Source: a virus
DNA length: 64,000 nucleotides
IMG/VR virus record: IMGVR_UViG_3300047325_000072
Span: 31,559 to 95,558 of that record
Reading direction: 5' to 3' (one strand)
Shown: in pieces, positions 1 to 64,000 of the stretch
How the letters are laid out: each line of letters begins with the position of its first letter
Numbering within the stretch: the first letter of the stretch is position 1
Notes under the pieces: model-generated
What the model saw: only the letters and a program-made list of their open reading frames with translations
Databases searched by the model: none
Told to the model about the DNA's origin: nothing
Made by a program: the position numbers and the translations under genes

Positions 1-1
1 T

Positions 2-52
2 TGGGCCGCGGCGCTGGCGACTGTGCTCTGGCTGCAATGGCTTTTGGATTGA
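2..52 (+). CDS. 3' end of a membrane protein gene (partial)
   Basis: The frame entering the window encodes a hydrophobic Trp/Leu-rich tail (WAAALATVLWLQWLLD) and stops at 50-52. A GAGGAG ribosome-binding site for the next gene overlaps the stop. It looks like the C-terminal transmembrane segment of a gene that begins upstream. No family can be named from 16 residues. Confidence 0.35.
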   Translation, partial: WAAALATVLWLQWLLD

Positions 53-63
53 GGAGAAACCCC

Positions 64-201
64 ATGAGGAAACGTAAGCTTCTATTTGCTGCTGCATTTT
101 TAGCAGGGATAACCCTATGTGCAATCGCCAACCATTCAAACGGGGCCGGCGACCGATCCTCTGACAAAATTGCCTGCCGATCAATGGGTTACGCTTGCTA
201 A
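64..201 (+). CDS. Small signal-peptide protein, possibly frameshifted
   Basis: The ATG at 64 follows a good GAGGAG ribosome-binding site. The first 22 residues form a typical Sec signal peptide (MRKRK, then LLFAAAFLAG). The remaining ~23 residues are unremarkable and end in a premature-looking stop. The overlapping +1 frame (119-313) carries better protein-like sequence. A single-base change near 118 would join signal peptide and downstream domain into one ~83-residue exported protein. Either these are two overlapping small genes or one broken gene; I favour the second weakly. Confidence 0.35.
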   Translation: MRKRKLLFAAAFLAGITLCAIANHSNGAGDRSSDKIACRSMGYAC

Positions 202-313
202 GCATCTTGTTAATGGAAATTCGGTAATCGGAAAATCCTGGGTTTTTATGGTTAATGCAACCGGGGAGGAGCTTATTGCGGTAAACTGTGAGGGGGAGGT
301 TGCCGTCCTATGA
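119..313 (+). CDS. Hypothetical small protein overlapping the signal-peptide ORF
   Basis: A 64-residue frame with a GTG start and no clear ribosome-binding site. It contains amphipathic, protein-like sequence (LPADQWVTLAKHLVNG, GKSWVFMVNATGEEL). Its start lies inside the preceding signal-peptide gene in another frame, so it may be the body of a frameshifted exported protein. No family recognised. Confidence 0.35.
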   Translation: MQSPTIQTGPATDPLTKLPADQWVTLAKHLVNGNSVIGKSWVFMVNATGEELIAVNCEGEVAVL

Positions 314-320
314 GGAAACC

Positions 321-533
321 ATGGGGTTAGCCGCGAAATTTCTCCGGTCAGGAGACGAAGCCGATTTCTATTTCAGCACGGACGCGGGTGCGCCGGAATT
401 CTGGGAGCACGTATCTGTCGTGACCGGAGCAAGTAAGCGATGTGGCAAACCCACGCTACCCACCCCGCACCCCGTGACAGGCTTATCGAAGTCACTAACG
501 GTTATGCGTGGCACGCTATGGATGGTGTTCTAA
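321..533 (+). CDS. Hypothetical 70-residue protein
   Basis: The ATG at 321 has a GAGG ribosome-binding site six bases upstream; a GTG at 288 in the same frame is the alternative. The N-terminal 40 residues look coding (FLRSGDEADFYFSTDAGAPE), the rest less so. It overlaps the next gene by 94 bases in another frame, which is unusual for this otherwise compact genome and again suggests a frameshift in the 0.1-0.5 kb stretch. Confidence 0.4.
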   Translation: MGLAAKFLRSGDEADFYFSTDAGAPEFWEHVSVVTGASKRCGKPTLPTPHPVTGLSKSLTVMRGTLWMVF

Positions 534-913
534 AATATGATTGCGAACACGTTCGTAGCTGGCATCTACGCGGGATGATCATACTCGCTATCTTCAATCC
601 AGACCCTGGGCCAGGCTGGAAACCTTGCTTTGTCGCTGCTGAAGATCGCAGACCAATTCCACCTTTTCAATTCTGGCGCGAAGCCGTCAACCCATTACTG
701 TCACTGCCGCCCGACCCAACACTCTCCGTTGAGATGCTTCAAAACCAACCTCCCGGCGGGGCGCTCCACACATCGACCCCGTTTACCCCGGACGAAATAC
801 TCGCTCGACTTTCAGTAGTAAAGTCTCTCGGCGGCTTGGCTGCGCGCACCGAAGCGCGCCGTTTGGAAGCCAGGCTCGCCGAACTAATCGCGTCTGCGAA
901 AGGCGGCGCGTGA
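440..913 (+). CDS. Hypothetical 157-residue protein
   Basis: An intact frame with a compositionally normal protein. A Trp/Gly-rich centre (NPDPGPGWKPCFVAAEDRR) is followed by a C-terminal Arg/Ala/Glu-rich helical tail (LAARTEARRLEARLAELIA) resembling a short coiled coil. Its stop overlaps the next start (TGATG), so the two are translationally coupled. No signal peptide or recognisable family. Confidence 0.55.
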   Translation: MWQTHATHPAPRDRLIEVTNGYAWHAMDGVLKYDCEHVRSWHLRGMIILAIFNPDPGPGWKPCFVAAEDRRPIPPFQFWREAVNPLLSLPPDPTLSVEMLQNQPPGGALHTSTPFTPDEILARLSVVKSLGGLAARTEARRLEARLAELIASAKGGA

Positions 914-1128
914 TGGCTGACGGTACAAACCTCGAATGGGCGGATGCGCTCTTTGACGATGTCTCGGATATCGACGCGACGATCGCGACCTGGAAGGGCG
1001 GCGGTCTCGACCCCGGCGAGGCATGGCTGGCGGTGGCCCGCCAATACCGCCGCGATGTCGGTTGGCCCGAAGTTCGCGGCTTCATACTCGGCTGGCTCGG
1101 CAACCAGCCGCCGCGTAAAAGGAGATAA
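913..1128 (+). CDS. Hypothetical 71-residue protein
   Basis: It starts at ATG 913, overlapping the upstream stop by one base (GTG 910 is an alternative start). Acidic N-terminus, Trp-rich middle (GEAWLAVARQYRRDVGWPEV) and a basic end (PPRKRR). It is probably a small soluble protein of the same operon. Function unknown. Confidence 0.5.
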   Translation: MADGTNLEWADALFDDVSDIDATIATWKGGGLDPGEAWLAVARQYRRDVGWPEVRGFILGWLGNQPPRKRR

Positions 1129-1134
1129 AACACG

Positions 1135-1224
1135 ATGAACTATCATGAAGCTTTCGCCCTCCAAAGCGCCATGAATAACGTGGCGACATTGGCCTATAAT
1201 CTCGACTCGCGGAAATTGGCATGA
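1135..1224 (+). CDS. 29-residue small ORF
   Basis: A very short frame starting at ATG 1135, 7-11 bases after GGAG, and overlapping the next gene by ATGA at 1221-1224. Spacing, ribosome-binding site and coupling match the operon style, so I consider it translated. The peptide (MNYHEAFALQSAMNN...) has no recognisable family and may act mainly to couple translation to the downstream gene. Confidence 0.4.
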   Translation: MNYHEAFALQSAMNNVATLAYNLDSRKLA

Positions 1225-1568
1225 AAACCGTTGTTGATTGGGGCAGCAAGCCGGAGCCGTGGCGCTCGATCGGCCCCGAGTTCAAGGCCGAGGTCGAGGC
1301 GATCGCATCGACGGAAGAGTGGGTTCCTGCACTGCGTCGGAGGATTGCAGCCGCTGGTCTAACCCTGAGCCAAGCTGCGGAAATTGCCGGCATAAGCCAG
1401 CCCAGCCTATCTCAGCTGCCCGAGCGAAAGGTGCCCCCGCGCTGGGACATGCGCCGCGCCGGCACTGCCAATGACGGCCGCCACACGGTCTATGTTATTA
1501 CCGAAGCCGGCAAACTCGCTCTTTCAAAGGTGCACGAGTATTTCGAGGAACAAGGGAAAATCCGATGA
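1221..1568 (+). CDS. HTH-domain protein
   Basis: 115 residues. Residues ~44-65 (LTLSQAAEIAGISQPSLSQ) match a helix-turn-helix of the XRE/Cro type. The C-terminal part (GRHTVYVITEAGKLALS) looks like a wing, as in winged-helix regulators. It starts by ATGA overlap with the small ORF upstream and overlaps the TAXI-protein gene downstream. Probably a DNA-binding regulator; the target is unknown. Confidence 0.5.
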   Translation: MKTVVDWGSKPEPWRSIGPEFKAEVEAIASTEEWVPALRRRIAAAGLTLSQAAEIAGISQPSLSQLPERKVPPRWDMRRAGTANDGRHTVYVITEAGKLALSKVHEYFEEQGKIR

Positions 1569-2467
1569 AAAACTACCTGCTTACCACTGTTGGCGTGCTT
1601 GCGCTTCTGATGCCTCTTGAAATGAAAGCTGAATCAAGAGGCGGCGGTCCGGAGGTCTCTAAACCGATCATCCGGCTTTGCACCGGCCCTGACGGAGGCA
1701 ACTACCAGCTTGCCGCCCAGGAAGTGACGAAATGGCTGCGGGACCGACTCGACGTACGCCTTGTCGAGACGAAAGGCTCCGTCGAAAACCTGGATCGGCT
1801 AGGCGCCAAAGAGTGCGATGTGGCCCCGGTGCAGGATGACGCTTTCCGGGTTTACAAGGTCAAGTATGCGCGCAGCGCGGGCGATCTGGAGCGGGCCGGG
1901 CCGTTATATCGCGAGTATGCCCACCTTGTTTGCAACCGCGCATCGGGGGTTAGCCGCGTTACCGACCTAATGAGCAAGAGCCACGGCGTCGCTATCGGCC
2001 CCAACGGCTCCGGCTCCTCGGTCACTTGGGATAGCTGGGTTTTGGCGGACAAAAGATATGCGGAGGCGCCCACCTTTCCGCTTGCAGGGCAGCGGGCTTT
2101 GGAAAAGGTCCGGCTGGGCACCGAGGTACAGTGCATGATCTTTACCGCTGCCCTGAACTCTTCCTTTGTGCGGGGCTTCGTCAACGCGGCTGGCGCAGAG
2201 GTCCACCTAGTGCGGGCTAACGACGGCGATTTCGATAATGCCAAGGACGAAAAGGGCAAGCCGATCTATCAATATGTCGATATTCCCGGCGGCACCTATC
2301 CCAAGATACAAGACGGCGCATTCAGTTCGTCGGTCCGCACCGTTGCCGTGCAAGCCGTTTGGGTTGCGCGCACCGAGTGGATCGAGGCCAATGAGCGCCC
2401 CTACAACTGGTTTCTGGAGGCGAAAACGCGGGCCGAGCCAGCCATTCGCAAGATTGTTGATCAATGA
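1565..2467 (+). CDS. TAXI-family TRAP-type periplasmic solute-binding protein
   Basis: 300 residues, close to the usual ~320 for TAXI proteins. An N-terminal Sec signal peptide (residues 1-23) is followed by the characteristic start of this family: a Gly-rich GPDGGNYQLAA segment, then a KGSVENLDRL repeat-like segment, a D-A-P-V-Q-D-D segment and a later GPNGSGSSVTWDSWV segment. Such proteins capture small ligands in the periplasm and normally serve a TRAP permease. No large permease gene is visible. The next gene is a small membrane protein with an overlapping start. In a phage it may bind host metabolites or modulate a host TRAP transporter; this is inference. Confidence 0.75.
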   Translation: MKNYLLTTVGVLALLMPLEMKAESRGGGPEVSKPIIRLCTGPDGGNYQLAAQEVTKWLRDRLDVRLVETKGSVENLDRLGAKECDVAPVQDDAFRVYKVKYARSAGDLERAGPLYREYAHLVCNRASGVSRVTDLMSKSHGVAIGPNGSGSSVTWDSWVLADKRYAEAPTFPLAGQRALEKVRLGTEVQCMIFTAALNSSFVRGFVNAAGAEVHLVRANDGDFDNAKDEKGKPIYQYVDIPGGTYPKIQDGAFSSSVRTVAVQAVWVARTEWIEANERPYNWFLEAKTRAEPAIRKIVDQ

Positions 2468-2742
2468 GCCGTCTTTACGCTTACCTGGGAAGGTGGCGGC
2501 GAGGCTCAACCTTCCTGCTGCTGGTATCGTTAGTGGGCTTCGCGGTGCTTATGCACCCGAGCCTTACCGGATTTTTGCTTATCGTGGCAAATGGAGGGTT
2601 TTTATTCGTCATCCGAGAGGTTGCGCGGGCGGAGGGCGCGGCCGGCTTTACGGGTCCGTGGACGTTGCTCATCGCGCTCGGGGTTATCGTCGCATGCGGC
2701 TTTGCAGTTATGTCTATCCCTTGGGTCGGGGTTTACCGATGA
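2464..2742 (+). CDS. Small membrane protein
   Basis: 92 residues with two to three hydrophobic segments (roughly 17-35, 36-52 and 67-86) and a basic N-terminus (MSRLYAYLGRWRRG), suggesting an inner-membrane protein. ATG at 2464 overlaps the stop of the solute-binding protein (ATGA), so the two are co-translated and may work together. It is too short for a TRAP permease. No confident family. Confidence 0.6.
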   Translation: MSRLYAYLGRWRRGSTFLLLVSLVGFAVLMHPSLTGFLLIVANGGFLFVIREVARAEGAAGFTGPWTLLIALGVIVACGFAVMSIPWVGVYR

Positions 2743-3156
2743 TTCGACGATATTTGTTTGCGCTGTACCGGCTGCAAATTGGTTAAGACGCCGCGGATCG
2801 GGCAGCTGGCCCCCGGTCGCGAAACGCACCGCGAGGGGATCGCCCGCAACGGGCAATCTTTGCGCGTTGCCCAACATGAACGAAGCTGGCAGTTGACGCT
2901 CAAAGGCGTATCGGGCGTGATCCATGCTTCCCGGAGTGATTGTACCCGGAGAACGGGACGATGATGGTTGGCTTCACGCCGACGTGATGTTTCGTGACGG
3001 CATGGCCGGATCGTCGCACAAGAGGCGAGGCTGATCCAAAATGAGGTTGCGCCACGCCCAGACCCGGTAGCACTCGCGAAATCGAATCAATGACTTAACA
3101 CCGCATAGCCCTTTGATCTCAACACCCGGCTCGCCGGGACAAAAGCGAGAGGCTGC
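2743..3156 (+). other. Low-coding stretch between converging operons
   Basis: About 410 bases separate the rightward genes from the leftward late operon. Two weak rightward frames lie here. 2758-2964 (TTG start) begins with a CLRCTGCKLV metal-ligand-like motif reminiscent of short zinc-finger phage proteins. 2924-3034 (ATG, 36 residues) also appears. Neither has a clear ribosome-binding site. A small hairpin CCCGG-CTCG-CCGGG (3125-3138) is a possible but weak terminator. I see nothing stronger. Confidence 0.3.
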
Positions 3157-3921
3157 TCAAAAACCAATAACCCAAAAGTCAGAGGCTAGATCGGCGCGCA
3201 ACACGTACTCAAAGGGCATTAGAAAATATCCCTTCAAACCCCAACCGGCTCCCCAGGAGTTCCGTATCAGAAAATTGCGCTCAGCAAGGTCATATCCGAC
3301 GATAAGGACCGCGTGGCCGCCCAGAGGGGCATCGCCGGGCGCCGGTAGCGGAACGCGGCCTGTGCGCGCGACTTCCGGAGAGTCGAAAGCAGGGTAGACT
3401 GTAAAGCCAAAAATCACCGGGTCGCCAGCAGCAAGCGCGCCGCATATTTGTTGGGTTGCTTGCTGAACCGCGGAGTAGGTTATAACTCGGTCGCGCACCG
3501 CTGCCGTGTAGCAAGCCGGCGCGGGCTTCACGCTCCAGCTTTTGGGGTCGTAGGGCCAGCCGTCGGGGCCGTCCTCGTAGCAAGCGCCCACTGAGGCCGC
3601 AAACTTTATGCCGTCCCGGAGATAGCCGCCTGCGTCGCTTGAAACGGTGCCCTCCATCTCGCGCTCGCCATAATAGATCATGAGCCGAGAGGGCACGCGA
3701 TCAGAGTCCGACAAATTGTGCCGCATCCTCTCATATTGCAGCGCCCCGGCAATCGCATTGCCGGTGCAAGAGCCGATGTAGCCTTGATCGTAGATCGGCG
3801 GCATTACTTTTCGCAGATCTACTAACGAGGGCAGCGCGGCCTGCATAGCGCGAGGCGCGGCATAAGCCTGGTCGCGATGATCCGGGAGTTGCGGGCGCCA
3901 GCCCAGGCCGCGTGTTGTCAC
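3157..3921 (-). CDS. Papain-like (C1A) cysteine protease
   Basis: 254 residues. It shows the complete papain active-site order: oxyanion Gln46 and nucleophile Cys52 in YDQGYIGSCTGNA, His203 in GGHAVLIVGYD and Asn221 in IRNSWGAGWG. There is no signal peptide and no long inhibitory propeptide, so it should be an intracellular or virion-associated enzyme. It is the last gene of the leftward late operon, directly after a lipoprotein and lysis-type genes. It may process a virion or host protein, or aid lysis or exclusion; this is inference. Family assignment is strong. Confidence 0.85.
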   Translation of the reverse strand: MTTRGLGWRPQLPDHRDQAYAAPRAMQAALPSLVDLRKVMPPIYDQGYIGSCTGNAIAGALQYERMRHNLSDSDRVPSRLMIYYGEREMEGTVSSDAGGYLRDGIKFAASVGACYEDGPDGWPYDPKSWSVKPAPACYTAAVRDRVITYSAVQQATQQICGALAAGDPVIFGFTVYPAFDSPEVARTGRVPLPAPGDAPLGGHAVLIVGYDLAERNFLIRNSWGAGWGLKGYFLMPFEYVLRADLASDFWVIGF

Positions 3922-4413
3922 CTAAATCTTTCCCGCGATAACATCGAGCAGGATGACCCGAGCTACGTCCGGGGGCATCCCCGACGCGGCGGCAGGGATA
4001 AGGATGCCGACCGCCGCCTCGATAACCGGCAACAGAGCCGACGCGGCCTCTAGTGCTAGAGAGACGCCCGAGGGGAGAATCCCGGTAGAGGAGGCTAATG
4101 CCCCGACCGCGGCATTCACAACCCCCTCTAGGAGCTTGACGGTCGGCTGCGCCGCATTAGCCGACGCGGCCGACACGATTTGCGCTGCCAGCGTAGCCGC
4201 CTGCGCCGCATAGTTGCTGTACCTTTCGATAGTTGCTGCCGATAGGCCGGCGAATGAGCCGAGCGTTCCGACGAGGGAAGTCAACGCTTGGGCTAAGAGT
4301 TGCGAATCCTGTGCATACTGCGGCAATACTTGCGGAAGCGGTGTTGAGCAAGCCGCAAGAGCGCCTGCAATAGCTGATGACATCAACAATTGACGCCGCG
4401 AAAGGACATTCAT
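3922..4413 (-). CDS. Phage-encoded lipoprotein
   Basis: 163 residues with a signal sequence (SRRQLLMSSAIAGALAAC) ending in a lipobox LAAC; the paired Arg resembles a Tat-type start. The mature part is Ala/Ser/Leu-rich and helical with no known domain. Export and lipidation place it in the host envelope. Between the holin/secreted genes and the protease it could be an outer-membrane lysis factor (o-spanin role) or a superinfection-exclusion lipoprotein. At 163 residues it is longer than typical o-spanins. Confidence 0.6.
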   Translation of the reverse strand: MNVLSRRQLLMSSAIAGALAACSTPLPQVLPQYAQDSQLLAQALTSLVGTLGSFAGLSAATIERYSNYAAQAATLAAQIVSAASANAAQPTVKLLEGVVNAAVGALASSTGILPSGVSLALEAASALLPVIEAAVGILIPAAASGMPPDVARVILLDVIAGKI

Positions 4414-4417
4414 GGCT

Positions 4418-4687
4418 TCAAGCTACCTTCAAGGGGCGCCCGGCATTGGCCGAAGCGACGGAGTTGGCGTGATCAGCATGGGCGGCCTGAAACTTTTGGT
4501 AAAAGGATAGGATCACGGAGCCTAAGACCGAAAGTCCTCCGGCCACACCCCAAAGGACGCTAGCATCGGAAAGCGCCGAAACCGAAACGCCAAAAGTCCC
4601 GAGGATGGTTAGAAGGGCGCGTAGAGCCGTGTAAACAAGGGTTTGGATTGAAACGTCCGGCGTGGACGGCACGGGTAGATCGGGCAT
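4418..4687 (-). CDS. Holin-like membrane protein
   Basis: 89 residues with two hydrophobic segments (about 16-36 and 43-64) separated by a short turn and followed by a polar tail: class II holin layout. It lies just downstream of the fibre and endolysin genes and next to two exported small proteins, the normal place for a lysis cassette. It would permeabilise the inner membrane so the muramidase reaches peptidoglycan. Assignment rests on topology and position, not on a recognised family. Confidence 0.5.
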   Translation of the reverse strand: MPDLPVPSTPDVSIQTLVYTALRALLTILGTFGVSVSALSDASVLWGVAGGLSVLGSVILSFYQKFQAAHADHANSVASANAGRPLKVA

Positions 4688-4990
4688 TTATGGTTTCTCC
4701 TCCGGCGCCGGCAGGAAACATCCCGGCTTGTCCCCGCATTTCACGGCGTAGTCCTCCAGGTCCTTCACGCGCTTTTCACGCTCGGCGAGGCGGGCGTTCT
4801 TCATCTGCACGTCCTGCAACAGCGCTGACAGCTTTGCCATCAACGTATCGCGCGTGCTCGAATGCGCCTCCCAGGCGGCCCCCACGTCGTCGGCCGGGCT
4901 GCGCTGCGGGGGCTGCTGTGCGTGCGCAGCACTTGCCGCGCCGAACAACGCCAGCCCTGCAAAGATGTATCTCCAACGCGTCTCGTTCAT
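4688..4990 (-). CDS. Secreted coiled-coil protein, spanin candidate
   Basis: 100 residues: a cleavable Sec signal (LFGAASAAHAQ), then a charged helical stretch (residues ~45-80, LLQDVQMKNARLAEREKRVK) likely to form a coiled coil, then a two-Cys end (KCGDKPGCFLP). A periplasmic coiled coil beside a holin candidate suggests a lysis role such as a u-/i-spanin-like factor, but it lacks the membrane anchor of a standard Rz protein. Function is inferred from context only. Confidence 0.45.
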   Translation of the reverse strand: MNETRWRYIFAGLALFGAASAAHAQQPPQRSPADDVGAAWEAHSSTRDTLMAKLSALLQDVQMKNARLAEREKRVKDLEDYAVKCGDKPGCFLPAPEEKP

Positions 4991-5001
4991 CTTCCCCTCT
5001 C

Positions 5002-8000
5002 TCAGCAGCTAGTGACTATTCCAAGAAAAGTAGTAAAGCCTGATGTGGGAGACCCCGAGCATGATACCCCAGCTATGCCGTTTATAGTAAGGGGCTGCGC
5101 CCCTCCGGAGTCAATTTGAAACGCAAGCGGCCCGGTGGAAACATCTATTTCCAATCCAGCGGTAATGCCCGATGAGCTGGTAATGTGATTTTTTAGGCTG
5201 AGATCATCAACATACAGTTTAAGATACCTAGTCGATCCTCCCGACGTTCCAAGTGTAAGCTGAGAGAAGACCCCGGATCCACCACCACTATTTATGATTG
5301 ATACCTGTTCATTCCCGCCGCTTTGCGTGAAATTGAACTGCGACGCACTGCCCCCCGAAGATACAAAGTTCAGTGGACCAGCGACCGCGCCTATGTTAAG
5401 CGACGTATTTGCCGATCCCGAATTTAGGTATACTCCGGCCGCATCAAGCACCGCTAGATCGAAATAAGAATTAGCGGTTCCTGTAACGCCGAGAATGTCA
5501 ACTTTTGAAGACGTGGTTGCATTAGAAACCTCCAATCGAGTTTGGGTGTTGGTGCTGGAGGGCTGAGCGAAGACGAATTGCGGGTACATTTGCTGCACCC
5601 CGAACGTTGCCGCTGGCGAACCCCCGGAGGTAAGCGTAGGCGAGTTGCCGAAACTTATCAGCGATGAGGCCGTCACTCCCGATGCAAGCGTTGAGCCGGT
5701 AAGAGTACCAGCCGCAGCGGGCGGGGTGCAACTCCCGCCTAGAGAGCAAGAAGTTCCGTTTATCGTGATCGAGCCGCTTGCCGCAGACGCACTACCTGCG
5801 TAGCACGTCCAGGGACCAGTCGAGGACACGCCATTCGACCACTGAGCCTGTATCCCGTTACCGGGCGTCAGCGTAGACGGGCACGACACGAAGGGCCATG
5901 GAGGATCGCCCGAGGCCGGCGTCAGTGTTAGCGAGCTAATGGTAACATCGGACTGGATTATCGCGTTTTGCCCCTCGCTAGCCTGCGGCATGGCAATCGA
6001 ACAAGATGCGATCGTACCGGAGCCGTGAATAAATAAATAGGAGGTCGGGCCAAACTTTTGCATCGTCAGGCCGCCGCTGCACCCTGTCGTGCCGTTTACC
6101 GAAATTAGATACCCGCCGGGATAGTTTAGGGTAGAAGCTTTAAAGTTACCTGCGTCCCAATTTGTGATCGCTCCGGTGTTGTTTGATCCGAACGTCTCGA
6201 TCGGAGACGCAAGGGTCAACACGTTTCCAGTACCAACGTAAACCGCGGGGGATGCGGATACAATGCTGTCCTGACTATAATTCACAATCTGTGTTGTACC
6301 AACAAACAAACTCGCCCCTGCATTGTCGGCTAGATAAAGGGCCGATCCACCCGTCGCCAGCGTACGCAGGTTGCTGATCATAATCGACGCGACACCGTCC
6401 GTGCGGACGGCCTGCGAACCAAGTATTTGTTCGCCGGCAAGATAGGCGTTACCGATTTGGATAAAACTCCCTCCTGCATTCGATCGAGAGTGAATACCGT
6501 AAAGGCACTCGTCGCAACCATAATTCGCGAACGATAATCCTGTTGCGCTTCCGTTCACGGAAGATGTGAGATCAATACCGGCATAATACCCGAAATTGTA
6601 GAACGTAGTTGCCCCGAGTCCATCCATGCGCTCCGCGGTAAACGGCGTCCCGTTGCTAACCTGCCAACTTTGCACCGCTGAATTACTTGACCAAACCGGC
6701 CAAAAGATCATGCTTCCGTCGAGGCGTGTAGAATCCTCTTGATTATCAATAGTAACGAAATTCTTGAAAGGCTGACCGAATATCTGCCCGGTAAAGGATA
6801 ACCTGCCGCCGAAACCTACAGCTTCCATGAACTGATAAGAATTATAAACATAAACGTCGCCGAAGATAATGCGACCGGTAGTGTTATTGACGCTGAAGGT
6901 CGGCTGATAAACAGTCGGCGCCCAAAATGAAAGATAGAGCGTCCCGGAGCCTAGAGAATTGCAACTTGACGGAGAGCCGAGCGTCGGGCCGGGGCACTGA
7001 ATATGAATCTGTGTCCCGCTATCGATCGACGCGATTGTCGCTCCCGTCTGCACTTGGGTGTAGCTCGGCACCTGCGCAGACATCGCAGTTGAACCTATCG
7101 TGCCAAGATTAGCAGAAAGGGTGAATACCGTAGGACCGCCGCCCGTAATGGACACGCCGGCCGACACACCGGGGATAACGAGAAATTGGCGCTCTAGGAT
7201 TGTTCCGGTAACGCCGCTGACCGTGAGAGTGGTTGTTGAAATAGACCCCGTAAACGTTGCCGTCGTCGCGCCGCTTGTTGACATCGACTCGGACGAGATC
7301 GTACCGAGATTCGCGTTAAGGGTCCAAGTCGATCCGCTCCCGGAAAGAATATAGGTGTTGCCGACACCCGCGCCGACGAGTTGTTGCCCGACCAGGATCG
7401 TGCCCGCAACGCCGCTGACCGTAAGCGTCGTTCCAGATACGGAACCCGTGAAACTGGCCGCAGTAGTGCCCCCGACGCCCATCCCGACGGCAAGGTTGGC
7501 GGTTGAGGAAAGTCCCGAAATGATTGCCGAGCCGGCTGTCGTAGTCCCGAACTGATCGTTTGCGGTCGGCGAAGAATGATCTTCACACATGCTAAAATTA
7601 AAGAAACCGCCCGTACCCTCCAAAGAGCTACCAGTTATGGTTATAGGTTTGAAACCTGTGCTCGCCGACTTGCGATGATACCAAGTACCGTGCACCTGGG
7701 AAGCAGGACTAGGGCAAGCAGCACCTTGATTATATTCATTGCCGCCAGTACCTACAAACTTCGGGAGATAAGTGTTCAGCGTATTAGCCGATGCCAGCAG
7801 ATAAACACCATCGGGTTGAGAAACGAGCGGCACACCGGAGGTCGCGGCAGCAAGAATATACGGCACATAATCGGTAGTGTCGTCCGGCGTATAGCCGAAT
7901 TCCCGAATATCGAAGCCTCCCGGAGCATAAACTGCATTAAAGCAGCCGCCCCCGGACCCCGGTATTTGCGTCGCGCCGTCACCCGGTGCGTTTATCGCGC

Positions 8001-8655
8001 CCGATGAAACGTTTTGAGAAATATTAACGGTCCAAGTGTTCCCGCTACCCGAAAGAATAACAGTGCCCGGTGTTACGCCTGCACTGGAGATTACAAGACC
8101 GGGACGCACAACCCCAGATGCAAGCGTGCCGATAGTTAGAGTTGTGCCGGCAATAGAACTCCCGGTCGAGGTAAAAGTGGTTAAAGAGCATGTTGTGCCC
8201 GAAGCATTGTATTGCTGACAAGGGGCATCGCCACCGTTGGCCGCGAGGTAGCCGCAACGCTCTACTACGGTGCGTGCTGCCACAGTAGCAAGAGCCATCG
8301 CCTGATTATTTACAAACGGACCCGCCGCGGCCGTACCGCCAAGATTGGCAAGAGCGATCGCAGGGTTGTCAACGTCACTTAGGTTTCGGGCCGGGTTAAG
8401 CGGAATATAGCCTAGCGCTGCGACAATCTGATTAAAAGTCAGATTAAGTAAACCGACAATAGTCGGATTGCACAACGTGCCGTTGTTAGCGTCAACCTTA
8501 ACGGCAAAATATTGTTTCCAAACGCTGGCGATCGATCCGAAAACGCTCCCAGAGGGGTTTGGGAAAGCGGGAGACGATTGAGTGGCGCATTGTGCAAATG
8601 CCGGGCTTGCACCCGCAAGCAGCCATATTGCCAGAGCGAAGAATGTCTTTCTCAT
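5002..8655 (-). CDS. Large tail-fibre-like protein with Sec signal peptide
   Basis: 1217 residues from ATG 8655, chosen because it overlaps the endolysin stop (ATGA) and opens a clean signal peptide (MRKTFFALAIWLLAG...AFAQ). Residues ~60-130 hold a phage-fibre-like region with a LNPARNLSDVDNP motif. The middle contains at least three copies of a Gly/Ser/Thr-rich beta module (GSVSGTTLTVSGV type; DNA ~7.08-7.48 and ~8.0-8.2 kb). It continues as beta-helix-like low-complexity sequence to a C-terminal Cys. It probably binds the host receptor. The signal peptide is odd for a virion protein assembled in the cytoplasm. Confidence 0.75.
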   Translation of the reverse strand: MRKTFFALAIWLLAGASPAFAQCATQSSPAFPNPSGSVFGSIASVWKQYFAVKVDANNGTLCNPTIVGLLNLTFNQIVAALGYIPLNPARNLSDVDNPAIALANLGGTAAAGPFVNNQAMALATVAARTVVERCGYLAANGGDAPCQQYNASGTTCSLTTFTSTGSSIAGTTLTIGTLASGVVRPGLVISSAGVTPGTVILSGSGNTWTVNISQNVSSGAINAPGDGATQIPGSGGGCFNAVYAPGGFDIREFGYTPDDTTDYVPYILAAATSGVPLVSQPDGVYLLASANTLNTYLPKFVGTGGNEYNQGAACPSPASQVHGTWYHRKSASTGFKPITITGSSLEGTGGFFNFSMCEDHSSPTANDQFGTTTAGSAIISGLSSTANLAVGMGVGGTTAASFTGSVSGTTLTVSGVAGTILVGQQLVGAGVGNTYILSGSGSTWTLNANLGTISSESMSTSGATTATFTGSISTTTLTVSGVTGTILERQFLVIPGVSAGVSITGGGPTVFTLSANLGTIGSTAMSAQVPSYTQVQTGATIASIDSGTQIHIQCPGPTLGSPSSCNSLGSGTLYLSFWAPTVYQPTFSVNNTTGRIIFGDVYVYNSYQFMEAVGFGGRLSFTGQIFGQPFKNFVTIDNQEDSTRLDGSMIFWPVWSSNSAVQSWQVSNGTPFTAERMDGLGATTFYNFGYYAGIDLTSSVNGSATGLSFANYGCDECLYGIHSRSNAGGSFIQIGNAYLAGEQILGSQAVRTDGVASIMISNLRTLATGGSALYLADNAGASLFVGTTQIVNYSQDSIVSASPAVYVGTGNVLTLASPIETFGSNNTGAITNWDAGNFKASTLNYPGGYLISVNGTTGCSGGLTMQKFGPTSYLFIHGSGTIASCSIAMPQASEGQNAIIQSDVTISSLTLTPASGDPPWPFVSCPSTLTPGNGIQAQWSNGVSSTGPWTCYAGSASAASGSITINGTSCSLGGSCTPPAAAGTLTGSTLASGVTASSLISFGNSPTLTSGGSPAATFGVQQMYPQFVFAQPSSTNTQTRLEVSNATTSSKVDILGVTGTANSYFDLAVLDAAGVYLNSGSANTSLNIGAVAGPLNFVSSGGSASQFNFTQSGGNEQVSIINSGGGSGVFSQLTLGTSGGSTRYLKLYVDDLSLKNHITSSSGITAGLEIDVSTGPLAFQIDSGGAQPLTINGIAGVSCSGSPTSGFTTFLGIVTSC

Positions 8656-9248
8656 GCCGTAGTAGCTCTCTTTTGATAGGCCGCTTCTAGCTTGCCGTCG
8701 TAATCGTTGTCCCGGTAGCCTGCGCCATTGTAGCGGAGCGCGAAACGCGCCCACTGATGCGTGCGGAGATAAGTGTCGAGAGCGTTGGCCCGGCAAAACG
8801 CGACGAAAGCGGCAAGGTGCGCTTCTTCACTCTTGACGAAAGCTGAAACCATATCTTGCGGAGTAGCAAAGCCACAGACAGCGTGGTTCAGCCCCAATAC
8901 TTGGAACATCCCCCAGCTTGCCGCTTCTAGCGCGGCCGTCTCGTCGAGCTTCATTGCCTCCGAGAGACGATCGTACTGATGCGCGCCCGGCGCGCCGTAG
9001 AGAGATCGGTTCCAAATCGGAGATGAAATATTGGGATTAGATTTGTCCCATTTATGGGCCGTAAGCCGTCCGAAAACCTGTGCCTCGTAAAGGATCTTGG
9101 GGCGCTTGTCCGGTAGAAATCCGCCCCCCGCAGCCTCAACGTCGCATACAGCCCAAACAGCGGCCGGCTCGCATCGCAGCGCATGGGCCGCGGCGCTCAC
9201 AGCGGCAGGAGTTAATCGAATTGCATCGCCAACGAAATTGATTGTCAA
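8652..9248 (-). CDS. N-acetylmuramidase endolysin (DUF3380/gp110-like)
   Basis: 198 residues, a single catalytic domain. The motif VCDVEAAGGGFLPDKRPKIL contains the expected catalytic Glu38 and the conserved RPKIL(Y/F)E segment of this muramidase family. It is followed by the SWGMFQVLGLNH and RYNGAGY signatures. It cleaves the glycan backbone of peptidoglycan for lysis. There is no signal peptide, so it needs a holin; a candidate lies a few genes downstream. Stop-start overlaps on both sides. Confidence 0.9.
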   Translation of the reverse strand: MTINFVGDAIRLTPAAVSAAAHALRCEPAAVWAVCDVEAAGGGFLPDKRPKILYEAQVFGRLTAHKWDKSNPNISSPIWNRSLYGAPGAHQYDRLSEAMKLDETAALEAASWGMFQVLGLNHAVCGFATPQDMVSAFVKSEEAHLAAFVAFCRANALDTYLRTHQWARFALRYNGAGYRDNDYDGKLEAAYQKRATTA

Positions 9249-10267
9249 GGTCCGATCCTGAAAGCTATGAATATGCCGCCGGAAGCGCCCGCTGTTCCGG
9301 GCGCTATCGCGCAGTTAGCGCCGCCGCCGCCGCCCGGCCAGATAGCTACCGGAGTCCCGGCGGCATTAGGCGGACTACCACCTTGCCCCCCGCGGGGTGC
9401 GCTTCCGCCCGCGGCAGCCTCGATACTCCCGTTAGAGTAAGCGCCGGTGCCGTTGCTGACATCCGTGCCGTTACCGCCCGCGATGCAAAGGCCGCCCATA
9501 GGTCCGCTGCCGGCGGCGCCCCCTTGCCCCGGCCCGGCGGCGCCCCCGAAGGCCCCTCCGGCCTGTAGAATGTTGCCCGTAACGCTCCCCGTAACGTTTA
9601 CCTCGCCGCCGTTACCGCCCGCGGCGGGGTAATATGCGCCCACACCGCCGCCGCCGTTTGTAAGAGTGAGAGTTTCGCCCGGAGCGACCGTTGCCCACCC
9701 ACCCTGATAGCCGCCGGCGCCGCCAGCGCCGCCAGCGCCGCCCCCGGAGATACCGCCGCTGCCGCCGCCGCCGCCGCCCCAACCCTCCATCCATGCCTGA
9801 TTACAAAAATCCGGAACGATTGCGGTCGATGTGCCAGGAGCCGAAACAACAACATATTGGAAACTACCCCATTGCAGCCAGTTCGCGCCGCCTGCGTCCG
9901 GGTTAGACAAATTGTTGTCTATGGTTGAAATCCAAAATAGACCAGAGCGCGTCGCGGACGGTACCATAGCGCCGCGCGGATAGCCCCCTATTGCGGTCGA
10001 AAAAGTCCCGTCGTAAGGGTAAATGCCGCCTGCCTGGAGCCAGCGTACCGCCAAAGTCACCATAAAAAGAATGCCGTTAGCGTCACTTCCCCAAGGGGGT
10101 ATACCCCCCGAGGCCACCGGCACAGAGTTTATAGGGCCGAAGCCCTCGGTAAAAGAGGCGTGCCCCTGGGGCTGCGGCGTGTCCGGGATCGGATTAGTTA
10201 TATTCCCGAACGGAGCACTATTCCCCCACGGGATCGAAAATTTCTGAGGAATACTAGAGTCTTGCAT
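9245..10267 (-). CDS. Glycine-rich tail fibre/adhesin
   Basis: 340 residues. The N-terminus (FSIPWGNSAPFGNITNPIPD) matches the start of many myophage fibre proteins that attach to the baseplate. From residue ~163 the sequence is extremely Gly-rich (runs such as GWGGGGGGSGG and GGAGGAGGAGG), like the polyglycine receptor-binding domain of T-even gp38-type adhesins. It lies between the DUF2612 baseplate protein and the endolysin. It probably sets host range through the loops joining the polyglycine helices. Confidence 0.75.
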   Translation of the reverse strand: MQDSSIPQKFSIPWGNSAPFGNITNPIPDTPQPQGHASFTEGFGPINSVPVASGGIPPWGSDANGILFMVTLAVRWLQAGGIYPYDGTFSTAIGGYPRGAMVPSATRSGLFWISTIDNNLSNPDAGGANWLQWGSFQYVVVSAPGTSTAIVPDFCNQAWMEGWGGGGGGSGGISGGGAGGAGGAGGYQGGWATVAPGETLTLTNGGGGVGAYYPAAGGNGGEVNVTGSVTGNILQAGGAFGGAAGPGQGGAAGSGPMGGLCIAGGNGTDVSNGTGAYSNGSIEAAAGGSAPRGGQGGSPPNAAGTPVAIWPGGGGGANCAIAPGTAGASGGIFIAFRIGP

Positions 10268-10268
10268 A

Positions 10269-10844
10269 TCACGTCACATATTGGACGGAGACTGAAACGC
10301 CAACCGGGCGCGGCAGCACGCCACTAGTCGCTACGATGGCAACCTCAAAAGGCGCTAATTGGTAATCGAATTTATAGATCATCGTCATGTCTAAATTGTC
10401 GATAACGTAAGCGTGACCGCGATCCGGGAAAAGAATATTAGTAAGGATGTAATTTATCGCCTGTATGGAGCCGTTGGTTATATTGGCGGCTGCCTTCGCA
10501 TAGATTAGCTGACGAAAGGCATCGTCCGTAAGCGAATAGTTCGAGGTTGTCGGCTCGCCCTCGTACCAAGGCGCGACCGTGAAAGAATCACCCGAGGCCG
10601 AGCCGGGAGATCCCTCAAAGCCGAGATATTCGTCGGCAGCCACCGTTAAGACACGGACGACACCAACAATCCGGCCCCAGACATCGAGGCCGTAACCTAC
10701 CGCGGTAGCAATGTTCCATATTGAATCGTAAAATACTTCAAAATTGGCATCTTGCTCTAACCAATCGTTAATAAAGCCAAGCAGCGCGGTCAAGTGCGCA
10801 CTGTCGGAATATTGTGAGATGACGGTTTGAGGAAAATTTTTCAA
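10269..10844 (-). CDS. DUF2612 baseplate protein
   Basis: 191 residues. It shows DUF2612 features: an early SDSAHLTALLGFINDWLEQD segment, then GYGLDVWGRIVGV, and a terminal PFEVAIV...RPVGVSV segment. Members take the place of P2 gpI at the baseplate periphery and link J-like wedges to fibres. It starts by overlap with the J-like gene upstream and is followed by the glycine-rich fibre, consistent with that role. Confidence 0.8.
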   Translation of the reverse strand: MKNFPQTVISQYSDSAHLTALLGFINDWLEQDANFEVFYDSIWNIATAVGYGLDVWGRIVGVVRVLTVAADEYLGFEGSPGSASGDSFTVAPWYEGEPTTSNYSLTDDAFRQLIYAKAAANITNGSIQAINYILTNILFPDRGHAYVIDNLDMTMIYKFDYQLAPFEVAIVATSGVLPRPVGVSVSVQYVT

Positions 10845-12265
10845 TCTAGCGCCAAAAAGATTGTACCGTCCGAGACGGTTGGTAGTTGATCCAGGTTCAT
10901 TTGCACGTCGTCGAACATATTGACAGCGCTAAGCGTGCCCGGTGCTAATGTCTGAGAGCCGGAAACCAAGTATGTGCCTGTTAGACCCGTCCCGGAGATC
11001 AGCCCGGTTATCGTGGTGGGCGAGGCTAACCCCGACCCTCCGAGTAAAAGATCCCCGCGTCGAAGATTACCCGACGCAACGGATGTTACCGTCATCGTTG
11101 ACCCCGAGATATAGCCTACGATAGACGCCGTTATCGTCGTACCAACTTTAATTGAAATTATGTTGTGCGCCCATGCGCCGAGCGCCATGACCGGCCCGTA
11201 ATAGCGCGAGGCGTAGACAAGTGAACCGATCCGCGCGCGCGGGCCGCCGTCCGTCCCGGCAAAGGCGTTGATGACAACCGCCTGGACTTGAGTTAGCGCA
11301 GTTGACGGCACAGTGGGCGCATTGGTTATCGACACTAGCACATAGAAAGGAACCGAGGTTGGGCGATCAAAAGTTACCGGGTAGCTCGGGCCTAGCGTAC
11401 CGTAGCTCGGAGAGGGATCGTAAACTACGACGGTAGTATTGCCGGTGTAACCGCAGCCCGGTGCCTTACGAGTCCAAATTGCAAACGCCACCGAGGTGTC
11501 CGAGCCGCCCGCAACGCAGACGTAAAGTGAGCGCGGCTGAATTAAGACGCCCCCTACTATCAAAGGGCCTCCAGTGTAATTATCGTAAACAAAGGCGTCC
11601 AGCACGCCCGAAACGGTCAATACTGCGCCGAGCACAGACGGCAATGAGCCGATAGAGTTGACCGCGGTAGCGGCCGCGCGGCGTTGCTCAAAATCGGCCC
11701 GCGACTCTACATCGTTTCCCAAAGCGCCGTCGTCGGGGTTAGTTATCGTGTCCCAACCGAAGATCGCCTGAGTGATCTTGATAAGAGTGCCCGCGGAGCA
11801 AGGGATCGGGCCGGTTGCAATGTTTTCAAATTGACCCGTGCCGGTGCCGCTAGGCCCGATCGTTATGTCACCGTTAGCGAGGTAACTATTGCCCTCTGTG
11901 TCCGCTGCCAGCGTGCCGTTAGGAATCACTACATTAGGCAAGCCGGTTACAGTGACAGTGACAGCGGTTGGAAGCGCCGGGTTGCGTTCGATGAAGTAGA
12001 TGCGCCCGATAGCATCCTGCATGCGGCCGGACGAGGTAGCCGGATCAACGCCCGAAATAAACCAAAGGAAAGTGGCGTTGCTATCGCCGATTATGGCAGC
12101 CTCGGTAGAGGCTAGCTGCCCTTGAGGTGTGCTTAAACCAGGGTTGAGGTTCCCGCCAAAAGCATTATTTATGTCGGCAAAGACACCCGCTAAAATCGCG
12201 CTTTCCGGCGGCGCAACAAAGCCGTTATCCCCGAACTGCGGCGGCGGTACGCTAGTATCGGCCAT
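10841..12265 (-). CDS. Baseplate J-like (gp47/gpJ) wedge protein with inserted beta module
   Basis: 474 residues. N-terminal Gly/Pro-rich start, then the typical J-like body (ISGVDPATSSGRMQDAIGRI, RADFEQRRAAATAVN, VRPRSLYVCV-like region). Near the C-terminus (DNA ~10.92-11.13 kb) it carries a ~65-residue beta module (YISGSTMTVTSVASG...) of the kind also seen in the sheath, neck, cement and fibre proteins. It forms the baseplate wedge with the gp25-like protein. The module is probably surface exposed. Confidence 0.85.
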   Translation of the reverse strand: MADTSVPPPQFGDNGFVAPPESAILAGVFADINNAFGGNLNPGLSTPQGQLASTEAAIIGDSNATFLWFISGVDPATSSGRMQDAIGRIYFIERNPALPTAVTVTVTGLPNVVIPNGTLAADTEGNSYLANGDITIGPSGTGTGQFENIATGPIPCSAGTLIKITQAIFGWDTITNPDDGALGNDVESRADFEQRRAAATAVNSIGSLPSVLGAVLTVSGVLDAFVYDNYTGGPLIVGGVLIQPRSLYVCVAGGSDTSVAFAIWTRKAPGCGYTGNTTVVVYDPSPSYGTLGPSYPVTFDRPTSVPFYVLVSITNAPTVPSTALTQVQAVVINAFAGTDGGPRARIGSLVYASRYYGPVMALGAWAHNIISIKVGTTITASIVGYISGSTMTVTSVASGNLRRGDLLLGGSGLASPTTITGLISGTGLTGTYLVSGSQTLAPGTLSAVNMFDDVQMNLDQLPTVSDGTIFLALD

Positions 12266-12709
12266 TTAGGGGCTAAAGGCTCCGTCCGTAGCGCCCATAA
12301 CGTACCAAGGCGCGCCCCCGAAGAAGACATCAGATTGTACAGCCCCGACAAAATTGCCTAGATCATCAAATATTTGAAGTTGACCCCCAAGCTGGCGCGT
12401 GGCTTTATCCGGCCCCGTCAAATAGCAAGTTATTGACGTGACATCGGGCACTGTCTCGCCGGTCGTCACAAGCTGATATTTTATGTATTGAACCGGCGGG
12501 TTTTGGCCTAATATCTCGGCTCCCGATACGTTTGTACCGCGCAGCAAATAAGGAATCCCTTGAGACAGGTCATACCAAACTTCATCGCGGAAGGTACGAC
12601 AGGCTGAGGCTACGTCCTGTGCGATGGCATACTTCCCGGTTGCTAAGGCGATATTTCCGTTGACGACAGTCAAATCCCAGCTATCCAAGTCTAAAAGAAG
12701 GGTATTCAT
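12266..12709 (-). CDS. Baseplate wedge protein, gp25/W-like
   Basis: 147 residues from ATG 12709, chosen for its ATGA overlap with the membrane gene upstream. N-terminal DLDSWDLTVVNGNIALATG and the TFRDEVWYDLSQGIPY segment match the gp25-like lysozyme-related wedge family. It sits directly before the J-like gene as in other myophages. It is structural; no catalytic residues are expected. Confidence 0.75.
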   Translation of the reverse strand: MNTLLLDLDSWDLTVVNGNIALATGKYAIAQDVASACRTFRDEVWYDLSQGIPYLLRGTNVSGAEILGQNPPVQYIKYQLVTTGETVPDVTSITCYLTGPDKATRQLGGQLQIFDDLGNFVGAVQSDVFFGGAPWYVMGATDGAFSP

Positions 12710-13110
12710 CGAATAACCGTAGCCGTGTAAACGATGCAATAGGCCATAGCTGCCGAAAAGATAGCCCTAAGACCTAATTCCCAACCGATACGCACGATAA
12801 GGTAGCTTTGCGAAAGGAACAAGCAAGGAACCAAGTGAAGGTAGGCCCCGGCCATCAACAAGAATAAACCAAAATAAGAGGTATCGATCTGGCTTGCGGA
12901 AAAGAGCACGTTTACCACAGCGTTGATAAAAATTATCGAGATACCTAATCCAGCGATGGTTATTCCTAATACTAGATATCCCATATTGTAGTCGTTTTGA
13001 CGCAAGATACGGGGAGACCAAATGGCATAACGAACCGTAACCTCTAGTATGACTAGAATTATCATGATCCTGATTATCGTGGGATAGAATTCACCCGCGA
13101 ACATCTTCAC
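12706..13110 (-). CDS. Four-helix membrane protein in the baseplate operon
   Basis: 134 residues (GTG 13110 or ATG 13104), with four hydrophobic segments (~9-28, 43-67, 76-97, 108-130). No recognised family. It starts by overlap with a 54-residue ORF and ends by overlap with the gp25-like gene. A polytopic membrane protein within a baseplate operon is unusual; it may be an early-lysis, lysis-inhibition or superinfection-exclusion factor. Confidence 0.6.
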   Translation of the reverse strand: MKMFAGEFYPTIIRIMIILVILEVTVRYAIWSPRILRQNDYNMGYLVLGITIAGLGISIIFINAVVNVLFSASQIDTSYFGLFLLMAGAYLHLVPCLFLSQSYLIVRIGWELGLRAIFSAAMAYCIVYTATVIR

Positions 13111-13271
13111 CGGAGGTTAGCCCCCAAACGGTTAAAGGCTTCAACCAACTTTTTTGCTTCTTTCTCTAATCGTCGCGCTGAAACGACAGTCCTAACTACA
13201 TCCTCGATAGGGGGTTGAGCGGATAAATTTCCGATACCGAAAGCCCCGCATAGTATCTTCATCATTTTCAT
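13107..13271 (-). CDS. 54-residue small ORF linking two genes
   Basis: Starts at ATG 13271, overlapping the stop of the upstream gene (ATGA), and stops overlapping the GTG of the next. The peptide has a Cys/Gly-containing start (MKMMKILCGAFGIG) and a Lys/Glu-rich amphipathic C-terminal helix (RRLEKEAKKLVEAF). The perfect chaining of stops and starts strongly supports it as a real gene of the operon. No family known. Confidence 0.55.
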   Translation of the reverse strand: MKMMKILCGAFGIGNLSAQPPIEDVVRTVVSARRLEKEAKKLVEAFNRLGANLR

Positions 13272-13516
13272 AATTCCCGTCTCGCCGCGAGAGCACTCAA
13301 GAAGCCCCGCATCTCGGATAGCGAGAGCGCCAACGATTCAAACGCTTGTATCCGCGCATGGGCATCCGCAGAAAACTCGGCACGTTCCTTTTCACGCGCT
13401 TCGTTTATACGATAATTAACCCAAACCAAATAAAAAGCGATCATCCAGCCTATGATCGTAAGGCCGCCGCATTGGGAAAAAACCGCATCTGCGATCCTGT
13501 TTACAACTTCTAGCAT
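13268..13516 (-). CDS. Single-pass membrane protein with coiled coil
   Basis: 82 residues: a hydrophobic segment at ~18-36 (GGLTIIGWMIAFYLVWV), then a charged helix (EAREKERAEFSADAHARI). Its ATG overlaps the stop of the spike gene (TAATG). The layout (N-terminal anchor, cytoplasmic or periplasmic coiled coil) resembles i-spanins or small lysis regulators. The location within the baseplate genes makes the role uncertain. Confidence 0.55.
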   Translation of the reverse strand: MLEVVNRIADAVFSQCGGLTIIGWMIAFYLVWVNYRINEAREKERAEFSADAHARIQAFESLALSLSEMRGFLSALAARREL

Positions 13517-14178
13517 TACGGGTTTTGGGGTTGCCCTACAACGCCGCCCTGTGGGTCCTCGTGAATATGCCGCGCGATATCGACATTATTGTAATTCAAA
13601 ATCTTGTCGGTAAAAGACGCCTGCGCGGTGGTAAACTTTATCCCATTGGAATTCATATCGATCTTGTTACCGTTCTTATCAGCAATTGAAATACCACCTT
13701 CGGTAAAAGTAATATACTGTGAAGGGTTAGCCCCTCCATTGACGACGCCCAGGAAGATACCGTCCTCGTATGCACCCCGACGGCGTGAACCGGGATTAGC
13801 CTGCCCCCCGGTCGATTTTACCGAGGAAATATCCTCATGGGCAATAAAGATCATCCCAATGTCACCGATAACGGGATCATTGATCACTGCATTCGCGCCG
13901 CCCTGATAGCGGGTATAGGGAAGCTGAAAAACATTGCCGTGCGGCACAGCGTTTCCCGAGCCGTCGAGTTGATTTACTAGCGGCAACACGTCCACATAGC
14001 CCACAGCGCCGGTAGCGCCGGTCGCTATATTTTGATCCTGTGCGTCATACGGCGCACGCACTATCTTGGCAAGCGTCATCACGCCGCGTCGATTCATCAC
14101 GCGTTCAGTAACGAATTCTAAAGCGGAGGGATCGCTGGTTTCCGAAAAAGAGTCGGCGGCGCCGGTTTGATCAGCCAT
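13516..14178 (-). CDS. Gp138-type membrane-puncturing spike
   Basis: 220 residues from ATG 14178; the frame is open to TTG 14202 but ATG gives a short normal gap to the previous stop. OB-fold-like N-terminal half (MTLAKIVRAPYDAQ, GYVDVLPLVNQLDG) and a repetitive beta C-terminus ending in HIHEDPQGGVVGQPQNP. The HxH and Pro-rich tip is the metal-binding apex typical of gp5C/gpV/Gp138 spikes. It forms the trimeric needle at the centre of the baseplate. Confidence 0.8.
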   Translation of the reverse strand: MADQTGAADSFSETSDPSALEFVTERVMNRRGVMTLAKIVRAPYDAQDQNIATGATGAVGYVDVLPLVNQLDGSGNAVPHGNVFQLPYTRYQGGANAVINDPVIGDIGMIFIAHEDISSVKSTGGQANPGSRRRGAYEDGIFLGVVNGGANPSQYITFTEGGISIADKNGNKIDMNSNGIKFTTAQASFTDKILNYNNVDIARHIHEDPQGGVVGQPQNP

Positions 14179-14183
14179 GTTCT

Positions 14184-14783
14184 TTAAGGGAGAAACGCCC
14201 AATATTGCAGCAAGAAACGCGTGCCCAGCCCTGGGATTATACCGGCGATAGCTGTGGGAGAACGTCCCTCCAGGTAAAGCGGATAAGCCCGCTGCTCGTC
14301 GTTACGCAGGTCTAGCGGCGGTAAGACGGTCGGCACGCCCTGCGCGTCCTCGCTAAGCTGAGTGTCGGTGAGTATAAGGTCGCCGATGAAAGCGCTGTAC
14401 GGGGCGCGGATAATCGGAACGTTGTTCAGGCAAATACAACCGCCCGCCACCAAAGCGGTGCCCAGGTAGAGATCCAGAAACACCGGGTTTATGTTGCGAT
14501 ATGTCGGGGGCGCTGTAGGGATCGATCCCGGAGGGGTTATCGGTACGTTTATCGATTTGGTATAAATTCGGATCGTACAAACCTGCCCTCCGAGCGTAAC
14601 ATTGATTGTTTGACGCGGTGCGGTTGTCAGCGGAATGATGAAGGGAGCCGGGACAAAGAAGCTGCCGTCCGGGTTGAAAACGAATATTACCGGCAGCCCC
14701 GGCATAGGCGCACTGGTCGCAAGTTGAATGCTGCCGTCCCGCGCGACTTCTATAGTCCGGAAAGTTGGCGAGGTAGAGGTCAT
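14184..14783 (-). CDS. Phage baseplate plug family protein
   Basis: 199 residues. The core (IIPLTTAPRQTINVTLGGQ, IRIYTKS, VFLDLYLGTALVAGG, NNVPIIRAPYSAFIGDLIL, GLGTRFLLQYW) closely follows the small plug family that sits beside the hub in this class of baseplate. Compared with the usual ~100 residues it has a ~60-residue N-terminal extension and a Pro-rich insertion between the two halves. Located between hub and spike genes as expected. Confidence 0.7.
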   Translation of the reverse strand: MTSTSPTFRTIEVARDGSIQLATSAPMPGLPVIFVFNPDGSFFVPAPFIIPLTTAPRQTINVTLGGQVCTIRIYTKSINVPITPPGSIPTAPPTYRNINPVFLDLYLGTALVAGGCICLNNVPIIRAPYSAFIGDLILTDTQLSEDAQGVPTVLPPLDLRNDEQRAYPLYLEGRSPTAIAGIIPGLGTRFLLQYWAFLP

Positions 14784-15613
14784 ATGGGCGGCGGAGTCAA
14801 CGGAGACTCGGGATAAGTCACTGTGACATTACCGCTGGTCGGATCGGGTGGGCTTACATTGGCAGCGGGAGGATCGTCCGGGAAGGCGGCTTGATGATCG
14901 ATGATGATCTGTTGCTGTTCGGGGGTTAGAGCGTTCAGCGGATTTCCGTTATCGATCGGATTTCCTTTATCGTCAAAGATGGTTAAATTTTCAAAACCAA
15001 CATCATTATTAACTGTGGTCGGGCTTGGTGATCCGGTTGCGTAGTTATTACCCCCGTTATTAGTGCCCCCGTTGCTGTCTCCCTGACCGCTAGCCGGCGC
15101 GGCCTGTACGTTACCGGATTGTGTCGAGTCTGCCCCGTTGGGGCTAGCGGTATCCTGCCCGGTTGGATTAGACGCGGTTGCCTGCGCGGTATTCGCAACA
15201 ACGCGAACTTCCTGGCACCACACATTAACGATTATGAGGGTCTTACCCTGGCTTGCCGTCCGACGATAATCGTAGTGGACAAGATTAGCTGAGGGATAGC
15301 GTATCTCCGGCGTTACTACCGTAACAAGATTGAGCGACGCAATCGCCTGCTCAATACTATTGAGAAACGCCTCGCGCGAAGCCGCAATAATGAAGCTGAG
15401 TTTCGCGATGAAAGGAACCTGAACCTTGTTATAGGACTGAAAGGCACCTTGCTCCTGGGGATAATCCGAAATCTGATAGTCGCGCGCGTAATCGACCGTG
15501 CTTACCGAGTCTGATTGTAAAATCGTATTTCCATTTTCGTCGTAGATTCCCCACTGCGGCGCCCCGAAGGCCCGCGTGACCGAGAGCGCATCGGCAAGTA
15601 GCAGGGCCGCCAC
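14780..15613 (-). CDS. Baseplate hub/Dit-like protein
   Basis: 277 residues. Residues 1-130 are ordered beta sequence (FGAPQWGIYDENGN, DYQISDYPQEQGAFQSYNKV) as in hub/Dit-like ring proteins that follow the tape measure. Residues ~140-277 are low complexity, rich in Gly, Asn, Pro and Thr, likely a flexible extension. It stands right after the tape measure protein, supporting a role as the ring starting the tail tube. Confidence 0.6.
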   Translation of the reverse strand: MAALLLADALSVTRAFGAPQWGIYDENGNTILQSDSVSTVDYARDYQISDYPQEQGAFQSYNKVQVPFIAKLSFIIAASREAFLNSIEQAIASLNLVTVVTPEIRYPSANLVHYDYRRTASQGKTLIIVNVWCQEVRVVANTAQATASNPTGQDTASPNGADSTQSGNVQAAPASGQGDSNGGTNNGGNNYATGSPSPTTVNNDVGFENLTIFDDKGNPIDNGNPLNALTPEQQQIIIDHQAAFPDDPPAANVSPPDPTSGNVTVTYPESPLTPPPI

Positions 15614-17656
15614 CTACTCGACGCCTGTGTTCGTGCTATAGACATTGGCACGGATGGCGTTAGCTACTGCACCCCCGATCGCCAGGCCATCCGATCCAGG
15701 GGGAACTGTGACATTAATTCCGCCATGAAAATCAAGATCATTGTGAGTATTGCCAATTGTTGAGCCAGGAACAATAGGGTTACTATAAGATTCGTTAATA
15801 CTCATTTTAGAATCATTATAGGTTTGAAGTGCTGGCCCATTTGGACCGATTGATCCTTCAGGGCCTTCAGCGCCGCGCGTTTTTCCGCTGTCGCCTCTCT
15901 CCCTTGCTAGCGCAGCGCTATAACCCGCGGAACGAGCGGTATCCCATTGTCGAGTGGCTCGCATTGCGGCCATCGCGGCATCAATATTTCCACCTTTTAG
16001 ATCTGTTAGAAGGTCTCGGCCCGTCTGCCTTTTATAGGCAACTACAGCATTATTCCAACCAACCCGGTCCTGATTTTCAGGGGTAAAAGGCGTATCTAGT
16101 GGCAATCCCATTGCTCGGAGATTGGATCTCCAAGTAGAGGAAAGCATTTGATAGCGTCCAGCCGCATCACTAGGCCCTTCTGGCCCCGATTCGTGTATAT
16201 TTGGATGCCGGCTAAAATCCGAAAAGGTTTTTCCAGGCCAACGGGCGTTATAGGAACCATGCGACTCCGGTCCCGCGATCGTATCTAAAAACGCGCGTGC
16301 CTCCAGCGGTAAAGATCTATTAGCTGTTGTATTAGAGCTTACAGGCCCCGAGCCTGTAGCATTTTCGGGAATTGGGGCCACCACTCTACCATTCCACCTA
16401 TCCTTAATGCGCCGCCAAAAGCTACGGTTATCGGGGATAGCGAATGCTGGCCCCTCTGGACCGATTGATCCTTCAGGGTCTTCAGCGCCGCGCGTTCCTG
16501 GATCCATTCCAGTCATCCATTGGATAAGTCTAATAAGCCAACCAAAGGATTTTCCCATCGGCGGCGGCCCGGTCCTGGGTGGTGGTTTTCCGGGAGTAAT
16601 TCCAGAGAGCAATTGAGCAATCGCCATCCAGCGGTCATAGTAGTTTGTGATTGATGATATGATTTCAGTAAGCGCGTCTACAAATTGAATTATCCAAGGG
16701 TTTCCCGCAATCAATGTTTCAGTAAGACCCTTTATAGCTTCTTCAAATCGATTGATGGACTGTTGAAGAAGCTCTAACTGCTTTAGATCCGTGTCTTTCG
16801 CCGCATATGATCCCGCCCGCTGCATTTCGCTTGCGATCGCAGTACCACCTTTAGAAAGACCCGGCGCTAGCTCTCCAAAACCAATCAATCCAGCTAATTT
16901 GTAGGCTGCCGCGCCGTCCGCTCCCTCCTTTTGCATGGCGTTAGGAAGAGTTTCGGTTAAAAATTTCTCGATAGAGAAATTTTTATCCAGGAAATTAACA
17001 TGAAGCTGCTGCGCTGCCAGACTGATCTCATCGGGAACTTGGCCGGTAAGCCGGTATTCCGCGATATTACCCGCCGCCTGCATAAGGGCGCCTTGCGTGG
17101 CAGCGGGATCGACATTTCCAAGAACTTTCATCGCAGCTTGGAAACGGTTTAACCATCCCGCGTTGACGTTCGCGGCATAGGCTGCGCGATTAGTCTGAGC
17201 GCCCGCAGCGGATTCGGCGCCGAGTGCCTTTAGACCGCCTTGCAAAGCCTTGATCGCGCCGAACGCCAAAAGAGCTTTGGCCCCGAGTTCGGTTATAGCC
17301 GAAACAGCCGGATCGAAATTCCGCGCCATTGAGAAGCCTGTGCGGCGCGTTTCGTCGGCGAGGTTACGATGGACCTGGCTTAATTTCGGCTGTAGCCGGG
17401 CGTAGGAGGCCGCTAGATCGTCGTTAGCTTGGGTAAGGCTTACCCGGCGCGTAGTTGCGTATTGCTGCGCCTCGCGGCGCGCCTGCGCGATAAAGGCCGC
17501 CTCTGCCGCTGCGGCCTGTTGTAAGCGCCCGTAGTTGTCGGCTCCCTGCTCCGCAAGCTTTTGGAGAGATGCGCGCGACTGATCAAGCGCGTCCTTGACT
17601 TGGCTCGCGCCCTGAATCTGTAATTCAATGATCAGGGAGTCGATAAGAGTGGGCAG
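15614..17656 (-). CDS. Tail tape measure protein with lysozyme domain; CTG start
   Basis: 680 residues. The frame extends 109 codons upstream of the first ATG (17329) to a CTG at 17656, five bases after an AGGGGGG ribosome-binding site. The extension reads PTLIDSLIIELQIQG plus coiled coil, the standard tape-measure N-terminus, so translation must start there. Middle: helical tape and hydrophobic segments. Residues ~450-585 form a lysozyme-like domain (FLDTIAGPESHGSYNARW, SDAAGRYQMLSSTWR) for local cell-wall digestion at entry. Two near-identical GPEGSIGP-type linkers bracket this domain. Confidence 0.85.
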   Translation of the reverse strand: MPTLIDSLIIELQIQGASQVKDALDQSRASLQKLAEQGADNYGRLQQAAAAEAAFIAQARREAQQYATTRRVSLTQANDDLAASYARLQPKLSQVHRNLADETRRTGFSMARNFDPAVSAITELGAKALLAFGAIKALQGGLKALGAESAAGAQTNRAAYAANVNAGWLNRFQAAMKVLGNVDPAATQGALMQAAGNIAEYRLTGQVPDEISLAAQQLHVNFLDKNFSIEKFLTETLPNAMQKEGADGAAAYKLAGLIGFGELAPGLSKGGTAIASEMQRAGSYAAKDTDLKQLELLQQSINRFEEAIKGLTETLIAGNPWIIQFVDALTEIISSITNYYDRWMAIAQLLSGITPGKPPPRTGPPPMGKSFGWLIRLIQWMTGMDPGTRGAEDPEGSIGPEGPAFAIPDNRSFWRRIKDRWNGRVVAPIPENATGSGPVSSNTTANRSLPLEARAFLDTIAGPESHGSYNARWPGKTFSDFSRHPNIHESGPEGPSDAAGRYQMLSSTWRSNLRAMGLPLDTPFTPENQDRVGWNNAVVAYKRQTGRDLLTDLKGGNIDAAMAAMRATRQWDTARSAGYSAALARERGDSGKTRGAEGPEGSIGPNGPALQTYNDSKMSINESYSNPIVPGSTIGNTHNDLDFHGGINVTVPPGSDGLAIGGAVANAIRANVYSTNTGVE

Positions 17657-17657
17657 A

Positions 17658-18602
17658 CTAACCCCCCTGACCCGACCCGATGGCAGCGGCAGTTAGTGCC
17701 AGTTCCCAAGGTCCGCCAGGGGTTTCGCTCGAAAGCGAAAGATCGATGCGGCTCGGGGTCCACTTGCCGTTAGCCGCGGCAAGTGGGATCGTCGGCGTCA
17801 AGTTAGCCTTGACCGTGACATTCGTGCCCACAGAGACAGCCGCGAGTCCCGGATCAAAGCGCGTCCTTACTCGCATCTGGTTCTTGGAAAAGGTTGGATA
17901 AGCGATCATACCAGTCGCGGCAGAAATCTCCAAATTAGCAGTAGAAGTGCGCGCTCCCGGCTTAGGCCAGACAGCCAGGACGCCCTTGGTCGTGTCAAGA
18001 TAGCCATAAATGTTGGCTGCTTTCAAAAGACGAATAACCTGTGACCAGGGCGAGCCTTGGAGGTAAGGATTAGAAAGCTGAACCTTTACGCCATTATTCT
18101 CCAAAGTTAATCCGAAGGGTTTTATAACTTGTTGCAACGCGGTCGCCGCATCCGTACCACCCTTAAAAGATAAGGGAGCAACTGAGGCCATTTGAATGTT
18201 ATAACCGTCCACTGAATACACGTGAAACGAAACATTTGGCTGCTGGGAAAAATTCGGCTCGGCCGCTAAGATGATACCCTTATGAACGATTACCATCCCG
18301 GTCTGATCATCTCCGGCATGGATTTCAATCGTGTTTTGCGGTCTCGTATCCCACAATAGCCCGGCATAAGAGAGTTGATTGATGTGGCTCGGCGTAAGCC
18401 CATAGATGACTGTATTCGCCGTGCCACCGGCAACCGGAGACGGAATCTTGGATATCTGCGTTGCGACGCGCAGACCGGCCAGACCGAGTTGGGAATTACC
18501 GCCCGAGTTCACGCTGGCCGTATCGAAAGAGCCATTAGCCAGCGTGAATATAACGTCTATCTTGCGCCGAGCATAAGGTGCTGTGGCAGAATTAGTTTGC
18601 AT
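17658..18602 (-). CDS. Baseplate hub protein (gp27/gpD-like)
   Basis: 314 residues. Features of the hub family: N-terminal RKIDVIFTLANGSFD, central GLTPSHINQLSYAGLLWDTR, EIHAGDD...VIVHKGII, and a later SPWSQVIRLLKAANIYGY segment. Located between the tail chaperones and the tape measure. Forms the tail-distal hub on which the spike sits. Its start overlaps the end of the frameshifted chaperone frame. Confidence 0.7.
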   Translation of the reverse strand: MQTNSATAPYARRKIDVIFTLANGSFDTASVNSGGNSQLGLAGLRVATQISKIPSPVAGGTANTVIYGLTPSHINQLSYAGLLWDTRPQNTIEIHAGDDQTGMVIVHKGIILAAEPNFSQQPNVSFHVYSVDGYNIQMASVAPLSFKGGTDAATALQQVIKPFGLTLENNGVKVQLSNPYLQGSPWSQVIRLLKAANIYGYLDTTKGVLAVWPKPGARTSTANLEISAATGMIAYPTFSKNQMRVRTRFDPGLAAVSVGTNVTVKANLTPTIPLAAANGKWTPSRIDLSLSSETPGGPWELALTAAAIGSGQGG

Positions 18603-19202
18603 TTTCCAAGGCTAATCGCTCGTTGGTGCCATCCACCGCTGCAATTTCCAACAGAGTGTAAAGATCCTCTAAACCATAGACCGTTTGAAGATCATTCAGG
18701 CTGGCGAGCCGTCTGCCGATAACGGCGCCAATGGCTCCGGTGGTGTTGGGGTAATCAATGAACTGTATTGTTGCATAACGCCGGACACCAAGGTTGAGAG
18801 GGCGCCGGCTAGAGAAAAACCCGTGTGTAAACGAAATACCTCGCTGCGTAGAAAGGATATCGTAGATGCTTCCTCGATATCGTCATGTGCCTTGTCTAAA
18901 GCGCGCTCAGTGTCCGGCTTTGCCGGGTCCGGGAGGTAATGCACGCACCCTAACATTTCCTCTAAGAGCGGGCGCGCCTGATCGTAAGGAAGATTGAAGA
19001 TAGAGCGCAGACCAAGCTCTAAAAGGCCCGCTATGCCCGAGTTGGGCGGCGGCGAGGGCACTTGTACGTTGCCCGCGCCCACCGCGAGCAATGCTCGCAT
19101 AGCCCAGGACTCAGCTTGAAAAGCCGACATTTCATGGAGCACGAAGGTCTTGCCGTGATCCCGGCCGGGCTGATCTATGACGACGGTTTCAGTTTTACGC
19201 AT
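18592..19202 (-). CDS. Tail assembly chaperone, -1 frameshift product (about 203 residues)
   Basis: The shorter chaperone frame (18696-19202) contains a canonical slippery heptamer G GGT TTT at 18816-18822, in the correct phase. After a -1 slip the reading frame is open for 74 more codons, to TAA 18592-18594. It encodes protein-like sequence ending DLQTVYGLEDLYTLLEIAAV..., the type of C-terminal domain found in the T-part of lambda G-T and similar tail chaperones. This second frame has no own ATG/GTG/TTG start in a suitable place. I infer a programmed frameshift making a long chaperone that binds the tape measure protein. Confidence 0.75.
18696..19202 (-). CDS. Tail assembly chaperone, short form
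   Basis: 168 residues, start ATG 19202 overlapping-style spacing to the tube gene. N-terminal HEMSAFQAESWAMRALLAV and the central LLEEMLGCVHYLPD are typical of gpG/XkdN-like chaperones that coat the tape measure during tail assembly. The C-terminal tail (PTPPEPLAPLSADGSPA) is the low-complexity end seen in the unshifted product. Position between tube and tape measure is the standard one. Confidence 0.75.
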   Translation of the reverse strand: MRKTETVVIDQPGRDHGKTFVLHEMSAFQAESWAMRALLAVGAGNVQVPSPPPNSGIAGLLELGLRSIFNLPYDQARPLLEEMLGCVHYLPDPAKPDTERALDKAHDDIEEASTISFLRSEVFRLHTGFSLAGALSTLVSGVMQQYSSLITPTPPEPLAPLSADGSPA

Positions 19203-19661
19203 TTAGGCTAGCGGGGTATAGGTGATTGCGGGAATCGTGCCGCTCGGGAGCCATTGGATATGGAACTCTCGATTTTGGAGTACTTTCCGTGCGTCCGCGA
19301 GAGAGGAAACGCCCATCAGGGAGCCTTTGTAGCAGGTGTAGGAGCGGCTAACCGACGGCAGCCGAATATTGGCATTCGCGTAAAGAACCTCTTGCAACTG
19401 GTCCATCTGCGCAACCCAATTTTCAAAAACGATCAGGCTGGCCGAACTAGCCAGCAACCGGATCGTCATCTCCGGCGCACGAGGAATATAGCCGGCGACG
19501 CCATAGCCATCGACGCCGACCTGCGTCTCAGTCGCCGGAACCTGGCTTGTGGTAAACGCATCGTCAACCCCGAACTCTTGTATCTGCACAGGGGTCGGGT
19601 AGATAGAGTCAATACCGAGAAGCAGTACCGCGTTAGCTGAGGTTATCGTGAGTGCCATCAT
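19203..19661 (-). CDS. Tail tube protein
   Basis: 152 residues, beta-rich (PTPVQIQEFGVDDAFTT, QVGVDGYGVAGYIPRAPEM, IRLPSVSRSYTCYKGSL). It lies immediately after the sheath gene and before the chaperones, the conserved place of the tube in contractile-tail phages. The GYIPRAPEMTIRLLASS stretch resembles tube proteins that accompany DUF3383 sheaths. It forms the inner tube through which DNA passes. Confidence 0.75.
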   Translation of the reverse strand: MMALTITSANAVLLLGIDSIYPTPVQIQEFGVDDAFTTSQVPATETQVGVDGYGVAGYIPRAPEMTIRLLASSASLIVFENWVAQMDQLQEVLYANANIRLPSVSRSYTCYKGSLMGVSSLADARKVLQNREFHIQWLPSGTIPAITYTPLA

Positions 19662-19670
19662 AGCCTCCCT

Positions 19671-21413
19671 TTATTGAATTTCAATCGAGGCTATATTGAT
19701 TTCTTGTATGGAACCTCCGTCGCAATATAGTAAAGTACAGGGAGGTGAACCACGCGCTGCTCGGACCTGTGCAGTGGCAGGCACAACTTGAAAAAGCCAA
19801 CCGCGTTGAAACAAGATATCCGAGGCGTTAGGTATGTTAGTTAGGTTGCCTATTTCAGCAATCTGCGCCTGGCTTAGTTCCACTCCGGCCCGGATCGCGC
19901 CGAAGTTCACAGCAGCGTTGATCGGATCAAGAGCCGCCGCCTCGATCAGAGCATAACCGGCCTGGTTATACGGGATTGAGCCGACGTTATCGAGGAGAAC
20001 CATCATTGCAAGCTGAAGTTGATTATTCAGCCATATTTGATTGACATAGCTATCTTTCCAAAGGAAAGGACCAGAGATCGCGCCGGGATACCACCAATTG
20101 AATGCCTCGTTGGCAGTGGTATAATCACCGTAAAAATTCATCCCATAGGAGATCAGGTAATTGGCGATCGTCCCGGAGAAAACCTGTGGTTGGAGTCCGG
20201 TCTGACGCTTGAATGCCTGGGTTTGGCGCCCGTTCAAGCGTGTAAAGTCTAGCGAGGCGGTCCACCCCATGCCGAAGGCTGCTAGCTGTCCGGTGGTGTC
20301 CACGCTCGGATTGACATGAATCATGTCAATGCCCGAAAGCTGGCCGCTGTTGATAAATGCGACCGGCGCTGACGGACCTCCCGAGGAAATATTGGCCGCG
20401 GAAGTGTCCCACATTTCATAAACGTAGCGATTGTTTTGGGAATTGTTCCAGGTAGCGAACGCCTCCTTTTCGGCGTCAGTGCCCTCCCAAAGGGTCATGA
20501 ACGACGCCCAATCCTGGGTAATCGCCGTTATAGAGGTCATAAATGACCCCGGAGAGTAGGCCGCGGCGCCCGGAGAGATAACAGCGCCTAGTGCCTGCGT
20601 CATCAGCAATTGATTGGCCAGGGTACCGGAGGCATAAGTCACCATGGAGTTATTGCCAGTTGTCGCCGAGACAATGACAAAGCCGCCCGAAATAGAGTCA
20701 TAGCTGACGGCCGGCGCGTAAAGCGTCATCGCTTCGCTAGCCGCCATTTGCGACGTGCTAAGCTGATAGACACCCGTCGAGCCGGTTGTGCCGGAAATCT
20801 GCTGCACAACATAGGGCATCCCTGAGACGCCCGTTCCAGTGACCACTGCCGCGGACGTAACCGTTCCCGATGTGACACCCGTAACCGTCATCAAGGTGCC
20901 GGAAATCGAGGCCGTAATCGTCGCAGTCGGCGTACCGGACCGAATGCCCAGCCCGGCCCCGATGATCTCCGCTGCGTTCGAAAACGACGTAGCCGCAGCC
21001 AGAGAGATCGTCGCCGTGGTAGGCGTAGGCGAGCCGTCAAAAGAAATTGAAAAAGAACCCGAATAGGTTTGAAGAGTCGCAAGGGGTACACCCGCCAGCG
21101 ATGCGCCGCGCAGATAGGCCGAAACAGCCGTTTCAGCGTACTGCGCAAAAAGCAAAGACGCGGGTTTTACCGTGCTGTTGTCCGGGCCTAAGAAGTAAAT
21201 GGATGCGAGTGCCGCCTCTTGGCTCATTGTGCCGAAATAACTGCCCACGTCGGTGGCGTCGGCAAAACTTAGAACCTGCCCAATCGGAGGACGCGTGTTT
21301 TGTGTCACCATCAGGCCGATCAGATCTAGGGCGTTCCCCCCGGCTGAGAGGACGGAAGGGTTGACCTGAACGATTTGTGAAGCCGGAATCGCCGGGCGAA
21401 CTGAGATGCTCAA
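19671..21413 (-). CDS. Contractile tail sheath protein (DUF3383 type) with inserted beta module
   Basis: 580 residues. N-terminal SQIVQVNPSVLSAGGNALDL and FADATDVGSYFGTMSQEAA are typical of this sheath family, and the C-terminal half retains the GMGWTASLDFTRLNGRQ and NAAVNFGAIRAGVELS segments. Between them, at DNA ~20.7-20.93 kb, lies a ~65-residue Gly/Ser/Thr-rich module (SISGTLMTVTGVTSG), probably a surface decoration on the sheath. It drives contraction during infection. Confidence 0.88.
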   Translation of the reverse strand: MSISVRPAIPASQIVQVNPSVLSAGGNALDLIGLMVTQNTRPPIGQVLSFADATDVGSYFGTMSQEAALASIYFLGPDNSTVKPASLLFAQYAETAVSAYLRGASLAGVPLATLQTYSGSFSISFDGSPTPTTATISLAAATSFSNAAEIIGAGLGIRSGTPTATITASISGTLMTVTGVTSGTVTSAAVVTGTGVSGMPYVVQQISGTTGSTGVYQLSTSQMAASEAMTLYAPAVSYDSISGGFVIVSATTGNNSMVTYASGTLANQLLMTQALGAVISPGAAAYSPGSFMTSITAITQDWASFMTLWEGTDAEKEAFATWNNSQNNRYVYEMWDTSAANISSGGPSAPVAFINSGQLSGIDMIHVNPSVDTTGQLAAFGMGWTASLDFTRLNGRQTQAFKRQTGLQPQVFSGTIANYLISYGMNFYGDYTTANEAFNWWYPGAISGPFLWKDSYVNQIWLNNQLQLAMMVLLDNVGSIPYNQAGYALIEAAALDPINAAVNFGAIRAGVELSQAQIAEIGNLTNIPNASDILFQRGWLFQVVPATAQVRAARGSPPCTLLYCDGGSIQEINIASIEIQ

Positions 21414-21419
21414 AGCTCT

Positions 21420-22157
21420 TTACTCCAATAACGCGTCCGCCTCGACCAGATCGATTATTACTTGATCAGCGAACTGTTGCCCGGTGCGGACAATCGGGTT
21501 GACCTGCAACACGAGGTCCATTCCCCATCGGTATTCAAATTGTTGCTCAGCGTTTATGAAGGGACGCTGCTGAGCGTCGTCGCACCATAAAGGTGCAATC
21601 GCATAGCCACTTTCCCCTAAATCATCCACTGCAATCTCAGTTCGGAAAAGTCCGACGATCGTCTGCGCTGTCCCGGCCGAGTTGGGTCCGTGAATGTCTA
21701 ATTGCACTGTCCACTTCGTTTGTGTTTCATCGTTGCGCGTTCCTGCATAAAGCGTCCCGCTCGCAAGTACCTGGCTCCCGGTAACGGCATAAGCGCCAGT
21801 GCCGCCAACAACCGACCCCGATAGCTGCGTGATAACTCCGGTATTGGCCGCTATAACCCCGACAGTGCCATCCGTAAGCGGCGCGCCGGGCTGAACCGTG
21901 CCGCGCGCCAATACAGTCACATTCATTATCGATCCGGCAATCGACGCTGTGACGATCGCATCATTGGTCGTGTAAAAATTTGTCCCGAGTCGCTCGATAC
22001 GCAACGGCGTCATAACAATGAAGTCCGCGCCTTGCGGCTCCGGCACGCGATTTATCTCAGCGCGGATTACGTCCGTAGTAGACGGCACAAGGCCGATCAG
22101 CCAAGCGCGCAGCGCCGTAAATTGCTGGACCTCGGTCTCAGTTAGGTATGGAACCAA
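21420..22157 (-). CDS. Neck/tail terminator protein (LIC_12616/gp12-like) with inserted beta module
   Basis: 245 residues. The start (TETEVQQFTALRAWLIGLVP, then RVPEPQGADFIVMTPLRIER) is the hallmark of this neck terminator family. A beta module (SIAGSIMNVTVLARG..., DNA ~21.74-21.96 kb) is inserted after residue ~68. The last 90 residues return to family-like sequence (WTVQLDIHGPNSAGTAQ). It caps the tail before head joining; its position upstream of the sheath fits. Confidence 0.8.
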   Translation of the reverse strand: MVPYLTETEVQQFTALRAWLIGLVPSTTDVIRAEINRVPEPQGADFIVMTPLRIERLGTNFYTTNDAIVTASIAGSIMNVTVLARGTVQPGAPLTDGTVGVIAANTGVITQLSGSVVGGTGAYAVTGSQVLASGTLYAGTRNDETQTKWTVQLDIHGPNSAGTAQTIVGLFRTEIAVDDLGESGYAIAPLWCDDAQQRPFINAEQQFEYRWGMDLVLQVNPIVRTGQQFADQVIIDLVEADALLE

Positions 22158-22158
22158 A

Positions 22159-22548
22159 TTACCCGTTATTCTGTAGCGTGCAAACTAGACGGCACCAATC
22201 GGGCCATTGTTCAGTGACCATAGCCACAAGCCATATAGTACCGAACGGGTAAACCGTGCCGTCCGCAAACACAACTAGATCCCCACCTTCGGAAGTGGGC
22301 CGATTTACACTGTTAAACTCGCCGTTGACATAAATCGCGCGGCGCTCGCCGTTTATTACCAACCCCTCGATTAGCTGCATATCCTGGTAGCTGAGCGCCT
22401 GCACCTGCGCCGTCACCGGCGTCGAGATATAAGTTGGAACCCGAGTACCATCCGAAGCCGTCACAGAACCCGATGAAACCATAATCGTCGCGGGCAGGAA
22501 AGGGTTTACTGTATTTATTGCACCCGAAACAATCTGATGAAGATTCAT
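22159..22548 (-). CDS. Head-tail connector/collar protein
   Basis: 129 residues, beta-rich, containing SDGTRVPTYISTPVTAQVQ and VYPFGTIWLVAMVTEQWPDW. This matches small phage collar proteins found next to the neck terminator. It is separated from the other connector genes by two glycosyltransferase genes, which appear to have been inserted into the neck module. Confidence 0.6.
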   Translation of the reverse strand: MNLHQIVSGAINTVNPFLPATIMVSSGSVTASDGTRVPTYISTPVTAQVQALSYQDMQLIEGLVINGERRAIYVNGEFNSVNRPTSEGGDLVVFADGTVYPFGTIWLVAMVTEQWPDWCRLVCTLQNNG

Positions 22549-23517
22549 CTAGGCCGCCCGACGCAGAGCCGGCGCCACCCGGCCGACAGTCGCGTCAAGC
22601 ACGGTGCCCAAACAAGCCTCTGGCGAAAATTTCTTTCGAAAAGCTGCGAATTGTCGCTCCCAAGCTTCCCGCCAGCGGGCGCGTGTCAGCAACGCCACGC
22701 CAATAAAATCGCTCTCCGAAGAGGTAAACTTTACCACGTCTTCCCAACCTTGGGAAAGATCGTGCGGCTCGGCGACAACGGGTCGCCCTAAGCAAAGCGC
22801 GGTGTTGCACCGTGAGGAGGAGACTAAACCCATTTCGTCAAACTTACGAACCTGTAAAATAACCTTGGCCCGGCGCATCTGAATGTCGCGATCTATTTGC
22901 GACTTGAAGTCCATGACAACCTTTACAGCATTGCGCGTGCCGGTCGCCTTGGCGAGCTTTCGTAGCAACGCCTCGCGCCGGGGCGACATCGAGCCGTAAA
23001 AACCAAACTCGAAATCCGGAACGACTCGCGGATCGGGCCGATAAAGGGAGGGCGCGTACCCAAGCTCCAGGTAGGCGGTCGGCGCGTATTGCGAATACCA
23101 GTCACTAACGCGCTGCCCAGGAACAAGGTGCCAAATAGCGTCCAAATATGGCGCAACCTCGCAGAACTTTTCCTGCCGTCTAACCATCTCGGGGTCTAGC
23201 CCGTGATTGAAACCCGCCTGAGTAGGTTCCTCGGTAGCCAGGCAAATAAACCGCGCTCCCCGCTCATGGGCACGACGTAGAACTTCCACGGACCAATCCG
23301 TAAAACCCTCGACAACAACATTGTAGCCCTTGTCCGCCGCCCAATAGGTAATATCCGTCTCCGGCGCAACGCCGTCTTTCCAAAGGATATCGTTTTTCGG
23401 GTCCCAAACAGCGTCATGCCCTAGCGCACGAAGTTGATGACCAATAATCCCGATTACATCCTCCAGGGAGCGTTTGCCGATAGCGTTGTGGTTAAAGAGA
23501 TGGAATAAAAAATCCAA
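22549..23517 (-). CDS. Glycosyltransferase-like protein (paralogue A)
   Basis: 322 residues. I place the start at TTG 23517 because alignment to its paralogue at 37342-38229 begins there and a GGGGAG site lies about ten bases upstream. Shared features: FNHNAIGKRSLED start, FICLATEEPTQAG, IWHLVPGQRVSDWY, FEFGFYGSMSPRR and SSRCNTALCLGRPVVAEPHD, the last resembling the donor-binding end of GT-B glycosyltransferases. Embedded in the neck gene cluster. The acceptor may be virion protein, host surface or DNA; unknown. Confidence 0.65.
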   Translation of the reverse strand: MDFLFHLFNHNAIGKRSLEDVIGIIGHQLRALGHDAVWDPKNDILWKDGVAPETDITYWAADKGYNVVVEGFTDWSVEVLRRAHERGARFICLATEEPTQAGFNHGLDPEMVRRQEKFCEVAPYLDAIWHLVPGQRVSDWYSQYAPTAYLELGYAPSLYRPDPRVVPDFEFGFYGSMSPRREALLRKLAKATGTRNAVKVVMDFKSQIDRDIQMRRAKVILQVRKFDEMGLVSSSRCNTALCLGRPVVAEPHDLSQGWEDVVKFTSSESDFIGVALLTRARWREAWERQFAAFRKKFSPEACLGTVLDATVGRVAPALRRAA

Positions 23518-23519
23518 GG

Positions 23520-24539
23520 TCAGTTTTCTCCCCACTTAGCAACGTAGGCGGCGCGCAACCGAACGACAACAGCGGCTTGAAGAGCCTCTGCCGCGGTCTT
23601 CTCTATTGAGTTGCCCGCAACACTCTCTGTCCAAAACGTAGTTTCCAACCAGTGACGATTCCACTCGTCGCCGTAATCGTGCATTGCACGGACCATTCTT
23701 TCCTCGTCCGTCTCCTCACGATCCGGGTCGCGCCAAGGGTTTTCCGATGTATTGCTGGTTTCGATACCCGACATCATAAGCTCGGCTGATGATGTGACGA
23801 GCTTTACTTGCTCTAAGGAGCTAAGCGCGCGACGCGCGAGATCCTGGTCTGCGCCTCCCTCGCACCGCACGGGACCGTCGGGCACGTCGGGATAAACGAA
23901 CAAAGTCCGTAGGTGAAAGCCTTGCGACCCGTAAGCGTCCAGGCTCGCCGTTGAGCGTGATAATGTCCATCCCTCGCCGTCCGGCGGCGGCATCGCGCCG
24001 CGCATAAGCCCCAGGTGCCAGCGCGAAAGCTCAACGGGCGAAACGTCGATGATACCGCCCGCAAGGTAGTAATTAGCGACGCGCGCACGCAACTCCGGCT
24101 GTAGCCGATAGCCTAAGTGCAGCACTGCGCGGTAGCCCGCGGCGCAGGCCGCAACAATAGTTGTGCCGACCGTGTTTCCGGCAACCTCGTCGGCGCAAAG
24201 CGGCACAAAACCCGCGTCCATTTCGTAGGCAAGTGCAAGCCCGAAATTGTGGCACTCCTTCATCGCCGTGCCGCCGCCGCGCTCGCCGAAGTTTGCCTCC
24301 ATCCGCGACCCCATGTCGATGATATGTATTTCCGCATAGCGGGCAGCGGCTTGTAAGGCGGGCGCACGGCGTAGCGTCTTAGCGTCGCCGGAAACCGTGT
24401 AGAGCACTAAACGCACCGGGCCTAGGGTAGCCAGGGTCGGCAAATTATTATGCGCCAGCAGCGACGGCAGAAGGCAGGATAGAGCGTGCGCAACATAAGT
24501 CTGCCCCCAGACGGGGAGGGCTAGGACCAAGCCGTTCAC
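23520..24539 (-). CDS. GT-A-like putative glycosyltransferase
   Basis: 339 residues from GTG 24539 (GTGA overlap with the upstream stop). The N-terminus (LVLALPVWGQTYVAHALSCL then VRLVLYTVSGDAKTLRR) resembles a family of glycosyltransferase-like proteins with a nucleotide-sugar-binding fold. An acidic DAGFVPLCADEV segment could play the metal/donor role. The C-terminal 90 residues are acidic and helical. Next to paralogue A, together forming a two-gene island between head completion and collar genes. Confidence 0.5.
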   Translation of the reverse strand: MNGLVLALPVWGQTYVAHALSCLLPSLLAHNNLPTLATLGPVRLVLYTVSGDAKTLRRAPALQAAARYAEIHIIDMGSRMEANFGERGGGTAMKECHNFGLALAYEMDAGFVPLCADEVAGNTVGTTIVAACAAGYRAVLHLGYRLQPELRARVANYYLAGGIIDVSPVELSRWHLGLMRGAMPPPDGEGWTLSRSTASLDAYGSQGFHLRTLFVYPDVPDGPVRCEGGADQDLARRALSSLEQVKLVTSSAELMMSGIETSNTSENPWRDPDREETDEERMVRAMHDYGDEWNRHWLETTFWTESVAGNSIEKTAAEALQAAVVVRLRAAYVAKWGEN

Positions 24540-24985
24540 GAAACCTCGTGCGAAACGGATTGCAACATTATTCCGTGGTCGATCAAAGGTTTAGAAAAGC
24601 CCTTCCGTTTAATTGTACTCGGCTTCAGCGGCGGCGATTGAAGGTCTACGATGCTCTGTCGCAGTTGTCCCGCAATTGCTGCGCCGATCTGGTCGAGCGA
24701 CTTCGGTACGTCGTAATTGTTCGCTTTCAGATTCGCGGCGATCGATGCAGGCCAGCGGGGGCTTTCCTTAGCAACCATATTGCGAAAAAAGGGGCGCGGC
24801 GGCTGGCCGCGGCTCGGGGCGCCGAATTCATTAACAGCGGCAACAAGGGCCACCGAAGTTCCGTCCGGATAGGTCGCGCCGGAAAGAAAGCCAACTTTGA
24901 CCGTGCCGCCGCGCCCTAGCTGATCGCCTATTTGGGCGAGCGCTGCGGTTAGCTTTTGGCCGCCAGAAATTTTCACAGAAGGCAT
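24536..24985 (-). CDS. HK97 gp10-like head-tail/virion morphogenesis protein
   Basis: 149 residues from ATG 24985 (TAATG overlap with the previous gene). VKVGFLSGATYPDGTSVALVA, VNEFGAPSRGQPPRPFFRNM and SPPLKPSTIKRKGF are the classic landmarks of the gp10/gpG-like morphogenesis family. It takes part in head completion or tail completion. Confidence 0.8.
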   Translation of the reverse strand: MPSVKISGGQKLTAALAQIGDQLGRGGTVKVGFLSGATYPDGTSVALVAAVNEFGAPSRGQPPRPFFRNMVAKESPRWPASIAANLKANNYDVPKSLDQIGAAIAGQLRQSIVDLQSPPLKPSTIKRKGFSKPLIDHGIMLQSVSHEVS

Positions 24986-25440
24986 TATCGAACCCAAACC
25001 CGATTAAGTCCCAGGTAAGGCGGGAAAGATCGGGCCGAGCCGGGGCCGGGCACGTAGGTTGCTCGGCGCCAAGCCGAAGTTGCCTGCCAAAAAGCCGCGC
25101 CATAGCTGGTTTGCAAAAACCAAGCATTTTCCGGGTTCATCGGGAACTCGGCCGCGACCGAAACGGTTCCTTCGCTGGCGCTGCTGATCCTCCCAACCAA
25201 GCCGCTCGGGATGCCGCCCGTAGCCGGCGGCGCAAACAGCTTAGCTAAATGCGCCGTCAACATATTCAACAACGTAAGCTGCACTGTCGGGTCAAGCACA
25301 GGCCCCGTGCCGTCATTCCGCAAATACAACGTCGCCATGTCGAAATAGGATTGAGCGAGCGGCGCGGCAATGTAGGCAAACTCCGGATAGGTCGCTATCC
25401 AAAGATCGTAGTTGAATGTTACTTCAGCGCAAGGCGTCAT
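24985..25440 (-). CDS. DUF4054 head-tail adaptor
   Basis: 151 residues. FNYDLWIATYPEFAYI at the start, the central LLNMLTAHLAKLFAP, and the FLQTSYGAAFWQATS end match the DUF4054 connector family, which follows the capsid genes and forms the first ring below the portal. Confidence 0.75.
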   Translation of the reverse strand: MTPCAEVTFNYDLWIATYPEFAYIAAPLAQSYFDMATLYLRNDGTGPVLDPTVQLTLLNMLTAHLAKLFAPPATGGIPSGLVGRISSASEGTVSVAAEFPMNPENAWFLQTSYGAAFWQATSAWRRATYVPGPGSARSFPPYLGLNRVWVR

Positions 25441-25979
25441 GCTGCCTCGCGCTCACCCTTTTCGATTTTCTTCATAGACGGATCGTGTAGCTCCGGGCGA
25501 CCTGGGTCGATCGGTTCTAAACCAGATCGGGTTGCCCCTTGCGCCGCGACCCAGGCGCGAGCACGCGCACTATCTCCTGCATCAACCGGCGGCGGCCCGA
25601 TTAGTCGGTTACGGATCAGCATAGAGGACGGCTGGTTTGCTTCCCACCACGAGCGATAGAGGTCCAACGGCACGCCCTCCGTAATGGCATAGCCGTAAGC
25701 GCCGCCAACGATGAGATGCTCCGGCATGCGGCCGGCCACGATATCTTGTACAGAGACCGAATTACCGCGCAACCGGAAAGGCTCTCCAACCGCTTGGGCA
25801 ACCTTGACCACCTTGTAGCCGTGCGCTGTTGCCTCGCCGGAATCCACCATGGAGTAACCCTGCATAATGATTCCGTGAGGATGCTTCAACGCGACGGCAA
25901 CTGTTGCTGTGCCCGTTGAGGGGGGCGTAGGTGTCGAGATCGTGGTTGGATTAGGATTAGGTTTTGATTCGTTGGGCAT
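25437..25979 (-). CDS. Hypothetical head-module protein
   Basis: 180 residues. A Pro/Thr/Asn-rich N-terminal 25 residues are followed by an ordered region (HPHGIIMQGYSMVDSGEATA, YKVVKVAQAVGEPFRLRG). Located between major capsid and DUF4054 connector. Similar proteins at this position are found in related phages, but I cannot name a function; a minor head or adaptor protein is likely. Confidence 0.5.
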   Translation of the reverse strand: MPNESKPNPNPTTISTPTPPSTGTATVAVALKHPHGIIMQGYSMVDSGEATAHGYKVVKVAQAVGEPFRLRGNSVSVQDIVAGRMPEHLIVGGAYGYAITEGVPLDLYRSWWEANQPSSMLIRNRLIGPPPVDAGDSARARAWVAAQGATRSGLEPIDPGRPELHDPSMKKIEKGEREAA

Positions 25980-25983
25980 GTTT

Positions 25984-27126
25984 TCAAATACCCACCATCG
26001 CTGTAAGGCCGGCAGGATAGCGAATCACACATCCCCAACTGCCGCTCATACACTTTTGTTGAAAAGCGCTCAGCAACCGAATGATCGGAAACGCTCGCAT
26101 CTTTTCGGAATACGCGCAAAAGCCGGTCTTCTGGCCTTCGACCTCGTCAACGATCAACTGCATCGAGTTGCCCGCGGGATTACCCTGGGGGTTGGTCGAG
26201 CTTTGTCCGTTATATTGGACTGCTGTCTTGATCTTCAAATTTTTGAAGTTCTTGGTCAGCAAGTCCCGGACATTCACGTTGAACGTGTTTGTGGCGCCAA
26301 GCGCGACTTCGGAGGAAGGCCCGAGCGCGAGCGTCAGCGGCGACTCCATGTTGACGAGACCAGAATTTTGAGTAACAAGCTGCTGGTAAGTCGCCAGAAT
26401 GTCGTTGTAGATCTCGTTTGCCGTCGCGATGATCTGGCCCGTCGAGTAGTTCAGCCAAGCGGTGCCGCCCGCGGCCTTGGTCGCGGGAGTCAACGCCGCA
26501 GACAGGAACGGGTTATTGATCAATCCATAGTTCTGCAACGCCGACACACCATAGAAGTATGTCAGGTTGAGGAACTTGTTAAGGTTGATGGCCGCGGCCT
26601 TGTCGATCGACGAAACCCAATTGATCCGAGCCAGCCCTGCGCGTTCAAGCTCCCGCTCACCATACTGCTTGATAAGCTGGAACAAATACGCCTGGACTTG
26701 GGGCCAGTTCGTGTTAACACCGGCCCGGCCATTGTTGGAAAAGTCTCCGTAGCTGGAGACCTCGCCCGTGGCTTCGGCGACCGGGAACATGGTCGTATCG
26801 TTTAGCCACGTGCCCTTTTTGACCTCGCCCATGATCTCCGCGGCCATGTTCGGAGCGAACAAGACCTCATAGACCTGCGGATCAATAAGAGTTGTGAGCA
26901 TCGCCGGCACGGCCGAGTTCGGATCGGTCGTAAGGGTCGGGATGTTGGAAACCGCATCGAGGGCAAGCCGGTAATCGCGGCGCGAGCCGTCATCCGGAAT
27001 GTAGCCCACAGGGGCCGCGCCGGGGGCATACGAAATGCCGTACTCCTCCAGCATTGCCTGGTCCATCGCGAAGGCTGCAACAGCCTCCGCCATCGTCCCG
27101 AAGCGGAGCGGATTGGTAGTTATCAT
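25984..27126 (-). CDS. Major capsid protein (DUF2184)
   Basis: 380 residues, HK97-fold family DUF2184. Recognisable parts: VGYIPDDGSRRDYRLALDAV, APNMAAEIMGEVKKGTWLND, YGDFSNNGRAGVNTNWPQ, and the C-terminal QKCMSGSWGCVIRYPAGL. Typical length for the family. Preceded by cement and scaffold-type genes and followed by connectors. It forms the icosahedral head. Confidence 0.9.
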   Translation of the reverse strand: MITTNPLRFGTMAEAVAAFAMDQAMLEEYGISYAPGAAPVGYIPDDGSRRDYRLALDAVSNIPTLTTDPNSAVPAMLTTLIDPQVYEVLFAPNMAAEIMGEVKKGTWLNDTTMFPVAEATGEVSSYGDFSNNGRAGVNTNWPQVQAYLFQLIKQYGERELERAGLARINWVSSIDKAAAINLNKFLNLTYFYGVSALQNYGLINNPFLSAALTPATKAAGGTAWLNYSTGQIIATANEIYNDILATYQQLVTQNSGLVNMESPLTLALGPSSEVALGATNTFNVNVRDLLTKNFKNLKIKTAVQYNGQSSTNPQGNPAGNSMQLIVDEVEGQKTGFCAYSEKMRAFPIIRLLSAFQQKCMSGSWGCVIRYPAGLTAMVGI

Positions 27127-27154
27127 ATCGAGCTATTCCTTTTTCCGCTCGGGG

Positions 27155-28135
27155 TTATGGACCGACGTTGACGCGATCAGACATCTTGACTACTTCCCCC
27201 GCCTGCCCAGAGGACAAGGCATAAAAACGAGTCTCGATGGTATTACCGAGCGTCAATGCCGAGGATGACATCGCCTGAGTAACGTCCAGGTAATACGTGC
27301 CGGTGCCGCCGGTTCCAAGCTGAGTGATGTGCGAAAACGGCGGGCTTGCAGCTACGCCGGTACCGGAAACCAGAGCACCATTTTCGATCGTGCCCGAAGA
27401 TACAGCCGAAACCGTCAGAATACCGTAGCTGAGCGATAGTGTACCGGACAAAACCAATTGCTCGGGGATAGACAAAGCGTATGTGCCAGTGCTGCCCGCA
27501 GTGCCGGAAAGCTGCGAGACGATCCGAGTATTGGCAATAACGCCAGACCCCGCGACAGTGCCGTAAAGCAATGCGCCATTGACAACCGTGCCCGATGCCA
27601 CATTCGTGACCGTAAGCACATTGCCCGCCACCGAGCCAGTCAGTGATCCGGTGCCCGCGGCGATCGAGCCAGTCACTGAGGCCGATCCCGGAGAACCGGT
27701 CGGGGCAAACGAAACCTTGCCGGTGGCAAGATCGGCGTAAGCCTTCATGCCCACCAACGCGGCAGTTGTGCCGTCATTTTTGACCCAAAAGCCGCCCGAA
27801 GTGAACAGCGTCACCCCGAAACCTTTAGGCACAACCATACTGGCATCTGCCAGATAAGTCGTGATCAGCCCCTGCTGTTCGCGGGCGATAAAGCCGGACG
27901 GGGCCGCGCCCTGATTGCTGAAACAATTGACAACTGTCGGCGCGTTGTCCGGGTCGATCCCTTGATACGAGGTCCAACCGAAATAACCAACCGTAACGCC
28001 CGCGCTGCCCGCTACGAGGCCGCCCGGACCTGCGTCGAGGGTAGAGCGCGGATTGAAGTCAGAAAAGTCACCGGGAATGCCCGGCGTGGGCAAGGTGCCG
28101 ACCGAGGTCTGCCACCCGCTGTTACCCGTAGCCAT
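27155..28135 (-). CDS. Structural cement protein (Gp24-like) with two inserted beta modules
   Basis: 326 residues, about twice the usual ~150. The N-terminal [39 protein letters not shown] and [16 protein letters not shown] match Gp24-type capsid cement proteins. Residues ~165-305 are two consecutive beta modules ([15 protein letters not shown] and [12 protein letters not shown] types). The original family sequence resumes at the C-terminus ([20 protein letters not shown]). It stabilises the capsid; the modules would project from the head surface. Confidence 0.8.
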
Positions 28136-28160
28136 GAATAGCCTCCTATCTCACGGGTGG

Positions 28161-29213
28161 TTAGGCAAGGTCGAACTGAGTGCGCGAGGCGCCCGGAAAG
28201 CGCGTAGCGAAGGTCGAGCGCGCGCCTTGCGCAGCGTCGGCTGCTAGCCGCTCCGGCGACGCCGCGTGCCGTGCACCGGGGCGCGGGGTACGCTCGATCA
28301 GCAAACGCAACGCGCTCGGATCCTTGATCGTTGCCGCCCCGGTAATGCCGAGCGCGCGGCAACCGGCGCGAAGCACGTCCTCCGCCGAGTCGGCTGCAAG
28401 GCCCGGTAAGCCGCCTACCCAGGGGCGCACAAACTCGCGGGCATCGTCGATCGCGCGCTGCTCGCGGCGAAAATCAGCTTTCGCCTCTGCAATCGCCGCG
28501 TCCATCGCCTTTTTGTCCATTGTGCCTCCGGGCTTGGGCTGGCCCTTGAACGGAGGCGGCTCGTCAATCCCGCCGCCCTTAAATTCCTTGTTCGGGTCTT
28601 CCTCCTCGTCGTGAGCTTCCTCAGCCGGCGCCTCGCGGTGCATAGAAGCACCGATGGCCTCGTCAAGCCGGGCAAGCTCCTCCGGGGGCAATTTTCCCTT
28701 AAGCATCTCTTTGATGCGCGCCACGATCGCGGCCGGATCCTCAGCATCCTCGTCCTCACCCTCGCCGCCCATCGTAGCGGCATTCATGTCGGGATCGTCT
28801 TCCATGGTGTCCATTTCCGGCTCGTCGTCGCCGACGCGGGCGATAGCCTCCAGCATCTCAGTCACGTCGCTGATGTCGGCATCCTGGGCCAACCGGCCGC
28901 GCGTCTCGCGCTGTAGCGCGGCAACAAGATCGGGGATCTTGGAGGCGAAATTTTTCTGCGTAATCCCTTTCAAAAGGGGTGTAACGCGAATCTGCGCATC
29001 GGCAGCGAGCCGGGGCGCAAGGTAGGTACGCAGCGCGCCCGTAGCCAAAATGGCGGTGGGCGAGACGGTAGACTTAAACATCGTCTTCCTCTCACTATTT
29101 CCGCCGTTGGCGGGGGTTGCAAGCAACTTTGAATCCAGACCGAGCTTTTGAAGCGCCTCAGCAGGAGTCTTAAATCTTTTCTTTAATGCGGCCACGAGAC
29201 GGTCGCTCACCAT
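28161..29213 (-). CDS. Putative capsid scaffold protein
   Basis: 350 residues with a GAGGAGG ribosome-binding site before ATG 29213. The N-terminal KKRFKTPAEALQKLGLD motif is common in proteins between the DUF2213 gene and the capsid gene. Long acidic Glu/Asp-rich stretches (~130-230) and charged helices follow, ending in a basic C-terminus (TFATRFPGASRTQF). This acidic-helical-basic layout is typical of scaffolds. A direct enzyme activity is not evident. Confidence 0.55.
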   Translation of the reverse strand: MVSDRLVAALKKRFKTPAEALQKLGLDSKLLATPANGGNSERKTMFKSTVSPTAILATGALRTYLAPRLAADAQIRVTPLLKGITQKNFASKIPDLVAALQRETRGRLAQDADISDVTEMLEAIARVGDDEPEMDTMEDDPDMNAATMGGEGEDEDAEDPAAIVARIKEMLKGKLPPEELARLDEAIGASMHREAPAEEAHDEEEDPNKEFKGGGIDEPPPFKGQPKPGGTMDKKAMDAAIAEAKADFRREQRAIDDAREFVRPWVGGLPGLAADSAEDVLRAGCRALGITGAATIKDPSALRLLIERTPRPGARHAASPERLAADAAQGARSTFATRFPGASRTQFDLA

Positions 29214-29263
29214 AGCCTCCTCCGAGAGAAACCGCCTGCTTTAGCTGGCGGAGGGATCTCCTT

Positions 29264-29449
29264 TTATTTAATCTTTCCGTGTTCACGGCCGATAAAAGCG
29301 GCTAAAGCCGCGGGATCGTGGACGCCTTTCTTGTGGGCCAGCGAGTTTTCTAGCTTACCGAAAGATTCGTCCTTAGCTCGCTTCATCTCTTTTGCCCAAG
29401 CATCAAAAGCGCGAGCTAGCTTGTCCCAACCTTGGGTGTTTTCCTTCAT
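29264..29449 (-). CDS. Small conserved phage protein
   Basis: 61 residues from ATG 29449 (ATGA overlap with the DUF2213 gene stop). The pattern ESFGKLENSLAHKKGVHDPA then ALAAFIGREHG is a small helical motif frequently seen near capsid genes and adjacent to phage proteases. Function unknown; possibly a capsid accessory. Confidence 0.6.
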   Translation of the reverse strand: MKENTQGWDKLARAFDAWAKEMKRAKDESFGKLENSLAHKKGVHDPAALAAFIGREHGKIK

Positions 29450-31020
29450 TCTAACCAACTACTCCTGAGCGCCGCGGCAACGTCGTCCCAGCCGTAAGCG
29501 CGCGACATGGTGTCAGCGACTGTAACGTCTTTTCCTTGGCGCCCTTCTTCGACCTGGGCGAGATGCTGGAAACGAATACTGCACATTAAACCATCATAAT
29601 GCTCGCCGTCCGGCGACGTGCCCGGTTCCATTTTGGCAATATATCTGTAGCCTGGACTCAACTCTCTTTTAGAATTGGCCTCTACTTCATCGATAGCCTC
29701 TTGGGGCCAAAACACAAGTGAATTAGAAATAAAGGGTGCATCCCACCGGGCGTCAGTGCCGGTTGATCCAACAACAAGTTGTGCGTTCTTTGCATGTGTC
29801 TTTGCATCAACCCCTGCATGCTGCCCTAAAATCGGGATATTGTTCGCTGAGCGAACCGTCTCCGGCTTAGACAACTCTTCTGCCGATCGATAAAGCATGT
29901 ATTTCTTGTCAGGGTCTAGGCCCAGTTCTTCACTATTGGGGATTTCGTGACCGAAATACGGATCGACCCTCTCCATTGCGAGGTTGCTTCGTTCAACATG
30001 CAACCTTCCCTCAGCATCCTTAGAACGAACAGTGTCCTTATCCTGCCCGATATCCGCTCCGAACTCCCTCTCTCGGATACTATCCGCACGACGGGCAAGA
30101 TCTCCACGACCCTGGAGGCGCGCACGGCGCGCCGCGGCTAAGAGCAGGTTGCGGGTATATTTCCATTCGCCGTCACGTTTTTCCTTAACCGGATATTTTC
30201 GCTGACTTGGAATGAGAAACGCGCTTTCCGGCATATCCTCGCGGTGCGCCGTACTGTCAACCTCCTCGCGGGTTGTTTTCGAGAGTTTGCCTGTAGGATC
30301 GGAAGCGTCCTCTGCCTCCACATTTACCGTCGGCTGCCGGCTCTGCTCGCGCATTTGAGCAGCCGTGACATTGGTCAATCCACCTTCTTTATCGACCAGG
30401 TTCGAACGACTTAGATCGACGAAAGGCTGCAAGACCTTACCGGGACCAGTGCGAAACTCTACGTCAGCCGCATACCGCTTCGCCGTTCCGGCTAACGTTT
30501 CGCGTACCCCCGGATGGAGAGGGTCCGGCAAATCATCCAACCCGCGCCAGCAATAAGCGCTATGCTCGGCATTCAATTTCGGCTCAAACTCGTCGTCTAC
30601 CGGACACAAAAAGCTCGTATGATCCCAACCGTGCGGAGTGCGCGTTGTGCCTAGATTGATCCACTGCCCGTCGTCCTCCGGTACGTGTCCGATTTCCTCT
30701 TGGCTCTCACGGCGCACTGCGTCGTAAGCACCTTCTTCGCCGTCGCATTGGCCGCCCGGCCATGACCAGGTATCGGGCCAGTTCTTTTCATCCGAAGCGC
30801 GTTTTACGAAAAGAACACGTTTCGTTTTAGGCGAAAAATAACCCACCGAGGCAGCTCGGCCTAACGGCGGGACGCCACTATTAGGCGAAAGGTCATCTTG
30901 AGCATGTTCACCTTCGCCTTCTTCCTCGGAAATAAAGGTGATAAAACCTTGAAAGAAACGCTTTAGGTCGCCCAGCCAAGACATGCTGGCGGGGCTATCC
31001 TTAGCCCTGGCGGGTATCAT
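29446..31020 (-). CDS. Nudix hydrolase-DUF2213 fusion, capsid maturation candidate
   Basis: 524 residues from ATG 31020 (TGATG overlap). Residues ~55-170 are a Nudix domain with the box G90..E96..R104-E105..E108-E109..G111 (RESQEEIGHV). Residues ~230-310 include an SAFLIPSQRKYPV motif. Residues ~335-524 are DUF2213 (VDPYFGHEIPNSEELGLDPD, VGSTGTDARWDAPFISNSLV, ELSPGYRYIAKMEPG). DUF2213 proteins stand in the prohead-protease slot. Nudix enzymes hydrolyse nucleoside-diphosphate derivatives, including sugar nucleotides. The fusion is unusual and suggests virion- or prohead-associated Nudix activity. Confidence 0.75.
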   Translation of the reverse strand: MIPARAKDSPASMSWLGDLKRFFQGFITFISEEEGEGEHAQDDLSPNSGVPPLGRAASVGYFSPKTKRVLFVKRASDEKNWPDTWSWPGGQCDGEEGAYDAVRRESQEEIGHVPEDDGQWINLGTTRTPHGWDHTSFLCPVDDEFEPKLNAEHSAYCWRGLDDLPDPLHPGVRETLAGTAKRYAADVEFRTGPGKVLQPFVDLSRSNLVDKEGGLTNVTAAQMREQSRQPTVNVEAEDASDPTGKLSKTTREEVDSTAHREDMPESAFLIPSQRKYPVKEKRDGEWKYTRNLLLAAARRARLQGRGDLARRADSIREREFGADIGQDKDTVRSKDAEGRLHVERSNLAMERVDPYFGHEIPNSEELGLDPDKKYMLYRSAEELSKPETVRSANNIPILGQHAGVDAKTHAKNAQLVVGSTGTDARWDAPFISNSLVFWPQEAIDEVEANSKRELSPGYRYIAKMEPGTSPDGEHYDGLMCSIRFQHLAQVEEGRQGKDVTVADTMSRAYGWDDVAAALRSSWLE

Positions 31021-31211
31021 CAACCAATAAATCCCTTGCAAGGCAAGTAATCGTATACTCCGGAATCAGGTTTACGACAGGCTTCCTTACGCTTGCCGCA
31101 ACGTTTGCACGCCTCAAAACTCTCGCCTTCTTTTGTCACTGCGCCAAAGTCATGGTTTACGCGTGTTGCTAATTCCCGCACAAAATTGTCAATTTCCGAC
31201 GATTTAGGCAT
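31020..31211 (-). CDS. Small Cys-rich protein
   Basis: 63 residues with four Cys in a CKRCGKRKEAC...C arrangement, suggesting a small zinc-ribbon-like fold. Starts at ATG 31211, abutting the lipoprotein gene, and overlaps the Nudix-DUF2213 start. Function unknown. Confidence 0.5.
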   Translation of the reverse strand: MPKSSEIDNFVRELATRVNHDFGAVTKEGESFEACKRCGKRKEACRKPDSGVYDYLPCKGFIG

Positions 31212-32273
31212 TTACGCTGGTACCAACAAACCGGCCGGCGGCCACGCGAATGCCGTACCCAGCGGATTGGGTGCTGAGACGGTGCGGATGTCGGTCGAAT
31301 GCCGGCAATCGACCATTACTAAACCAATGGGATCGACCAAACCGGCAATGGCAGGAGCGCGGCCAGCAGCAAGCATAGCGGCGTTGCGCTGCTCAGCGGT
31401 ATAGCCGGCGACTACGCTGCCCGGCAATTCCCAAGCTGACCACTGGACCTCACCGAGGTCACGGGCAAATATCATCCGCTCGCAATCACCGCGGATGTCT
31501 GTCGGCGCAATGTTGTAGTGCATCGACACAATGCAATCGAGATTAGGCGTCTGTGCCACGCCGTTGACCGAGCACGGCACCGGCAGGGTCAAGCGCTGAT
31601 AGGTGGTATATGCCGTTCCAGTCTGCGGTGTAGTTGGACATACAATCGCCATGCCGCCCTGCTGTGATCCTCCGATCGGCGTCGCGTTCCGCAAGGTACC
31701 ATCGACATCGTTGAGCCAGTTGAGCCAGGAAGGTTTCTGACAATCCGGGCTGAAAAACCAGACGCCATTGACATCGGCAGCCGAACCGTCGTGGGTGTAG
31801 AAATCACCGACACCGTGCGCGACCGATCCACTCGCGAGTTGAATGTCGCTGACCCGGAAACAATCACCGCCATCGTCCGGCGCGTCGTAGGTGAACCATG
31901 AACCCTGCGGATAGCTAGGGCCACCGTAATCGAAGGTGCGGATTGCGAATTGCACACCGTTGCGAGTGACAAGGTAACAGTCGCAGCGCTGCACATCCAA
32001 ACCGGCATCGAGCTTGTACCAGTAGATTGGGTCGGCTTCGGTTTGCGGACGGGTGTAAAGGTATCCCGGATCAAGTGGTGTCAGTGTCGGATCAGCCCCG
32101 ACCCCATGCACGAGGTAGCGCAGCATGTCGGCATCGGCCATACCGATCGGAACCGGAGCCGGAGCCGGCGGCGATGGTGTAGGAATGGGAGCCGGCGTCG
32201 GGGTCGGAGCCGATGACCCGCCGCACCCGGCGACCGCCAATGTGGACAACAGAAGCCCACGTCGCGATATCAC
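31212..32273 (-). CDS. Secreted lipoprotein with Pro-rich linker
   Basis: 353 residues from GTG 32273, nine bases after GGGAG. The N-terminus SRRGLLLSTLAVAGCGG is a Tat-like lipoprotein signal with lipobox AGC. A Pro/Thr/Ala linker (~24-45) follows, then a ~300-residue beta-rich domain with several Cys pairs (RCDCYLV, DCFRV, DCERM) suited to an oxidising compartment. No domain recognised. A phage-encoded surface lipoprotein beside a signal-peptide fibre suggests receptor masking or superinfection exclusion; inference. Confidence 0.6.
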   Translation of the reverse strand: MISRRGLLLSTLAVAGCGGSSAPTPTPAPIPTPSPPAPAPVPIGMADADMLRYLVHGVGADPTLTPLDPGYLYTRPQTEADPIYWYKLDAGLDVQRCDCYLVTRNGVQFAIRTFDYGGPSYPQGSWFTYDAPDDGGDCFRVSDIQLASGSVAHGVGDFYTHDGSAADVNGVWFFSPDCQKPSWLNWLNDVDGTLRNATPIGGSQQGGMAIVCPTTPQTGTAYTTYQRLTLPVPCSVNGVAQTPNLDCIVSMHYNIAPTDIRGDCERMIFARDLGEVQWSAWELPGSVVAGYTAEQRNAAMLAAGRAPAIAGLVDPIGLVMVDCRHSTDIRTVSAPNPLGTAFAWPPAGLLVPA

Positions 32274-32344
32274 CTTATTTTCTCCCGCGTTGCGGCGGCC
32301 GCCGTGGCAAGAGATTGGATGGCGAGATCGCTCATAGGCATCGA

Positions 32345-32701
32345 CTATTGGCAATTGTGATTAAACGCCTGGACCGCTTTATCAAGCATAGACGGGATGA
32401 TCTTCCGCTGCGCCCAGATATCTGGGTCGTTTTTCTCCATCCGGGAAATCTCAGTATCCATAAGATCGCGGATTTCCGGCGTGATCTTGTAAACTGGCTG
32501 AGGCGGTGTGTCGCCGATCTTGATCAAATTACTTCCTCGGACCGAAACACCCTCGCCGATAGCTATCACGCATCGCCCCTCGGCGTTACTATTTGGGCCA
32601 ATCGCAAATGCAAATCCGGTCGGCATTGCGTCGGTAGCTGAAACCGGAACGGCTAGAGCGCAAGCCAGAGCCGTCGCCCCCAACAAACGAACGATCATCA
32701 T
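32345..32701 (-). CDS. Small secreted protein
   Basis: 118 residues with a Sec signal (LLGATALACALAVPVSA, cleavage near ATD). The mature part contains a beta segment (RCVIAIGEGVSVRGSNLIKI) and a helical end with one Cys. ATG 32701 overlaps the fibre stop. No family found; likely periplasmic partner of the adjacent exported genes. Confidence 0.5.
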   Translation of the reverse strand: MMIVRLLGATALACALAVPVSATDAMPTGFAFAIGPNSNAEGRCVIAIGEGVSVRGSNLIKIGDTPPQPVYKITPEIRDLMDTEISRMEKNDPDIWAQRKIIPSMLDKAVQAFNHNCQ

Positions 32702-34845
32702 TTCCCAACCCCCACATAGCGGCGAAGCGCCTCGACCTCGCGCTGCTGATCCTGCATGGCGGCGACAAGCACGGCAATCGCGTTCAGGTAGCGCACCTTG
32801 AGCGGCCGGCCGTCATTGTCGTTCGCGACGAGCCGGGGATCGATCTTAGCGACTTGCTCGGCGATCAGACCAAGTTGCTCGCCCTCAGCCTCGTTATCGT
32901 TGTACGCGAACGACACCGGCGCCATCGCCATGATCTCACTTAGCGCGCCTGTAAGCGGCTGAATTCCGTGCTTGAAGCGCTCGGACGAGACGAGGCAGGT
33001 GTTTGTGTTGTCGTAAGTTAGCAAACCGGCTGGGGAGCTTCCTGAGCTAAAGCAAACACTACCGGTTTGCGCGGCGGTAGAATTAGCCATCCCTGACACG
33101 GAAAGAGTGCCGCCGATCGTGGTAGCAGAAGTGCTCGGCGTTCCGGTACCGGTTGCCTTCCAGACACCCTCGATATTTATGGTATTGCTGCCACCCGATG
33201 TCAGGCTCGACTGTGTTCCCACCACAATGGCGTTACTATCGCTCCCGCCACCGCAGGTAACATTGCCGTCAGTACCGATAAAAATCAGCCTATGACCATT
33301 GGTGCATGTGGTAGTGCCAATGGTTGAGCCAAGAAACGTCAGGGCGAAGCCGGTAAGATTTCCATTGCCGGAAGCTGCTCCGACTACAACGGAGTTGTTC
33401 GGCCCCCGAGCACCGGAGGCCCCGCCAGTCTGGTTTCCGCCGATAATTACCGAGTTCCCAGACGTGCCGACTACATTATCAGCCTTAAAGCCGATAATGA
33501 CATCGCCATTCGAGTTTACTACTGAGGGAGCAACCCCAGACCCAAGTAAAACAGATTGGGTAGCGGAGGTTAGATTGAGAGTGGCAGCTTGGCTCCCTAT
33601 GATCACGTCATCGGTGCCTGAAATATTCTCAGCACTGCCCGTGCCGACGATTACATCACGTGCGGCCCCACTGGCAACATTTCTGCCAGTATCAGTTCCA
33701 AAGCACAGCATAGAGCCGCCCGATGTCCCGGTACCGCCGACACCGCAAGCATTCAAGCCGAGAGCTGTATTGAAATTACCGCCGCGTATTCCACTGCCTG
33801 CGCTATATCCAACAAATGTACTTTCAGTCCCGGAAAACCCTGGGTATGTCAGGCCGGCATTGAGGAACAGATTTCCTTGACCGTTTGAAAGGGTCGCATA
33901 TTGCAAACCAGCAACCAACTCTCCGAAGCTGAGAGTGTTAAACGTTGCCCCCGTACCGCTCCCCGTTGAAGACCCCTGGCTGATCGTGCCGCTGGGCGGA
34001 ATAGAATATATGCCGTTTGTAGTTGTCTGATACTTCAACGCTCCCATCGTCATCGCAACTTGTGCGCCGCTGAGGCCGCATCCGGTTACTGGCTCATTCG
34101 GAACAACTCCTGACGCTATTCCGGTCGGGTTTGTTGTATAGTCTCCGGCTACTGCGACCGTCAAAGCGCCCGTCAAAGCGTTGCCGCTTACAGTTCCGGC
34201 AAACTGTGCCTTGGTTCCTAGTCCGGTCGTAGCTGTAACAGTACACGCACCATTTGTTCCGCCCGACCCACCTGCGGCCACCGTACCGGATATTGCCTCG
34301 ATGTCCGTTACAGCGAGCGTAGCTTGAAGGGTTGCGGTCCCGCCGGTGATTGTGATGCCGTCCCCGACAGCATATAATGTTCCTGGAGCGGCGGTGTTGC
34401 CTCCACTTCCGACAAGTCCATAACTGAAATTAACGCTATTTAGGCTCGGGGCCGTGATCGTCCCGCCCAGCGTGTAGGTGCCTGTCGCCGTGCCGGACAG
34501 CACCGGCGACGCAATCGCCAGCCCACTAGGCAGCGTCGAGGATATCGACGGCACGCCGCTGCCGTTGGTAACAAGAACGCCGCTATTGCCCGTGGCAAGG
34601 TTTCCGAGGACACCGCCATTGTCATACAAAAGGCCATTTGGTGTGTCACCGACGATATTCGTCTTGCCTACAGCGATTGAGGCTGCCGAGCCAATCGACG
34701 AGATCAATCCGTTGACGCAATTCGTGGTAGAACCGTCACACTGGACAATACCCTTGCGAGTATTTGTTGCGGGATCGGTTTGCGCAAAGGCTAACGGCGA
34801 CCACAGGAAAACTACAGCAACAACCAGGAGCCGGCTAATGATCAT
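32698..34845 (-). CDS. Tail fibre with Sec signal peptide and S74 chaperone domain
   Basis: 715 residues from ATG 34845 (GGGAGG site). The first 22 residues are a Sec signal (SRLLVVAVVFLWSPLAFAQ). The body is Gly/Ser/Thr-rich beta sequence with adhesin-like repeats (GNFNTALGLNACG, DVIIGSQAATLN). The last ~100 residues are a peptidase S74 intramolecular chaperone (SSERFKHGIQPLTGALSEI, LGLIAEQVAKIDPRLV), which trimerises the fibre and then cuts itself off. A signal peptide on an S74 fibre is paradoxical for a cytoplasmically assembled virion. Confidence 0.8.
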   Translation of the reverse strand: MIISRLLVVAVVFLWSPLAFAQTDPATNTRKGIVQCDGSTTNCVNGLISSIGSAASIAVGKTNIVGDTPNGLLYDNGGVLGNLATGNSGVLVTNGSGVPSISSTLPSGLAIASPVLSGTATGTYTLGGTITAPSLNSVNFSYGLVGSGGNTAAPGTLYAVGDGITITGGTATLQATLAVTDIEAISGTVAAGGSGGTNGACTVTATTGLGTKAQFAGTVSGNALTGALTVAVAGDYTTNPTGIASGVVPNEPVTGCGLSGAQVAMTMGALKYQTTTNGIYSIPPSGTISQGSSTGSGTGATFNTLSFGELVAGLQYATLSNGQGNLFLNAGLTYPGFSGTESTFVGYSAGSGIRGGNFNTALGLNACGVGGTGTSGGSMLCFGTDTGRNVASGAARDVIVGTGSAENISGTDDVIIGSQAATLNLTSATQSVLLGSGVAPSVVNSNGDVIIGFKADNVVGTSGNSVIIGGNQTGGASGARGPNNSVVVGAASGNGNLTGFALTFLGSTIGTTTCTNGHRLIFIGTDGNVTCGGGSDSNAIVVGTQSSLTSGGSNTINIEGVWKATGTGTPSTSATTIGGTLSVSGMANSTAAQTGSVCFSSGSSPAGLLTYDNTNTCLVSSERFKHGIQPLTGALSEIMAMAPVSFAYNDNEAEGEQLGLIAEQVAKIDPRLVANDNDGRPLKVRYLNAIAVLVAAMQDQQREVEALRRYVGVGK

Positions 34846-34991
34846 ACGGCCTCCCAATGGATTCCCTCTGCCGGGATCTCCATGTTGGCCGACATCAGAG
34901 AGCGCCAGATTACCCCGGCACACATAACAAGCTGATTGAGGGCATAGCCGCCTAGAGCAATCTGATTGGCGCGAGTATGGACAATGGGCAA
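34842..34991 (-). CDS. 49-residue small ORF with TTG start
   Basis: The frame opens at TTG 34991, nine bases after GAGGAG, and its stop overlaps the fibre ATG (ATGA at 34842-34845). The peptide (LPIVHTRANQIALGGYALNQ... then IWRSLMSANMEIPAEGIHWE) is protein-like. It is supported by operon coupling on the downstream side and by filling an otherwise empty gap. No family known. Confidence 0.5.
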   Translation of the reverse strand: MPIVHTRANQIALGGYALNQLVMCAGVIWRSLMSANMEIPAEGIHWEAV

Positions 34992-34996
34992 ACGAT

Positions 34997-35185
34997 TTAG
35001 CTCCTCACGCTCCGGGCAACATCCATGTCGGCAAGCGCGCGGGTAGCGGCGTCCTTAACATCGATCGCTTCCTTGCGGGTTGTGCGACCCTCCCGCAGAT
35101 GGCCGATCGTACGTTTGATGTCAGTCATGATCTTTTCGGCCTCAGCGGCCTTCGGATTGGCAGTGTCAGCGTTGGTGGTTGTCAT
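34997..35185 (-). CDS. Small Lys/Glu-rich helical protein
   Basis: 62 residues, strongly helical and charged (KAAEAEKIMTDIKRTIGHL, TRKEAIDVKDAATRALADM). It begins right after the 52-residue membrane ORF and runs into the TTG-start ORF. Possibly a coiled-coil accessory protein. Function unknown. Confidence 0.5.
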   Translation of the reverse strand: MTTTNADTANPKAAEAEKIMTDIKRTIGHLREGRTTRKEAIDVKDAATRALADMDVARSVRS

Positions 35186-35344
35186 CTATCGGATCCCTGG
35201 CATAAATATGTAAAGACCTAGTAGCAAAACCGCGACAAACGCGAAGAATATGTTGCTAGAGGAAAACTGTACGAGCGGCGGAAAAGGTAAAATCGTAAGT
35301 AGCCATAGAAACATGACTACAACAAAGAGGATTTCTAGGATCAT
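35186..35344 (-). CDS. 52-residue two-helix membrane protein
   Basis: ATG 35344 overlaps the stop of the MuF-like gene (ATGA). The peptide has two hydrophobic helices (MILEILFVVVMFLWLLTIL and FFAFVAVLLLGLYIFM) joined by a polar loop. It fits the operon spacing perfectly and is below usual ORF cut-offs. It could be a second holin/antiholin or a membrane regulator. Confidence 0.55.
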   Translation of the reverse strand: MILEILFVVVMFLWLLTILPFPPLVQFSSSNIFFAFVAVLLLGLYIFMPGIR

Positions 35345-36150
35345 ATGTTAAATCCTGCGACTACTGGACGGCTCACACATCGACAATTTATTAAAGAACC
35401 CGGAAAAACCCAATCTTCTTCGACTGGGTCCCACCAACCAGTGGAAAGATCAAATCGAACCTTATCGCGCCCCGCCTTTACATGCGAGGGCCGCGGAACT
35501 TTGCCACCCGCCGAATGAACCCAAACAGCTTCACGGATGCCAACCTCCATCGAGCGTATCCGCTGTAGGTTGGCGGTGGCTTTGTTATTCTGATCTCGGC
35601 TGATCAGCGCAGCCCGGCGCTTCGCCACACCGAACTGCGTCTGTAGCGTCTCAGCCAACGGCCCCATATCGCGACCCGCGGCCACTGAGCGCATAACCGC
35701 GCCGCCGATCTCCTCGAAATACCGCGAGGGGATCGATCGGATTAACCCCACATTTTCCTCGACGATCGCGTTCAGAGAATCGCGCATCGCGGCAGTCATC
35801 TTGAATTCAACCGTCATGCCGCCTTTGGCGAGGGATCGGCGTAATGCAGCGTCGCTGCGTTTTGCTGTTTCCTGAGCAAAATAAGCCGCAAGGTCCAGGG
35901 CTAACTGGTTAAATCGCCGTTGCCAGCGTCGTTTGAGTCGATTGACGGCGCGTCGCAACGCGGTAGCGGGTAGTTCATCCTGTGCTAGCAGCGCGACCTC
36001 GGGATTGTTAGCCCGATAGCACGCCTGTAACCAATAGGTTACAGAGCGCGACATCTCCTCGATAAGATCGTCCAACCGCCTTCTATAGCGTTGCTGTATG
36101 GCCGCGGAAGGACGAACCGGCGCGGCTGTTTTAAGTCGAGTGGTCGCCAC
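35341..36150 (-). CDS. MuF/SPP1 gp7-like minor head protein
   Basis: 269 residues. The C-terminal half contains the family core: RRAALISRDQNNKATANLQR, EAVWVHSAGGKVPRPSHVKA and NCRCVSRPV. N-terminal half is basic and helical (YRRRLDDLIEEMSRSV). These minor head proteins bind the portal and are ejected or needed for head morphogenesis. Separated from portal by the first glycan-modification island. Confidence 0.85.
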   Translation of the reverse strand: MATTRLKTAAPVRPSAAIQQRYRRRLDDLIEEMSRSVTYWLQACYRANNPEVALLAQDELPATALRRAVNRLKRRWQRRFNQLALDLAAYFAQETAKRSDAALRRSLAKGGMTVEFKMTAAMRDSLNAIVEENVGLIRSIPSRYFEEIGGAVMRSVAAGRDMGPLAETLQTQFGVAKRRAALISRDQNNKATANLQRIRSMEVGIREAVWVHSAGGKVPRPSHVKAGRDKVRFDLSTGWWDPVEEDWVFPGSLINCRCVSRPVVAGFNI

Positions 36151-37345
36151 GATAGTAGCTCTTTACTTCCGTGTAAGCCGCGCCATACGCGACATCGAGA
36201 GCCTGCTTTAGAGCGACACGCTCGCGGTTTAATCGCACGGCATAAAGATGTTCGTTTGTGGCAACTGCGTTTTCAGACAGGGAAGCAGGAACCAACGTCT
36301 CAAGTAAATCGAAAGTGCGCAAGTGCAACGCTTCCAATTCCCCGTAGAGCGCATCGGCCTGCGGGTTGGCGGGAAGAACGCGCCGAAGCTCGGTAAAGCG
36401 CTGATATTCACGCTCGATAAGCGCACGCTCAATTGCACCCAAACGAGCGCGCTTAACCGCGAGCACAGCTAAACGGTCCAGGACATCGCCGGGGGAAAGC
36501 GACGCCTGGACCGTTAGCACCGGGCCGGGGGACGCGGTCCGGGTTCCTACGGCGAGCAATGCCGCGATAACCTCTTCATGGTTGTGCTCAGTGAGCTTGA
36601 ACTCATCGGCGTCGTAATCATTGCCCGTGAACTTGGTAACATAGGCGTAAGGGTAAGTATCGAACGCCCAGGGGTGCTGCTTGCCCCCATCCACTGACGG
36701 CGTAACAAGCGACTTACGACACGGGAAAGCAGCCGCTGTCAAAATTGACATTACACCGCATTGCGGGCCGATTACCCAATCACTCGCCGCGGCACACGCG
36801 AATAAGTCGCCCAAAGACCAAGCTGGGTTATTTCGACGCGTGCTATAGCCGGCGCGCGTAAGAGCATAGTTCAAATTATCCCAAAACCAGGGCCAGTGAT
36901 TAGGCCAACTCCGGGCCTCCGGTACCAGCAACACAGTGCCCGGATCGCGCGGCGGCGTCGGTAGATTGCAGGGCGCTGCTAGCGGCACGTAATGCGGCAA
37001 GCCCAGAAGCACGCGATACATATCCGCCTGGCTAGCGTGGTAATGCGCAGTAAGCTGATCGATCCGCGCACCGGAACGAACAAAGCTCGGGTGAACGTAA
37101 AAAGGCCGCTCATCCTTTAGAAGGACGTTCTCGTAAGTGCGCTGAAAGTCCGGGTGGTTTTCAGCAAAAATGACGAGATGATCGTCGATCGTATAAGTGT
37201 GATCGAATAAATCCGCGATCGGCGCGTCGTGAGCCTTGACGACTAACTCGACATCCAAGCGATCATGGTATTGCTTGAAAGACTCCAAAAGCGCACAAGC
37301 AAGGTAAACGTCGCCTGTACCAAACATTGCGACGAGTCGGGTCAC
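36131..37345 (-). CDS. GT-B (heptosyltransferase-like) glycosyltransferase with DUF6165-like tail
   Basis: 404 residues from GTG 37345 (GTGA overlap; ATG 37330 is an alternative). N-terminal GTGDVYLACALLESF is a Rossmann-type start. Residues ~190-225 (LGDLFACAAASDWVIGPQCG) resemble the donor-binding segment of GT9-family heptosyltransferases. The last ~120 residues (SPGDVLDRLAVLAVKRARL and helices) match a small domain often linked to glycan clusters. Acceptor unknown. With a heptose-type kinase and nucleotidyltransferase at 59.6-62.1 kb it may transfer that sugar. Confidence 0.55.
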   Translation of the reverse strand: MTRLVAMFGTGDVYLACALLESFKQYHDRLDVELVVKAHDAPIADLFDHTYTIDDHLVIFAENHPDFQRTYENVLLKDERPFYVHPSFVRSGARIDQLTAHYHASQADMYRVLLGLPHYVPLAAPCNLPTPPRDPGTVLLVPEARSWPNHWPWFWDNLNYALTRAGYSTRRNNPAWSLGDLFACAAASDWVIGPQCGVMSILTAAAFPCRKSLVTPSVDGGKQHPWAFDTYPYAYVTKFTGNDYDADEFKLTEHNHEEVIAALLAVGTRTASPGPVLTVQASLSPGDVLDRLAVLAVKRARLGAIERALIEREYQRFTELRRVLPANPQADALYGELEALHLRTFDLLETLVPASLSENAVATNEHLYAVRLNRERVALKQALDVAYGAAYTEVKSYYRGDHST

Positions 37346-38229
37346 AGAGCGAGCGCAGCGCCCAAGCAGAAATCGGGCGAAAAGCGCTTTCGGAAACGAT
37401 CCAGTTGCGCGCAATAGTGATCTTGCCAGTCGTCTTTGACTTTTCGTACATCGTTATAGAAAGACTCGACCGAATCGGAGAAATCGATCACCTCCTTCCA
37501 CTCTCCTGAATGCACGTGCGGCTCGGCCACGACTGGCCTACCCATATGTAGGGCTGTAGCGCAGCGAGAAGATGAAATAATACCTTGCGAATCGTGCGCT
37601 CGGATCTGCGGTATTACACAACAACGACGCATCTCAGTATCACGCTCAGCGGCGCTTAATTTAATAAATGGAAGTATGTACCAAGTACCGCCAATTTTAT
37701 TGATAATGCTTTGCCGGCGCGGCGTTAACTGGCCATAAAAGCCATAATCGAACTCAGGTACCGGATAGTCTTCGCCGACGAATAAGAGTTCTTGGGCAAA
37801 TCCTAACTCCACATAAGCGGCCGGGGCAAACTTTCCGTACCAATTTGTAATATGAGATCCGGGCGCCAGGTGCCAAATCGTTTCGGCATAGCGTGCCGCG
37901 TCCGGAAAGATCGCCTGACGAGCGTCCATAGCATTGTCTAACCGGCCATTGAACGTGCCGCTTGGGGTCGGTTCCTCGGTGGCAATATAAATGAAACGAG
38001 AACCTAGAAAGAAAGCGCTTCTTATCATTTCAAGCGTAAATGGATCGGCGAAACTCTCATAGAGAACGTTTAAAGTATCCGAGTTTTCATCGGAAATATC
38101 CTCGTATTGCGAGGATTCGGAAGTCTGATGCCCGAGTTCGCGTAACTGAGATGAAAGAATGCGCGTCAAATCCTCAATGCAACGGCGCCCATCCTCACAA
38201 TGATTAAAAGTATTGAAGTGAAAATTCAT
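37342..38229 (-). CDS. Glycosyltransferase-like protein (paralogue B)
   Basis: 295 residues, start ATG 38229. Colinear paralogue of the protein at 22549-23517: shared FNH..GRRCIED start, RFIYIATEEPTPSG, IWHLAPGSHITNWYGKFAP, FDYGFYGQLTPRR and SSRCATALHMGRPVVAEPH. It ends exactly where the GT-B gene starts. The two copies lie 14 kb apart at different points of the virion operon, pointing to duplication of a glycan-modification gene. Confidence 0.65.
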   Translation of the reverse strand: MNFHFNTFNHCEDGRRCIEDLTRILSSQLRELGHQTSESSQYEDISDENSDTLNVLYESFADPFTLEMIRSAFFLGSRFIYIATEEPTPSGTFNGRLDNAMDARQAIFPDAARYAETIWHLAPGSHITNWYGKFAPAAYVELGFAQELLFVGEDYPVPEFDYGFYGQLTPRRQSIINKIGGTWYILPFIKLSAAERDTEMRRCCVIPQIRAHDSQGIISSSRCATALHMGRPVVAEPHVHSGEWKEVIDFSDSVESFYNDVRKVKDDWQDHYCAQLDRFRKRFSPDFCLGAALAL

Positions 38230-38230
38230 T

Positions 38231-38947
38231 TTATCGTATCAACAATCTCAACAAATCCCGCGTGGCAGTGTCAGTCGGATAACGATTGCCCAGACAACGC
38301 GCCTCTAACGGCTCGATCTTATCCCAAACGTAAGCCGCTGGGCGTTCAGAAATCCCCCACCGAAACCACCAAATACCGCGCTCTCGACTACGAGGTTTCA
38401 GGCCCCGATGCGGACGCATCGTATCGGAGAGAAAGACCGTTCCCGCAGGGCCATAAATACGTCGAAGAATGTTATTGGGACCAGCCAATTCTTGAGGTCC
38501 GTCTTCGTCCGTAAGCACATCAGTCAAGAAAACGAACATCGCTAGAAAACGATCGTCGTCTTGGTCGCAATGCAACTCTTGAATATCCGCACGCGTTGCA
38601 GCAGGGCCAGGACGCGTCCAAAAAGCATTCATGGAGTACGCAACTGACCGTTCGACATCGAGATATTCAGCGGCAAATGGTGTATATTCTAGCGCGATCT
38701 CTAGAAGATGTGGCGCGCGAATCGCGTCCCATGTATGGACGCAAAGGCACTCGGACGTTTGAGCATCATTACGGCCTACCGGCCCGCGATGAAGATTACG
38801 CGCTGTCTGTGGCACATGCGCGTCAGCATAAACCGGACGGCTTAAAAGAAAGGTATTAGTCTCGGCGATCTTTTCAGGCGAAAGCTGAGCCACGACCGAG
38901 TAGCCCTGAGTTCGAAGCTCGTCTAAAATCAAACTTTTGTCAAACAA
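38231..38947 (-). CDS. Fe(II)/2-oxoglutarate dioxygenase (PhyH-like)
   Basis: 238 residues. Metal-binding HxD is H126/D128 (ELHCDQDDDRF) and the distal His is H180 (DTMRPHRGLKPRSRERG), with a nearby Arg for 2-oxoglutarate. This is the pattern of phytanoyl-CoA dioxygenase-like enzymes. They hydroxylate small molecules or modified bases. It sits beside glycosyltransferase-like and methyltransferase genes, so the substrate may be a sugar, lipid or nucleobase of a phage-made modification. Confidence 0.75.
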   Translation of the reverse strand: MFDKSLILDELRTQGYSVVAQLSPEKIAETNTFLLSRPVYADAHVPQTARNLHRGPVGRNDAQTSECLCVHTWDAIRAPHLLEIALEYTPFAAEYLDVERSVAYSMNAFWTRPGPAATRADIQELHCDQDDDRFLAMFVFLTDVLTDEDGPQELAGPNNILRRIYGPAGTVFLSDTMRPHRGLKPRSRERGIWWFRWGISERPAAYVWDKIEPLEARCLGNRYPTDTATRDLLRLLIR

Positions 38948-38967
38948 GCGATATCAACCCACTCGGG

Positions 38968-39126
38968 TCACGGCGGAACACCCTCGTCGTAACCGTATTC
39001 ATACTCGTCAGTCGCTTCGTCATATCCGCGCAAGTAGTGAACCCAAGTCTTATACTCTTTAGACGGGTCCGCAGTATTGAAGCGAAATTCGGTGGTAAAA
39101 TGCCGACTGCAAGCCGTCCCAGTCAA
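38968..39126 (-). CDS. 52-residue acidic small ORF
   Basis: A TTG-started frame filling the gap between the dioxygenase and the 134-residue gene. It is protein-like at the end (SKEYKTWVHYLRGYDEATDE then YEYGYDEG). A GGCGGGA site precedes the TTG. Evidence is moderate; no family known. Confidence 0.4.
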   Translation of the reverse strand: MTGTACSRHFTTEFRFNTADPSKEYKTWVHYLRGYDEATDEYEYGYDEGVPP

Positions 39127-39169
39127 TCATCCCGCCCATTCTACGTAACCTCTTGTGAGTAAAGTATCC

Positions 39170-39574
39170 TCAAGCAACTGGATTAGTTTCGGACCAATGT
39201 GGTTGAGTGTGGCGTTCCGTGGAACATTGAATATGTCCGCATATTTCACAAGCTGACGCAGTCCCGATATCAGCTAAATAATCCACTTCAATTGAAGCGC
39301 CTCGACAGCGCGCGGCGCGCACTTCAAAAGCAAATATTGCAGTTTGTAGGGAAGCAATAATAATATCGGTTTCCGCGCAGCTTTTCTGCCCCTTCATGTA
39401 AAGGGCGCGATCCAGGCAAGCGCGCAATACTTCTTGGGTCAATACGCCAGGATGACTGCCGACATTACCAGGATAATTACGGCCTGCGCGTTTGACGAAA
39501 ACTAAACGCTGCACATAAGTAGTATCATCAATACCTTGCAAATCGTAGACATGACCGGGGTCGATAACTTTCAA
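39170..39574 (-). CDS. Conserved phage hypothetical (134 residues)
   Basis: The N-terminus (MKVIDPGHVYDLQGID then QRLVFVKRAGRNYPGNVGSH) and the QEVLRACLDRALYM core match a small protein found in many phage genomes near capsid or DNA-maturation genes, without known function. The C-terminus has a CEICGHIQC metal-ligand-like pattern. Possibly a regulatory or DNA-binding protein. Confidence 0.55.
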   Translation of the reverse strand: MKVIDPGHVYDLQGIDDTTYVQRLVFVKRAGRNYPGNVGSHPGVLTQEVLRACLDRALYMKGQKSCAETDIIIASLQTAIFAFEVRAARCRGASIEVDYLADIGTASACEICGHIQCSTERHTQPHWSETNPVA

Positions 39575-39602
39575 TACGGGCCTCCGCCGGAAACTCAGAA
39601 TC

Positions 39603-39725
39603 TCAGGTCAACCGGGTCGCCGTATTCGCCGAGATCGGCGCATGACCCCAATCGGCAGGGGTAAGACCCTTGAATTCCGGATGGATTGACGTGTCAACCG
39701 CTGTTTCGCCGAGATATCGCGGCAC
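39603..39725 (-). CDS. 40-residue ORF, possible frameshifted remnant
   Basis: GTG 39725 opens a frame reading YLGETAVDTSIHPEFKGLTPADWG, which resembles a small conserved phage protein usually longer than this. After the Trp the frame becomes unlike protein and stops. A different frame continues with ADLGEYGDPVDLRF, suggesting a frameshift. Low confidence as a functional gene. Confidence 0.3.
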   Translation of the reverse strand: MPRYLGETAVDTSIHPEFKGLTPADWGHAPISANTATRLT

Positions 39726-39727
39726 TG

Positions 39728-40291
39728 TTATCCCCCCGCGGACATATAAGCGGTACCAACCTTATCCCCAACGATTGTCAGCCCGGAAAGCTCCGCTAAG
39801 AACCTATGGACCTGTACTTCGGGATAAGCCGAACGCGGCAGTGCGTCGTGGAAAGCGATTATGCCGCCGGGGCGCACGAGCCGAGCATAAGTGGCATAAT
39901 CAGCGCGAACGTCGTTGTAGCTATGCCCTGCGTCGATAAAAAGCAAATCATAGGGCGCGTATGATTCAGCTAACGCAACGGCACGCACATCATGGGTATC
40001 GGCACCAATTTCCGGCGGTAGATCGTCTATTAGAACGCGTCCAAGATCAATCGAAACAACACGATCGAAGTACAAGCGCCAAAGATCGTGACTAGCAACG
40101 CACGGACCTATTCCAAGTTGAAGGCAACTATCAAACTTTGTCGATGCTTTGATAATTGCCTCGAACTCTGCTCGAACCTGCATTACTGCCGGCAGGTAAT
40201 TAGGAGTACCATCGGCCGCAGCATGATCGTCATGCCAACCCCAGCGTGGAGAATATTTCTGCGATCTCAATAAAGTGTCGTAGGTGTTCAT
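39728..40291 (-). CDS. Class I SAM-dependent methyltransferase
   Basis: 187 residues (ATG 40291; GTG 40294 is possible). The C-terminal part DLLFIDAGHSYNDVRADYAT and LVRPGGIIAFHDALPRS is characteristic of the Methyltransferase_24 group, often found in glycan and cell-surface clusters. Motif I is recognisable but degenerate (LQLGIGPCVASH). It lies directly after the portal gene. Substrate likely a sugar or glycan. Confidence 0.7.
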   Translation of the reverse strand: MNTYDTLLRSQKYSPRWGWHDDHAAADGTPNYLPAVMQVRAEFEAIIKASTKFDSCLQLGIGPCVASHDLWRLYFDRVVSIDLGRVLIDDLPPEIGADTHDVRAVALAESYAPYDLLFIDAGHSYNDVRADYATYARLVRPGGIIAFHDALPRSAYPEVQVHRFLAELSGLTIVGDKVGTAYMSAGG

Positions 40292-42099
40292 CACTTTAAC
40301 TCAAACAACGAACACCCCGCGCTAGGGGATATGAGTCCTGCTACCAACTCGCATCCATGCGGTGAAAGAAAGTTTACGCAAACCGCGCACCGCTTAGTCG
40401 GATCACTAGAAAGATAAACGTAATGTACATCCTCCTTCGCGTCTTTCTCTTGGTTCAGCATAATATCGGGAGCAAAACCCCCACTAACCGGCTTTCCGAA
40501 GTTGGCAGCCTTGCTGGAAAGAGAACTCGCGAGACGGTTGGAAGGATCACGAGGATGAAGTTCGCCGCCCGGCGTCAAAGTTTCCGTGCCAGGATGCCCA
40601 ACGGGATCAATACCAGGCTCAGACGTTGGTAACGAATCAGAAAGATCGATAGTTGAGAAAGGAGATTGATGATCTACGGCTATTTGTTCCCGGACCTCCT
40701 CCGGCGCGACAGCGCCCATCGCGACAGCCGCGTCGTAGATATCCATCTTTGTCTTCTGAACGCCTACCAAGGCAACCTCATCCAACTGCCAAAGCGGTTT
40801 GAACTCGGCTACAATCTCCCGATCAACTTCACCCCAAAGATGCAACATCAAAAAGCCTAGGCAGGCGTGCAGATTAGGACGAAAAAGCAATTCCTGAAAG
40901 GCAGCAATCCAATCGTAAAAGGTTCGAATTTCCCCCTCGGACGAAGCATTCAGCCCGGCGGGCTGAATACCTAGAAGTTTTACTAAAGGAATGCGTCCAA
41001 TAGCAGCCATGTGCTCCTGCGTCTGGGCTTGGAGCGCATCCAAAGAGGCTAGCGACGCAGAAATGTTCTTGAATTCTTCAGAGTTCTTGTCTATCGCCAG
41101 GACGCCGGAATTGTCGCGAAGAATATTGAACAATTCCAGCCGAGAGAAAAGCTGTTCACCCCCAACCTGGAGAGTGGACTGCATGTCCGTCGATAGAACA
41201 AATACCGAAAATGAACGAATGATATCCGCGACAGCCTGCCTTGTACGCAGCCAATTATCTACATAAGGTTTTGCCATCTGCGACATCGCCAAGCCGCCGA
41301 AAGCATAGGTAGGCTTTAGCAGGTCCGGCGCCTCTCGCCCAACAAATGTCAATAATGACGAGCGGTGAATAGCGTTACCCATGACAAACCATGTCACAGG
41401 CTTATACCAATCCTCTTTCAAAGGGTTGGCCGCATCATATTGTGTCGGGTATGTCCAAACCGGCTCGATTGGCCGAAATGCCTTCAAACTGCCCTTTGGG
41501 ACCCTCATACGGGATAATTCATTCCATCCCGTACCGATATCTAATGGCAATTCCTCCCGATCGTCCGTGCGCCCGGTATCAATGTAGATATGCCCGCGGC
41601 CAAAGAAACCGTCGTAAGCCGCACATTTCTGAAACGCGCCACGAAGATCGAACTCTTCCATGGCGTCGTTAAGCTGCTTGATACGATCAACCTTCTTGTC
41701 AACCGTCGATGTAGATTTAAGCTCTATCCACTCCCGTGTCATTTCCGACGCGATAACCTCGGTCAGGGCGCGGTACTCCGGCACCTGAGCCAATTCGCTC
41801 AATGCCGCATAGCCAAAAAATGTGTATCCCGAGTTGATAGACCCGGAGAGAATTGACCCCGCTGTCCAAGCGTTCAGTTCGCCGAAAGCGGAATCCATCG
41901 CGAGCGTTGGCTCGGCCGGCTTAACACCGGCCGGGAAGTCAGGCAGACGCAACTTGCCCGGAGCAGCGACGGCGACAGACGAGCGCCGATCGCCCGGCAA
42001 CTCTAACCAGCGCCGCAAGCGCCCCCCGCGCGCGCCGGCAACTACGTCAGGCGTAATGCGCTTCAACCAGGACTGAAAAAATGAATACTGTTCGGGCAT
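40291..42099 (-). CDS. Portal protein (DUF1073) with HiPIP-like Cys domain
   Basis: 602 residues. Standard DUF1073 portal body: SGSINSGYTFFGYAALSELA, SRMRVPKGSLKAFRPIEP, RQAVADIIRSFSVFVLSTD, FNILRDNSGVLAIDKN. The final ~45 residues add a Cys cluster C571-x2-C574-x8-C583-x12-C596 (KRCAVCVNFLSPHGCELVAG) resembling high-potential iron-sulphur proteins. The portal forms the dodecameric packaging and ejection channel; a redox cofactor there would be new to me. Confidence 0.85.
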   Translation of the reverse strand: MPEQYSFFQSWLKRITPDVVAGARGGRLRRWLELPGDRRSSVAVAAPGKLRLPDFPAGVKPAEPTLAMDSAFGELNAWTAGSILSGSINSGYTFFGYAALSELAQVPEYRALTEVIASEMTREWIELKSTSTVDKKVDRIKQLNDAMEEFDLRGAFQKCAAYDGFFGRGHIYIDTGRTDDREELPLDIGTGWNELSRMRVPKGSLKAFRPIEPVWTYPTQYDAANPLKEDWYKPVTWFVMGNAIHRSSLLTFVGREAPDLLKPTYAFGGLAMSQMAKPYVDNWLRTRQAVADIIRSFSVFVLSTDMQSTLQVGGEQLFSRLELFNILRDNSGVLAIDKNSEEFKNISASLASLDALQAQTQEHMAAIGRIPLVKLLGIQPAGLNASSEGEIRTFYDWIAAFQELLFRPNLHACLGFLMLHLWGEVDREIVAEFKPLWQLDEVALVGVQKTKMDIYDAAVAMGAVAPEEVREQIAVDHQSPFSTIDLSDSLPTSEPGIDPVGHPGTETLTPGGELHPRDPSNRLASSLSSKAANFGKPVSGGFAPDIMLNQEKDAKEDVHYVYLSSDPTKRCAVCVNFLSPHGCELVAGLISPSAGCSLFELK

Positions 42100-43964
42100 T
42101 AGCGCCGCCGGGCCATCGCACGCGCGCGCTCTAAGACCGCCGAATTGATCGCGAGGCCACCGCCGGCAAGCTCCGGGCGCGGCCCCGGATCGACCGGGGA
42201 GGAAGCTAGAAAGCGTTGCATTGGCGACGGCACAGCCGCACGCACAAGCACGCCGTTGGTAATAACGATAGGCTGCGGCGCGCGCGCAAAACGGATCATC
42301 GCCGCGTCTGCCAGGTTAGGAGAACGCGAGCCGTCCGGTTTCTTATCTATCAAAATCTTCCCGACGCCGTTTACCGAGTAAGTGGGTTGCGAAAGTTGCG
42401 AAGCTAATTCCATCTTTAGCTCGCAACCTTCATGGATCGAAACGATATCGTCGGGATGACACGGAACACCCTCTACAACCCAGCGATAGACGTTCCGAAA
42501 CCGGCGACGAAGTGCCCACCAACCCTGAGCCTTTCGATTAGCAAAAAAGTCCTTATTGAAACGTCCCGGCTCGTCCTGTTTATCGGGTTCAAAAGGTGCC
42601 TCAGAGCCACGAAACGGCAAAACTTCCACCCGCGGACGATGTTGCGTTAGCCGACGCTCGTTAATAACGCGCGCGTCGCCCCGGACACCGGCCCCGAGGC
42701 CATCCGAATCGAAACGATATTCCGTAACCCCGAGCGTGTCACAAAGGTCAAAGCATCGCTGCGTGGTGCCGAAAATGTCGTCACCTTTCCCCGACCATTC
42801 CGCGATGTGCTGTACTTCCACCCCGAGCGTGGCAATAAAGGCGTTGCGGTCCATCCCCTCGTCAGCGACATCGAGGGCCGCGGCGAGCTTTCCACTAGGC
42901 TCAATCCCGAGCTTAGCGCAAGCGCCGATAGCAGCGAGCACCCAAGGGCGCGGGATAAGGACGCCCTCTACCGAGGCGGAGTAATCGATATCAATTTCTT
43001 GAGCGACCACAGCCGCGGAAAACGCCTCAGAAACCTGCTTGTTGTACCAAGCGTCGTCTTTTCGAGGATCGTCACGCCAATGAAAAGTAAAGACCTTTAT
43101 GCGTCCCGAATGGCGGTTTTGCTCGAAAGGATTACCTAAGCCGGCCGCTGTCGAAATATCATGCCGGGCATAGGTCGTTGACATCAACGACGCCTCAGCT
43201 AGATGAGGCCGCTCTAAGTGCGCGGCCTCGTCAACAAAGTACAATGCCGTGCGGTCCGACCGACCGATATTGTCGCCCCCGTCACCCGCAATAAACGAGC
43301 CGGTGCTAGGAAACGTAATACGCATGGAGGGGGCCATGCTACGATTCCAGCCACCCGTCCACTCGTTCGGGAGATGCTCCAAAAAGAGCCGCCCTTTTTC
43401 CAAGAGGGACTTAGGCTGCCCAATCGTATCCACATTGCGTGCCAAATTGGAGCCGAAACCAGCAGACATCTGCCGCGAGAATAAGCAAAGCGTGCATGCT
43501 GTTGCAACCGCCAGCCAGGAAACTCCCGACTCGCGGGATTTTTCCGTAAGCGCGCGGTTTCGACGGCGCCACGATTCTATGGCAAACTCTACCCAATCAA
43601 CCTGCCGGGGAAAGAGAAGGAATGGGATCGTAGCCGGCAGACCGATATCTAGGTTACGCGGCTCGAACGTAGATCCCCAATCGGTTATGAATTCAGCCGG
43701 ATAGTGTAAATAGTAAACCTTAGCAGGCTCGATTACACTAGGATCTTCTCGGATCCTTTCTAGGGCAGCCTCCCGGTGCTCGGCTACTCTGTCGTAGTCA
43801 GGCGCTTTCCAATCAAACTCAAGCGCATCCGGCCCCCGGATATAGGCAACAGCGTCACTCGGCGACCATACGTGGCCGGATCGTGCCAGGGACCGGCGCC
43901 GGTATTCCCTCTCGGCCAATTGCAACCGGCGCGCCTCCATCGACGCGCGTAAACTGGCCCTCAA
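42099..43964 (-). CDS. Terminase large subunit
   Basis: 621 residues from TTG 43964, seven bases after GGAG; this start overlaps the small subunit by 110 bases. ATPase: adenine/Walker A region around ESGVSWLAVATACTL and Walker B ALYFVDEAAHLE. Nuclease half: DVADEGMDRNAFIATLGVEV and YRFDSDGLGAGVRGDARVI, with PNLADAAMIRFA at the end. It packages DNA through the portal and cuts concatemers. Confidence 0.88.
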   Translation of the reverse strand: MRASLRASMEARRLQLAEREYRRRSLARSGHVWSPSDAVAYIRGPDALEFDWKAPDYDRVAEHREAALERIREDPSVIEPAKVYYLHYPAEFITDWGSTFEPRNLDIGLPATIPFLLFPRQVDWVEFAIESWRRRNRALTEKSRESGVSWLAVATACTLCLFSRQMSAGFGSNLARNVDTIGQPKSLLEKGRLFLEHLPNEWTGGWNRSMAPSMRITFPSTGSFIAGDGGDNIGRSDRTALYFVDEAAHLERPHLAEASLMSTTYARHDISTAAGLGNPFEQNRHSGRIKVFTFHWRDDPRKDDAWYNKQVSEAFSAAVVAQEIDIDYSASVEGVLIPRPWVLAAIGACAKLGIEPSGKLAAALDVADEGMDRNAFIATLGVEVQHIAEWSGKGDDIFGTTQRCFDLCDTLGVTEYRFDSDGLGAGVRGDARVINERRLTQHRPRVEVLPFRGSEAPFEPDKQDEPGRFNKDFFANRKAQGWWALRRRFRNVYRWVVEGVPCHPDDIVSIHEGCELKMELASQLSQPTYSVNGVGKILIDKKPDGSRSPNLADAAMIRFARAPQPIVITNGVLVRAAVPSPMQRFLASSPVDPGPRPELAGGGLAINSAVLERARAMARRR

Positions 43965-44817
43965 TTTCTACTCCGTTCGCTTCAAGGTCGGCCTCAAGCT
44001 CCTCGTCGGTCATTTCCTCGATAGACTTCGAAGAATATTTGTTTGGGTCCGGGAGGTGCTTCGCCAGTTGTACCTCCGCAAACTCCTGATCGCGCATCAA
44101 AACTTCAAAACCGCCGTTGGCAAGGCGACGCACTCCCTTGTACAACGCGCGACCGCCCGGTGATAATGACCGCGTATCATGAAAAATTGGCGTTGCCATA
44201 CCATGGCCGTGACACTCCGGGCAGGAATGATTCGAATTCGCCTCAACAATCTGCCCATGGGCTTTAGCCATTTCAACGAAATCCGGTCCGCGCATCGGAA
44301 ATCGATTGATCGAGTATCCGGCGCCCCCCTGCTCGTCGAAGTCCGTCCGATCCTGCGGCGAAAACTCAAGCATATTCTCTTGATGTGCGCTTCGCGCCGC
44401 ACGAAATTCGCCATCCGTCATCTGGAGACTGTGATCTATACCCCAACAATAGCGACACGCCACCATCCACATTTCGGTAAGCTCGCGCGGATCGGCGTCA
44501 ACGAGCACTTTCCAGCGATTGATAACGTAATCCGCGTGAATTTGGACGCGCGTTGCGCGACGCGCCCTGCTGAGCGCGATAGCTCTCTGAATTTTACGGC
44601 GAGAGAGAAGCCTAGGACCGGACTTCTCTGGCTCCGCGATGCCCGCACGCCGGGCCGCCTCGATAGGATCGAAATCAACCAGATACTCTTCGGCAAACCA
44701 TGCCTCTTTCGGCTCCAGCACAAAATCGCGCTGTGAGGGGGGGCGAAGATAACGGGCGCTAGGCGCAGGGCGTTTAGGCTCCGGAGTAGCGCGGATATAT
44801 CCAGAGGGGAGCGGCAT
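43855..44817 (-). CDS. Terminase small subunit-like protein
   Basis: 320 residues, longer than usual. Residues ~35-95 contain a small-terminase helix-turn-helix (EEYLVDFDPIEAARRAGI, GPRLLSRRKIQRAIALS). Further on are CRYCWGIDH and CPECHGHG, a Zn-binding pair. It is the first gene of the leftward late operon, next to the divergent promoter at 44.87 kb. It should recognise packaging sites and load the large subunit. Confidence 0.75.
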   Translation of the reverse strand: MPLPSGYIRATPEPKRPAPSARYLRPPSQRDFVLEPKEAWFAEEYLVDFDPIEAARRAGIAEPEKSGPRLLSRRKIQRAIALSRARRATRVQIHADYVINRWKVLVDADPRELTEMWMVACRYCWGIDHSLQMTDGEFRAARSAHQENMLEFSPQDRTDFDEQGGAGYSINRFPMRGPDFVEMAKAHGQIVEANSNHSCPECHGHGMATPIFHDTRSLSPGGRALYKGVRRLANGGFEVLMRDQEFAEVQLAKHLPDPNKYSSKSIEEMTDEELEADLEANGVEIEGQFTRVDGGAPVAIGREGIPAPVPGTIRPRMVAE

Positions 44818-44866
44818 TGTATTGGAGTCAAATCCAAGATTCTGATGGAATCCGAAAAATTAGGGC

Positions 44867-44895
44867 TTTACTTTAGGCGGTGATAAGTAGATAAT
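44867..44895 (+). promoter_or_regulatory. Sigma70-like promoter, phage TTTACT family (copy 1)
   Basis: TTTACT at 44867-44872, exactly 17 bases, then GATAAT at 44890-44895. The -35 core lies in the wider CTTTACTTTAGG element that recurs at four other transcription units. It should drive the small rightward genes from 44927, and it lies in the divergent gap facing the terminase operon. Confidence 0.65.
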
Positions 44896-44926
44896 CTGTC
44901 TTGTCAGACGGAGGGAAAACAGACAG

Positions 44927-45040
44927 ATGGTTCGCACAACGCTTTACACCATACACGGCGCCGGCCATGTCGAGGTCGCGCCGCTTCCACCGGATGAAAC
45001 AATCGTTGTGGCTATCAAGCCGGAGGCGTCCGATGCCTGA
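44927..45040 (+). CDS. 37-residue small ORF
   Basis: ATG 44927 follows a CGGAGGG site ~15 bases upstream, so spacing is slightly long. Peptide MVRTTLYTIHGAGHVEVAPL... with acidic end. It overlaps the next gene by eight bases and belongs to the promoter-1 transcript. No family known. Confidence 0.4.
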   Translation: MVRTTLYTIHGAGHVEVAPLPPDETIVVAIKPEASDA

Positions 45041-45479
45041 TTACCCGATACCAATCAGCTCGAACTTCGCCATTATAGATATCAAAGCAGGGCGTGGTTT
45101 CATACGCAAGCGTATCGAAAAGGCCGGCGGCGACAACGCACGCATTCCCGTGGTCATTCGTGGGCATATCGACAGAATTCATAGTCGTGACGATGGTATC
45201 TCACAAGAGTTCTCCATTGCCGTCGTCAGTGCAGTCAAAGTTCCCAGTACCAAAATCATTATCTCGGACATCGAGTATGACCGGGCGAAGTCACTGGAGC
45301 TGCGTGAGCGTGTAATCGACTTGCGCAACGCTTTGCATGGCAGCTTGGACAAGCACGGCGACATGGCTGTGTATCTGACTCACCTTGCTTCATGGATGAC
45401 CGTCGTCATTGACGAGCGTTGGCCTGAGATGGGCAAGCACGATAACCAGCCCAAATCAAAACAGAAGGGTAAGTCCTGA
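45033..45479 (+). CDS. Hypothetical 148-residue protein
   Basis: Start ATG 45033 inside the end of the previous ORF. Sequence (YPIPISSNFAIIDIKAGRGF, IPVVIRGHIDRIHSRDDGIS, SIAVVSAVKVPSTKIIISDI, LIDLRNALHG-like end) is well ordered alpha/beta. The basic tail NQPKSKQKGKS may contact nucleic acid. First sizeable rightward gene after the late-operon divergence. Function unknown. Confidence 0.5.
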   Translation: MPDYPIPISSNFAIIDIKAGRGFIRKRIEKAGGDNARIPVVIRGHIDRIHSRDDGISQEFSIAVVSAVKVPSTKIIISDIEYDRAKSLELRERVIDLRNALHGSLDKHGDMAVYLTHLASWMTVVIDERWPEMGKHDNQPKSKQKGKS

Positions 45480-45480
45480 G

Positions 45481-45861
45481 ATGGCCCACAAGCTGGCACG
45501 CGGGCGCAAGCTGTACCGGCGGATGAACGCGTGCTGGGATGCCGGAGGCTTCGTGCGCGTCGGCACGGCGGCCCGCTACACCGATCTAAAGGCTAAGAAC
45601 CGGGAGCTGGTTAAGCTTGGCGCGTCCGGGTCAGTCTACATGGCCCGTGGCGTTCTCCTAAACACGGAAAGATATTCCATGAGTAGGTTCCTGCTTCGCA
45701 GCAGTCCGTTTCGTCTTAACCGCAAGGCTAAGACCAGAGCGTCCCGCTCCACAGGCTGTGACCGAAGAACTTCCGGCCCCAACGGCTGGCGATACACGTT
45801 TCGGCCAATATCTAAAGATTTTGGCCGAAACGTGTATCGAAAACACACGGATCACCATTAA
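45481..45861 (+). CDS. Basic hypothetical protein
   Basis: 126 residues starting at ATG 45481, one base after the previous stop. Very basic (KLARGRKLYRRMNACWDAGG, LNRKAKTRASRSTGCDRR). Its last 30 codons contain a perfect 19-base inverted repeat at DNA level, so the true 3' end could be altered or regulatory. Possibly nucleic-acid-binding. No family known. Confidence 0.4.
   Translation: MAHKLARGRKLYRRMNACWDAGGFVRVGTAARYTDLKAKNRELVKLGASGSVYMARGVLLNTERYSMSRFLLRSSPFRLNRKAKTRASRSTGCDRRTSGPNGWRYTFRPISKDFGRNVYRKHTDHH
45790..45839. repeat. Perfect 19-base inverted repeat
   Basis: CGATACACGTTTCGGCCAA at 45790-45808 and its exact reverse complement at 45821-45839, separated by a 12-base loop. Strong hairpin in either strand's RNA. 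There is no T-run after it, so it is not a typical terminator. It lies at the end of the basic ORF and upstream of the second TTTACT leader. Confidence 0.75.
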
Positions 45862-46033
45862 CGCGGGCGCCCTTAACCCTAGGCGGCCGGATGTTACACG
45901 TCCTCTAAGGTAGAGCCTTAAGCTCAAAAGGGACTAAACACCAAAGCCTATATAGCGGGCAAAAGCGACCGCGTAAAGGGATATTTCGCTGTCTGATCCA
46001 AAAAATTATTACTGAATTTCAGAAATTAGAGCT

Positions 46034-46062
46034 TTTACTTTAGGCGACGATCTGTCTTGTCG
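46034..46062 (+). promoter_or_regulatory. Degenerate TTTACT-type promoter, duplicated leader
   Basis: TTTACT at 46034-46039, with the same flanking CTTTTACTTTAGGCG and the ATCTGTCTTGTC...CGGAGG leader seen at 44.86-44.92 kb. About 12 bases containing the -10 box of copy 1 are missing here. It appears to be a duplicated leader whose promoter activity is uncertain. Confidence 0.4.
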
Positions 46063-46081
46063 AACGGAGGAGAGAACGAAG

Positions 46082-46279
46082 ATGCCTATGCACGAACACG
46101 ACGAACTGCAGCGTGAGCTCGACAGCGGCGAAGTGATTACCATGTACAAGCTGGAGCAAGACTACCCACCGGGCAAGCCCTGGGAAGTCGCCTGCTGGAC
46201 TAGCACGTACGGCGACAACAGGTGGACCAGTTATTTTGCAACCGAGGCTGAGGCATTCAGGGAGTATATGCGCTACTAG
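46082..46279 (+). CDS. Small acidic protein
   Basis: 65 residues, ATG 46082 with an AGGAGAG site. Acidic N-terminus (HEHDELQRELDSGE), a Tyr/Trp-rich centre (DNRWTSYFATEAEAF). Its last 20 residues resemble the small ORF at 46336, suggesting a repeated domain. Function unknown. Confidence 0.5.
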   Translation: MPMHEHDELQRELDSGEVITMYKLEQDYPPGKPWEVACWTSTYGDNRWTSYFATEAEAFREYMRY

Positions 46280-46294
46280 CTGGCAACTCTCAGA

Positions 46295-46324
46295 GAGGGG
46301 GCGGGCTGTGGGGCCTGCCCCCTC
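46295..46324 (+). terminator. GC-rich hairpin after the small acidic gene
   Basis: GAGGGGGCGGG (46295-46305) pairs with CCTGCCCCCTC (46314-46324) with one mismatch around an 8-base loop. It stands just after the stop at 46279. No downstream T-run, so termination may be partial or factor-dependent. Confidence 0.45.
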
Positions 46325-46335
46325 CAAAGCATCCC

Positions 46336-46461
46336 TTGGCCACCTGGATTAAGGGAAGCAGACGTTTTGAGACTGAAGAGGAAGCTCACAAGTTCTTGGA
46401 AGAGGTAGCCAAGCCGGTGTACGGGAAGCACAATGTTCGCATTTTTGCTATTACGGATTAA
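46336..46461 (+). CDS. 41-residue ORF, paralogue of the preceding gene's end
   Basis: TTG 46336 opens ATWIKGSRRFETEEEAHKFL..., similar in pattern to the YFATEAEAFREYMRY end of the previous gene. No clear ribosome-binding site; it may depend on read-through of the hairpin. Low confidence as an independent gene. Confidence 0.35.
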   Translation: MATWIKGSRRFETEEEAHKFLEEVAKPVYGKHNVRIFAITD

Positions 46462-46471
46462 CAATTCGCAA

Positions 46472-46495
46472 GGGAGGGTGTCTAGGCACTCTCCC
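46472..46495. repeat. Inverted repeat, terminator-like
   Basis: GGGAGGGTG (46472-46480) and CACTCTCCC (46487-46495) form a stem with one mismatch and a 6-base loop. It lies between the rightward small genes and the end of the leftward NusG-like gene. It could act as a bidirectional terminator; no T-run. Confidence 0.4.
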
Positions 46496-46583
46496 ATATC
46501 ACCCGACAGGCCAGGCGCTCGACGTGGCAACGTGCCACCCGGCAATGTGGCACAGCCGGCAATAGCCGGACGCAATCGAGCCG

Positions 46584-47255
46584 CTATCCGCGAGGATGAG
46601 ACGTTGGAAACCGCCGCGCCGAAAGGGGATCGACAATACGCAACAAACGCTTCTTCTTGCCTAAATATGGGGTTAACAATAGATTTTCCTCGCTCTTACC
46701 TATCTTATCCAAAATCCTGGACGAATGAGGAAAATAACCTTCTACCTCGCGCCCTAGCATTTGATAAACCACTTTGGCACCCCTTACATCGGACCAAATA
46801 ACGCGGCCGATAACAGCTACACTGTCTCCCTCGTTATTGGCCGCCGCCAGAGCGGCCAATATCCTGACACGATCTCCTACACACAAATCCACCCGAGCGA
46901 CTTCCTGCGCCGGCGCAGGCATCAATCCGCGTGCGTCGGCTCCGTACAAAATATGTAACGGATCGAAAGCACGCTCCGGTACATCCAAAGGTCTCTCCCC
47001 TCCAAAGAAACCGCGAAACCCGTCCCGAAAACAGTCACGCACAGCGTGCCATTCGTGCGGGTCGTCCGCGTCGAACCGTACAAACATCAACCTTGGTGAA
47101 AGCGGAACAAGACGCTCCATACTACGCCCAAGGCGCATGCTATTCGTGACCCAGCGCGGATAGAAGTAGGCATAACCGCGATCCTCCAAACTGAGCAAAG
47201 CGCCCGCAGCCTCCCGCGCAGCGAATTCGGCGACGTGCCAGGGGAAATTTTCCAT
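46584..47255 (-). CDS. NusG-like (NGN-KOW) transcription factor
   Basis: 223 residues. NGN start: FPWHVAEFAAREAAGALLSL with YAYFYPRWV and LVPLSPRLMFVRFD, the pattern of NusG/RfaH N-domains that bind RNA polymerase. Residues ~125-170 (LCVGDRVRILAALAAANNEG, VIGRVIW, KVVYQMLGREVE) fit a KOW domain. Phage-encoded NusG paralogues can act as antiterminators or exclude host factors. It lies just upstream, in transcription direction, of the leftward late-operon region. Preceded by a duplicated ribosome-binding leader. Confidence 0.75.
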   Translation of the reverse strand: MENFPWHVAEFAAREAAGALLSLEDRGYAYFYPRWVTNSMRLGRSMERLVPLSPRLMFVRFDADDPHEWHAVRDCFRDGFRGFFGGERPLDVPERAFDPLHILYGADARGLMPAPAQEVARVDLCVGDRVRILAALAAANNEGDSVAVIGRVIWSDVRGAKVVYQMLGREVEGYFPHSSRILDKIGKSEENLLLTPYLGKKKRLLRIVDPLSARRFPTSHPRG

Positions 47256-47317
47256 TTTACCAACTCTCCCTTTTCCTAGAATTCTCCATTTTCATTTTAC
47301 CAACTCTCCCTTTTCCT
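47253..47317. repeat. Duplicated 25-base ribosome-binding/start region
   Basis: Identical 25-base copies at 47253-47277 and 47293-47317, each containing a GGGAGAG site and ATG on the minus strand. A third degenerate copy occurs near 49501-49533. Confidence 0.8.
47257..47295 (-). CDS. 12-residue leader peptide before the NusG-like gene
   Basis: ATG 47295 has the same GGGAGAG site and spacing as the NusG-like ATG, and its stop lies one base before that ATG. The peptide is MKMENSRKRESW. The 25-base DNA containing site and start is duplicated 40 bases apart. It suggests translation coupling or attenuation of NusG-like synthesis. Confidence 0.35.
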   Translation of the reverse strand: MKMENSRKRESW

Positions 47318-47347
47318 GGAAACCGGCTGTGTTGGGGGCGGCCCCGA

Positions 47348-47728
47348 ATGCCCAGCGAGCGGAAACCGCCCTCCGCCGCACACTTCAGCCCCGTTGGCAG
47401 CGTGGCTGGGGCGGATTTGCGATACCGGCTACTGACAGGCATCATTCGTTCGATTGGCCTTGGGGCGAAAATATATGCCGACGAGATGCACCCGCAATCG
47501 GCTGCTAATCGTGCGAGGCGATCGCATGATCCTTCGCTTTGCCGGGTGCCGCTGAATCGGCTGTACGAGGCGCAGGCTGAGATGATCCGGCGCGGAGAGT
47601 TGTTGTTGGTCAATGTGGCTGCCCGCGAGCGGCCCCGCCTATTCGACCGAAACGCCTTGGGTATGAAAGGCCGCTCCCCGAGAGATAATCCCTCGGGGAG
47701 CCTGCTTGCGGGCCATACCCGGCGGTGA
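47348..47728 (+). CDS. Hypothetical protein, strand uncertain
   Basis: 126 residues. The middle (LTGIIRSIGLGAKIYADEMH, RLYEAQAEMIRRGELLLVNV) is protein-like with GC-rich third positions. An overlapping leftward frame (47257-47613) is less protein-like. No ribosome-binding site is obvious. It ends in a region holding a strong hairpin (47673-47701), so the true gene may be shorter. Confidence 0.35.
   Translation: MPSERKPPSAAHFSPVGSVAGADLRYRLLTGIIRSIGLGAKIYADEMHPQSAANRARRSHDPSLCRVPLNRLYEAQAEMIRRGELLLVNVAARERPRLFDRNALGMKGRSPRDNPSGSLLAGHTRR
47673..47701. repeat. Perfect 10-base hairpin
   Basis: GCTCCCCGAG (47673-47682) and CTCGGGGAGC (47692-47701) with a 9-base loop. Near the end of the weak rightward ORF, it could be a terminator without T-run or an RNA-structure signal. 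Confidence 0.45.
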
Positions 47729-48148
47729 CTGTCGCCGAGGAGAAAGGCTGCGACGGTGCGATACCGTCTTGGGTCGGGGGTGTTGAACCCACCCCTGTAC
47801 CCATTGCTCTTAAAGGTGGAACCCGCAGGACTTAGTGACCGTCTGCGGGAACGCTACGCTTGCGTCCTCAAGTTGGGGTCATTAGCCGCGGAATCGAGAC
47901 GGCCGCCGACGACTCGTGCGGCGTCTGCGAGTATGTTCAGGCAACCACTGGCGGTCCACGTCACATTTGTATTTAGGCATATGGTTTCCCCTTTCCCGTA
48001 CCGTCGGCCGGGACGATTCCCGTGTCGCTGAGAGGAATATACGGGGGCACTACCCGCCCGCCAATGGATTGTTTTGCGTATTTGCATGTTTAATTACGGG
48101 GTCAGACAGCGGAGGCCGTGGGCACCGCGGGAGGGCTGCTGCGGGCCT
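47729..48148. other. Stretch with little evident coding
   Basis: About 420 bases. The best small frame is leftward 47882-47980 (ATG, site AAGGGG): 32 residues with a KCD...HT start and an Arg-rich end (RRRRTSRRR), perhaps a DNA-binding peptide. I see no RNA gene or convincing promoter here. Confidence 0.3.
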
Positions 48149-48340
48149 TTAATCCCCAGGCGCGCCTAGATCTTCCAATACGGCGTTGACCAGATCGAGC
48201 ACCGTCAAAAGCGCCATCGCCGGCGGCCCGGTCAGCCACCAAACCCAGCGTTTTGCAGGATGCTTCCGCAGGTCATGCCACAGCCCTGCCCATTCCCATT
48301 TCAGGCGTAGCACTGCGCAGCGCAGGAAAAGCATGCTCAT
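48149..48340 (-). CDS. Small Trp-rich membrane-associated protein
   Basis: 63 residues with a Trp/Arg-rich first half (RLKWEWAGLWHDLRKHPAKR) and a hydrophobic segment (VWWLTGPPAMALLTVLDLV). Likely a single-pass membrane peptide. Leftward, downstream of the RepL-like gene. Function unknown. Confidence 0.4.
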   Translation of the reverse strand: MSMLFLRCAVLRLKWEWAGLWHDLRKHPAKRWVWWLTGPPAMALLTVLDLVNAVLEDLGAPGD

Positions 48341-48363
48341 TACGCTATGAGCCGGCCTCGCCC

Positions 48364-48543
48364 TTATTGGTCAAGCTCTTCCGGGGTCATCTTGTCGGTC
48401 CCGTTTTCCGCATCGGCGAAAAACTTGTTAATCTCTCGCGCATAGTCATCAGGCGAGACATCACGGTCCGATCCAGGGAAAAACTTGATGTTCCTTACGG
48501 AGTTGTCCTCGAACAACCGCTTTTTTAGAGCCGCTATTTCCAT
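48364..48543 (-). CDS. Small acidic protein
   Basis: 59 residues from ATG 48543; a longer TTG-type start at 48600 would overlap the RepL-like gene. Sequence EIAALKKRLFEDNSVRNIKF, then FFPGSDRDVSPDDYAREINK, with an acidic Pro-Glu-rich end. Follows the RepL-like gene. Function unknown. Confidence 0.5.
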   Translation of the reverse strand: MEIAALKKRLFEDNSVRNIKFFPGSDRDVSPDDYAREINKFFADAENGTDKMTPEELDQ

Positions 48544-48574
48544 CACGGTGGGACACCTTCGTTGTAAAACCGCA

Positions 48575-48988
48575 TCATGCGGCAGCCCTCCGCTTCTCAA
48601 TTTCCTGTTTCAGGGCGCTAGCGGACCCTTTCCACAGCAGAAACGGGTTGATTCGGTAATATCCGCGGCTCGTTTCCGGGCGCTCGATCAGACCGCATTC
48701 GACGAGCGAGCGCGTCGCTTTGCTAACGGCTGCCTGATCCATTGCCAGATGGGATGCGAGGTCTTTCGGTCCCATGCACACCCGATTCCCGTAGTCGCAG
48801 CTTTGCAACATCGCGACCAGCACGCGTACGGCCTGCATGCCGAGGGAGCGATCGGCCAATCGGCGATCAGGCTCGGTCAATCCGTCTCTCGATATGAGCA
48901 TGAAGCCTTCCGCTCCGTAGGGGTGCAGCGGCATTTTCGGCCGCTTCTCGATGAACACCGTCGTTGTTTTCGAGGCGTCGGATTGCAT
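48575..48988 (-). CDS. RepL-like winged-helix replication protein
   Basis: 137 residues. Residues ~55-125 read LGMQAVRVLVAMLQSCDYGN, MGPKDLASHLAMDQAAVSKA, RSLVECGLIERPE and YYRINPFLLWKGS. The winged helix ending in xYxINPxxxWKGS is the hallmark of the RepL plasmid initiator family, though MarR-like regulators are an alternative. It is divergent from the iteron-rich region at 49.6-50.1 kb, consistent with an initiator or origin regulator. Confidence 0.55.
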   Translation of the reverse strand: MQSDASKTTTVFIEKRPKMPLHPYGAEGFMLISRDGLTEPDRRLADRSLGMQAVRVLVAMLQSCDYGNRVCMGPKDLASHLAMDQAAVSKATRSLVECGLIERPETSRGYYRINPFLLWKGSASALKQEIEKRRAAA

Positions 48989-49030
48989 CTAATTATCGCA
49001 TTCGTGAACTTCAACACATTTAATAGGGTA

Positions 49031-49064
49031 ACTAAACACATATCACTTGTCTACTAACACATAT
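49031..49064. promoter_or_regulatory. Direct-repeat operator upstream of the RepL-like gene
   Basis: ACTAAACACATATC (49031-49044) and ACTAACACATATC (49052-49064), 21 bases apart (two helical turns), in an AT-rich stretch just upstream of the RepL-like start. Spacing suits a dimeric DNA-binding protein, possibly autoregulation. Confidence 0.5.
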
Positions 49065-49442
49065 CGCCCCCTTACAGATCAAGGGCTTACAGGTCGCTCT
49101 TTCTATGATCTTATCTATAGGCATCGGAACTCACGGAGGGAGAGCGTCCGATGCGCAACCCGAGGCGTAGCCGAAGGCCATCGCGATAGCGACCCAAACG
49201 CTCGACACAGAGCGGGGCCGATCGCGCTCCAGCTGACGATCGCATGATCGCAGCGCAGCCCGCGGGCCACCACCGCCCGCCGGCGAGCGTAACCGCTTCG
49301 CCCACCGCACACCCAACCGACCAGGTGGCCCTAAAAGCCGCCAGGAAGCCCGTACAGCACACTTCGCCAAACGGGCTACCCAAGTAGCCCAGGAGCCGCA
49401 AACGCCCCTCTGCGGGCTTCCTACGCGGTTTTTAGGGCCGGT

Positions 49443-49533
49443 CTAGCCGACCCGCTTCTGTAGTCGGGCATGCAGACCGTGCGCGTGCTGGTCGCGACGG
49501 GCCAGGGGAAAATTTACCATTTACCAACCCTCC
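49443..49533 (-). pseudogene. Mosaic of NusG-like 5' end and RepL-like fragment
   Basis: Bases ~49494-49533 match the start region of the NusG-like gene (GCGACG-GCCAGGGGAAA block, same ATG and GGAGGG site). It then opens only 25 codons (ATG 49520 to stop 49443). Adjacent bases ~49468-49497 in plus orientation match, with two differences, the codons for GMQAVRVLVA of the RepL-like gene. It looks like rearranged duplicates. Confidence 0.5.
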
Positions 49534-49555
49534 TTCTGAAAAACCAGGGAAAATC

Positions 49556-49573
49556 CCAGGGGGCGCCCCCTGG
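49556..49573. repeat. Perfect 18-base palindrome
   Basis: CCAGGGGGCGCCCCCTGG at the left edge of the iteron region. Possible protein-binding site or boundary element. Confidence 0.6.
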
Positions 49574-49592
49574 CGCGAATAGCAGGCAGAAA

Positions 49593-50079
49593 TTACCCCA
49601 CTTACCCCTTAGTTACCCCATCACTTTTTTTTATGGGGTAATTTCTATACCCTTGAAACTACTCACATATTTAGCGTTATTATGTAATATTACCCCTATT
49701 ACCCCTTCTTTCTACCTTCCTAAAGCAACTGAAGAAGAGGCACATTGCGTTGCGTTACGTTACCCAGTCTTAAAAAATAACTTATAACGCACACAAATTT
49801 GCGACGCAAACGTACTCTTACGGGGTACCCGATTGAGGGGTAACAGGGGTAATTTCCGCACCACTTTCGTTACGATTTACCCTCCTTTTTAAGCTATTTC
49901 GACCGATATCTCTACGATCTAACCCTAAACCTCACATTAGTGGGCATAAACCCCTATTTTCCGCTAGCCGGCAATCAGGCCGTAACGCTGCCGGCGATAG
50001 CCGGCAATCAGGCCGTAACGCCCGTAACGCTGCCGTAACGCTGCCGGAAATCAGGCCGTAACGATAACGGGGGTTATCG
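49593..50079. other. Iteron-rich non-coding region, candidate replication origin
   Basis: Two repeat families. (1) TTACCCC at 49593, 49602, 49613, 49690 and 49699 and its inverse GGGGTAA at 49635, 49837 and 49846, in an AT-rich stretch. (2) A 21-base unit GCCGG[C/A]AATCAGG + CCGTAACG starting at 49967, 50000 and 50043, with extra CCGTAACG copies at 50022, 50033 and 50087. A CGATAAC-GGGG-GTTATCG palindrome lies at 50062-50079. Non-coding, next to RepL-like and primase/helicase genes: the usual setting of an iteron origin. Confidence 0.6.
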
Positions 50080-50127
50080 CCCCCGCCCGTAACGCTAAAA
50101 CTCCCTATTTATCGGCAAAACTATCGC

Positions 50128-50156
50128 TTTACTCACACTTCAGACCCCGCTATTAT
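50128..50156 (+). promoter_or_regulatory. Promoter for the replication operon (TTTACT family)
   Basis: TTTACT 50128-50133, 17 bases, TATTAT 50151-50156. Located 42 bases upstream of the 50198 gene, immediately right of the iteron region. Among the best copies of the family. Confidence 0.7.
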
Positions 50157-50197
50157 ATCGCCCCGGTGATGAGCCGCGCTGAACGGGGGGATAGCCT

Positions 50198-50677
50198 ATG
50201 GACATCGCCGAAAGTTTCCTCGACGATTTCAATTCCCTCTTAGACGACGATTTCAATTCCCGTGACCGCCCTAATAAACCTAAACCTAAACCTAAACTTA
50301 AACTTAAACTTAAATCGCCGTCTCTGACTAACGCCGAGCGGCAACGGCGTTATCGAGAGCGTGGCCGCCTCTGGCGTGACAGCATACAAGAGCGCAACAG
50401 CGTTGCGGTCGCTGAAGCCCGCGCCCAGATTGCTACCCTGTGGGCTGCTAATTTCGGAAATGCGGCTTTTACTGCCGGCACCCTTGTCGAAAGCGCCCGA
50501 AGCGTTCCGTCTCTCACTGAAGCCCTTCACATTTTGGCACCGTCCACTGTAAGGGGTGGGCAGCCCTCACTGAATCGTCTCGGGCGTGAACTGCGGAGCG
50601 CTTCTAACACCCTTTGGGCACCGGAGTTGCGCCTCTGCATCGCCGCTGCGCCGGATATCTGGAGATTCGCCAACTAA
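50198..50677 (+). CDS. Lys-rich DNA-binding candidate before primase
   Basis: 159 residues. Acidic start with two DDFNS repeats, then a KPKPKPKLKLKLK tract encoded by tandem CTAAAC/CTTAAA hexamers, then a NAERQRRYRERGRLWRDSI motif common in small phage and plasmid DNA-associated proteins. The C-terminal half is helical. Directly precedes primase and follows the origin candidate; probably a replication accessory or origin-binding protein. Confidence 0.5.
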   Translation: MDIAESFLDDFNSLLDDDFNSRDRPNKPKPKPKLKLKLKSPSLTNAERQRRYRERGRLWRDSIQERNSVAVAEARAQIATLWAANFGNAAFTAGTLVESARSVPSLTEALHILAPSTVRGGQPSLNRLGRELRSASNTLWAPELRLCIAAAPDIWRFAN

Positions 50678-50702
50678 CTAACTCACCCCCAACAACACAC
50701 AA

Positions 50703-53003
50703 ATGCCCGCCAACACCCCCCAGGCCGTTGCATGGCTAATCGCGTGGTATGCGGGGGGGCCTTATACCATTGTCCACGACCGCGAGGCCGACGGCGGCGC
50801 AGGCACTTGGCGCGCTCGGCAGTTCCCCCGCGGGCAGGAAGCCGCGCTAGCAGCCTTTATCGAGGCCAATCAGGGCCGCAACAACCTCTATTTCGTCCCT
50901 AACCTTGCAACCTTGGGCGTGCGCTCCTCCCCGCTGGAGGAGGACATGCGGGCGCGCCTCACCGTCGTTGCGGACGTTGACCTCCCTATCGTTCTCAACC
51001 CTAAAGACCCGCTCGTCCTTGACGGTATGGCCCTCCCCCACGAGCGCGTCGTTGCGGAGGCCGCTCTAGCCACTTTAGAGGGCTGCGAGCCGCCCCCGAG
51101 CGCCTTGGTGTGGTCCGGGGGCGGCTATCAGGCTTTCTGGCGCCTAGAGTGTGCCCTGCTGGCCGAATACGATGCGGAGGTCGCGCCCCGCATCGTTGCC
51201 CTCGCTGACGCCGTGGGCGGCGACTATGTGCAAAATATAAATCGCCTGATGCGCCTGCCGGGCACGGTAAACGTGCTCAACAAAAAGAAACGTAACGAGG
51301 GGCGCATCCCCTCGATTTCCTTTGTCCTATTTGCCGATTGGGACCGTGTCTATCCCCTAGACGTTGCGCCCCTCCCTATTCCTCCCTCTCCCGCAATCGA
51401 CCCGCTCGCATCGCTTCCGCCTTCCTGGGCGGAGCGCATTCGGGACGGGTCCACGTCCCATCTGAAGGGCAAAGATAAATCCCGCTCCGCGGCGCTTTGG
51501 GCAGTTGTTTGTTACTTGCTACGGCAACATTGGTCCGATGCGCAGATTTTGCCGATCCTGCTCAACCCCGATTACGGAATATCGACGCACGTCCTTGACC
51601 AAGGCAATCCCGAGGCATACGCGCGCCGCCAGATTGCCGACGCCAAAGCTCTTTTAGAAAAAGACTTTACACGCGACGAACGCAACCGCATCGACTCGGA
51701 TAATCTAGATAATATCAACAAAGGTTTAACAGCCTTGAATACAACTCTTTCATATAACTCTTTTTCCGACAAATTCTATTACATGAATGGCGATGCCCGT
51801 CCGAAAGCTCTCGACGATGCCTCCATTATTCATTACCGTTTTCGCTTTGAGAAGGATTTGGGGTTTCGCCCCACAAAAGAATATTTCCGGGACGCCCTTA
51901 CCGAAACCGCGCGCCGGACCTCCTTTCATCCTATTCAGGATTACCTTTCACCCGCGAACCTTGTTTGGGACCGCACTCCGCGCCTCGACACCTGGGCGAT
52001 CGAGCATGGCGGCGCGCCCGATACTCTTTATGCCCGCGCAGTCTGCTCTTTGATTATGATAGCCGCGGTGGCCCGGATATATCATCCCGGTATAAAATTT
52101 GATCAGATGTTGGTTTTAGAAAGTCAGCAGCAAGGAACAAACAAGTCTCAAGCAATAGAAACACTTGCGGTAAATCCGGACTGGTATACCTCTTCCCTTG
52201 AGTTGGGAGACACGGAGCAAAAGATCATGGAACAAACCGCGGGAAAATGGTTCGTAGAGTTTTCCGAGTTAGGTGGAATGACCAAGAGCGAGGTAGAAAA
52301 AGTTAAGAGCCAGATGTCACGCACCGTGGACTCCGCCCGCCCTGCTTACGGCTATTTCCGGGTTGACCGCTCTCGGCAATTTGTATTTTGGGGCACCACC
52401 AACTCGTCTCAGTATTTAAGGGACGATCAAAATCGTCGTTTTTGGCCTTTGATCGTTTCGGAGTTCGACCTAACTGCGCTGCGCGCCGTGCGTGATCAGC
52501 TTTGGGCGGAGGCCCGCGATCGGTTTTTCCTCGCTCGGGACCGGGCCGCGGCCGCAGGCGTTCCCATTCACGAAAGCATTACCCTATCCCGCGATCTTTG
52601 GCCGGCCGCTGCTGCCGAGCAGGACGCGCGGCGCGAGCATGACCCCTGGGAGGACATCTTCGACCGAGCTTTCCTCGATCTTAAGGGCCATATCGCTACG
52701 GGCGAGGCTTTCCAAGTCATCGCCAAGCCCGACGAGCGGTTAACCGAGATTGACCAGCGCCGGGTCGGCAAGATCATGCGCCTTTTGGGCTTTCAACGGG
52801 TTCATACTACCTATAAGGCATCCTCCCCGCGAATTGGTTATTACTATGCGCGCGGCACGCCGGAAGAGCGTCACACACCTCTATTTGTTTTCCGGGACGT
52901 ACACACAGGGCACGTGATTGTCACTGATAACTGCGTGGACCCCGAGACCATCGACCCCGGCGACAACCTTCTGGGCTTTTCCAGTCCCCGCGTTAGGCAT
53001 TAG
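50703..53003 (+). CDS. Primase-helicase (prim-pol-like plus VapE-type helicase)
   Basis: 766 residues. N-terminal ~220 residues are primase-like (LTVVADVDLP catalytic-type Asp pair, SGGGYQAFWRL, VGGDYVQNINRLMRLPGTVN). Residues ~430-640 are a virulence-associated-E type P-loop helicase. Walker A is altered (QQQGTNKSQ), followed by EQTAGKWFVEFSELGGM, AYGYFRVDRSRQFVFWGTTN and DQNRRFWPLIV. C-terminal winged-helix-like tail. Such enzymes initiate and unwind phage replication forks. Confidence 0.85.
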   Translation: MPANTPQAVAWLIAWYAGGPYTIVHDREADGGAGTWRARQFPRGQEAALAAFIEANQGRNNLYFVPNLATLGVRSSPLEEDMRARLTVVADVDLPIVLNPKDPLVLDGMALPHERVVAEAALATLEGCEPPPSALVWSGGGYQAFWRLECALLAEYDAEVAPRIVALADAVGGDYVQNINRLMRLPGTVNVLNKKKRNEGRIPSISFVLFADWDRVYPLDVAPLPIPPSPAIDPLASLPPSWAERIRDGSTSHLKGKDKSRSAALWAVVCYLLRQHWSDAQILPILLNPDYGISTHVLDQGNPEAYARRQIADAKALLEKDFTRDERNRIDSDNLDNINKGLTALNTTLSYNSFSDKFYYMNGDARPKALDDASIIHYRFRFEKDLGFRPTKEYFRDALTETARRTSFHPIQDYLSPANLVWDRTPRLDTWAIEHGGAPDTLYARAVCSLIMIAAVARIYHPGIKFDQMLVLESQQQGTNKSQAIETLAVNPDWYTSSLELGDTEQKIMEQTAGKWFVEFSELGGMTKSEVEKVKSQMSRTVDSARPAYGYFRVDRSRQFVFWGTTNSSQYLRDDQNRRFWPLIVSEFDLTALRAVRDQLWAEARDRFFLARDRAAAAGVPIHESITLSRDLWPAAAAEQDARREHDPWEDIFDRAFLDLKGHIATGEAFQVIAKPDERLTEIDQRRVGKIMRLLGFQRVHTTYKASSPRIGYYYARGTPEERHTPLFVFRDVHTGHVIVTDNCVDPETIDPGDNLLGFSSPRVRH

Positions 53004-53022
53004 GCCACCCTTAAAATAGTGC

Positions 53023-53051
53023 TTTACTTTAGGTTGAAACCGCGCTATTCT
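53023..53051 (+). promoter_or_regulatory. Promoter for the sugar/ThDP cluster (TTTACT family)
   Basis: TTTACT 53023-53028, 17 bases, TATTCT 53046-53051; the wider core reads GCTTTACTTTAGG as in copy 1. Positioned 38 bases before the ThDP gene at 53089. Confidence 0.7.
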
Positions 53052-53088
53052 CTCTTTGCCTCCGTAATTCTTAGTCATCGAACAACCA

Positions 53089-53694
53089 ATGAAAACCTCA
53101 ACCCAACTCATCGCCTTCGAGGAAAAAGTCGCCCGCGCGTTTAACGACGGCCAAATACGTGCGCCGATACATCTATCAGGAGGAAACGAGGTACAGCTCA
53201 TCAACTATTTTTCATACCATTTTCGTCCTGGAGACTACGTTTTTTCAACCTGGCGTTCGCACTATCATGCGTTGCTGGCAGGAATTTCTGAGGACGACGT
53301 TTTCAACGAAATCCTAGAGCACCGCTCTATCACGCTGTGCTTCCCTGAGCATCGTTTCTATGCCTCTGGTATCGTCGCCGGCCTCGTGCCTGTCGCTCTG
53401 GGCACGGCCCTTGCTCTGAAGCTGGCTCCTAGGTCTCTAGAGGGGCACAAAGTCCATTGCTTCGTTGGCGACATGGCTGCGCGCACTGGCGCCTTTCACG
53501 AAGCTTCTGAATACGCGCTCGGTCATGAGCTTCCTGTGACTTTCATAATCGAAGATAACGGCAAATCCGTCGCCTCGCCGACCGAGGAGATTTGGGGATC
53601 TAGCGGACCTTGGCGAAATCCGCACGTCGATCTTTATTCTTACAAATTGTCTTGGCCCCACTCGGGCACCGGCCAGCGTGTCAATTTTTGGTGA
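53089..53694 (+). CDS. Thiamine-diphosphate enzyme, PP domain subunit (E1-alpha/transketolase-like)
   Basis: 201 residues, shorter than normal E1-alpha (~300). ThDP motif: G127-D128 in VHCFVGDMAARTGAFHEASE and the paired N157 in IEDNGKS, with SGIVAGLVPVALGTALALKL upstream. STWRSHYHALLAG matches E1-alpha proteins. It needs a PYR-domain partner, present as the gene at 53948. Together they would form a minimal two-subunit carboligase acting on a keto donor. Possible two-carbon transfer to a sugar. Confidence 0.75.
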   Translation: MKTSTQLIAFEEKVARAFNDGQIRAPIHLSGGNEVQLINYFSYHFRPGDYVFSTWRSHYHALLAGISEDDVFNEILEHRSITLCFPEHRFYASGIVAGLVPVALGTALALKLAPRSLEGHKVHCFVGDMAARTGAFHEASEYALGHELPVTFIIEDNGKSVASPTEEIWGSSGPWRNPHVDLYSYKLSWPHSGTGQRVNFW

Positions 53695-53720
53695 TCCTCA
53701 CAATTCAGGAGATGGATTCG

Positions 53721-53951
53721 ATGCCTACGGCGCGCCAGATGAGCGACAGATCGATCGGGCGTTACCGCGCGTCGTTCGCAAGCATTTGCCCGGAATGCGG
53801 GGAAATCGTCGAATCCAAGTGGGTCGCTGGGGGCGGTTGCTTGCCCAGTCCGCGTGAATACCAACTGGTTGCGGACTGGGTTTATCACGCGCCGTGCTGG
53901 GATATAGCGCTCGCGAGACTGGCGCCGTCTATGCACACAGGAGAAAAATGA
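53721..53951 (+). CDS. Small Cys-containing protein between the ThDP subunits
   Basis: 76 residues from ATG 53721 (AGGAG eight bases upstream). Contains SICPECGEIVESKW and HAPCWD, a likely metal-binding CxxC...C set. Its stop overlaps the start of the PYR subunit (ATGA), so it is made with the enzyme and may be a third subunit or chaperone. No family known. Confidence 0.55.
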   Translation: MPTARQMSDRSIGRYRASFASICPECGEIVESKWVAGGGCLPSPREYQLVADWVYHAPCWDIALARLAPSMHTGEK

Positions 53952-54472
53952 CCCCCTACCTTTCGGCCCTCTCCGAAGCGATGGGAATCCTTGCCGCAGA
54001 CCCGCGGACCCTCTTTCTCGGGCAAGGTGTCTGCTATCCTGGCGTCGGCTACTTTCAAACTTTGTCCTCCGTTCCCGAGGACAAACGTCTTGAAGTTCCA
54101 GTTTTTGAAAATACCCAAGTCGGTCTAACGCTGGGCCTTGCCGTCGCCGGGCGCTTGCCGATCAGCCTTTTCCCGCGGATCAATTTTTTGATTGAAGGGA
54201 CCGGGCAACTCGTACAGCACGTTGATAAGTGGCACGCCCTCACCGGCACGCACCCGCATTTGATAATTCGCACCGTCGTGGCTGACGGCGACCCTCCTGG
54301 ACTTGATCCCGGACCCCAGCACCTGGGCGACTACACCGAAGCGCTTATGCGGATGTGCCCAAATATCGAATTTCATTGTCTACATTCCGCAGAACAAGTG
54401 CCTTTGTTTTATAATCACGCATTTCATGTTCGTGTTCCCCACATCCTGGTTGAATATGCGAGGCTGTATTGA
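53948..54472 (+). CDS. Thiamine-diphosphate enzyme, PYR domain subunit (E1-beta-like)
   Basis: 174 residues from ATG 53948 with GGAG site. Catalytic Glu54 in VPVFENTQVGLTLGLAVAG activates the ThDP pyrimidine. PISLFPRINFLIEG and QHVDKWHALTG follow the E1-beta/transketolase PYR pattern. It lacks the C-terminal domain of full E1-beta proteins. Split E1-like pairs in sugar clusters (for example avilamycin AviB1/AviB2) add two-carbon branches to sugars; a comparable role is inferred. Confidence 0.75.
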   Translation: MTPYLSALSEAMGILAADPRTLFLGQGVCYPGVGYFQTLSSVPEDKRLEVPVFENTQVGLTLGLAVAGRLPISLFPRINFLIEGTGQLVQHVDKWHALTGTHPHLIIRTVVADGDPPGLDPGPQHLGDYTEALMRMCPNIEFHCLHSAEQVPLFYNHAFHVRVPHILVEYARLY

Positions 54473-54654
54473 AAGACGACGATCTCATCATCCGCCTAGC
54501 CCGTATCATCGAGCCTGTTTTCGATCGGGCTTCTAGAAATACGCGCAACAACGCTTTGATCACGGCGCGCGCTGTGCTGGCCGAGGTTGAACGTTCCCGG
54601 TTCCTTGAGGGCCGCGCTATCAGCGAGCTTTATTTGGGGCCTAAAATCGGTTAA
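54469..54654 (+). CDS. Small helical protein
   Basis: 61 residues, TTG start overlapping the PYR-subunit stop (TTGA). Charged helices (DDDLIIRLARIIEPVFDRAS, ALITARAVLAEVERSRFLEG). Last gene before the TnpB element. Function unknown. Confidence 0.45.
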   Translation: MKDDDLIIRLARIIEPVFDRASRNTRNNALITARAVLAEVERSRFLEGRAISELYLGPKIG

Positions 54655-54701
54655 AAAGTCATCCTATGGGATAGGAATTGCAGCACCCCTAAAAATAGTC
54701 C

Positions 54702-54730
54702 TTGTCTTTTATATAAGCCGAGGCTATTTT
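54702..54730 (+). promoter_or_regulatory. Promoter for tnpB
   Basis: TTGTCT 54702-54707, 17 bases, TATTTT 54725-54730, ending seven bases before the tnpB ATG at 54737, so the transcript would be leaderless or initiate very close to the start codon. It lies inside the left-end inverted repeat. Confidence 0.5.
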
Positions 54731-54736
54731 TAAGAA

Positions 54737-55912
54737 ATGCTCGACGCAAGCCGAATTCGCCTATATCCGACTTCCTTGCAAGCTCAAACCTTGGCCGTTC
54801 AATTTGGCTGTGTACGTTGGGTTTGGAACAACGCTCTAGCCGCAACAGGCGATCTTTATCGCGCCACAGGCAAACGCTTGCCCTATCATACGATGTCTAT
54901 TCGTCTTCCGAAATTAAAACAAGAATATGAATGGCTACGCGCTGCTGACAGCCAAGCGTTGCAACAATCCTTGCAGAACCTCGCCAGGGCGTTCGAGAAC
55001 TTCTTTGCCAAGCGGGGTAAATATCCACGCTTCAAGTTCAAGCACGGTCGTCAGTCTATCCAATATCCCCAACGGGTGAAGATCGAAGGCCCGCGCATCT
55101 ACCTGCCGAAAGTCGGCTGGGTGAAGTGCGTCGTGCATCGCACGATTGTCGGCAGGATGAAAACCGTAACGGTCAGTCGCAACACCTGCGGGCAGTTCCA
55201 TGCCTCGATCCTGACCGATAATGATGCACCCCTGCCTAAGGTGAGTACCGAGGGGCCGGCGATCGGCATCGATGTCGGGCTGACCCACATTGCTATTACC
55301 AGCAACGGATCGAAGTTTGAAAACCCCCGTCATCTACGCAAGGCGGAAAGGAATCTCAAGCGCAAACAGCGCAAGCTCTCACGCAAAAGGAAAGGATCGA
55401 ACAGCCGGAACAAAGCCCGACGGCTGGTTGCTCGCGCGCATGAGCGCGTCGTGTGCGCGCGAAAGGATAACCTGCACAAACTGTCTCGCCGGATCGTCAA
55501 CGAAAACCAAGTTGTCGTAGTCGAAGACCTGCATGTGAAAGGGATTAGTCTTGCGAAGGCCGTTGGCGAAGCAGGATGGGGCACGTTTACCAGGTTTCTT
55601 GAATACAAAGCCGCGCGTGCCGGAAAGGCATTCATCAGGTGCGACCGCTGGTATCCGAGTTCCAAGGCATGCTCTGCGTGCGGTTCGATCTGCGATAAGA
55701 TGCCGCTTTCTGTTCGGGTTTGGAACTGCGCCCATTGCGGCGCTAGCCACGATCGGGACATCAACGCGGCGATAAATATCCGCGACGAAGGTTTGCGGAT
55801 ATTGGCGGCCGGAGCGGTCGCTACTGCTAGTGGAGGCAGTGCAAGTCACGGCAAGAGGCGCAATCCTCGTGTTCGTGCGATTGCCGTTGAAACTAGAAGC
55901 TCCACCCCATGA
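54737..55912 (+). CDS. tnpB: TnpB RNA-guided nuclease
   Basis: 391 residues, full length. RuvC residues D179 (AIGIDVGLTHIA), E263 (VVVVEDLHVKG) and D341 (HDRDINAAINI). Zinc ribbon C312/C315 (ACSACG) and C331/C334 (CAHCG). Intact active site, so likely functional. TnpB cuts DNA guided by a right-end-derived RNA at a site flanking a short TAM. No TnpA nearby, so movement would need another transposase. Could also act in competition against other phages. Confidence 0.9.
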   Translation: MLDASRIRLYPTSLQAQTLAVQFGCVRWVWNNALAATGDLYRATGKRLPYHTMSIRLPKLKQEYEWLRAADSQALQQSLQNLARAFENFFAKRGKYPRFKFKHGRQSIQYPQRVKIEGPRIYLPKVGWVKCVVHRTIVGRMKTVTVSRNTCGQFHASILTDNDAPLPKVSTEGPAIGIDVGLTHIAITSNGSKFENPRHLRKAERNLKRKQRKLSRKRKGSNSRNKARRLVARAHERVVCARKDNLHKLSRRIVNENQVVVVEDLHVKGISLAKAVGEAGWGTFTRFLEYKAARAGKAFIRCDRWYPSSKACSACGSICDKMPLSVRVWNCAHCGASHDRDINAAINIRDEGLRILAAGAVATASGGSASHGKRRNPRVRAIAVETRSSTP

Positions 55913-55932
55913 GAAGGGGTAGAGTAGTTCAC
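55880..55932 (+). ncRNA. Candidate omega-RNA 3' scaffold
   Basis: The right-end hairpin (55900-55924) and adjoining GAGTAGTTCAC would form the 3' scaffold of a TnpB guide RNA. The guide should then begin at about 55933 inside the dehydratase gene. It overlaps the tnpB 3' end, as is usual. Inference from element structure only. Confidence 0.35.
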
Positions 55933-57021
55933 CAATATCCTACCGCATTCAAAAATTGGGGAATCGAGGAAATTGAGGCGATCGAGCGCGTCATATCCTC
56001 GGATCGGTTCACGCAAGGCCCCGAGGTTGAGGCTTTTGAGGCCGAATTCGCCGCCTATCACGGCCGTTCTTATGCAATCATGACCAACAGCGGCTCGTCA
56101 GCCAATCTGGTCGCCACGGATGCGATCGTGATTCGAAGGGGCCTACAATGCTCTCTTTTTGATGTTTTAGTACCCGCCATAGCTTGGTCAACCACTTATG
56201 GGCCGATCATTCAAAGAGGCTTCTATCCAATTCTTAACGATGTTGATGCAACCTGGAATGCAGATCCTGGCTTGCATCCATCATCACTTGTTGTCGGTTG
56301 CTCCATACTAGGCTGCCCCGCGCGTCTCGATCATCCCTTTTTGGAGGACAACTGCGAGGCGTTAGGCGCCCGCACCGAAACCGGGCAGCTAACCGGCACC
56401 TTCGGAGACCTTTCAACCTTTTCTTTTTTCCATAGCCACCAAATTTCGGCCATTGAGGGCGGTTGTATCCTGACCGACGATCTGGAGCTAGCGCGGCTTT
56501 GCCGAGTGCTTGCCAATCACGGCAATGAGGGTTTCGCTTTCCCTACCAAGGATTTTGACCATAGTTATCGGTTCACTCAGTTTGGTTTCAATGTCCGGGG
56601 CCTGGAGATGCACGCAGCCATCGCCAGGGAGCAGCTTAAAAAGCTAGATCACCACAACGTCGCGCGCCGTTCCAACCTTGCGCATTTTACCGCGGCCACG
56701 GAGGGCCTTCCTATCACTTTGCAAGCCCAGCGGGGCACGCCGGCCCCCTTTGGCCTGGCGTTTACCGTTGACGGCGGCAACGCCGCACGTGCGCGGCTTG
56801 TAGCTGCGCTGCAAGCGACAGGTATCGATGCGAGATTGCCAACCGGGGGCAGCTTTTTGCGTCATCCTTACGGCGCGCCGTGGCGGGATCAAAAGACCCC
56901 GAATGCGGACCGCATTCACGACACGGGCCTTTTCCTGGGCAACGCGCCCTTTCCCATCCCCCACTTGATCGAAAAAGCTGTGGGGGTCATGCGTCATTCG
57001 TTGGAAGTCACATCGCCATGA
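55909..57021 (+). CDS. PLP-dependent sugar 3-dehydratase (DegT/RfbH-ColD-like)
   Basis: 370 residues, DegT/DnrJ/EryC1/StrS fold. NSGSSANLVATDAI, FLEDNCEALGAR and GTFGDLSTFSFF are typical. At the position of the usual PLP lysine is H177 (FFHSHQISAIEGG), as in RfbH/ColD enzymes that remove the sugar C3 hydroxyl instead of transaminating. Predicted deoxysugar step. The first eight residues (MRRGRVVH) come from the TnpB element right end, so the native start was replaced. Confidence 0.75.
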   Translation: MRRGRVVHQYPTAFKNWGIEEIEAIERVISSDRFTQGPEVEAFEAEFAAYHGRSYAIMTNSGSSANLVATDAIVIRRGLQCSLFDVLVPAIAWSTTYGPIIQRGFYPILNDVDATWNADPGLHPSSLVVGCSILGCPARLDHPFLEDNCEALGARTETGQLTGTFGDLSTFSFFHSHQISAIEGGCILTDDLELARLCRVLANHGNEGFAFPTKDFDHSYRFTQFGFNVRGLEMHAAIAREQLKKLDHHNVARRSNLAHFTAATEGLPITLQAQRGTPAPFGLAFTVDGGNAARARLVAALQATGIDARLPTGGSFLRHPYGAPWRDQKTPNADRIHDTGLFLGNAPFPIPHLIEKAVGVMRHSLEVTSP

Positions 57022-57926
57022 GAGTCTTGGTAACTGGAAGCTCCGGTTATATTGGTTCTATTCTCGTCCCTCTATTGTTAGAGAAGGGCCACAAGGTCAT
57101 CGGATTTGATTCCTTGCGCCACGCGCTTCCCGCAATATCCCATAACCCGAGTTTTACTTTTGTGCACGGAGACGTGCGTAATCCCTTTGGTCACATACTC
57201 CCTAAAGCCGATGCTGTGATTCATCTAGCGGCCCTGGTTGGTGCGCCCATTTGTGACAGATTTCCCGACGAAGCAACGGCCGTTAACGATTTAGCGGTGC
57301 GGGAATTGGTTTCCCGGTTGTCACCTTCCCAAATGTTGATCTATCCGAACTCTCAATCGGGTTACGGAAAGACTCCCGGTATACCGATAGACGAGTCTGC
57401 GTCGATGCAACCGCTATCCCTATATGCTTTCTCCAAATGCAACGGCGAGCGCCACGCGCTTGCGCATCCCCGATCTAAGGTGATGCGGCTTGCGACTCTT
57501 TACGGCGTTTCCCCGCGCATGCGTACCGACCTGTTGGTCAATGATTTTGTCTTGCGTGCTTACCGCGATCGAAAGCTAACGCTTTACGAAGGACATCACT
57601 GCCGGGCTATTTGCCACGTTCGCGATGCAGCCTACGCACTCTCTATGTGTTTGACCGAGGAAATACCCTTTCAATCGGTTCATAACGTGGTGAGCGATAA
57701 TGTAAGCAAGCGTTCTCTGGCTGAATGTATTCAGACATTTTACCCTGAATTTATCTTTGATGAAGATGAATTCAAAAAAGACCCGGATCAGCGCGACTAT
57801 GCCGTTTCGGCCGATGCTTTGAAGGGCCGCGGTTGGAAACCTCAGCATAGCCTCACAAACGGGATCCCGGAACTGCTAAAGTTCTACTCGACGGTTCCGA
57901 TAACCTATGTTTCGGGAAACATATGA
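57018..57926 (+). CDS. NAD(P)-dependent sugar epimerase/dehydratase (extended SDR)
   Basis: 302 residues from ATG 57018 (ATGA overlap). Nucleotide-binding VTGSSGYIGSILVPLL, active-site YAFSK with preceding Ser (PNSQSGYG), IHLAALVGAPICDRF and RLATLYGVSPRMR. Extended SDRs act on nucleotide sugars (4,6-dehydration, epimerisation or reduction). In this cluster it may reduce or epimerise the deoxy-keto intermediate. Confidence 0.8.
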   Translation: MRVLVTGSSGYIGSILVPLLLEKGHKVIGFDSLRHALPAISHNPSFTFVHGDVRNPFGHILPKADAVIHLAALVGAPICDRFPDEATAVNDLAVRELVSRLSPSQMLIYPNSQSGYGKTPGIPIDESASMQPLSLYAFSKCNGERHALAHPRSKVMRLATLYGVSPRMRTDLLVNDFVLRAYRDRKLTLYEGHHCRAICHVRDAAYALSMCLTEEIPFQSVHNVVSDNVSKRSLAECIQTFYPEFIFDEDEFKKDPDQRDYAVSADALKGRGWKPQHSLTNGIPELLKFYSTVPITYVSGNI

Positions 57927-59383
57927 GCACGGACGTGGCTTTCATACATCCGGGCGGCGTCCACGGGATCTTTTCCACCGAGTTGGTTGAGTCCTCCCTT
58001 GTCGCACGTGAGCAGCCGCTTTGGTGTCGGATTTGCGCGTCCTACCTTTTGGACCGCGGATACACCTGCGCGATTGTAGATCAGGAGGTTTCGATAGACG
58101 ACGTATCTGTTTTGATAGAGAAGCTAGACCCTAAGATTGTCGTCATCGTCGCTGCGGGGCATCAACCCTCAGCCTCAACTCAATCTATGGTGGCGGCAAC
58201 AAAAATTGCTGATAGCCTTCAGGGTCATACCACCAAACTGGTAATTATGGGAAACCACCCCTCCGCGCTTCCCGAACGAACATTGAGGAGTGTTGCGGTA
58301 GATTATGTTATCGACGGCGAAGGTCCAGCTACCATACTTGGTTTGTTGAAGGGTGACAAGTTAGAGAATATTCCTGGACTTGTCTGGTTTGACGAATTCG
58401 GCGACGTTATTCGCAACCCTGCCGCTTCGCTCCTTGATCTTGATCACGACCTGCACGGTTCGTCGGCCTGGCACCTGCTTCCCCCGCCAAGCCGCTATAT
58501 GGCCCATCAGTGGCAGTGCCTGGACGATCTCTCGCGCCGCACGCCTTATGCCGCAATTCATACATCTTTGGGTTGTTCTTTCAAATGCCATTTTTGTATG
58601 ATAAATGTATTTCAACATACGAACCGTTATCGTATGCGCTCTCCGGCTGCGGTTGTCGAGGAGATGGAAACGCTTTATCGAGATCATGGAGTTAAAACTT
58701 TCAAGATCATCGATGAACTTTTTGTTTTGAACAAACGACATTTTCGTGCTGTCTGCGCCGGCCTTGCTGCCTCTATAGGGCCGGATATCAATGTTTGGGC
58801 TTACAGTCGCACGGACACCGTAACCGAGGAGGATCTCCCGATTCTCCGCGCGGCCGGTATCAAATGGCTCGCTTTGGGTATTGAGTCGTCAGATGCGGGG
58901 GTACAAGCCGCCGCGGCCAAAACCCAGAAAGTAGATATCCGTGCGGTCGTTCGTCAAATCCAGGCTGCTGATATATCTGTCATTGGCAACTATATCTTTG
59001 GCCTTCCGGAGGATACCGGGGAGACGATGCAAGCCACCTTGGACCTTGCGCTGTCTTTGGGTACCGAATGGGCGAACTTTTACGTGGCGCTCCCCTATCC
59101 GGGATCCCCTCTTTTCGATGAGGTTCAAGCTACCCGGCCGCAGGATCTTCCCCCCGCTTGGGAAGCATACAGTCAGCACAATCCCCATACTTATCCGCTT
59201 TCTAATGCCAATCTCTCCGCAGCAGAAATCCTGGCTTTTAGAGATCAGGCTTTTCTCACTTTTTTTACCGATCCGTCTTTCCTGGCCCGTACCGCGGCTA
59301 AATTTGGATGCCCCGCCGTCGATCATGTTCGAGACATGACGCGCTATCGCTTGCGTCGTAATCTGCTGGAGACACCGGAATGA
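57923..59383 (+). CDS. B12-binding-type radical SAM enzyme
   Basis: 486 residues. N-terminal ~150 residues: B12-binding-like Rossmann region (LLDRGYTCAIVDQEVSIDDV, VDYVIDGEGPATILG). Radical SAM cluster CSFKCHFC (CxxxCxxC) at about residue 217, then WLALGIESSDAGVQAAAAK, VIGNYIFGLPEDTGETMQ. Such class B proteins do C-methylation or rearrangements, often in polysaccharide and antibiotic sugar clusters. ATGA overlap upstream. The reaction here is unknown. Confidence 0.75.
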   Translation: MSTDVAFIHPGGVHGIFSTELVESSLVAREQPLWCRICASYLLDRGYTCAIVDQEVSIDDVSVLIEKLDPKIVVIVAAGHQPSASTQSMVAATKIADSLQGHTTKLVIMGNHPSALPERTLRSVAVDYVIDGEGPATILGLLKGDKLENIPGLVWFDEFGDVIRNPAASLLDLDHDLHGSSAWHLLPPPSRYMAHQWQCLDDLSRRTPYAAIHTSLGCSFKCHFCMINVFQHTNRYRMRSPAAVVEEMETLYRDHGVKTFKIIDELFVLNKRHFRAVCAGLAASIGPDINVWAYSRTDTVTEEDLPILRAAGIKWLALGIESSDAGVQAAAAKTQKVDIRAVVRQIQAADISVIGNYIFGLPEDTGETMQATLDLALSLGTEWANFYVALPYPGSPLFDEVQATRPQDLPPAWEAYSQHNPHTYPLSNANLSAAEILAFRDQAFLTFFTDPSFLARTAAKFGCPAVDHVRDMTRYRLRRNLLETPE

Positions 59384-59664
59384 AAAACACGCGCTGTGCA
59401 ACCTGTGGCGCGGAACAATGTTCCGGCGGCTGCACCCCGCGCCGATGCGTTTGCGGAAACGCAATCATACGCAAGGTTTATCCCGGCGGCGGTAGGGAGG
59501 CATGGAGTCTTTTCTTAAATCGTAAGACCTGTGGTCGCCCCGATTGTATCCACGCCTCTCGCGTGCGTATTAAACCAATCCCCGACGTACAGCCTATTTG
59601 GCCCCCGAACTGTTTCGCGCCGTACAACCTGACATTTCGGCGCCTATGCTCCCTTCAACCATAA
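59380..59664 (+). CDS. Cys-rich zinc-ribbon-like protein
   Basis: 94 residues with seven Cys in the first 55 (RCATCGAEQCSGGC, RCVCGNAI, KTCGRPDCIHASRVR), arranged as two ribbon-like knuckles. Small phage Zn proteins of this type often precede nucleotide- or DNA-processing genes. The C-terminus overlaps the nucleotidyltransferase start. Function unknown. Confidence 0.55.
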   Translation: MKNTRCATCGAEQCSGGCTPRRCVCGNAIIRKVYPGGGREAWSLFLNRKTCGRPDCIHASRVRIKPIPDVQPIWPPNCFAPYNLTFRRLCSLQP

Positions 59665-60242
59665 TCCTGGCAGGCGGCAAGGGCGCGCGCGCGCGCGCTT
59701 ACCTGGGCGATACGCCAAAATTCTTGGCTCCGATTGGCCGTAGCACGGTCGCCGGTTATTTGCTTCCATGGTTGCGTTCATTTAATCCGCAATCCGTTTC
59801 CCTGTTGCTTACGGCGGGTTGCGGAGACGAGGCGATCATGTCGCACCTTAGTCATAACTTTGTCGATGCGACCTATGTAGATTGGGGGGCAGACGGCACG
59901 CTTACGAGCTTAAGGCGCACTATGCGGTTTTTGCGCTACTCCGCCGATGGCGTTCTGCTTCTGAACGGTGACACATTGCTCGATGCCGATCTTGTCGCCG
60001 CTTATGCGCAGCACCGTCGTCAAGGCGCGCTTGTCACGGAGGTAATCGACCCGCTCACGGGCGTGTCGTCAGGCTGCCGATTCTTTTCGGAAGCGACTTT
60101 TCGTCTCGCGCTTCGCTCCTCTCAATCCCAAGTGGAGGACGCTATCCCGCTTCTTTGTTCGCCGATGATCTACCCCGCGCGCACTTTTGTCGATATCGGC
60201 ACGCGGGAGGGTTGGGAAGAGGCTCAGAAGTGGACTATGTGA
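59646..60242 (+). CDS. Sugar-1-phosphate nucleotidyltransferase (HddC-like)
   Basis: 198 residues from ATG 59646 (TTG 59598 is an alternative). The pyrophosphorylase signature is LAGGKGARARAYLGDTPKFL, with LLLNGDTLLDADLV and VTEVIDPLTGVSSGC later. Joins a sugar-1-phosphate to an NTP. With the GHMP kinase downstream it mirrors the HddA/HddC pair making GDP-D-glycero-D-manno-heptose. Substrate remains inferred. Confidence 0.75.
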   Translation: MLPSTIILAGGKGARARAYLGDTPKFLAPIGRSTVAGYLLPWLRSFNPQSVSLLLTAGCGDEAIMSHLSHNFVDATYVDWGADGTLTSLRRTMRFLRYSADGVLLLNGDTLLDADLVAAYAQHRRQGALVTEVIDPLTGVSSGCRFFSEATFRLALRSSQSQVEDAIPLLCSPMIYPARTFVDIGTREGWEEAQKWTM

Positions 60243-60928
60243 TCTCGCCTCCCTTCGGGGCTTATTTCCGCCATCCGCGAGCGATATCGATTCACGGCTC
60301 CTACACAGTAAGACCGCGTCCGGGACGCCTTAGACAAGTCTTGCGGACGTTTCGTCCCGCGCCGGGCGGATGGATCAATGCTATCGGGCTGCGCAATAGC
60401 GGGCTGGAATCTGCTCCTAAAAATACTAGCGTGTCGCTTGCTCCGATTGAGCCTCAAGATTGGGAGATTTTTGATCTTTGGTTAGGTAAATTTCGGGATA
60501 TAGAATTTAACCTCGGATGCCCCAATATTGACGGCGATGCACCGCTGCCGCCGGAGTATTTGGTTGCTCGCACCGATGTAACCTGGAAGGTGCCGCCGGG
60601 TGCCAATGATCTAGTCGATTGGCTAGCCGCGCGCGGCGCGCGGTCTTTGCATCTTTCCAACGCATTACCCTCCCCGCGGGGCGGTATATCGGGGGCGCAG
60701 CTTAGGGCCGTCAACCTACCCTTCGTGGCCTCTGTGGCGCGTCGTCTATCAGGCATAGAGATAACGGCAGGCGGCGGGGTTTACGCGCCCGAGCACGCTC
60801 AGGCTTATCGCGATTTAGGCGCGACGCGTGTTTCGCTCGCGACAGCTTTCATGTGGCCGCCGCGGGCGTTCAGAATCCTTACAAAAACCGATTCCAGTCA
60901 CGAGAGAGTTACCGCTTGTCGCGGGTGA
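60239..60928 (+). CDS. Dihydroorotate-dehydrogenase-like flavoprotein
   Basis: 229 residues from GTG 60239 (GTGA overlap). TIM-barrel DHOD landmarks: GGWINAIGLRNSGLE, IEFNLGCPNI, EITAGGGVYAPEHAQAYRDL, GATRVSLATAFMWPP. Shorter than DHODs (~310), missing the N-terminal part, so perhaps a specialised FMN reductase. Might supply or use reduced flavin in sugar or nucleotide modification. Activity uncertain. Confidence 0.6.
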   Translation: MISPPFGAYFRHPRAISIHGSYTVRPRPGRLRQVLRTFRPAPGGWINAIGLRNSGLESAPKNTSVSLAPIEPQDWEIFDLWLGKFRDIEFNLGCPNIDGDAPLPPEYLVARTDVTWKVPPGANDLVDWLAARGARSLHLSNALPSPRGGISGAQLRAVNLPFVASVARRLSGIEITAGGGVYAPEHAQAYRDLGATRVSLATAFMWPPRAFRILTKTDSSHERVTACRG

Positions 60929-60932
60929 CGAA

Positions 60933-61123
60933 TTGCCCAAACATCAACAGGATGTTCTCGATTTCCTTCGTAAGCGCAGCAGAGCTTGCACTGCGAGGAA
61001 CCGGCTCAATCTAGCTCAGCCCTGGCTCGCAGCGTGCTTAATGAATTGATCAAAAAGGGAATGGTCGTGCGACGACGCAGAGCTAAAGATCTATTTGAAT
61101 ATGAGGCGGTAAAGAATGGCTGA
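60933..61123 (+). pseudogene. Winged-helix gene apparently frameshifted
   Basis: TTG 60933 opens LPKHQQDVLDFLRKRSRAC, the first half of a winged-helix. After ~60975 another frame carries SALARSVLNELIKKGMVVRR and AKDLFEYEAV, the matching recognition helix and wing, to TGA 61121-61123. The frames are not connected by any start with a ribosome-binding site. Either a sequence frameshift or a decayed regulator. Confidence 0.4.
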
Positions 61124-61150
61124 GCGATTGGCCAACCGCGTCAACGATCT

Positions 61151-62119
61151 ATGATCATCACGCGCACGCCGCATCGTCTGTCTTTGGTGGGTGGTGGGAC
61201 GGATCATCCCGCGTGGTACAATGAGCACCCCGGCGCGTGTATTGGCTTTGCTGTCAAGCTGTATTGCTACGTGGCGTTGCGCGCATTGCCGCCATACTTT
61301 CCGGGCTATCGGCACAGATTTAGCTGGTCCCGGATCGAGTTGCTTGACGACCATGCGGCTTCAACCCATCCCGCAATGCGGGCAGTGTTTGCAGACAAAT
61401 GCGTAGAGGAAGGGCTAGAGGTCCATCATTTTGCCGATGTGCCGGCCCGCGCCGGCTTGGGATCGTCGTCAGCTTTCGTTGTAGGACTTTTGAACGCACT
61501 TGGCGTTTATCGCTCGGGCACGGCTGACGAACGCGCGTATCTTGCTCGCGAGGCGATCCGCCTTGAGCGCGATGTTATGCGGGAAACGGTCGGCGATCAG
61601 GATCAGTATTTATGCGCGTTGGGAGGCGTTAATCGCCTTGATTTTGCAGTTGGAGAGCCTGCGCGGATCACGCCGCTTGCTATAAGCGCGCACATTCTTG
61701 ATCACTTGACACTTTTCTATACGGGCCTCCAACGCAACGCGAGTGAAATCGAAGCCAGGAAGGTTGCCCGGAAAAAGGATCTGACTTATTTATATAATCT
61801 AGTGGATGAAACCGAGGGCATCCTGGTTTCTGGCGATCCTTGCCGGCTGGGCGAGATTTTCAATTTCGCCTGGGAGGTTAAGCGTAGCCTCGATCCTGCT
61901 GTAACCAACGATCATATCGACAGCATCTATAAGTGCGGCATCGCAGCCGGTGCCACGGGCGGTCGCCTTGTAGGCGCGGGGGGAGGCGGATTTTTTCTCT
62001 TTTGTCGAAGCCCCGACAAAGCGGCTGCTTTAAGCGCTGCTTTGAGCGGGCTTATCGAGGTCCGCCCTGAGATCGATCACGAGGGAACTAAAGTTTTGCC
62101 GGTCAATGGGGAAACGTGA
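61151..62119 (+). CDS. GHMP sugar kinase (HddA-like)
   Basis: 322 residues. GHMP ATP loop P98-A108 (PARAGLGSSSAFVVG), N-terminal RTPHRLSLVGGGTDHPAWY, and C-terminal GATGGRLVGAGGGGFFLF, closely resembling D-glycero-D-manno-heptose-7-phosphate 1-kinases. Phosphorylates C1 of a sugar phosphate for the nucleotidyltransferase. Supports a heptose-type nucleotide-sugar product. Confidence 0.85.
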   Translation: MIITRTPHRLSLVGGGTDHPAWYNEHPGACIGFAVKLYCYVALRALPPYFPGYRHRFSWSRIELLDDHAASTHPAMRAVFADKCVEEGLEVHHFADVPARAGLGSSSAFVVGLLNALGVYRSGTADERAYLAREAIRLERDVMRETVGDQDQYLCALGGVNRLDFAVGEPARITPLAISAHILDHLTLFYTGLQRNASEIEARKVARKKDLTYLYNLVDETEGILVSGDPCRLGEIFNFAWEVKRSLDPAVTNDHIDSIYKCGIAAGATGGRLVGAGGGGFFLFCRSPDKAAALSAALSGLIEVRPEIDHEGTKVLPVNGET

Positions 62120-62140
62120 GCCACTCTCGCGTGGGGGTAC

Positions 62141-62170
62141 TTTACTTTTACCCCTATTAAGGTTTATAGA
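62141..62170 (+). promoter_or_regulatory. Promoter for the helicase gene (TTTACT family)
   Basis: TTTACT 62141-62146, 18 bases, TATAGA 62165-62170; core reads ACTTTACTTTTA. It starts 57 bases upstream of the helicase ATG. Confidence 0.6.
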
Positions 62171-62197
62171 TATCCTCGTTTTACTGAAACGAGGGCC

Positions 62198-63274
62198 ATG
62201 ATAACCCCCACCAACGAGCAAAGCTCCGTAATTCGCGGGATCTTGGAGTGGTACCGCAGCGGTGCCGCGCCTTTCATCTATATCGCCGGCTATGCGGGGG
62301 TCGGTAAGACAACTACAGTTCGTTTCATCCTGGATGAGCTTAAAGTCCGGGCTTTGGCCGCGACCTATACCGGGAAAGCGTCGGCCGTGTTGCGCTCTAA
62401 AGGAATCAAATCTCAAACAATCCATTCTTTGATATATGCTCCGCTGCCCGGATCCTCCCCGGTAGAGTTTGCTCTTAATCCGGAAAGCGATTTGCGCGAT
62501 GCGGATTTACTCGTATTAGACGAGGTTAGTATGGTTGACAGGCAAACCGCTGAGGATCTGCTTTCTTTTGGTAAAAAGATTATTGTCCTTGGCGACCCCG
62601 GTCAATTGCCGCCGATCCGGGGCGCGGGTTATTTCACATCGGTAAGCCCGGATTTCTTTCTAAGTGAAATCCATCGTCAAGCTAAGGAATCTCCGATTCT
62701 ACGCGCAGCTACCGCGGCCCGCGAAGGGCGCCGGCTGCCGCTTTATCGGTCCGAGGCCTTGAGTATCGTCGAGTTTAGGGGCTTTGACGAAATCGATCCC
62801 GACGCCCAGGCACTTTGCGGAGTGCATAGGGTACGGTGGGCCTTAACGCGCCACCTGCGCGGGGCTGATGCGCCCGACCTGCCGGGGGCAGAGCGCGTTA
62901 TCTGCCGCCGCAATCAACGATCCCGCGCGCTCTATAACGGTTTGATGGGCAATGCGGTTGGCTGTGAGATCATCCGCGATCGGGTATATTTAACGGTGCA
63001 CATGGATGACGAGGAGTTTACTCGATGCCTCGTCGTGGATCGCACGCCTTTCGACGAGCACCGTCAGCAAAGGGTGCTCGACAGCCCTCGCTATTCGCGG
63101 GATGTGGACCTTTTTGATTTCGGCCGAGTTTTAACCGTTCACTCCGCCCAGGGGTCCGAATGGCCGGCTGTTTCTCTGATCGACGATAGCGGCATGTTCC
63201 GTAAGGATGCCAATCGCTGGCTCTATACGGGCATCACCCGCGCTGCGGAGAAACTGACGATTTATCGCCGTTAG
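62198..63274 (+). CDS. Dda/RecD2-like SF1B helicase
   Basis: 358 residues. Walker A GYAGVGKTTT (31-40), Walker B LLVLDEVSMVD, motif III GDPGQLPPIRGAGYF, motif V TVHSAQGSEWP and motif VI LYTGITRAAEKLTIY. Compact size like T4 Dda. 5'-to-3' helicase likely aiding replication initiation or recombination. Its own TTTACT promoter precedes it. Confidence 0.88.
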   Translation: MITPTNEQSSVIRGILEWYRSGAAPFIYIAGYAGVGKTTTVRFILDELKVRALAATYTGKASAVLRSKGIKSQTIHSLIYAPLPGSSPVEFALNPESDLRDADLLVLDEVSMVDRQTAEDLLSFGKKIIVLGDPGQLPPIRGAGYFTSVSPDFFLSEIHRQAKESPILRAATAAREGRRLPLYRSEALSIVEFRGFDEIDPDAQALCGVHRVRWALTRHLRGADAPDLPGAERVICRRNQRSRALYNGLMGNAVGCEIIRDRVYLTVHMDDEEFTRCLVVDRTPFDEHRQQRVLDSPRYSRDVDLFDFGRVLTVHSAQGSEWPAVSLIDDSGMFRKDANRWLYTGITRAAEKLTIYRR

Positions 63275-63277
63275 GGC

Positions 63278-63306
63278 TTTACTTTATCCCCGGTAGCCTT
63301 TATACA
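63278..63306 (+). promoter_or_regulatory. Promoter for the repeat-protein gene (TTTACT family)
   Basis: TTTACT 63278-63283, 17 bases, TATACA 63301-63306; core GCTTTACTTTA. Overlaps the end of the helicase gene region, 29 bases before the next ATG. Confidence 0.65.
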
Positions 63307-63334
63307 AGGCCCTACCGAAACGAGGAGACGCCCT

Positions 63335-64000
63335 ATGAGACAGAAACGCATCACGGAAACGGTCACGAGCATAAAGGGCTTCGACAAAGATCTTCGCTGT
63401 CGCGGTTTTCAATTTGAACTTGGCAAGACATATGAGCACAGTGGTCCGGTGATAGCCTGCGAAAGCGGATTTCACGCGATAGAGGGAAATCCGCTATATG
63501 TGCTTAACTACTACGCGGCCGGCAGCCGTTATGCGGAAGTCATTCAATCGGGGCAACTGATGCGGCATGAGGCCGACAGCAAGGTCGCGTCCTCGAAGAT
63601 AACCATTGGTGATGAAATCCCTCTGCATGAGTTGATTGGGCGTGCGGTCAAATGGGTATTTGATCGCGCGATACCTGAAGGCTTAGGGTCTCAAGCAACC
63701 GGCGAAAGCGGCGCGGCATCCGCAACCGGCGACAGCGGCGCGGCATCCGCAACCGGCGACAGCGGCGCGGCATCCGCAACCGGCATCAGCGGCGCGGCAT
63801 CCGCAACCGGCGAAAGCGGCGCGGCATCCGCAACCGGCGACAGCGGCGCGGCATCCGCAACCGGCGAAAGCGGCGCGGCATCCGCAACCGGCATCAGAGG
63901 CGCGGCATCCGCCACCGGCTACGGCGGCGCGGCATCCGCAACCGGCATCAGAGGCGCGGCATCCGCAACCGGCGTCAGCGGCGCGGCATCCGCAACCGGC
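63335..64000 (+). CDS. DUF7666-type protein with long nonapeptide repeat (3' end beyond window)
   Basis: At least 222 residues; ATG 63335 after GAGGAG. N-terminal domain ([37 protein letters not shown]) belongs to a domain found in phage and bacterial proteins of unknown function. From residue ~121 it becomes a 9-residue repeat (GAASATG plus two variable positions; E/D/I/Y/V at one, S/R/G at the next). Likely an extended beta-solenoid or flexible coat. Cut by the window end. Confidence 0.75.
63695..64000 (+). repeat. 27-base tandem repeat array
   Basis: About 11 copies of a 27-base unit encoding GAASATGxx, running to the window end. Only two codons vary, so the array is very homogeneous at DNA level and should be prone to copy-number change. 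Confidence 0.9.

Follow-up and report, generated by a model that had tools for sequence, protein, structure and literature searches.

Positions 53022-62119 of the phage DNA studied here are a single operon of tightly overlapping genes. This operon probably makes an unusual nucleotide-activated sugar from the heptose pathway. The most likely product, judging by the enzymes encoded, is a GDP-3-deoxy-heptose that bears two extra carbons as a branch on C4 and would then be altered by a radical SAM enzyme. All positions refer to the window, which is the whole stretch of 64,000 nucleotides that was analysed.

To our knowledge, the bacterial route to carbocyclic or carbon-branched higher sugars, such as caryose and bradyrhizose, has not been established. 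A five-gene core of the operon is present in dozens of phages and also in cultivated bacteria, which opens the biosynthesis of such sugars to direct testing. Analogues have been published for the first two tailoring steps, the substrate of the ThDP step can be predicted precisely, and the chemistry of the radical SAM step would be new to enzymology. Phages that carry a rare-sugar tailoring route beside their head-tail genes also bear on questions of receptor masking and virion glycosylation. The literature searches found no work that joins phage, heptose and radical SAM or transketolase.

Enzymes of the operon and their occurrence

Gene content, gene order, motifs and conservation can be read directly. 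All genes of the operon lie on the forward strand and all their reading frames are open. Of its ten gene junctions, six overlap by 4 nt and one by 19 nt, in line with the mostly overlapping starts described in the first-pass annotation. The seven proteins named there are all found where it placed them, with significant family matches. On inspection, the catalytic motifs are intact across the operon's enzymes.

A promoter-like motif, CTTTACTTT...TATTCT (53022-53060, forward strand), stands upstream. The window holds 5 copies of CTTTACTTT where 0.32 are expected, a number that none of 100 shuffles reached, and the copies at 53022 and 62140 flank the operon. Generic sigma-70 promoter matches occur at chance level.

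The first enzyme is a split E1-type ThDP enzyme. Its E1-alpha-like, ThDP-binding subunit (53089-53694) is a short viral form of 201 amino acids, matching E1_dh at 1.6e-12 and phrog_34187 at 5e-42. Relatives with 44-53% identity occur in 49 viral loci. The E1-beta-like subunit (53948-54472) has 174 amino acids and consists of the pyrimidine domain only; it matches Transket_pyr at 3.9e-5, below the cut-off, and aligns with the second half of phrog_34187 at 1.5e-15. E1-type (alphaKADH2) carboligases are recognised by a ThDP motif in alpha and a catalytic Glu in beta, and here these are GDM...EDN and Glu54. A family search detected no Transketolase_C domain in the viral beta subunit, whereas the bacterial counterpart has one. 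Between the two subunits is a small ORF of 76 amino acids with a CxxC motif (53721-53951). It overlaps the start of the beta gene by 4 nt, and no relative of it was found in the other loci that carry the core genes, here called the module.

A TnpB gene (54737-55912; IS200_TnpB 5e-113), overlooked in the first-pass annotation, splits the module between the beta subunit and the dehydratase. It encodes an RNA-guided endonuclease of the IS200/IS605 type with the RuvC DED residues present, it was not found in 16 related module phage records, and it is a foreign insertion in the operon. The boundaries of the element are set by a hairpin alone, because no second copy of its right-end pattern was found.

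Next comes a ColD-like PMP/PLP sugar 3-dehydratase (55909-57021; DegT 1.2e-50, ColD 4e-50). It has His177 where an aminotransferase has the PLP-binding Lys, and in an alignment this His is conserved in 46 of 46 viral and 57 of 60 bacterial relatives. The protein is nearer to ColD than to RfbH, and it fails the NCBIfam equivalog cut-off for the latter (159 vs 423 bits).

The extended SDR that follows (57018-57926, 302 amino acids; Epimerase 1e-26) keeps its class, while the GTG start at 56880 proposed earlier is corrected to the ATG at 57018. Among solved structures, 6vo6/6vo8 match best at 2e-68, with the next best at 7e-16. Their database title is 'putative sugar-nucleotide epimerase/dehydratase', and we take them to be Cj1427, a GDP-heptose C4-dehydrogenase. 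The NAD motif TGxxGxxG and the catalytic S114-Y136-K140 are present. The radical SAM enzyme (57923-59383, 486 amino acids) has a CxxxCxxC motif, and its Radical_SAM (8e-14) and B12-binding (3e-12) domains both score above the Pfam cut-off. Its gene shares an ATGA overlap with a Cys-rich ORF of 94 amino acids (59380-59664).

A sugar-phosphate nucleotidyltransferase (59646-60242, with corrected start; NTP_transf_3 1e-9) had been called HddC-like. The general class stands and the HddC identity is weak, with an NCBIfam HddC match of 2e-8 that does not reach the equivalog cut-off (34 vs 300 bits). As a query it found no viral relatives in the viral scan, and its position in the operon matches that in bacterial operons. 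The GHMP kinase (61151-62119; HddA 8e-34) is of the HddA, or heptose-7-phosphate 1-kinase, type. HddA is its best NCBIfam match, short of the equivalog cut-off (117.5 vs 600 bits), and its best PDB matches are the sugar and heptose kinases 4n3o, 4usm and 3k85. Between these two genes lies a DHOD-like flavoprotein (60239-60928; DHO_dh 5e-10), earlier counted as a pathway member. No relative was found in the viral scan or in the module loci, and the protein is probably outside the conserved pathway. The scan, which covered a subset of the contig's ORFs, recognised neither GmhA nor GmhB.

The combination had been thought peculiar to this phage, which does not hold: dozens of phages and bacteria carry it. 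About 40 dereplicated viral contigs have the core of both E1 subunits, dehydratase, SDR and radical SAM enzyme. Counted over some 30 dereplicated viral clusters, the alpha subunit is found in 30, the beta subunit in 30, the PLP enzyme in 28, the SDR in 27 and the radical SAM enzyme in 24. Further phages beyond these clusters also have core genes. Bacterial carriers of the same gene set are Azospirillum, Magnetospirillum, Shewanella and Brocadia, some with operons in the order E1a-E1b-PLP-SDR-rSAM-NT-GHMP. In Hyphomicrobiales UR115, GmhA- and GmhB-like genes accompany the module. A Bradyrhizobium-like genome has an equivalent operon except that a split transketolase takes the position of E1. 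The bacterial operons resemble those for surface sugars.

An activated sugar of heptose type, deoxygenated and possibly branched, had already been proposed, and as far as sequence comparison goes this proposal is now stronger. GmhA/GmhB-like genes are part of some bacterial operons with the matching gene set, and the SDR is nearest to a GDP-heptose C4-dehydrogenase. The His-type dehydratase and the ThDP pair are kept across phages and bacteria.

Proposed pathway and alternatives

We infer each reaction, and the nucleotide, from the enzyme families present. The sugar nucleotide is probably GDP-linked. The Cj1427-like SDR would oxidise C4 of the heptose to a ketone, and the ColD-like His-type enzyme would then remove the 3-hydroxyl, giving GDP-3-deoxy-4-keto-heptose. 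Cj1427 and a PLP C3-dehydratase yield this very compound in vitro (PMC10680097). As an acceptor it would suit a carboligase of the E1 type ideally. The split ThDP enzyme would add a pyruvate-derived two-carbon unit to the C4 ketone, leaving a tertiary alcohol that bears an acetyl branch. The B12-type radical SAM enzyme would then work on this branched skeleton, which it may close into a ring through a C-C bond, methylate at carbon or deoxygenate further. Taken separately, the heptose backbone and the 3-deoxygenation are very likely, the C4 oxidation quite likely and the two-carbon branch at C4 likely.

It is plausible, although we lean against it, that the radical SAM enzyme merely methylates or deoxygenates. 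The product would then be a 3-deoxy-heptose branched at C4 and without a carbocycle, the counterpart of yersiniose in the heptose series. The structure model of the enzyme (pLDDT 87.5) is nearest in the PDB to TsrM, a B12 methylase, and AprD4, a diol dehydratase, and the B12-binding domain is consistent with such chemistry. The best NCBIfam match is however HpnJ (5e-37, below the equivalog cut-off with 128 vs 577.6 bits), an enzyme that converts a sugar to a cyclitol (PMC12583986). HpnJ, TsrM and AprD4 are all too distant to decide the reaction.

A more specific, and speculative, version of the pathway ends in caryose. This sugar is a 4,8-cyclo-3,9-dideoxy nonose (PMC9671505); its skeleton is that of a heptose plus two carbons, with a 3-deoxy position, a terminal methyl and a C4-C8 bond. 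GDP-heptose would be oxidised at C4, 3-deoxygenated and given an acetyl branch on C4 by the E1 enzyme, after which the radical SAM enzyme would bond C7 to the acetyl carbon C8. Phages would have taken this bacterial pathway at least twice, for particle glycosylation. Caryose biosynthesis was not found in the literature searched.

The operon could also serve two purposes, with a plain GDP-heptose route (kinase and nucleotidyltransferase) sharing it with an unrelated ThDP and radical SAM function. GHMP kinase and nucleotidyltransferase are indeed missing near the module in many phages, with GHMP nearby in just 10 of 30 viral clusters. The bacteria make this reading improbable: their 54 radical SAM loci hold GHMP in 45 and PLP in 43 cases, and NT-GHMP and rSAM-NT are frequent neighbour pairs there.

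Slightly more doubtful again is that the window copy is decaying, by TnpB invasion, displacement of the module from the structural block and loss of conserved SDR residues. TnpB is there, the module is displaced, the SDR differs at 11 positions where its family is at least 95% conserved, and the branch of the radical SAM enzyme in its tree is long. Against this, frames, 4-nt overlaps and catalytic motifs are kept, as are all near-invariant residues of the alpha subunit and 34 of 34 in the beta subunit.

For the branched-heptose pathway itself, the SDR deviations and the long radical SAM branch are points against, in that the window copy may have drifted. Further such points are the few viral modules with GHMP nearby, the weak HddC match, the lack of a recognised GmhA or GmhB among the scanned ORFs and the viral beta subunit lacking a C-terminal domain.

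Related systems

The proposed pathway resembles yersiniose-type branching, where 3-dehydration leads to a 4-keto acceptor that then receives two carbons from a ThDP enzyme. The yersiniose enzyme, YerE, is of the decarboxylase type and acts on CDP-3,6-dideoxy-4-keto-glucose. The phage differs by its E1-type ThDP enzyme, its heptose-like sugar and the extra radical SAM step.

GDP-heptose modification in Campylobacter jejuni shares with the phage a Cj1427-like SDR, a PLP-type 3-dehydratase, an HddA-type kinase and, weakly, an HddC-type transferase (PMC10680097). That route uses the C4-dehydrogenase Cj1427 and the HS:5 C3-dehydratase, but as published it includes neither a ThDP carboligase nor a radical SAM enzyme, and the ketone is reduced instead (PMC10680097).

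Among the carboligases known or proposed for keto-sugars are E1-type enzymes and split transketolases (PMC12247030). The alphaKADH2 (E1-type) carboligases of aldgamycin and kibdelomycin (KbDH) are likewise E1 alpha/beta pairs that branch keto-sugars with pyruvate (PMC12247030). These sit in antibiotic clusters, however, and the viral form lacks the C-terminal domain of E1-beta.

A probable bradyrhizose operon of photosynthetic Bradyrhizobium (PMC4743980), in what is presumed to be the ORS278 genome, has a Cj1427-like SDR, GmhA-like SIS and HAD-like proteins, a nucleotidyltransferase and a split ThDP enzyme. It probably follows a related logic, with a split transketolase where the phage has E1. 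In four sister genomes it is found 35-46 kb from an O-antigen ligase. Identity with the bradyrhizose pathway was rejected: no ColD-like dehydratase was detected in the operon, and the genome has no match to the module's radical SAM family at E<=1e-100.

Cyanophages S-SM2 and P-TIM68 have a fused E1a-E1b protein (phrog_34187) amid genes annotated as heptose isomerase, kinase, nucleotidyltransferase and epimerase. The radical SAM family of the module and the His-type dehydratase were not detected in these sugar clusters.

Glycosyltransferases and target

A GT-B glycosyltransferase on the reverse strand (22549-23535), adjoining the head-tail genes, is the candidate user of the sugar. Its structure model (pLDDT 87) has GT-B glycosyltransferases as top PDB folds, and a paralogue (37342-38229, reverse strand) is 40% identical to it at 5e-76. 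The alpha subunit is present in 11 of the 12 phage records that share this GT-B family with the phage, and in related phages the module is often near capsid and tail genes. From this we infer the target: the enzyme would transfer the sugar to a protein of the virion or to a host-surface glycan, and the target is probably such a glycan of virion or host surface, not DNA.

The contig does carry a PF18723 protein (7e-44; 5-hydroxymethyl-dU DNA kinase), two PF18748 proteins and a thymidylate-synthase-like protein, but that the glycosyltransferase acts on modified thymine in phage DNA is very improbable given the surface-sugar look of the bacterial operons and the place of the module among head-tail genes in relatives. 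DNA glycosylation was set aside after an hmdU-kinase co-occurrence test, which found the PF18723 family in just 1 of 15 module-bearing phage records.

In related phages, genes for relatives of one more protein (38231-38947, reverse strand; phmmer 1.7e-28) lie next to the module. The protein has no Pfam match, and by eye it looks like a 2OG-Fe(II) dioxygenase.

The operon and its place in the phage genome

The virus record is 95,558 bases long, of which the window is bases 31559-95558. Both contig ends lie inside the same repeat gene, of a long 'SGAASATG' type (contig 2-487 and window 63335-64000), so the phage genome is probably nearly complete. It also suggests that the genome is circular or permuted and was assembled as far as this repeat. 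The terminase, portal, capsid and tail sheath genes are on the minus strand. Elsewhere, the phage carries a myo-inositol-1-phosphate synthase (contig 15718-16776, L159:2718-3776; PF01658, 5e-33).

The sugar module is on the plus strand, flanked by a VapE-like/primase gene and a Dda-like helicase. It starts with the two subunits of a split E1-type ThDP enzyme, E1a (53089-53694) and E1b (53948-54472), with a small ORF between them. Then follow TnpB (54737-55912), a PLP dehydratase (55909-57021), an SDR (57018-57926), a radical SAM enzyme (57923-59383), another small ORF, a nucleotidyltransferase (59646-60242), a DHOD-like flavoprotein (60239-60928) and a GHMP kinase (61151-62119). At most gene junctions there is a 4-nt overlap. 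The motif CTTTACTTT occurs 5 times in the window against 0.32 expected, far above chance, mostly upstream of plus-strand genes (44866, 53022, 62140 and 63277 on the plus strand, 43092 on the minus strand), and its copies bracket the operon.

The TnpB gene, missed by the first-pass annotation, looks intact, comes without TnpA, and its stop codon overlaps the start of the dehydratase gene. Near 55898-55924, a hairpin, CTCCACCCC-ATGAGA-AGGGGTAGAG followed by TAGTTCAC, resembles an IS605-type right end. The element may therefore have contributed the first dehydratase codons, and its right end would supply the start codon. TnpB was not found among 16 related phage records. The closest relative, L008, has a gene read as a GIY-YIG endonuclease (L008:12045-12815) at the same E1b-dehydratase junction.

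Proposed sugar chemistry

In the proposed pathway, a GDP-heptose is made, oxidised at C4, deoxygenated at C3, given a two-carbon branch at C4, and then changed by the radical SAM enzyme. The window's kinase and nucleotidyltransferase do not reach the HddA and HddC equivalog cut-offs. The nearest solved relative of the SDR is 6vo6/6vo8 (2e-68), which is Cj1427; the window SDR deviates at 11 positions with conservation of 95% or more. The dehydratase has His at the aminotransferase Lys position, as in ColD. The same His is present in all 46 viral sequences aligned and in 57 of 60 bacterial ones; the other three, which carry Lys, are second aminotransferases of low identity. Cj1427 makes a 4-keto heptose, which a C3-dehydratase turns into GDP-D-glycero-3-deoxy-4-keto-heptose (PMC10680097).

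E1-type enzymes and split transketolases have been reviewed as keto-sugar carboligases, and YerE adds a two-carbon unit to a 3-deoxy-4-keto sugar (PMC12247030). In the Bradyrhizobium-like locus L149, a split transketolase (L149:4776-7755) replaces the E1 pair in an otherwise equivalent operon. Such an exchange between ThDP carboligases supports the branching role.

The best family for the radical SAM enzyme is HpnJ, with a score under the family cut-off; HpnJ turns a glucosaminyl group into a cyclitol ether (PMC12583986). Among solved structures, AprD4 comes closest by sequence profile and TsrM/AprD4 by fold. Ring closure, methylation and deoxygenation are all candidate reactions.

Caryose is a 4,8-cyclo-3,9-dideoxy-nonose (PMC9671505). 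Its skeleton has seven plus two carbons, a deoxy C3, a methyl end and a C4-C8 bond; the first four proposed steps plus a C7-to-C8 closure would yield it.

A bacterial genome presumed to be Bradyrhizobium ORS278 has an operon (L157:12391-20846 and on) with a Cj1427-like SDR (31%), SIS, a second SDR and a split transketolase, and further alcohol dehydrogenase-like, HAD-like, kinase-like and methyltransferase-like genes. The Cj1427-like SDR adjoins the SIS, HAD-like, nucleotidyltransferase and split ThDP genes. The operon lies 35 kb from the best O-antigen-ligase match, and 43-46 kb in three sister genomes. ORS278 produces bradyrhizose, and a mutant in a cluster of 11 genes, some 44 kb away from rfaL, lacks it (PMC4743980). 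It is thus probable that this is the bradyrhizose operon, and that heptose plus ThDP logic underlies bradyrhizose too, although its enzymes differ from those of the phage module.

The module in viruses and bacteria

Viral scans gave 49 loci with the E1a query and four with the radical SAM query; the 49, with two of the four, form 30 clusters at 90% nucleotide identity. Among these, E1a and E1b are present in 30 each, the dehydratase in 28, the SDR in 27, the radical SAM enzyme in 24 and the GHMP kinase in 10, all lower bounds as records may be fragments. The commonest neighbour pairs are E1a-E1b (27) and radical SAM-E1a (20). No relative of the DHOD-like protein was found together with the module. 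In cyanophages S-SM2 and P-TIM68 (L057, L058), a fused E1a-E1b protein adjoins a zinc alcohol dehydrogenase and heptose genes.

When the genome collection was scanned with a profile, the best 80 bacterial loci came from Alphaproteobacteria, marine Gammaproteobacteria, Planctomycetota, Nitrospirota and others. Counts among the 54 of at least 15 kb are SDR 47, GHMP 45, dehydratase 43, full E1a 33, full E1b 29, nucleotidyltransferase 29, WcaG-like 24, HAD 8 and SIS 6. Several loci (L065, L070) have the exact gene order of the window, and UR115 (L138) carries GmhA/GmhB-type SIS and HAD genes in addition.

In the radical SAM tree, the window groups with phages L008, L031, L005 and L006 and the phage-like contig L062, nested within an alphaproteobacterial clade; its branch is long and its exact place unsure. 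L062, binned as Cyclobacteriaceae, encodes E1a/E1b in the short viral form as well as phage-like tail proteins, and is probably a phage contig. A second virus group sits elsewhere in the tree, which suggests at least two transfers of the module.

Target of the sugar

Contig 16761-18708 (L159:3761-5708) encodes three members of the 5-hmdU DNA kinase families, with a thymidylate-synthase-like and an HD-domain protein nearby. Judged from these sequences, the region likely serves thymine hypermodification. Of 15 phage records with the module, only 1 has the helical kinase family (PF18723), so DNA is unlikely as the common target.

GT-B enzymes are among the top fold matches to the model of the glycosyltransferase at 22549-23535 (pLDDT 87). 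E1a occurs in 11 of 12 tested records of phages that share this glycosyltransferase family and measure up to about 129 kb. Among the members of this group that were read around the module, the core genes are grouped, and whenever capsid and tail genes fell within the stretch read, the module lies between or beside them, with glycosyltransferases. In the window, it is displaced from that head-tail block. The head-tail neighbours in relatives and the shared GT-B enzyme point to a virion or host-surface glycan as the putative target.
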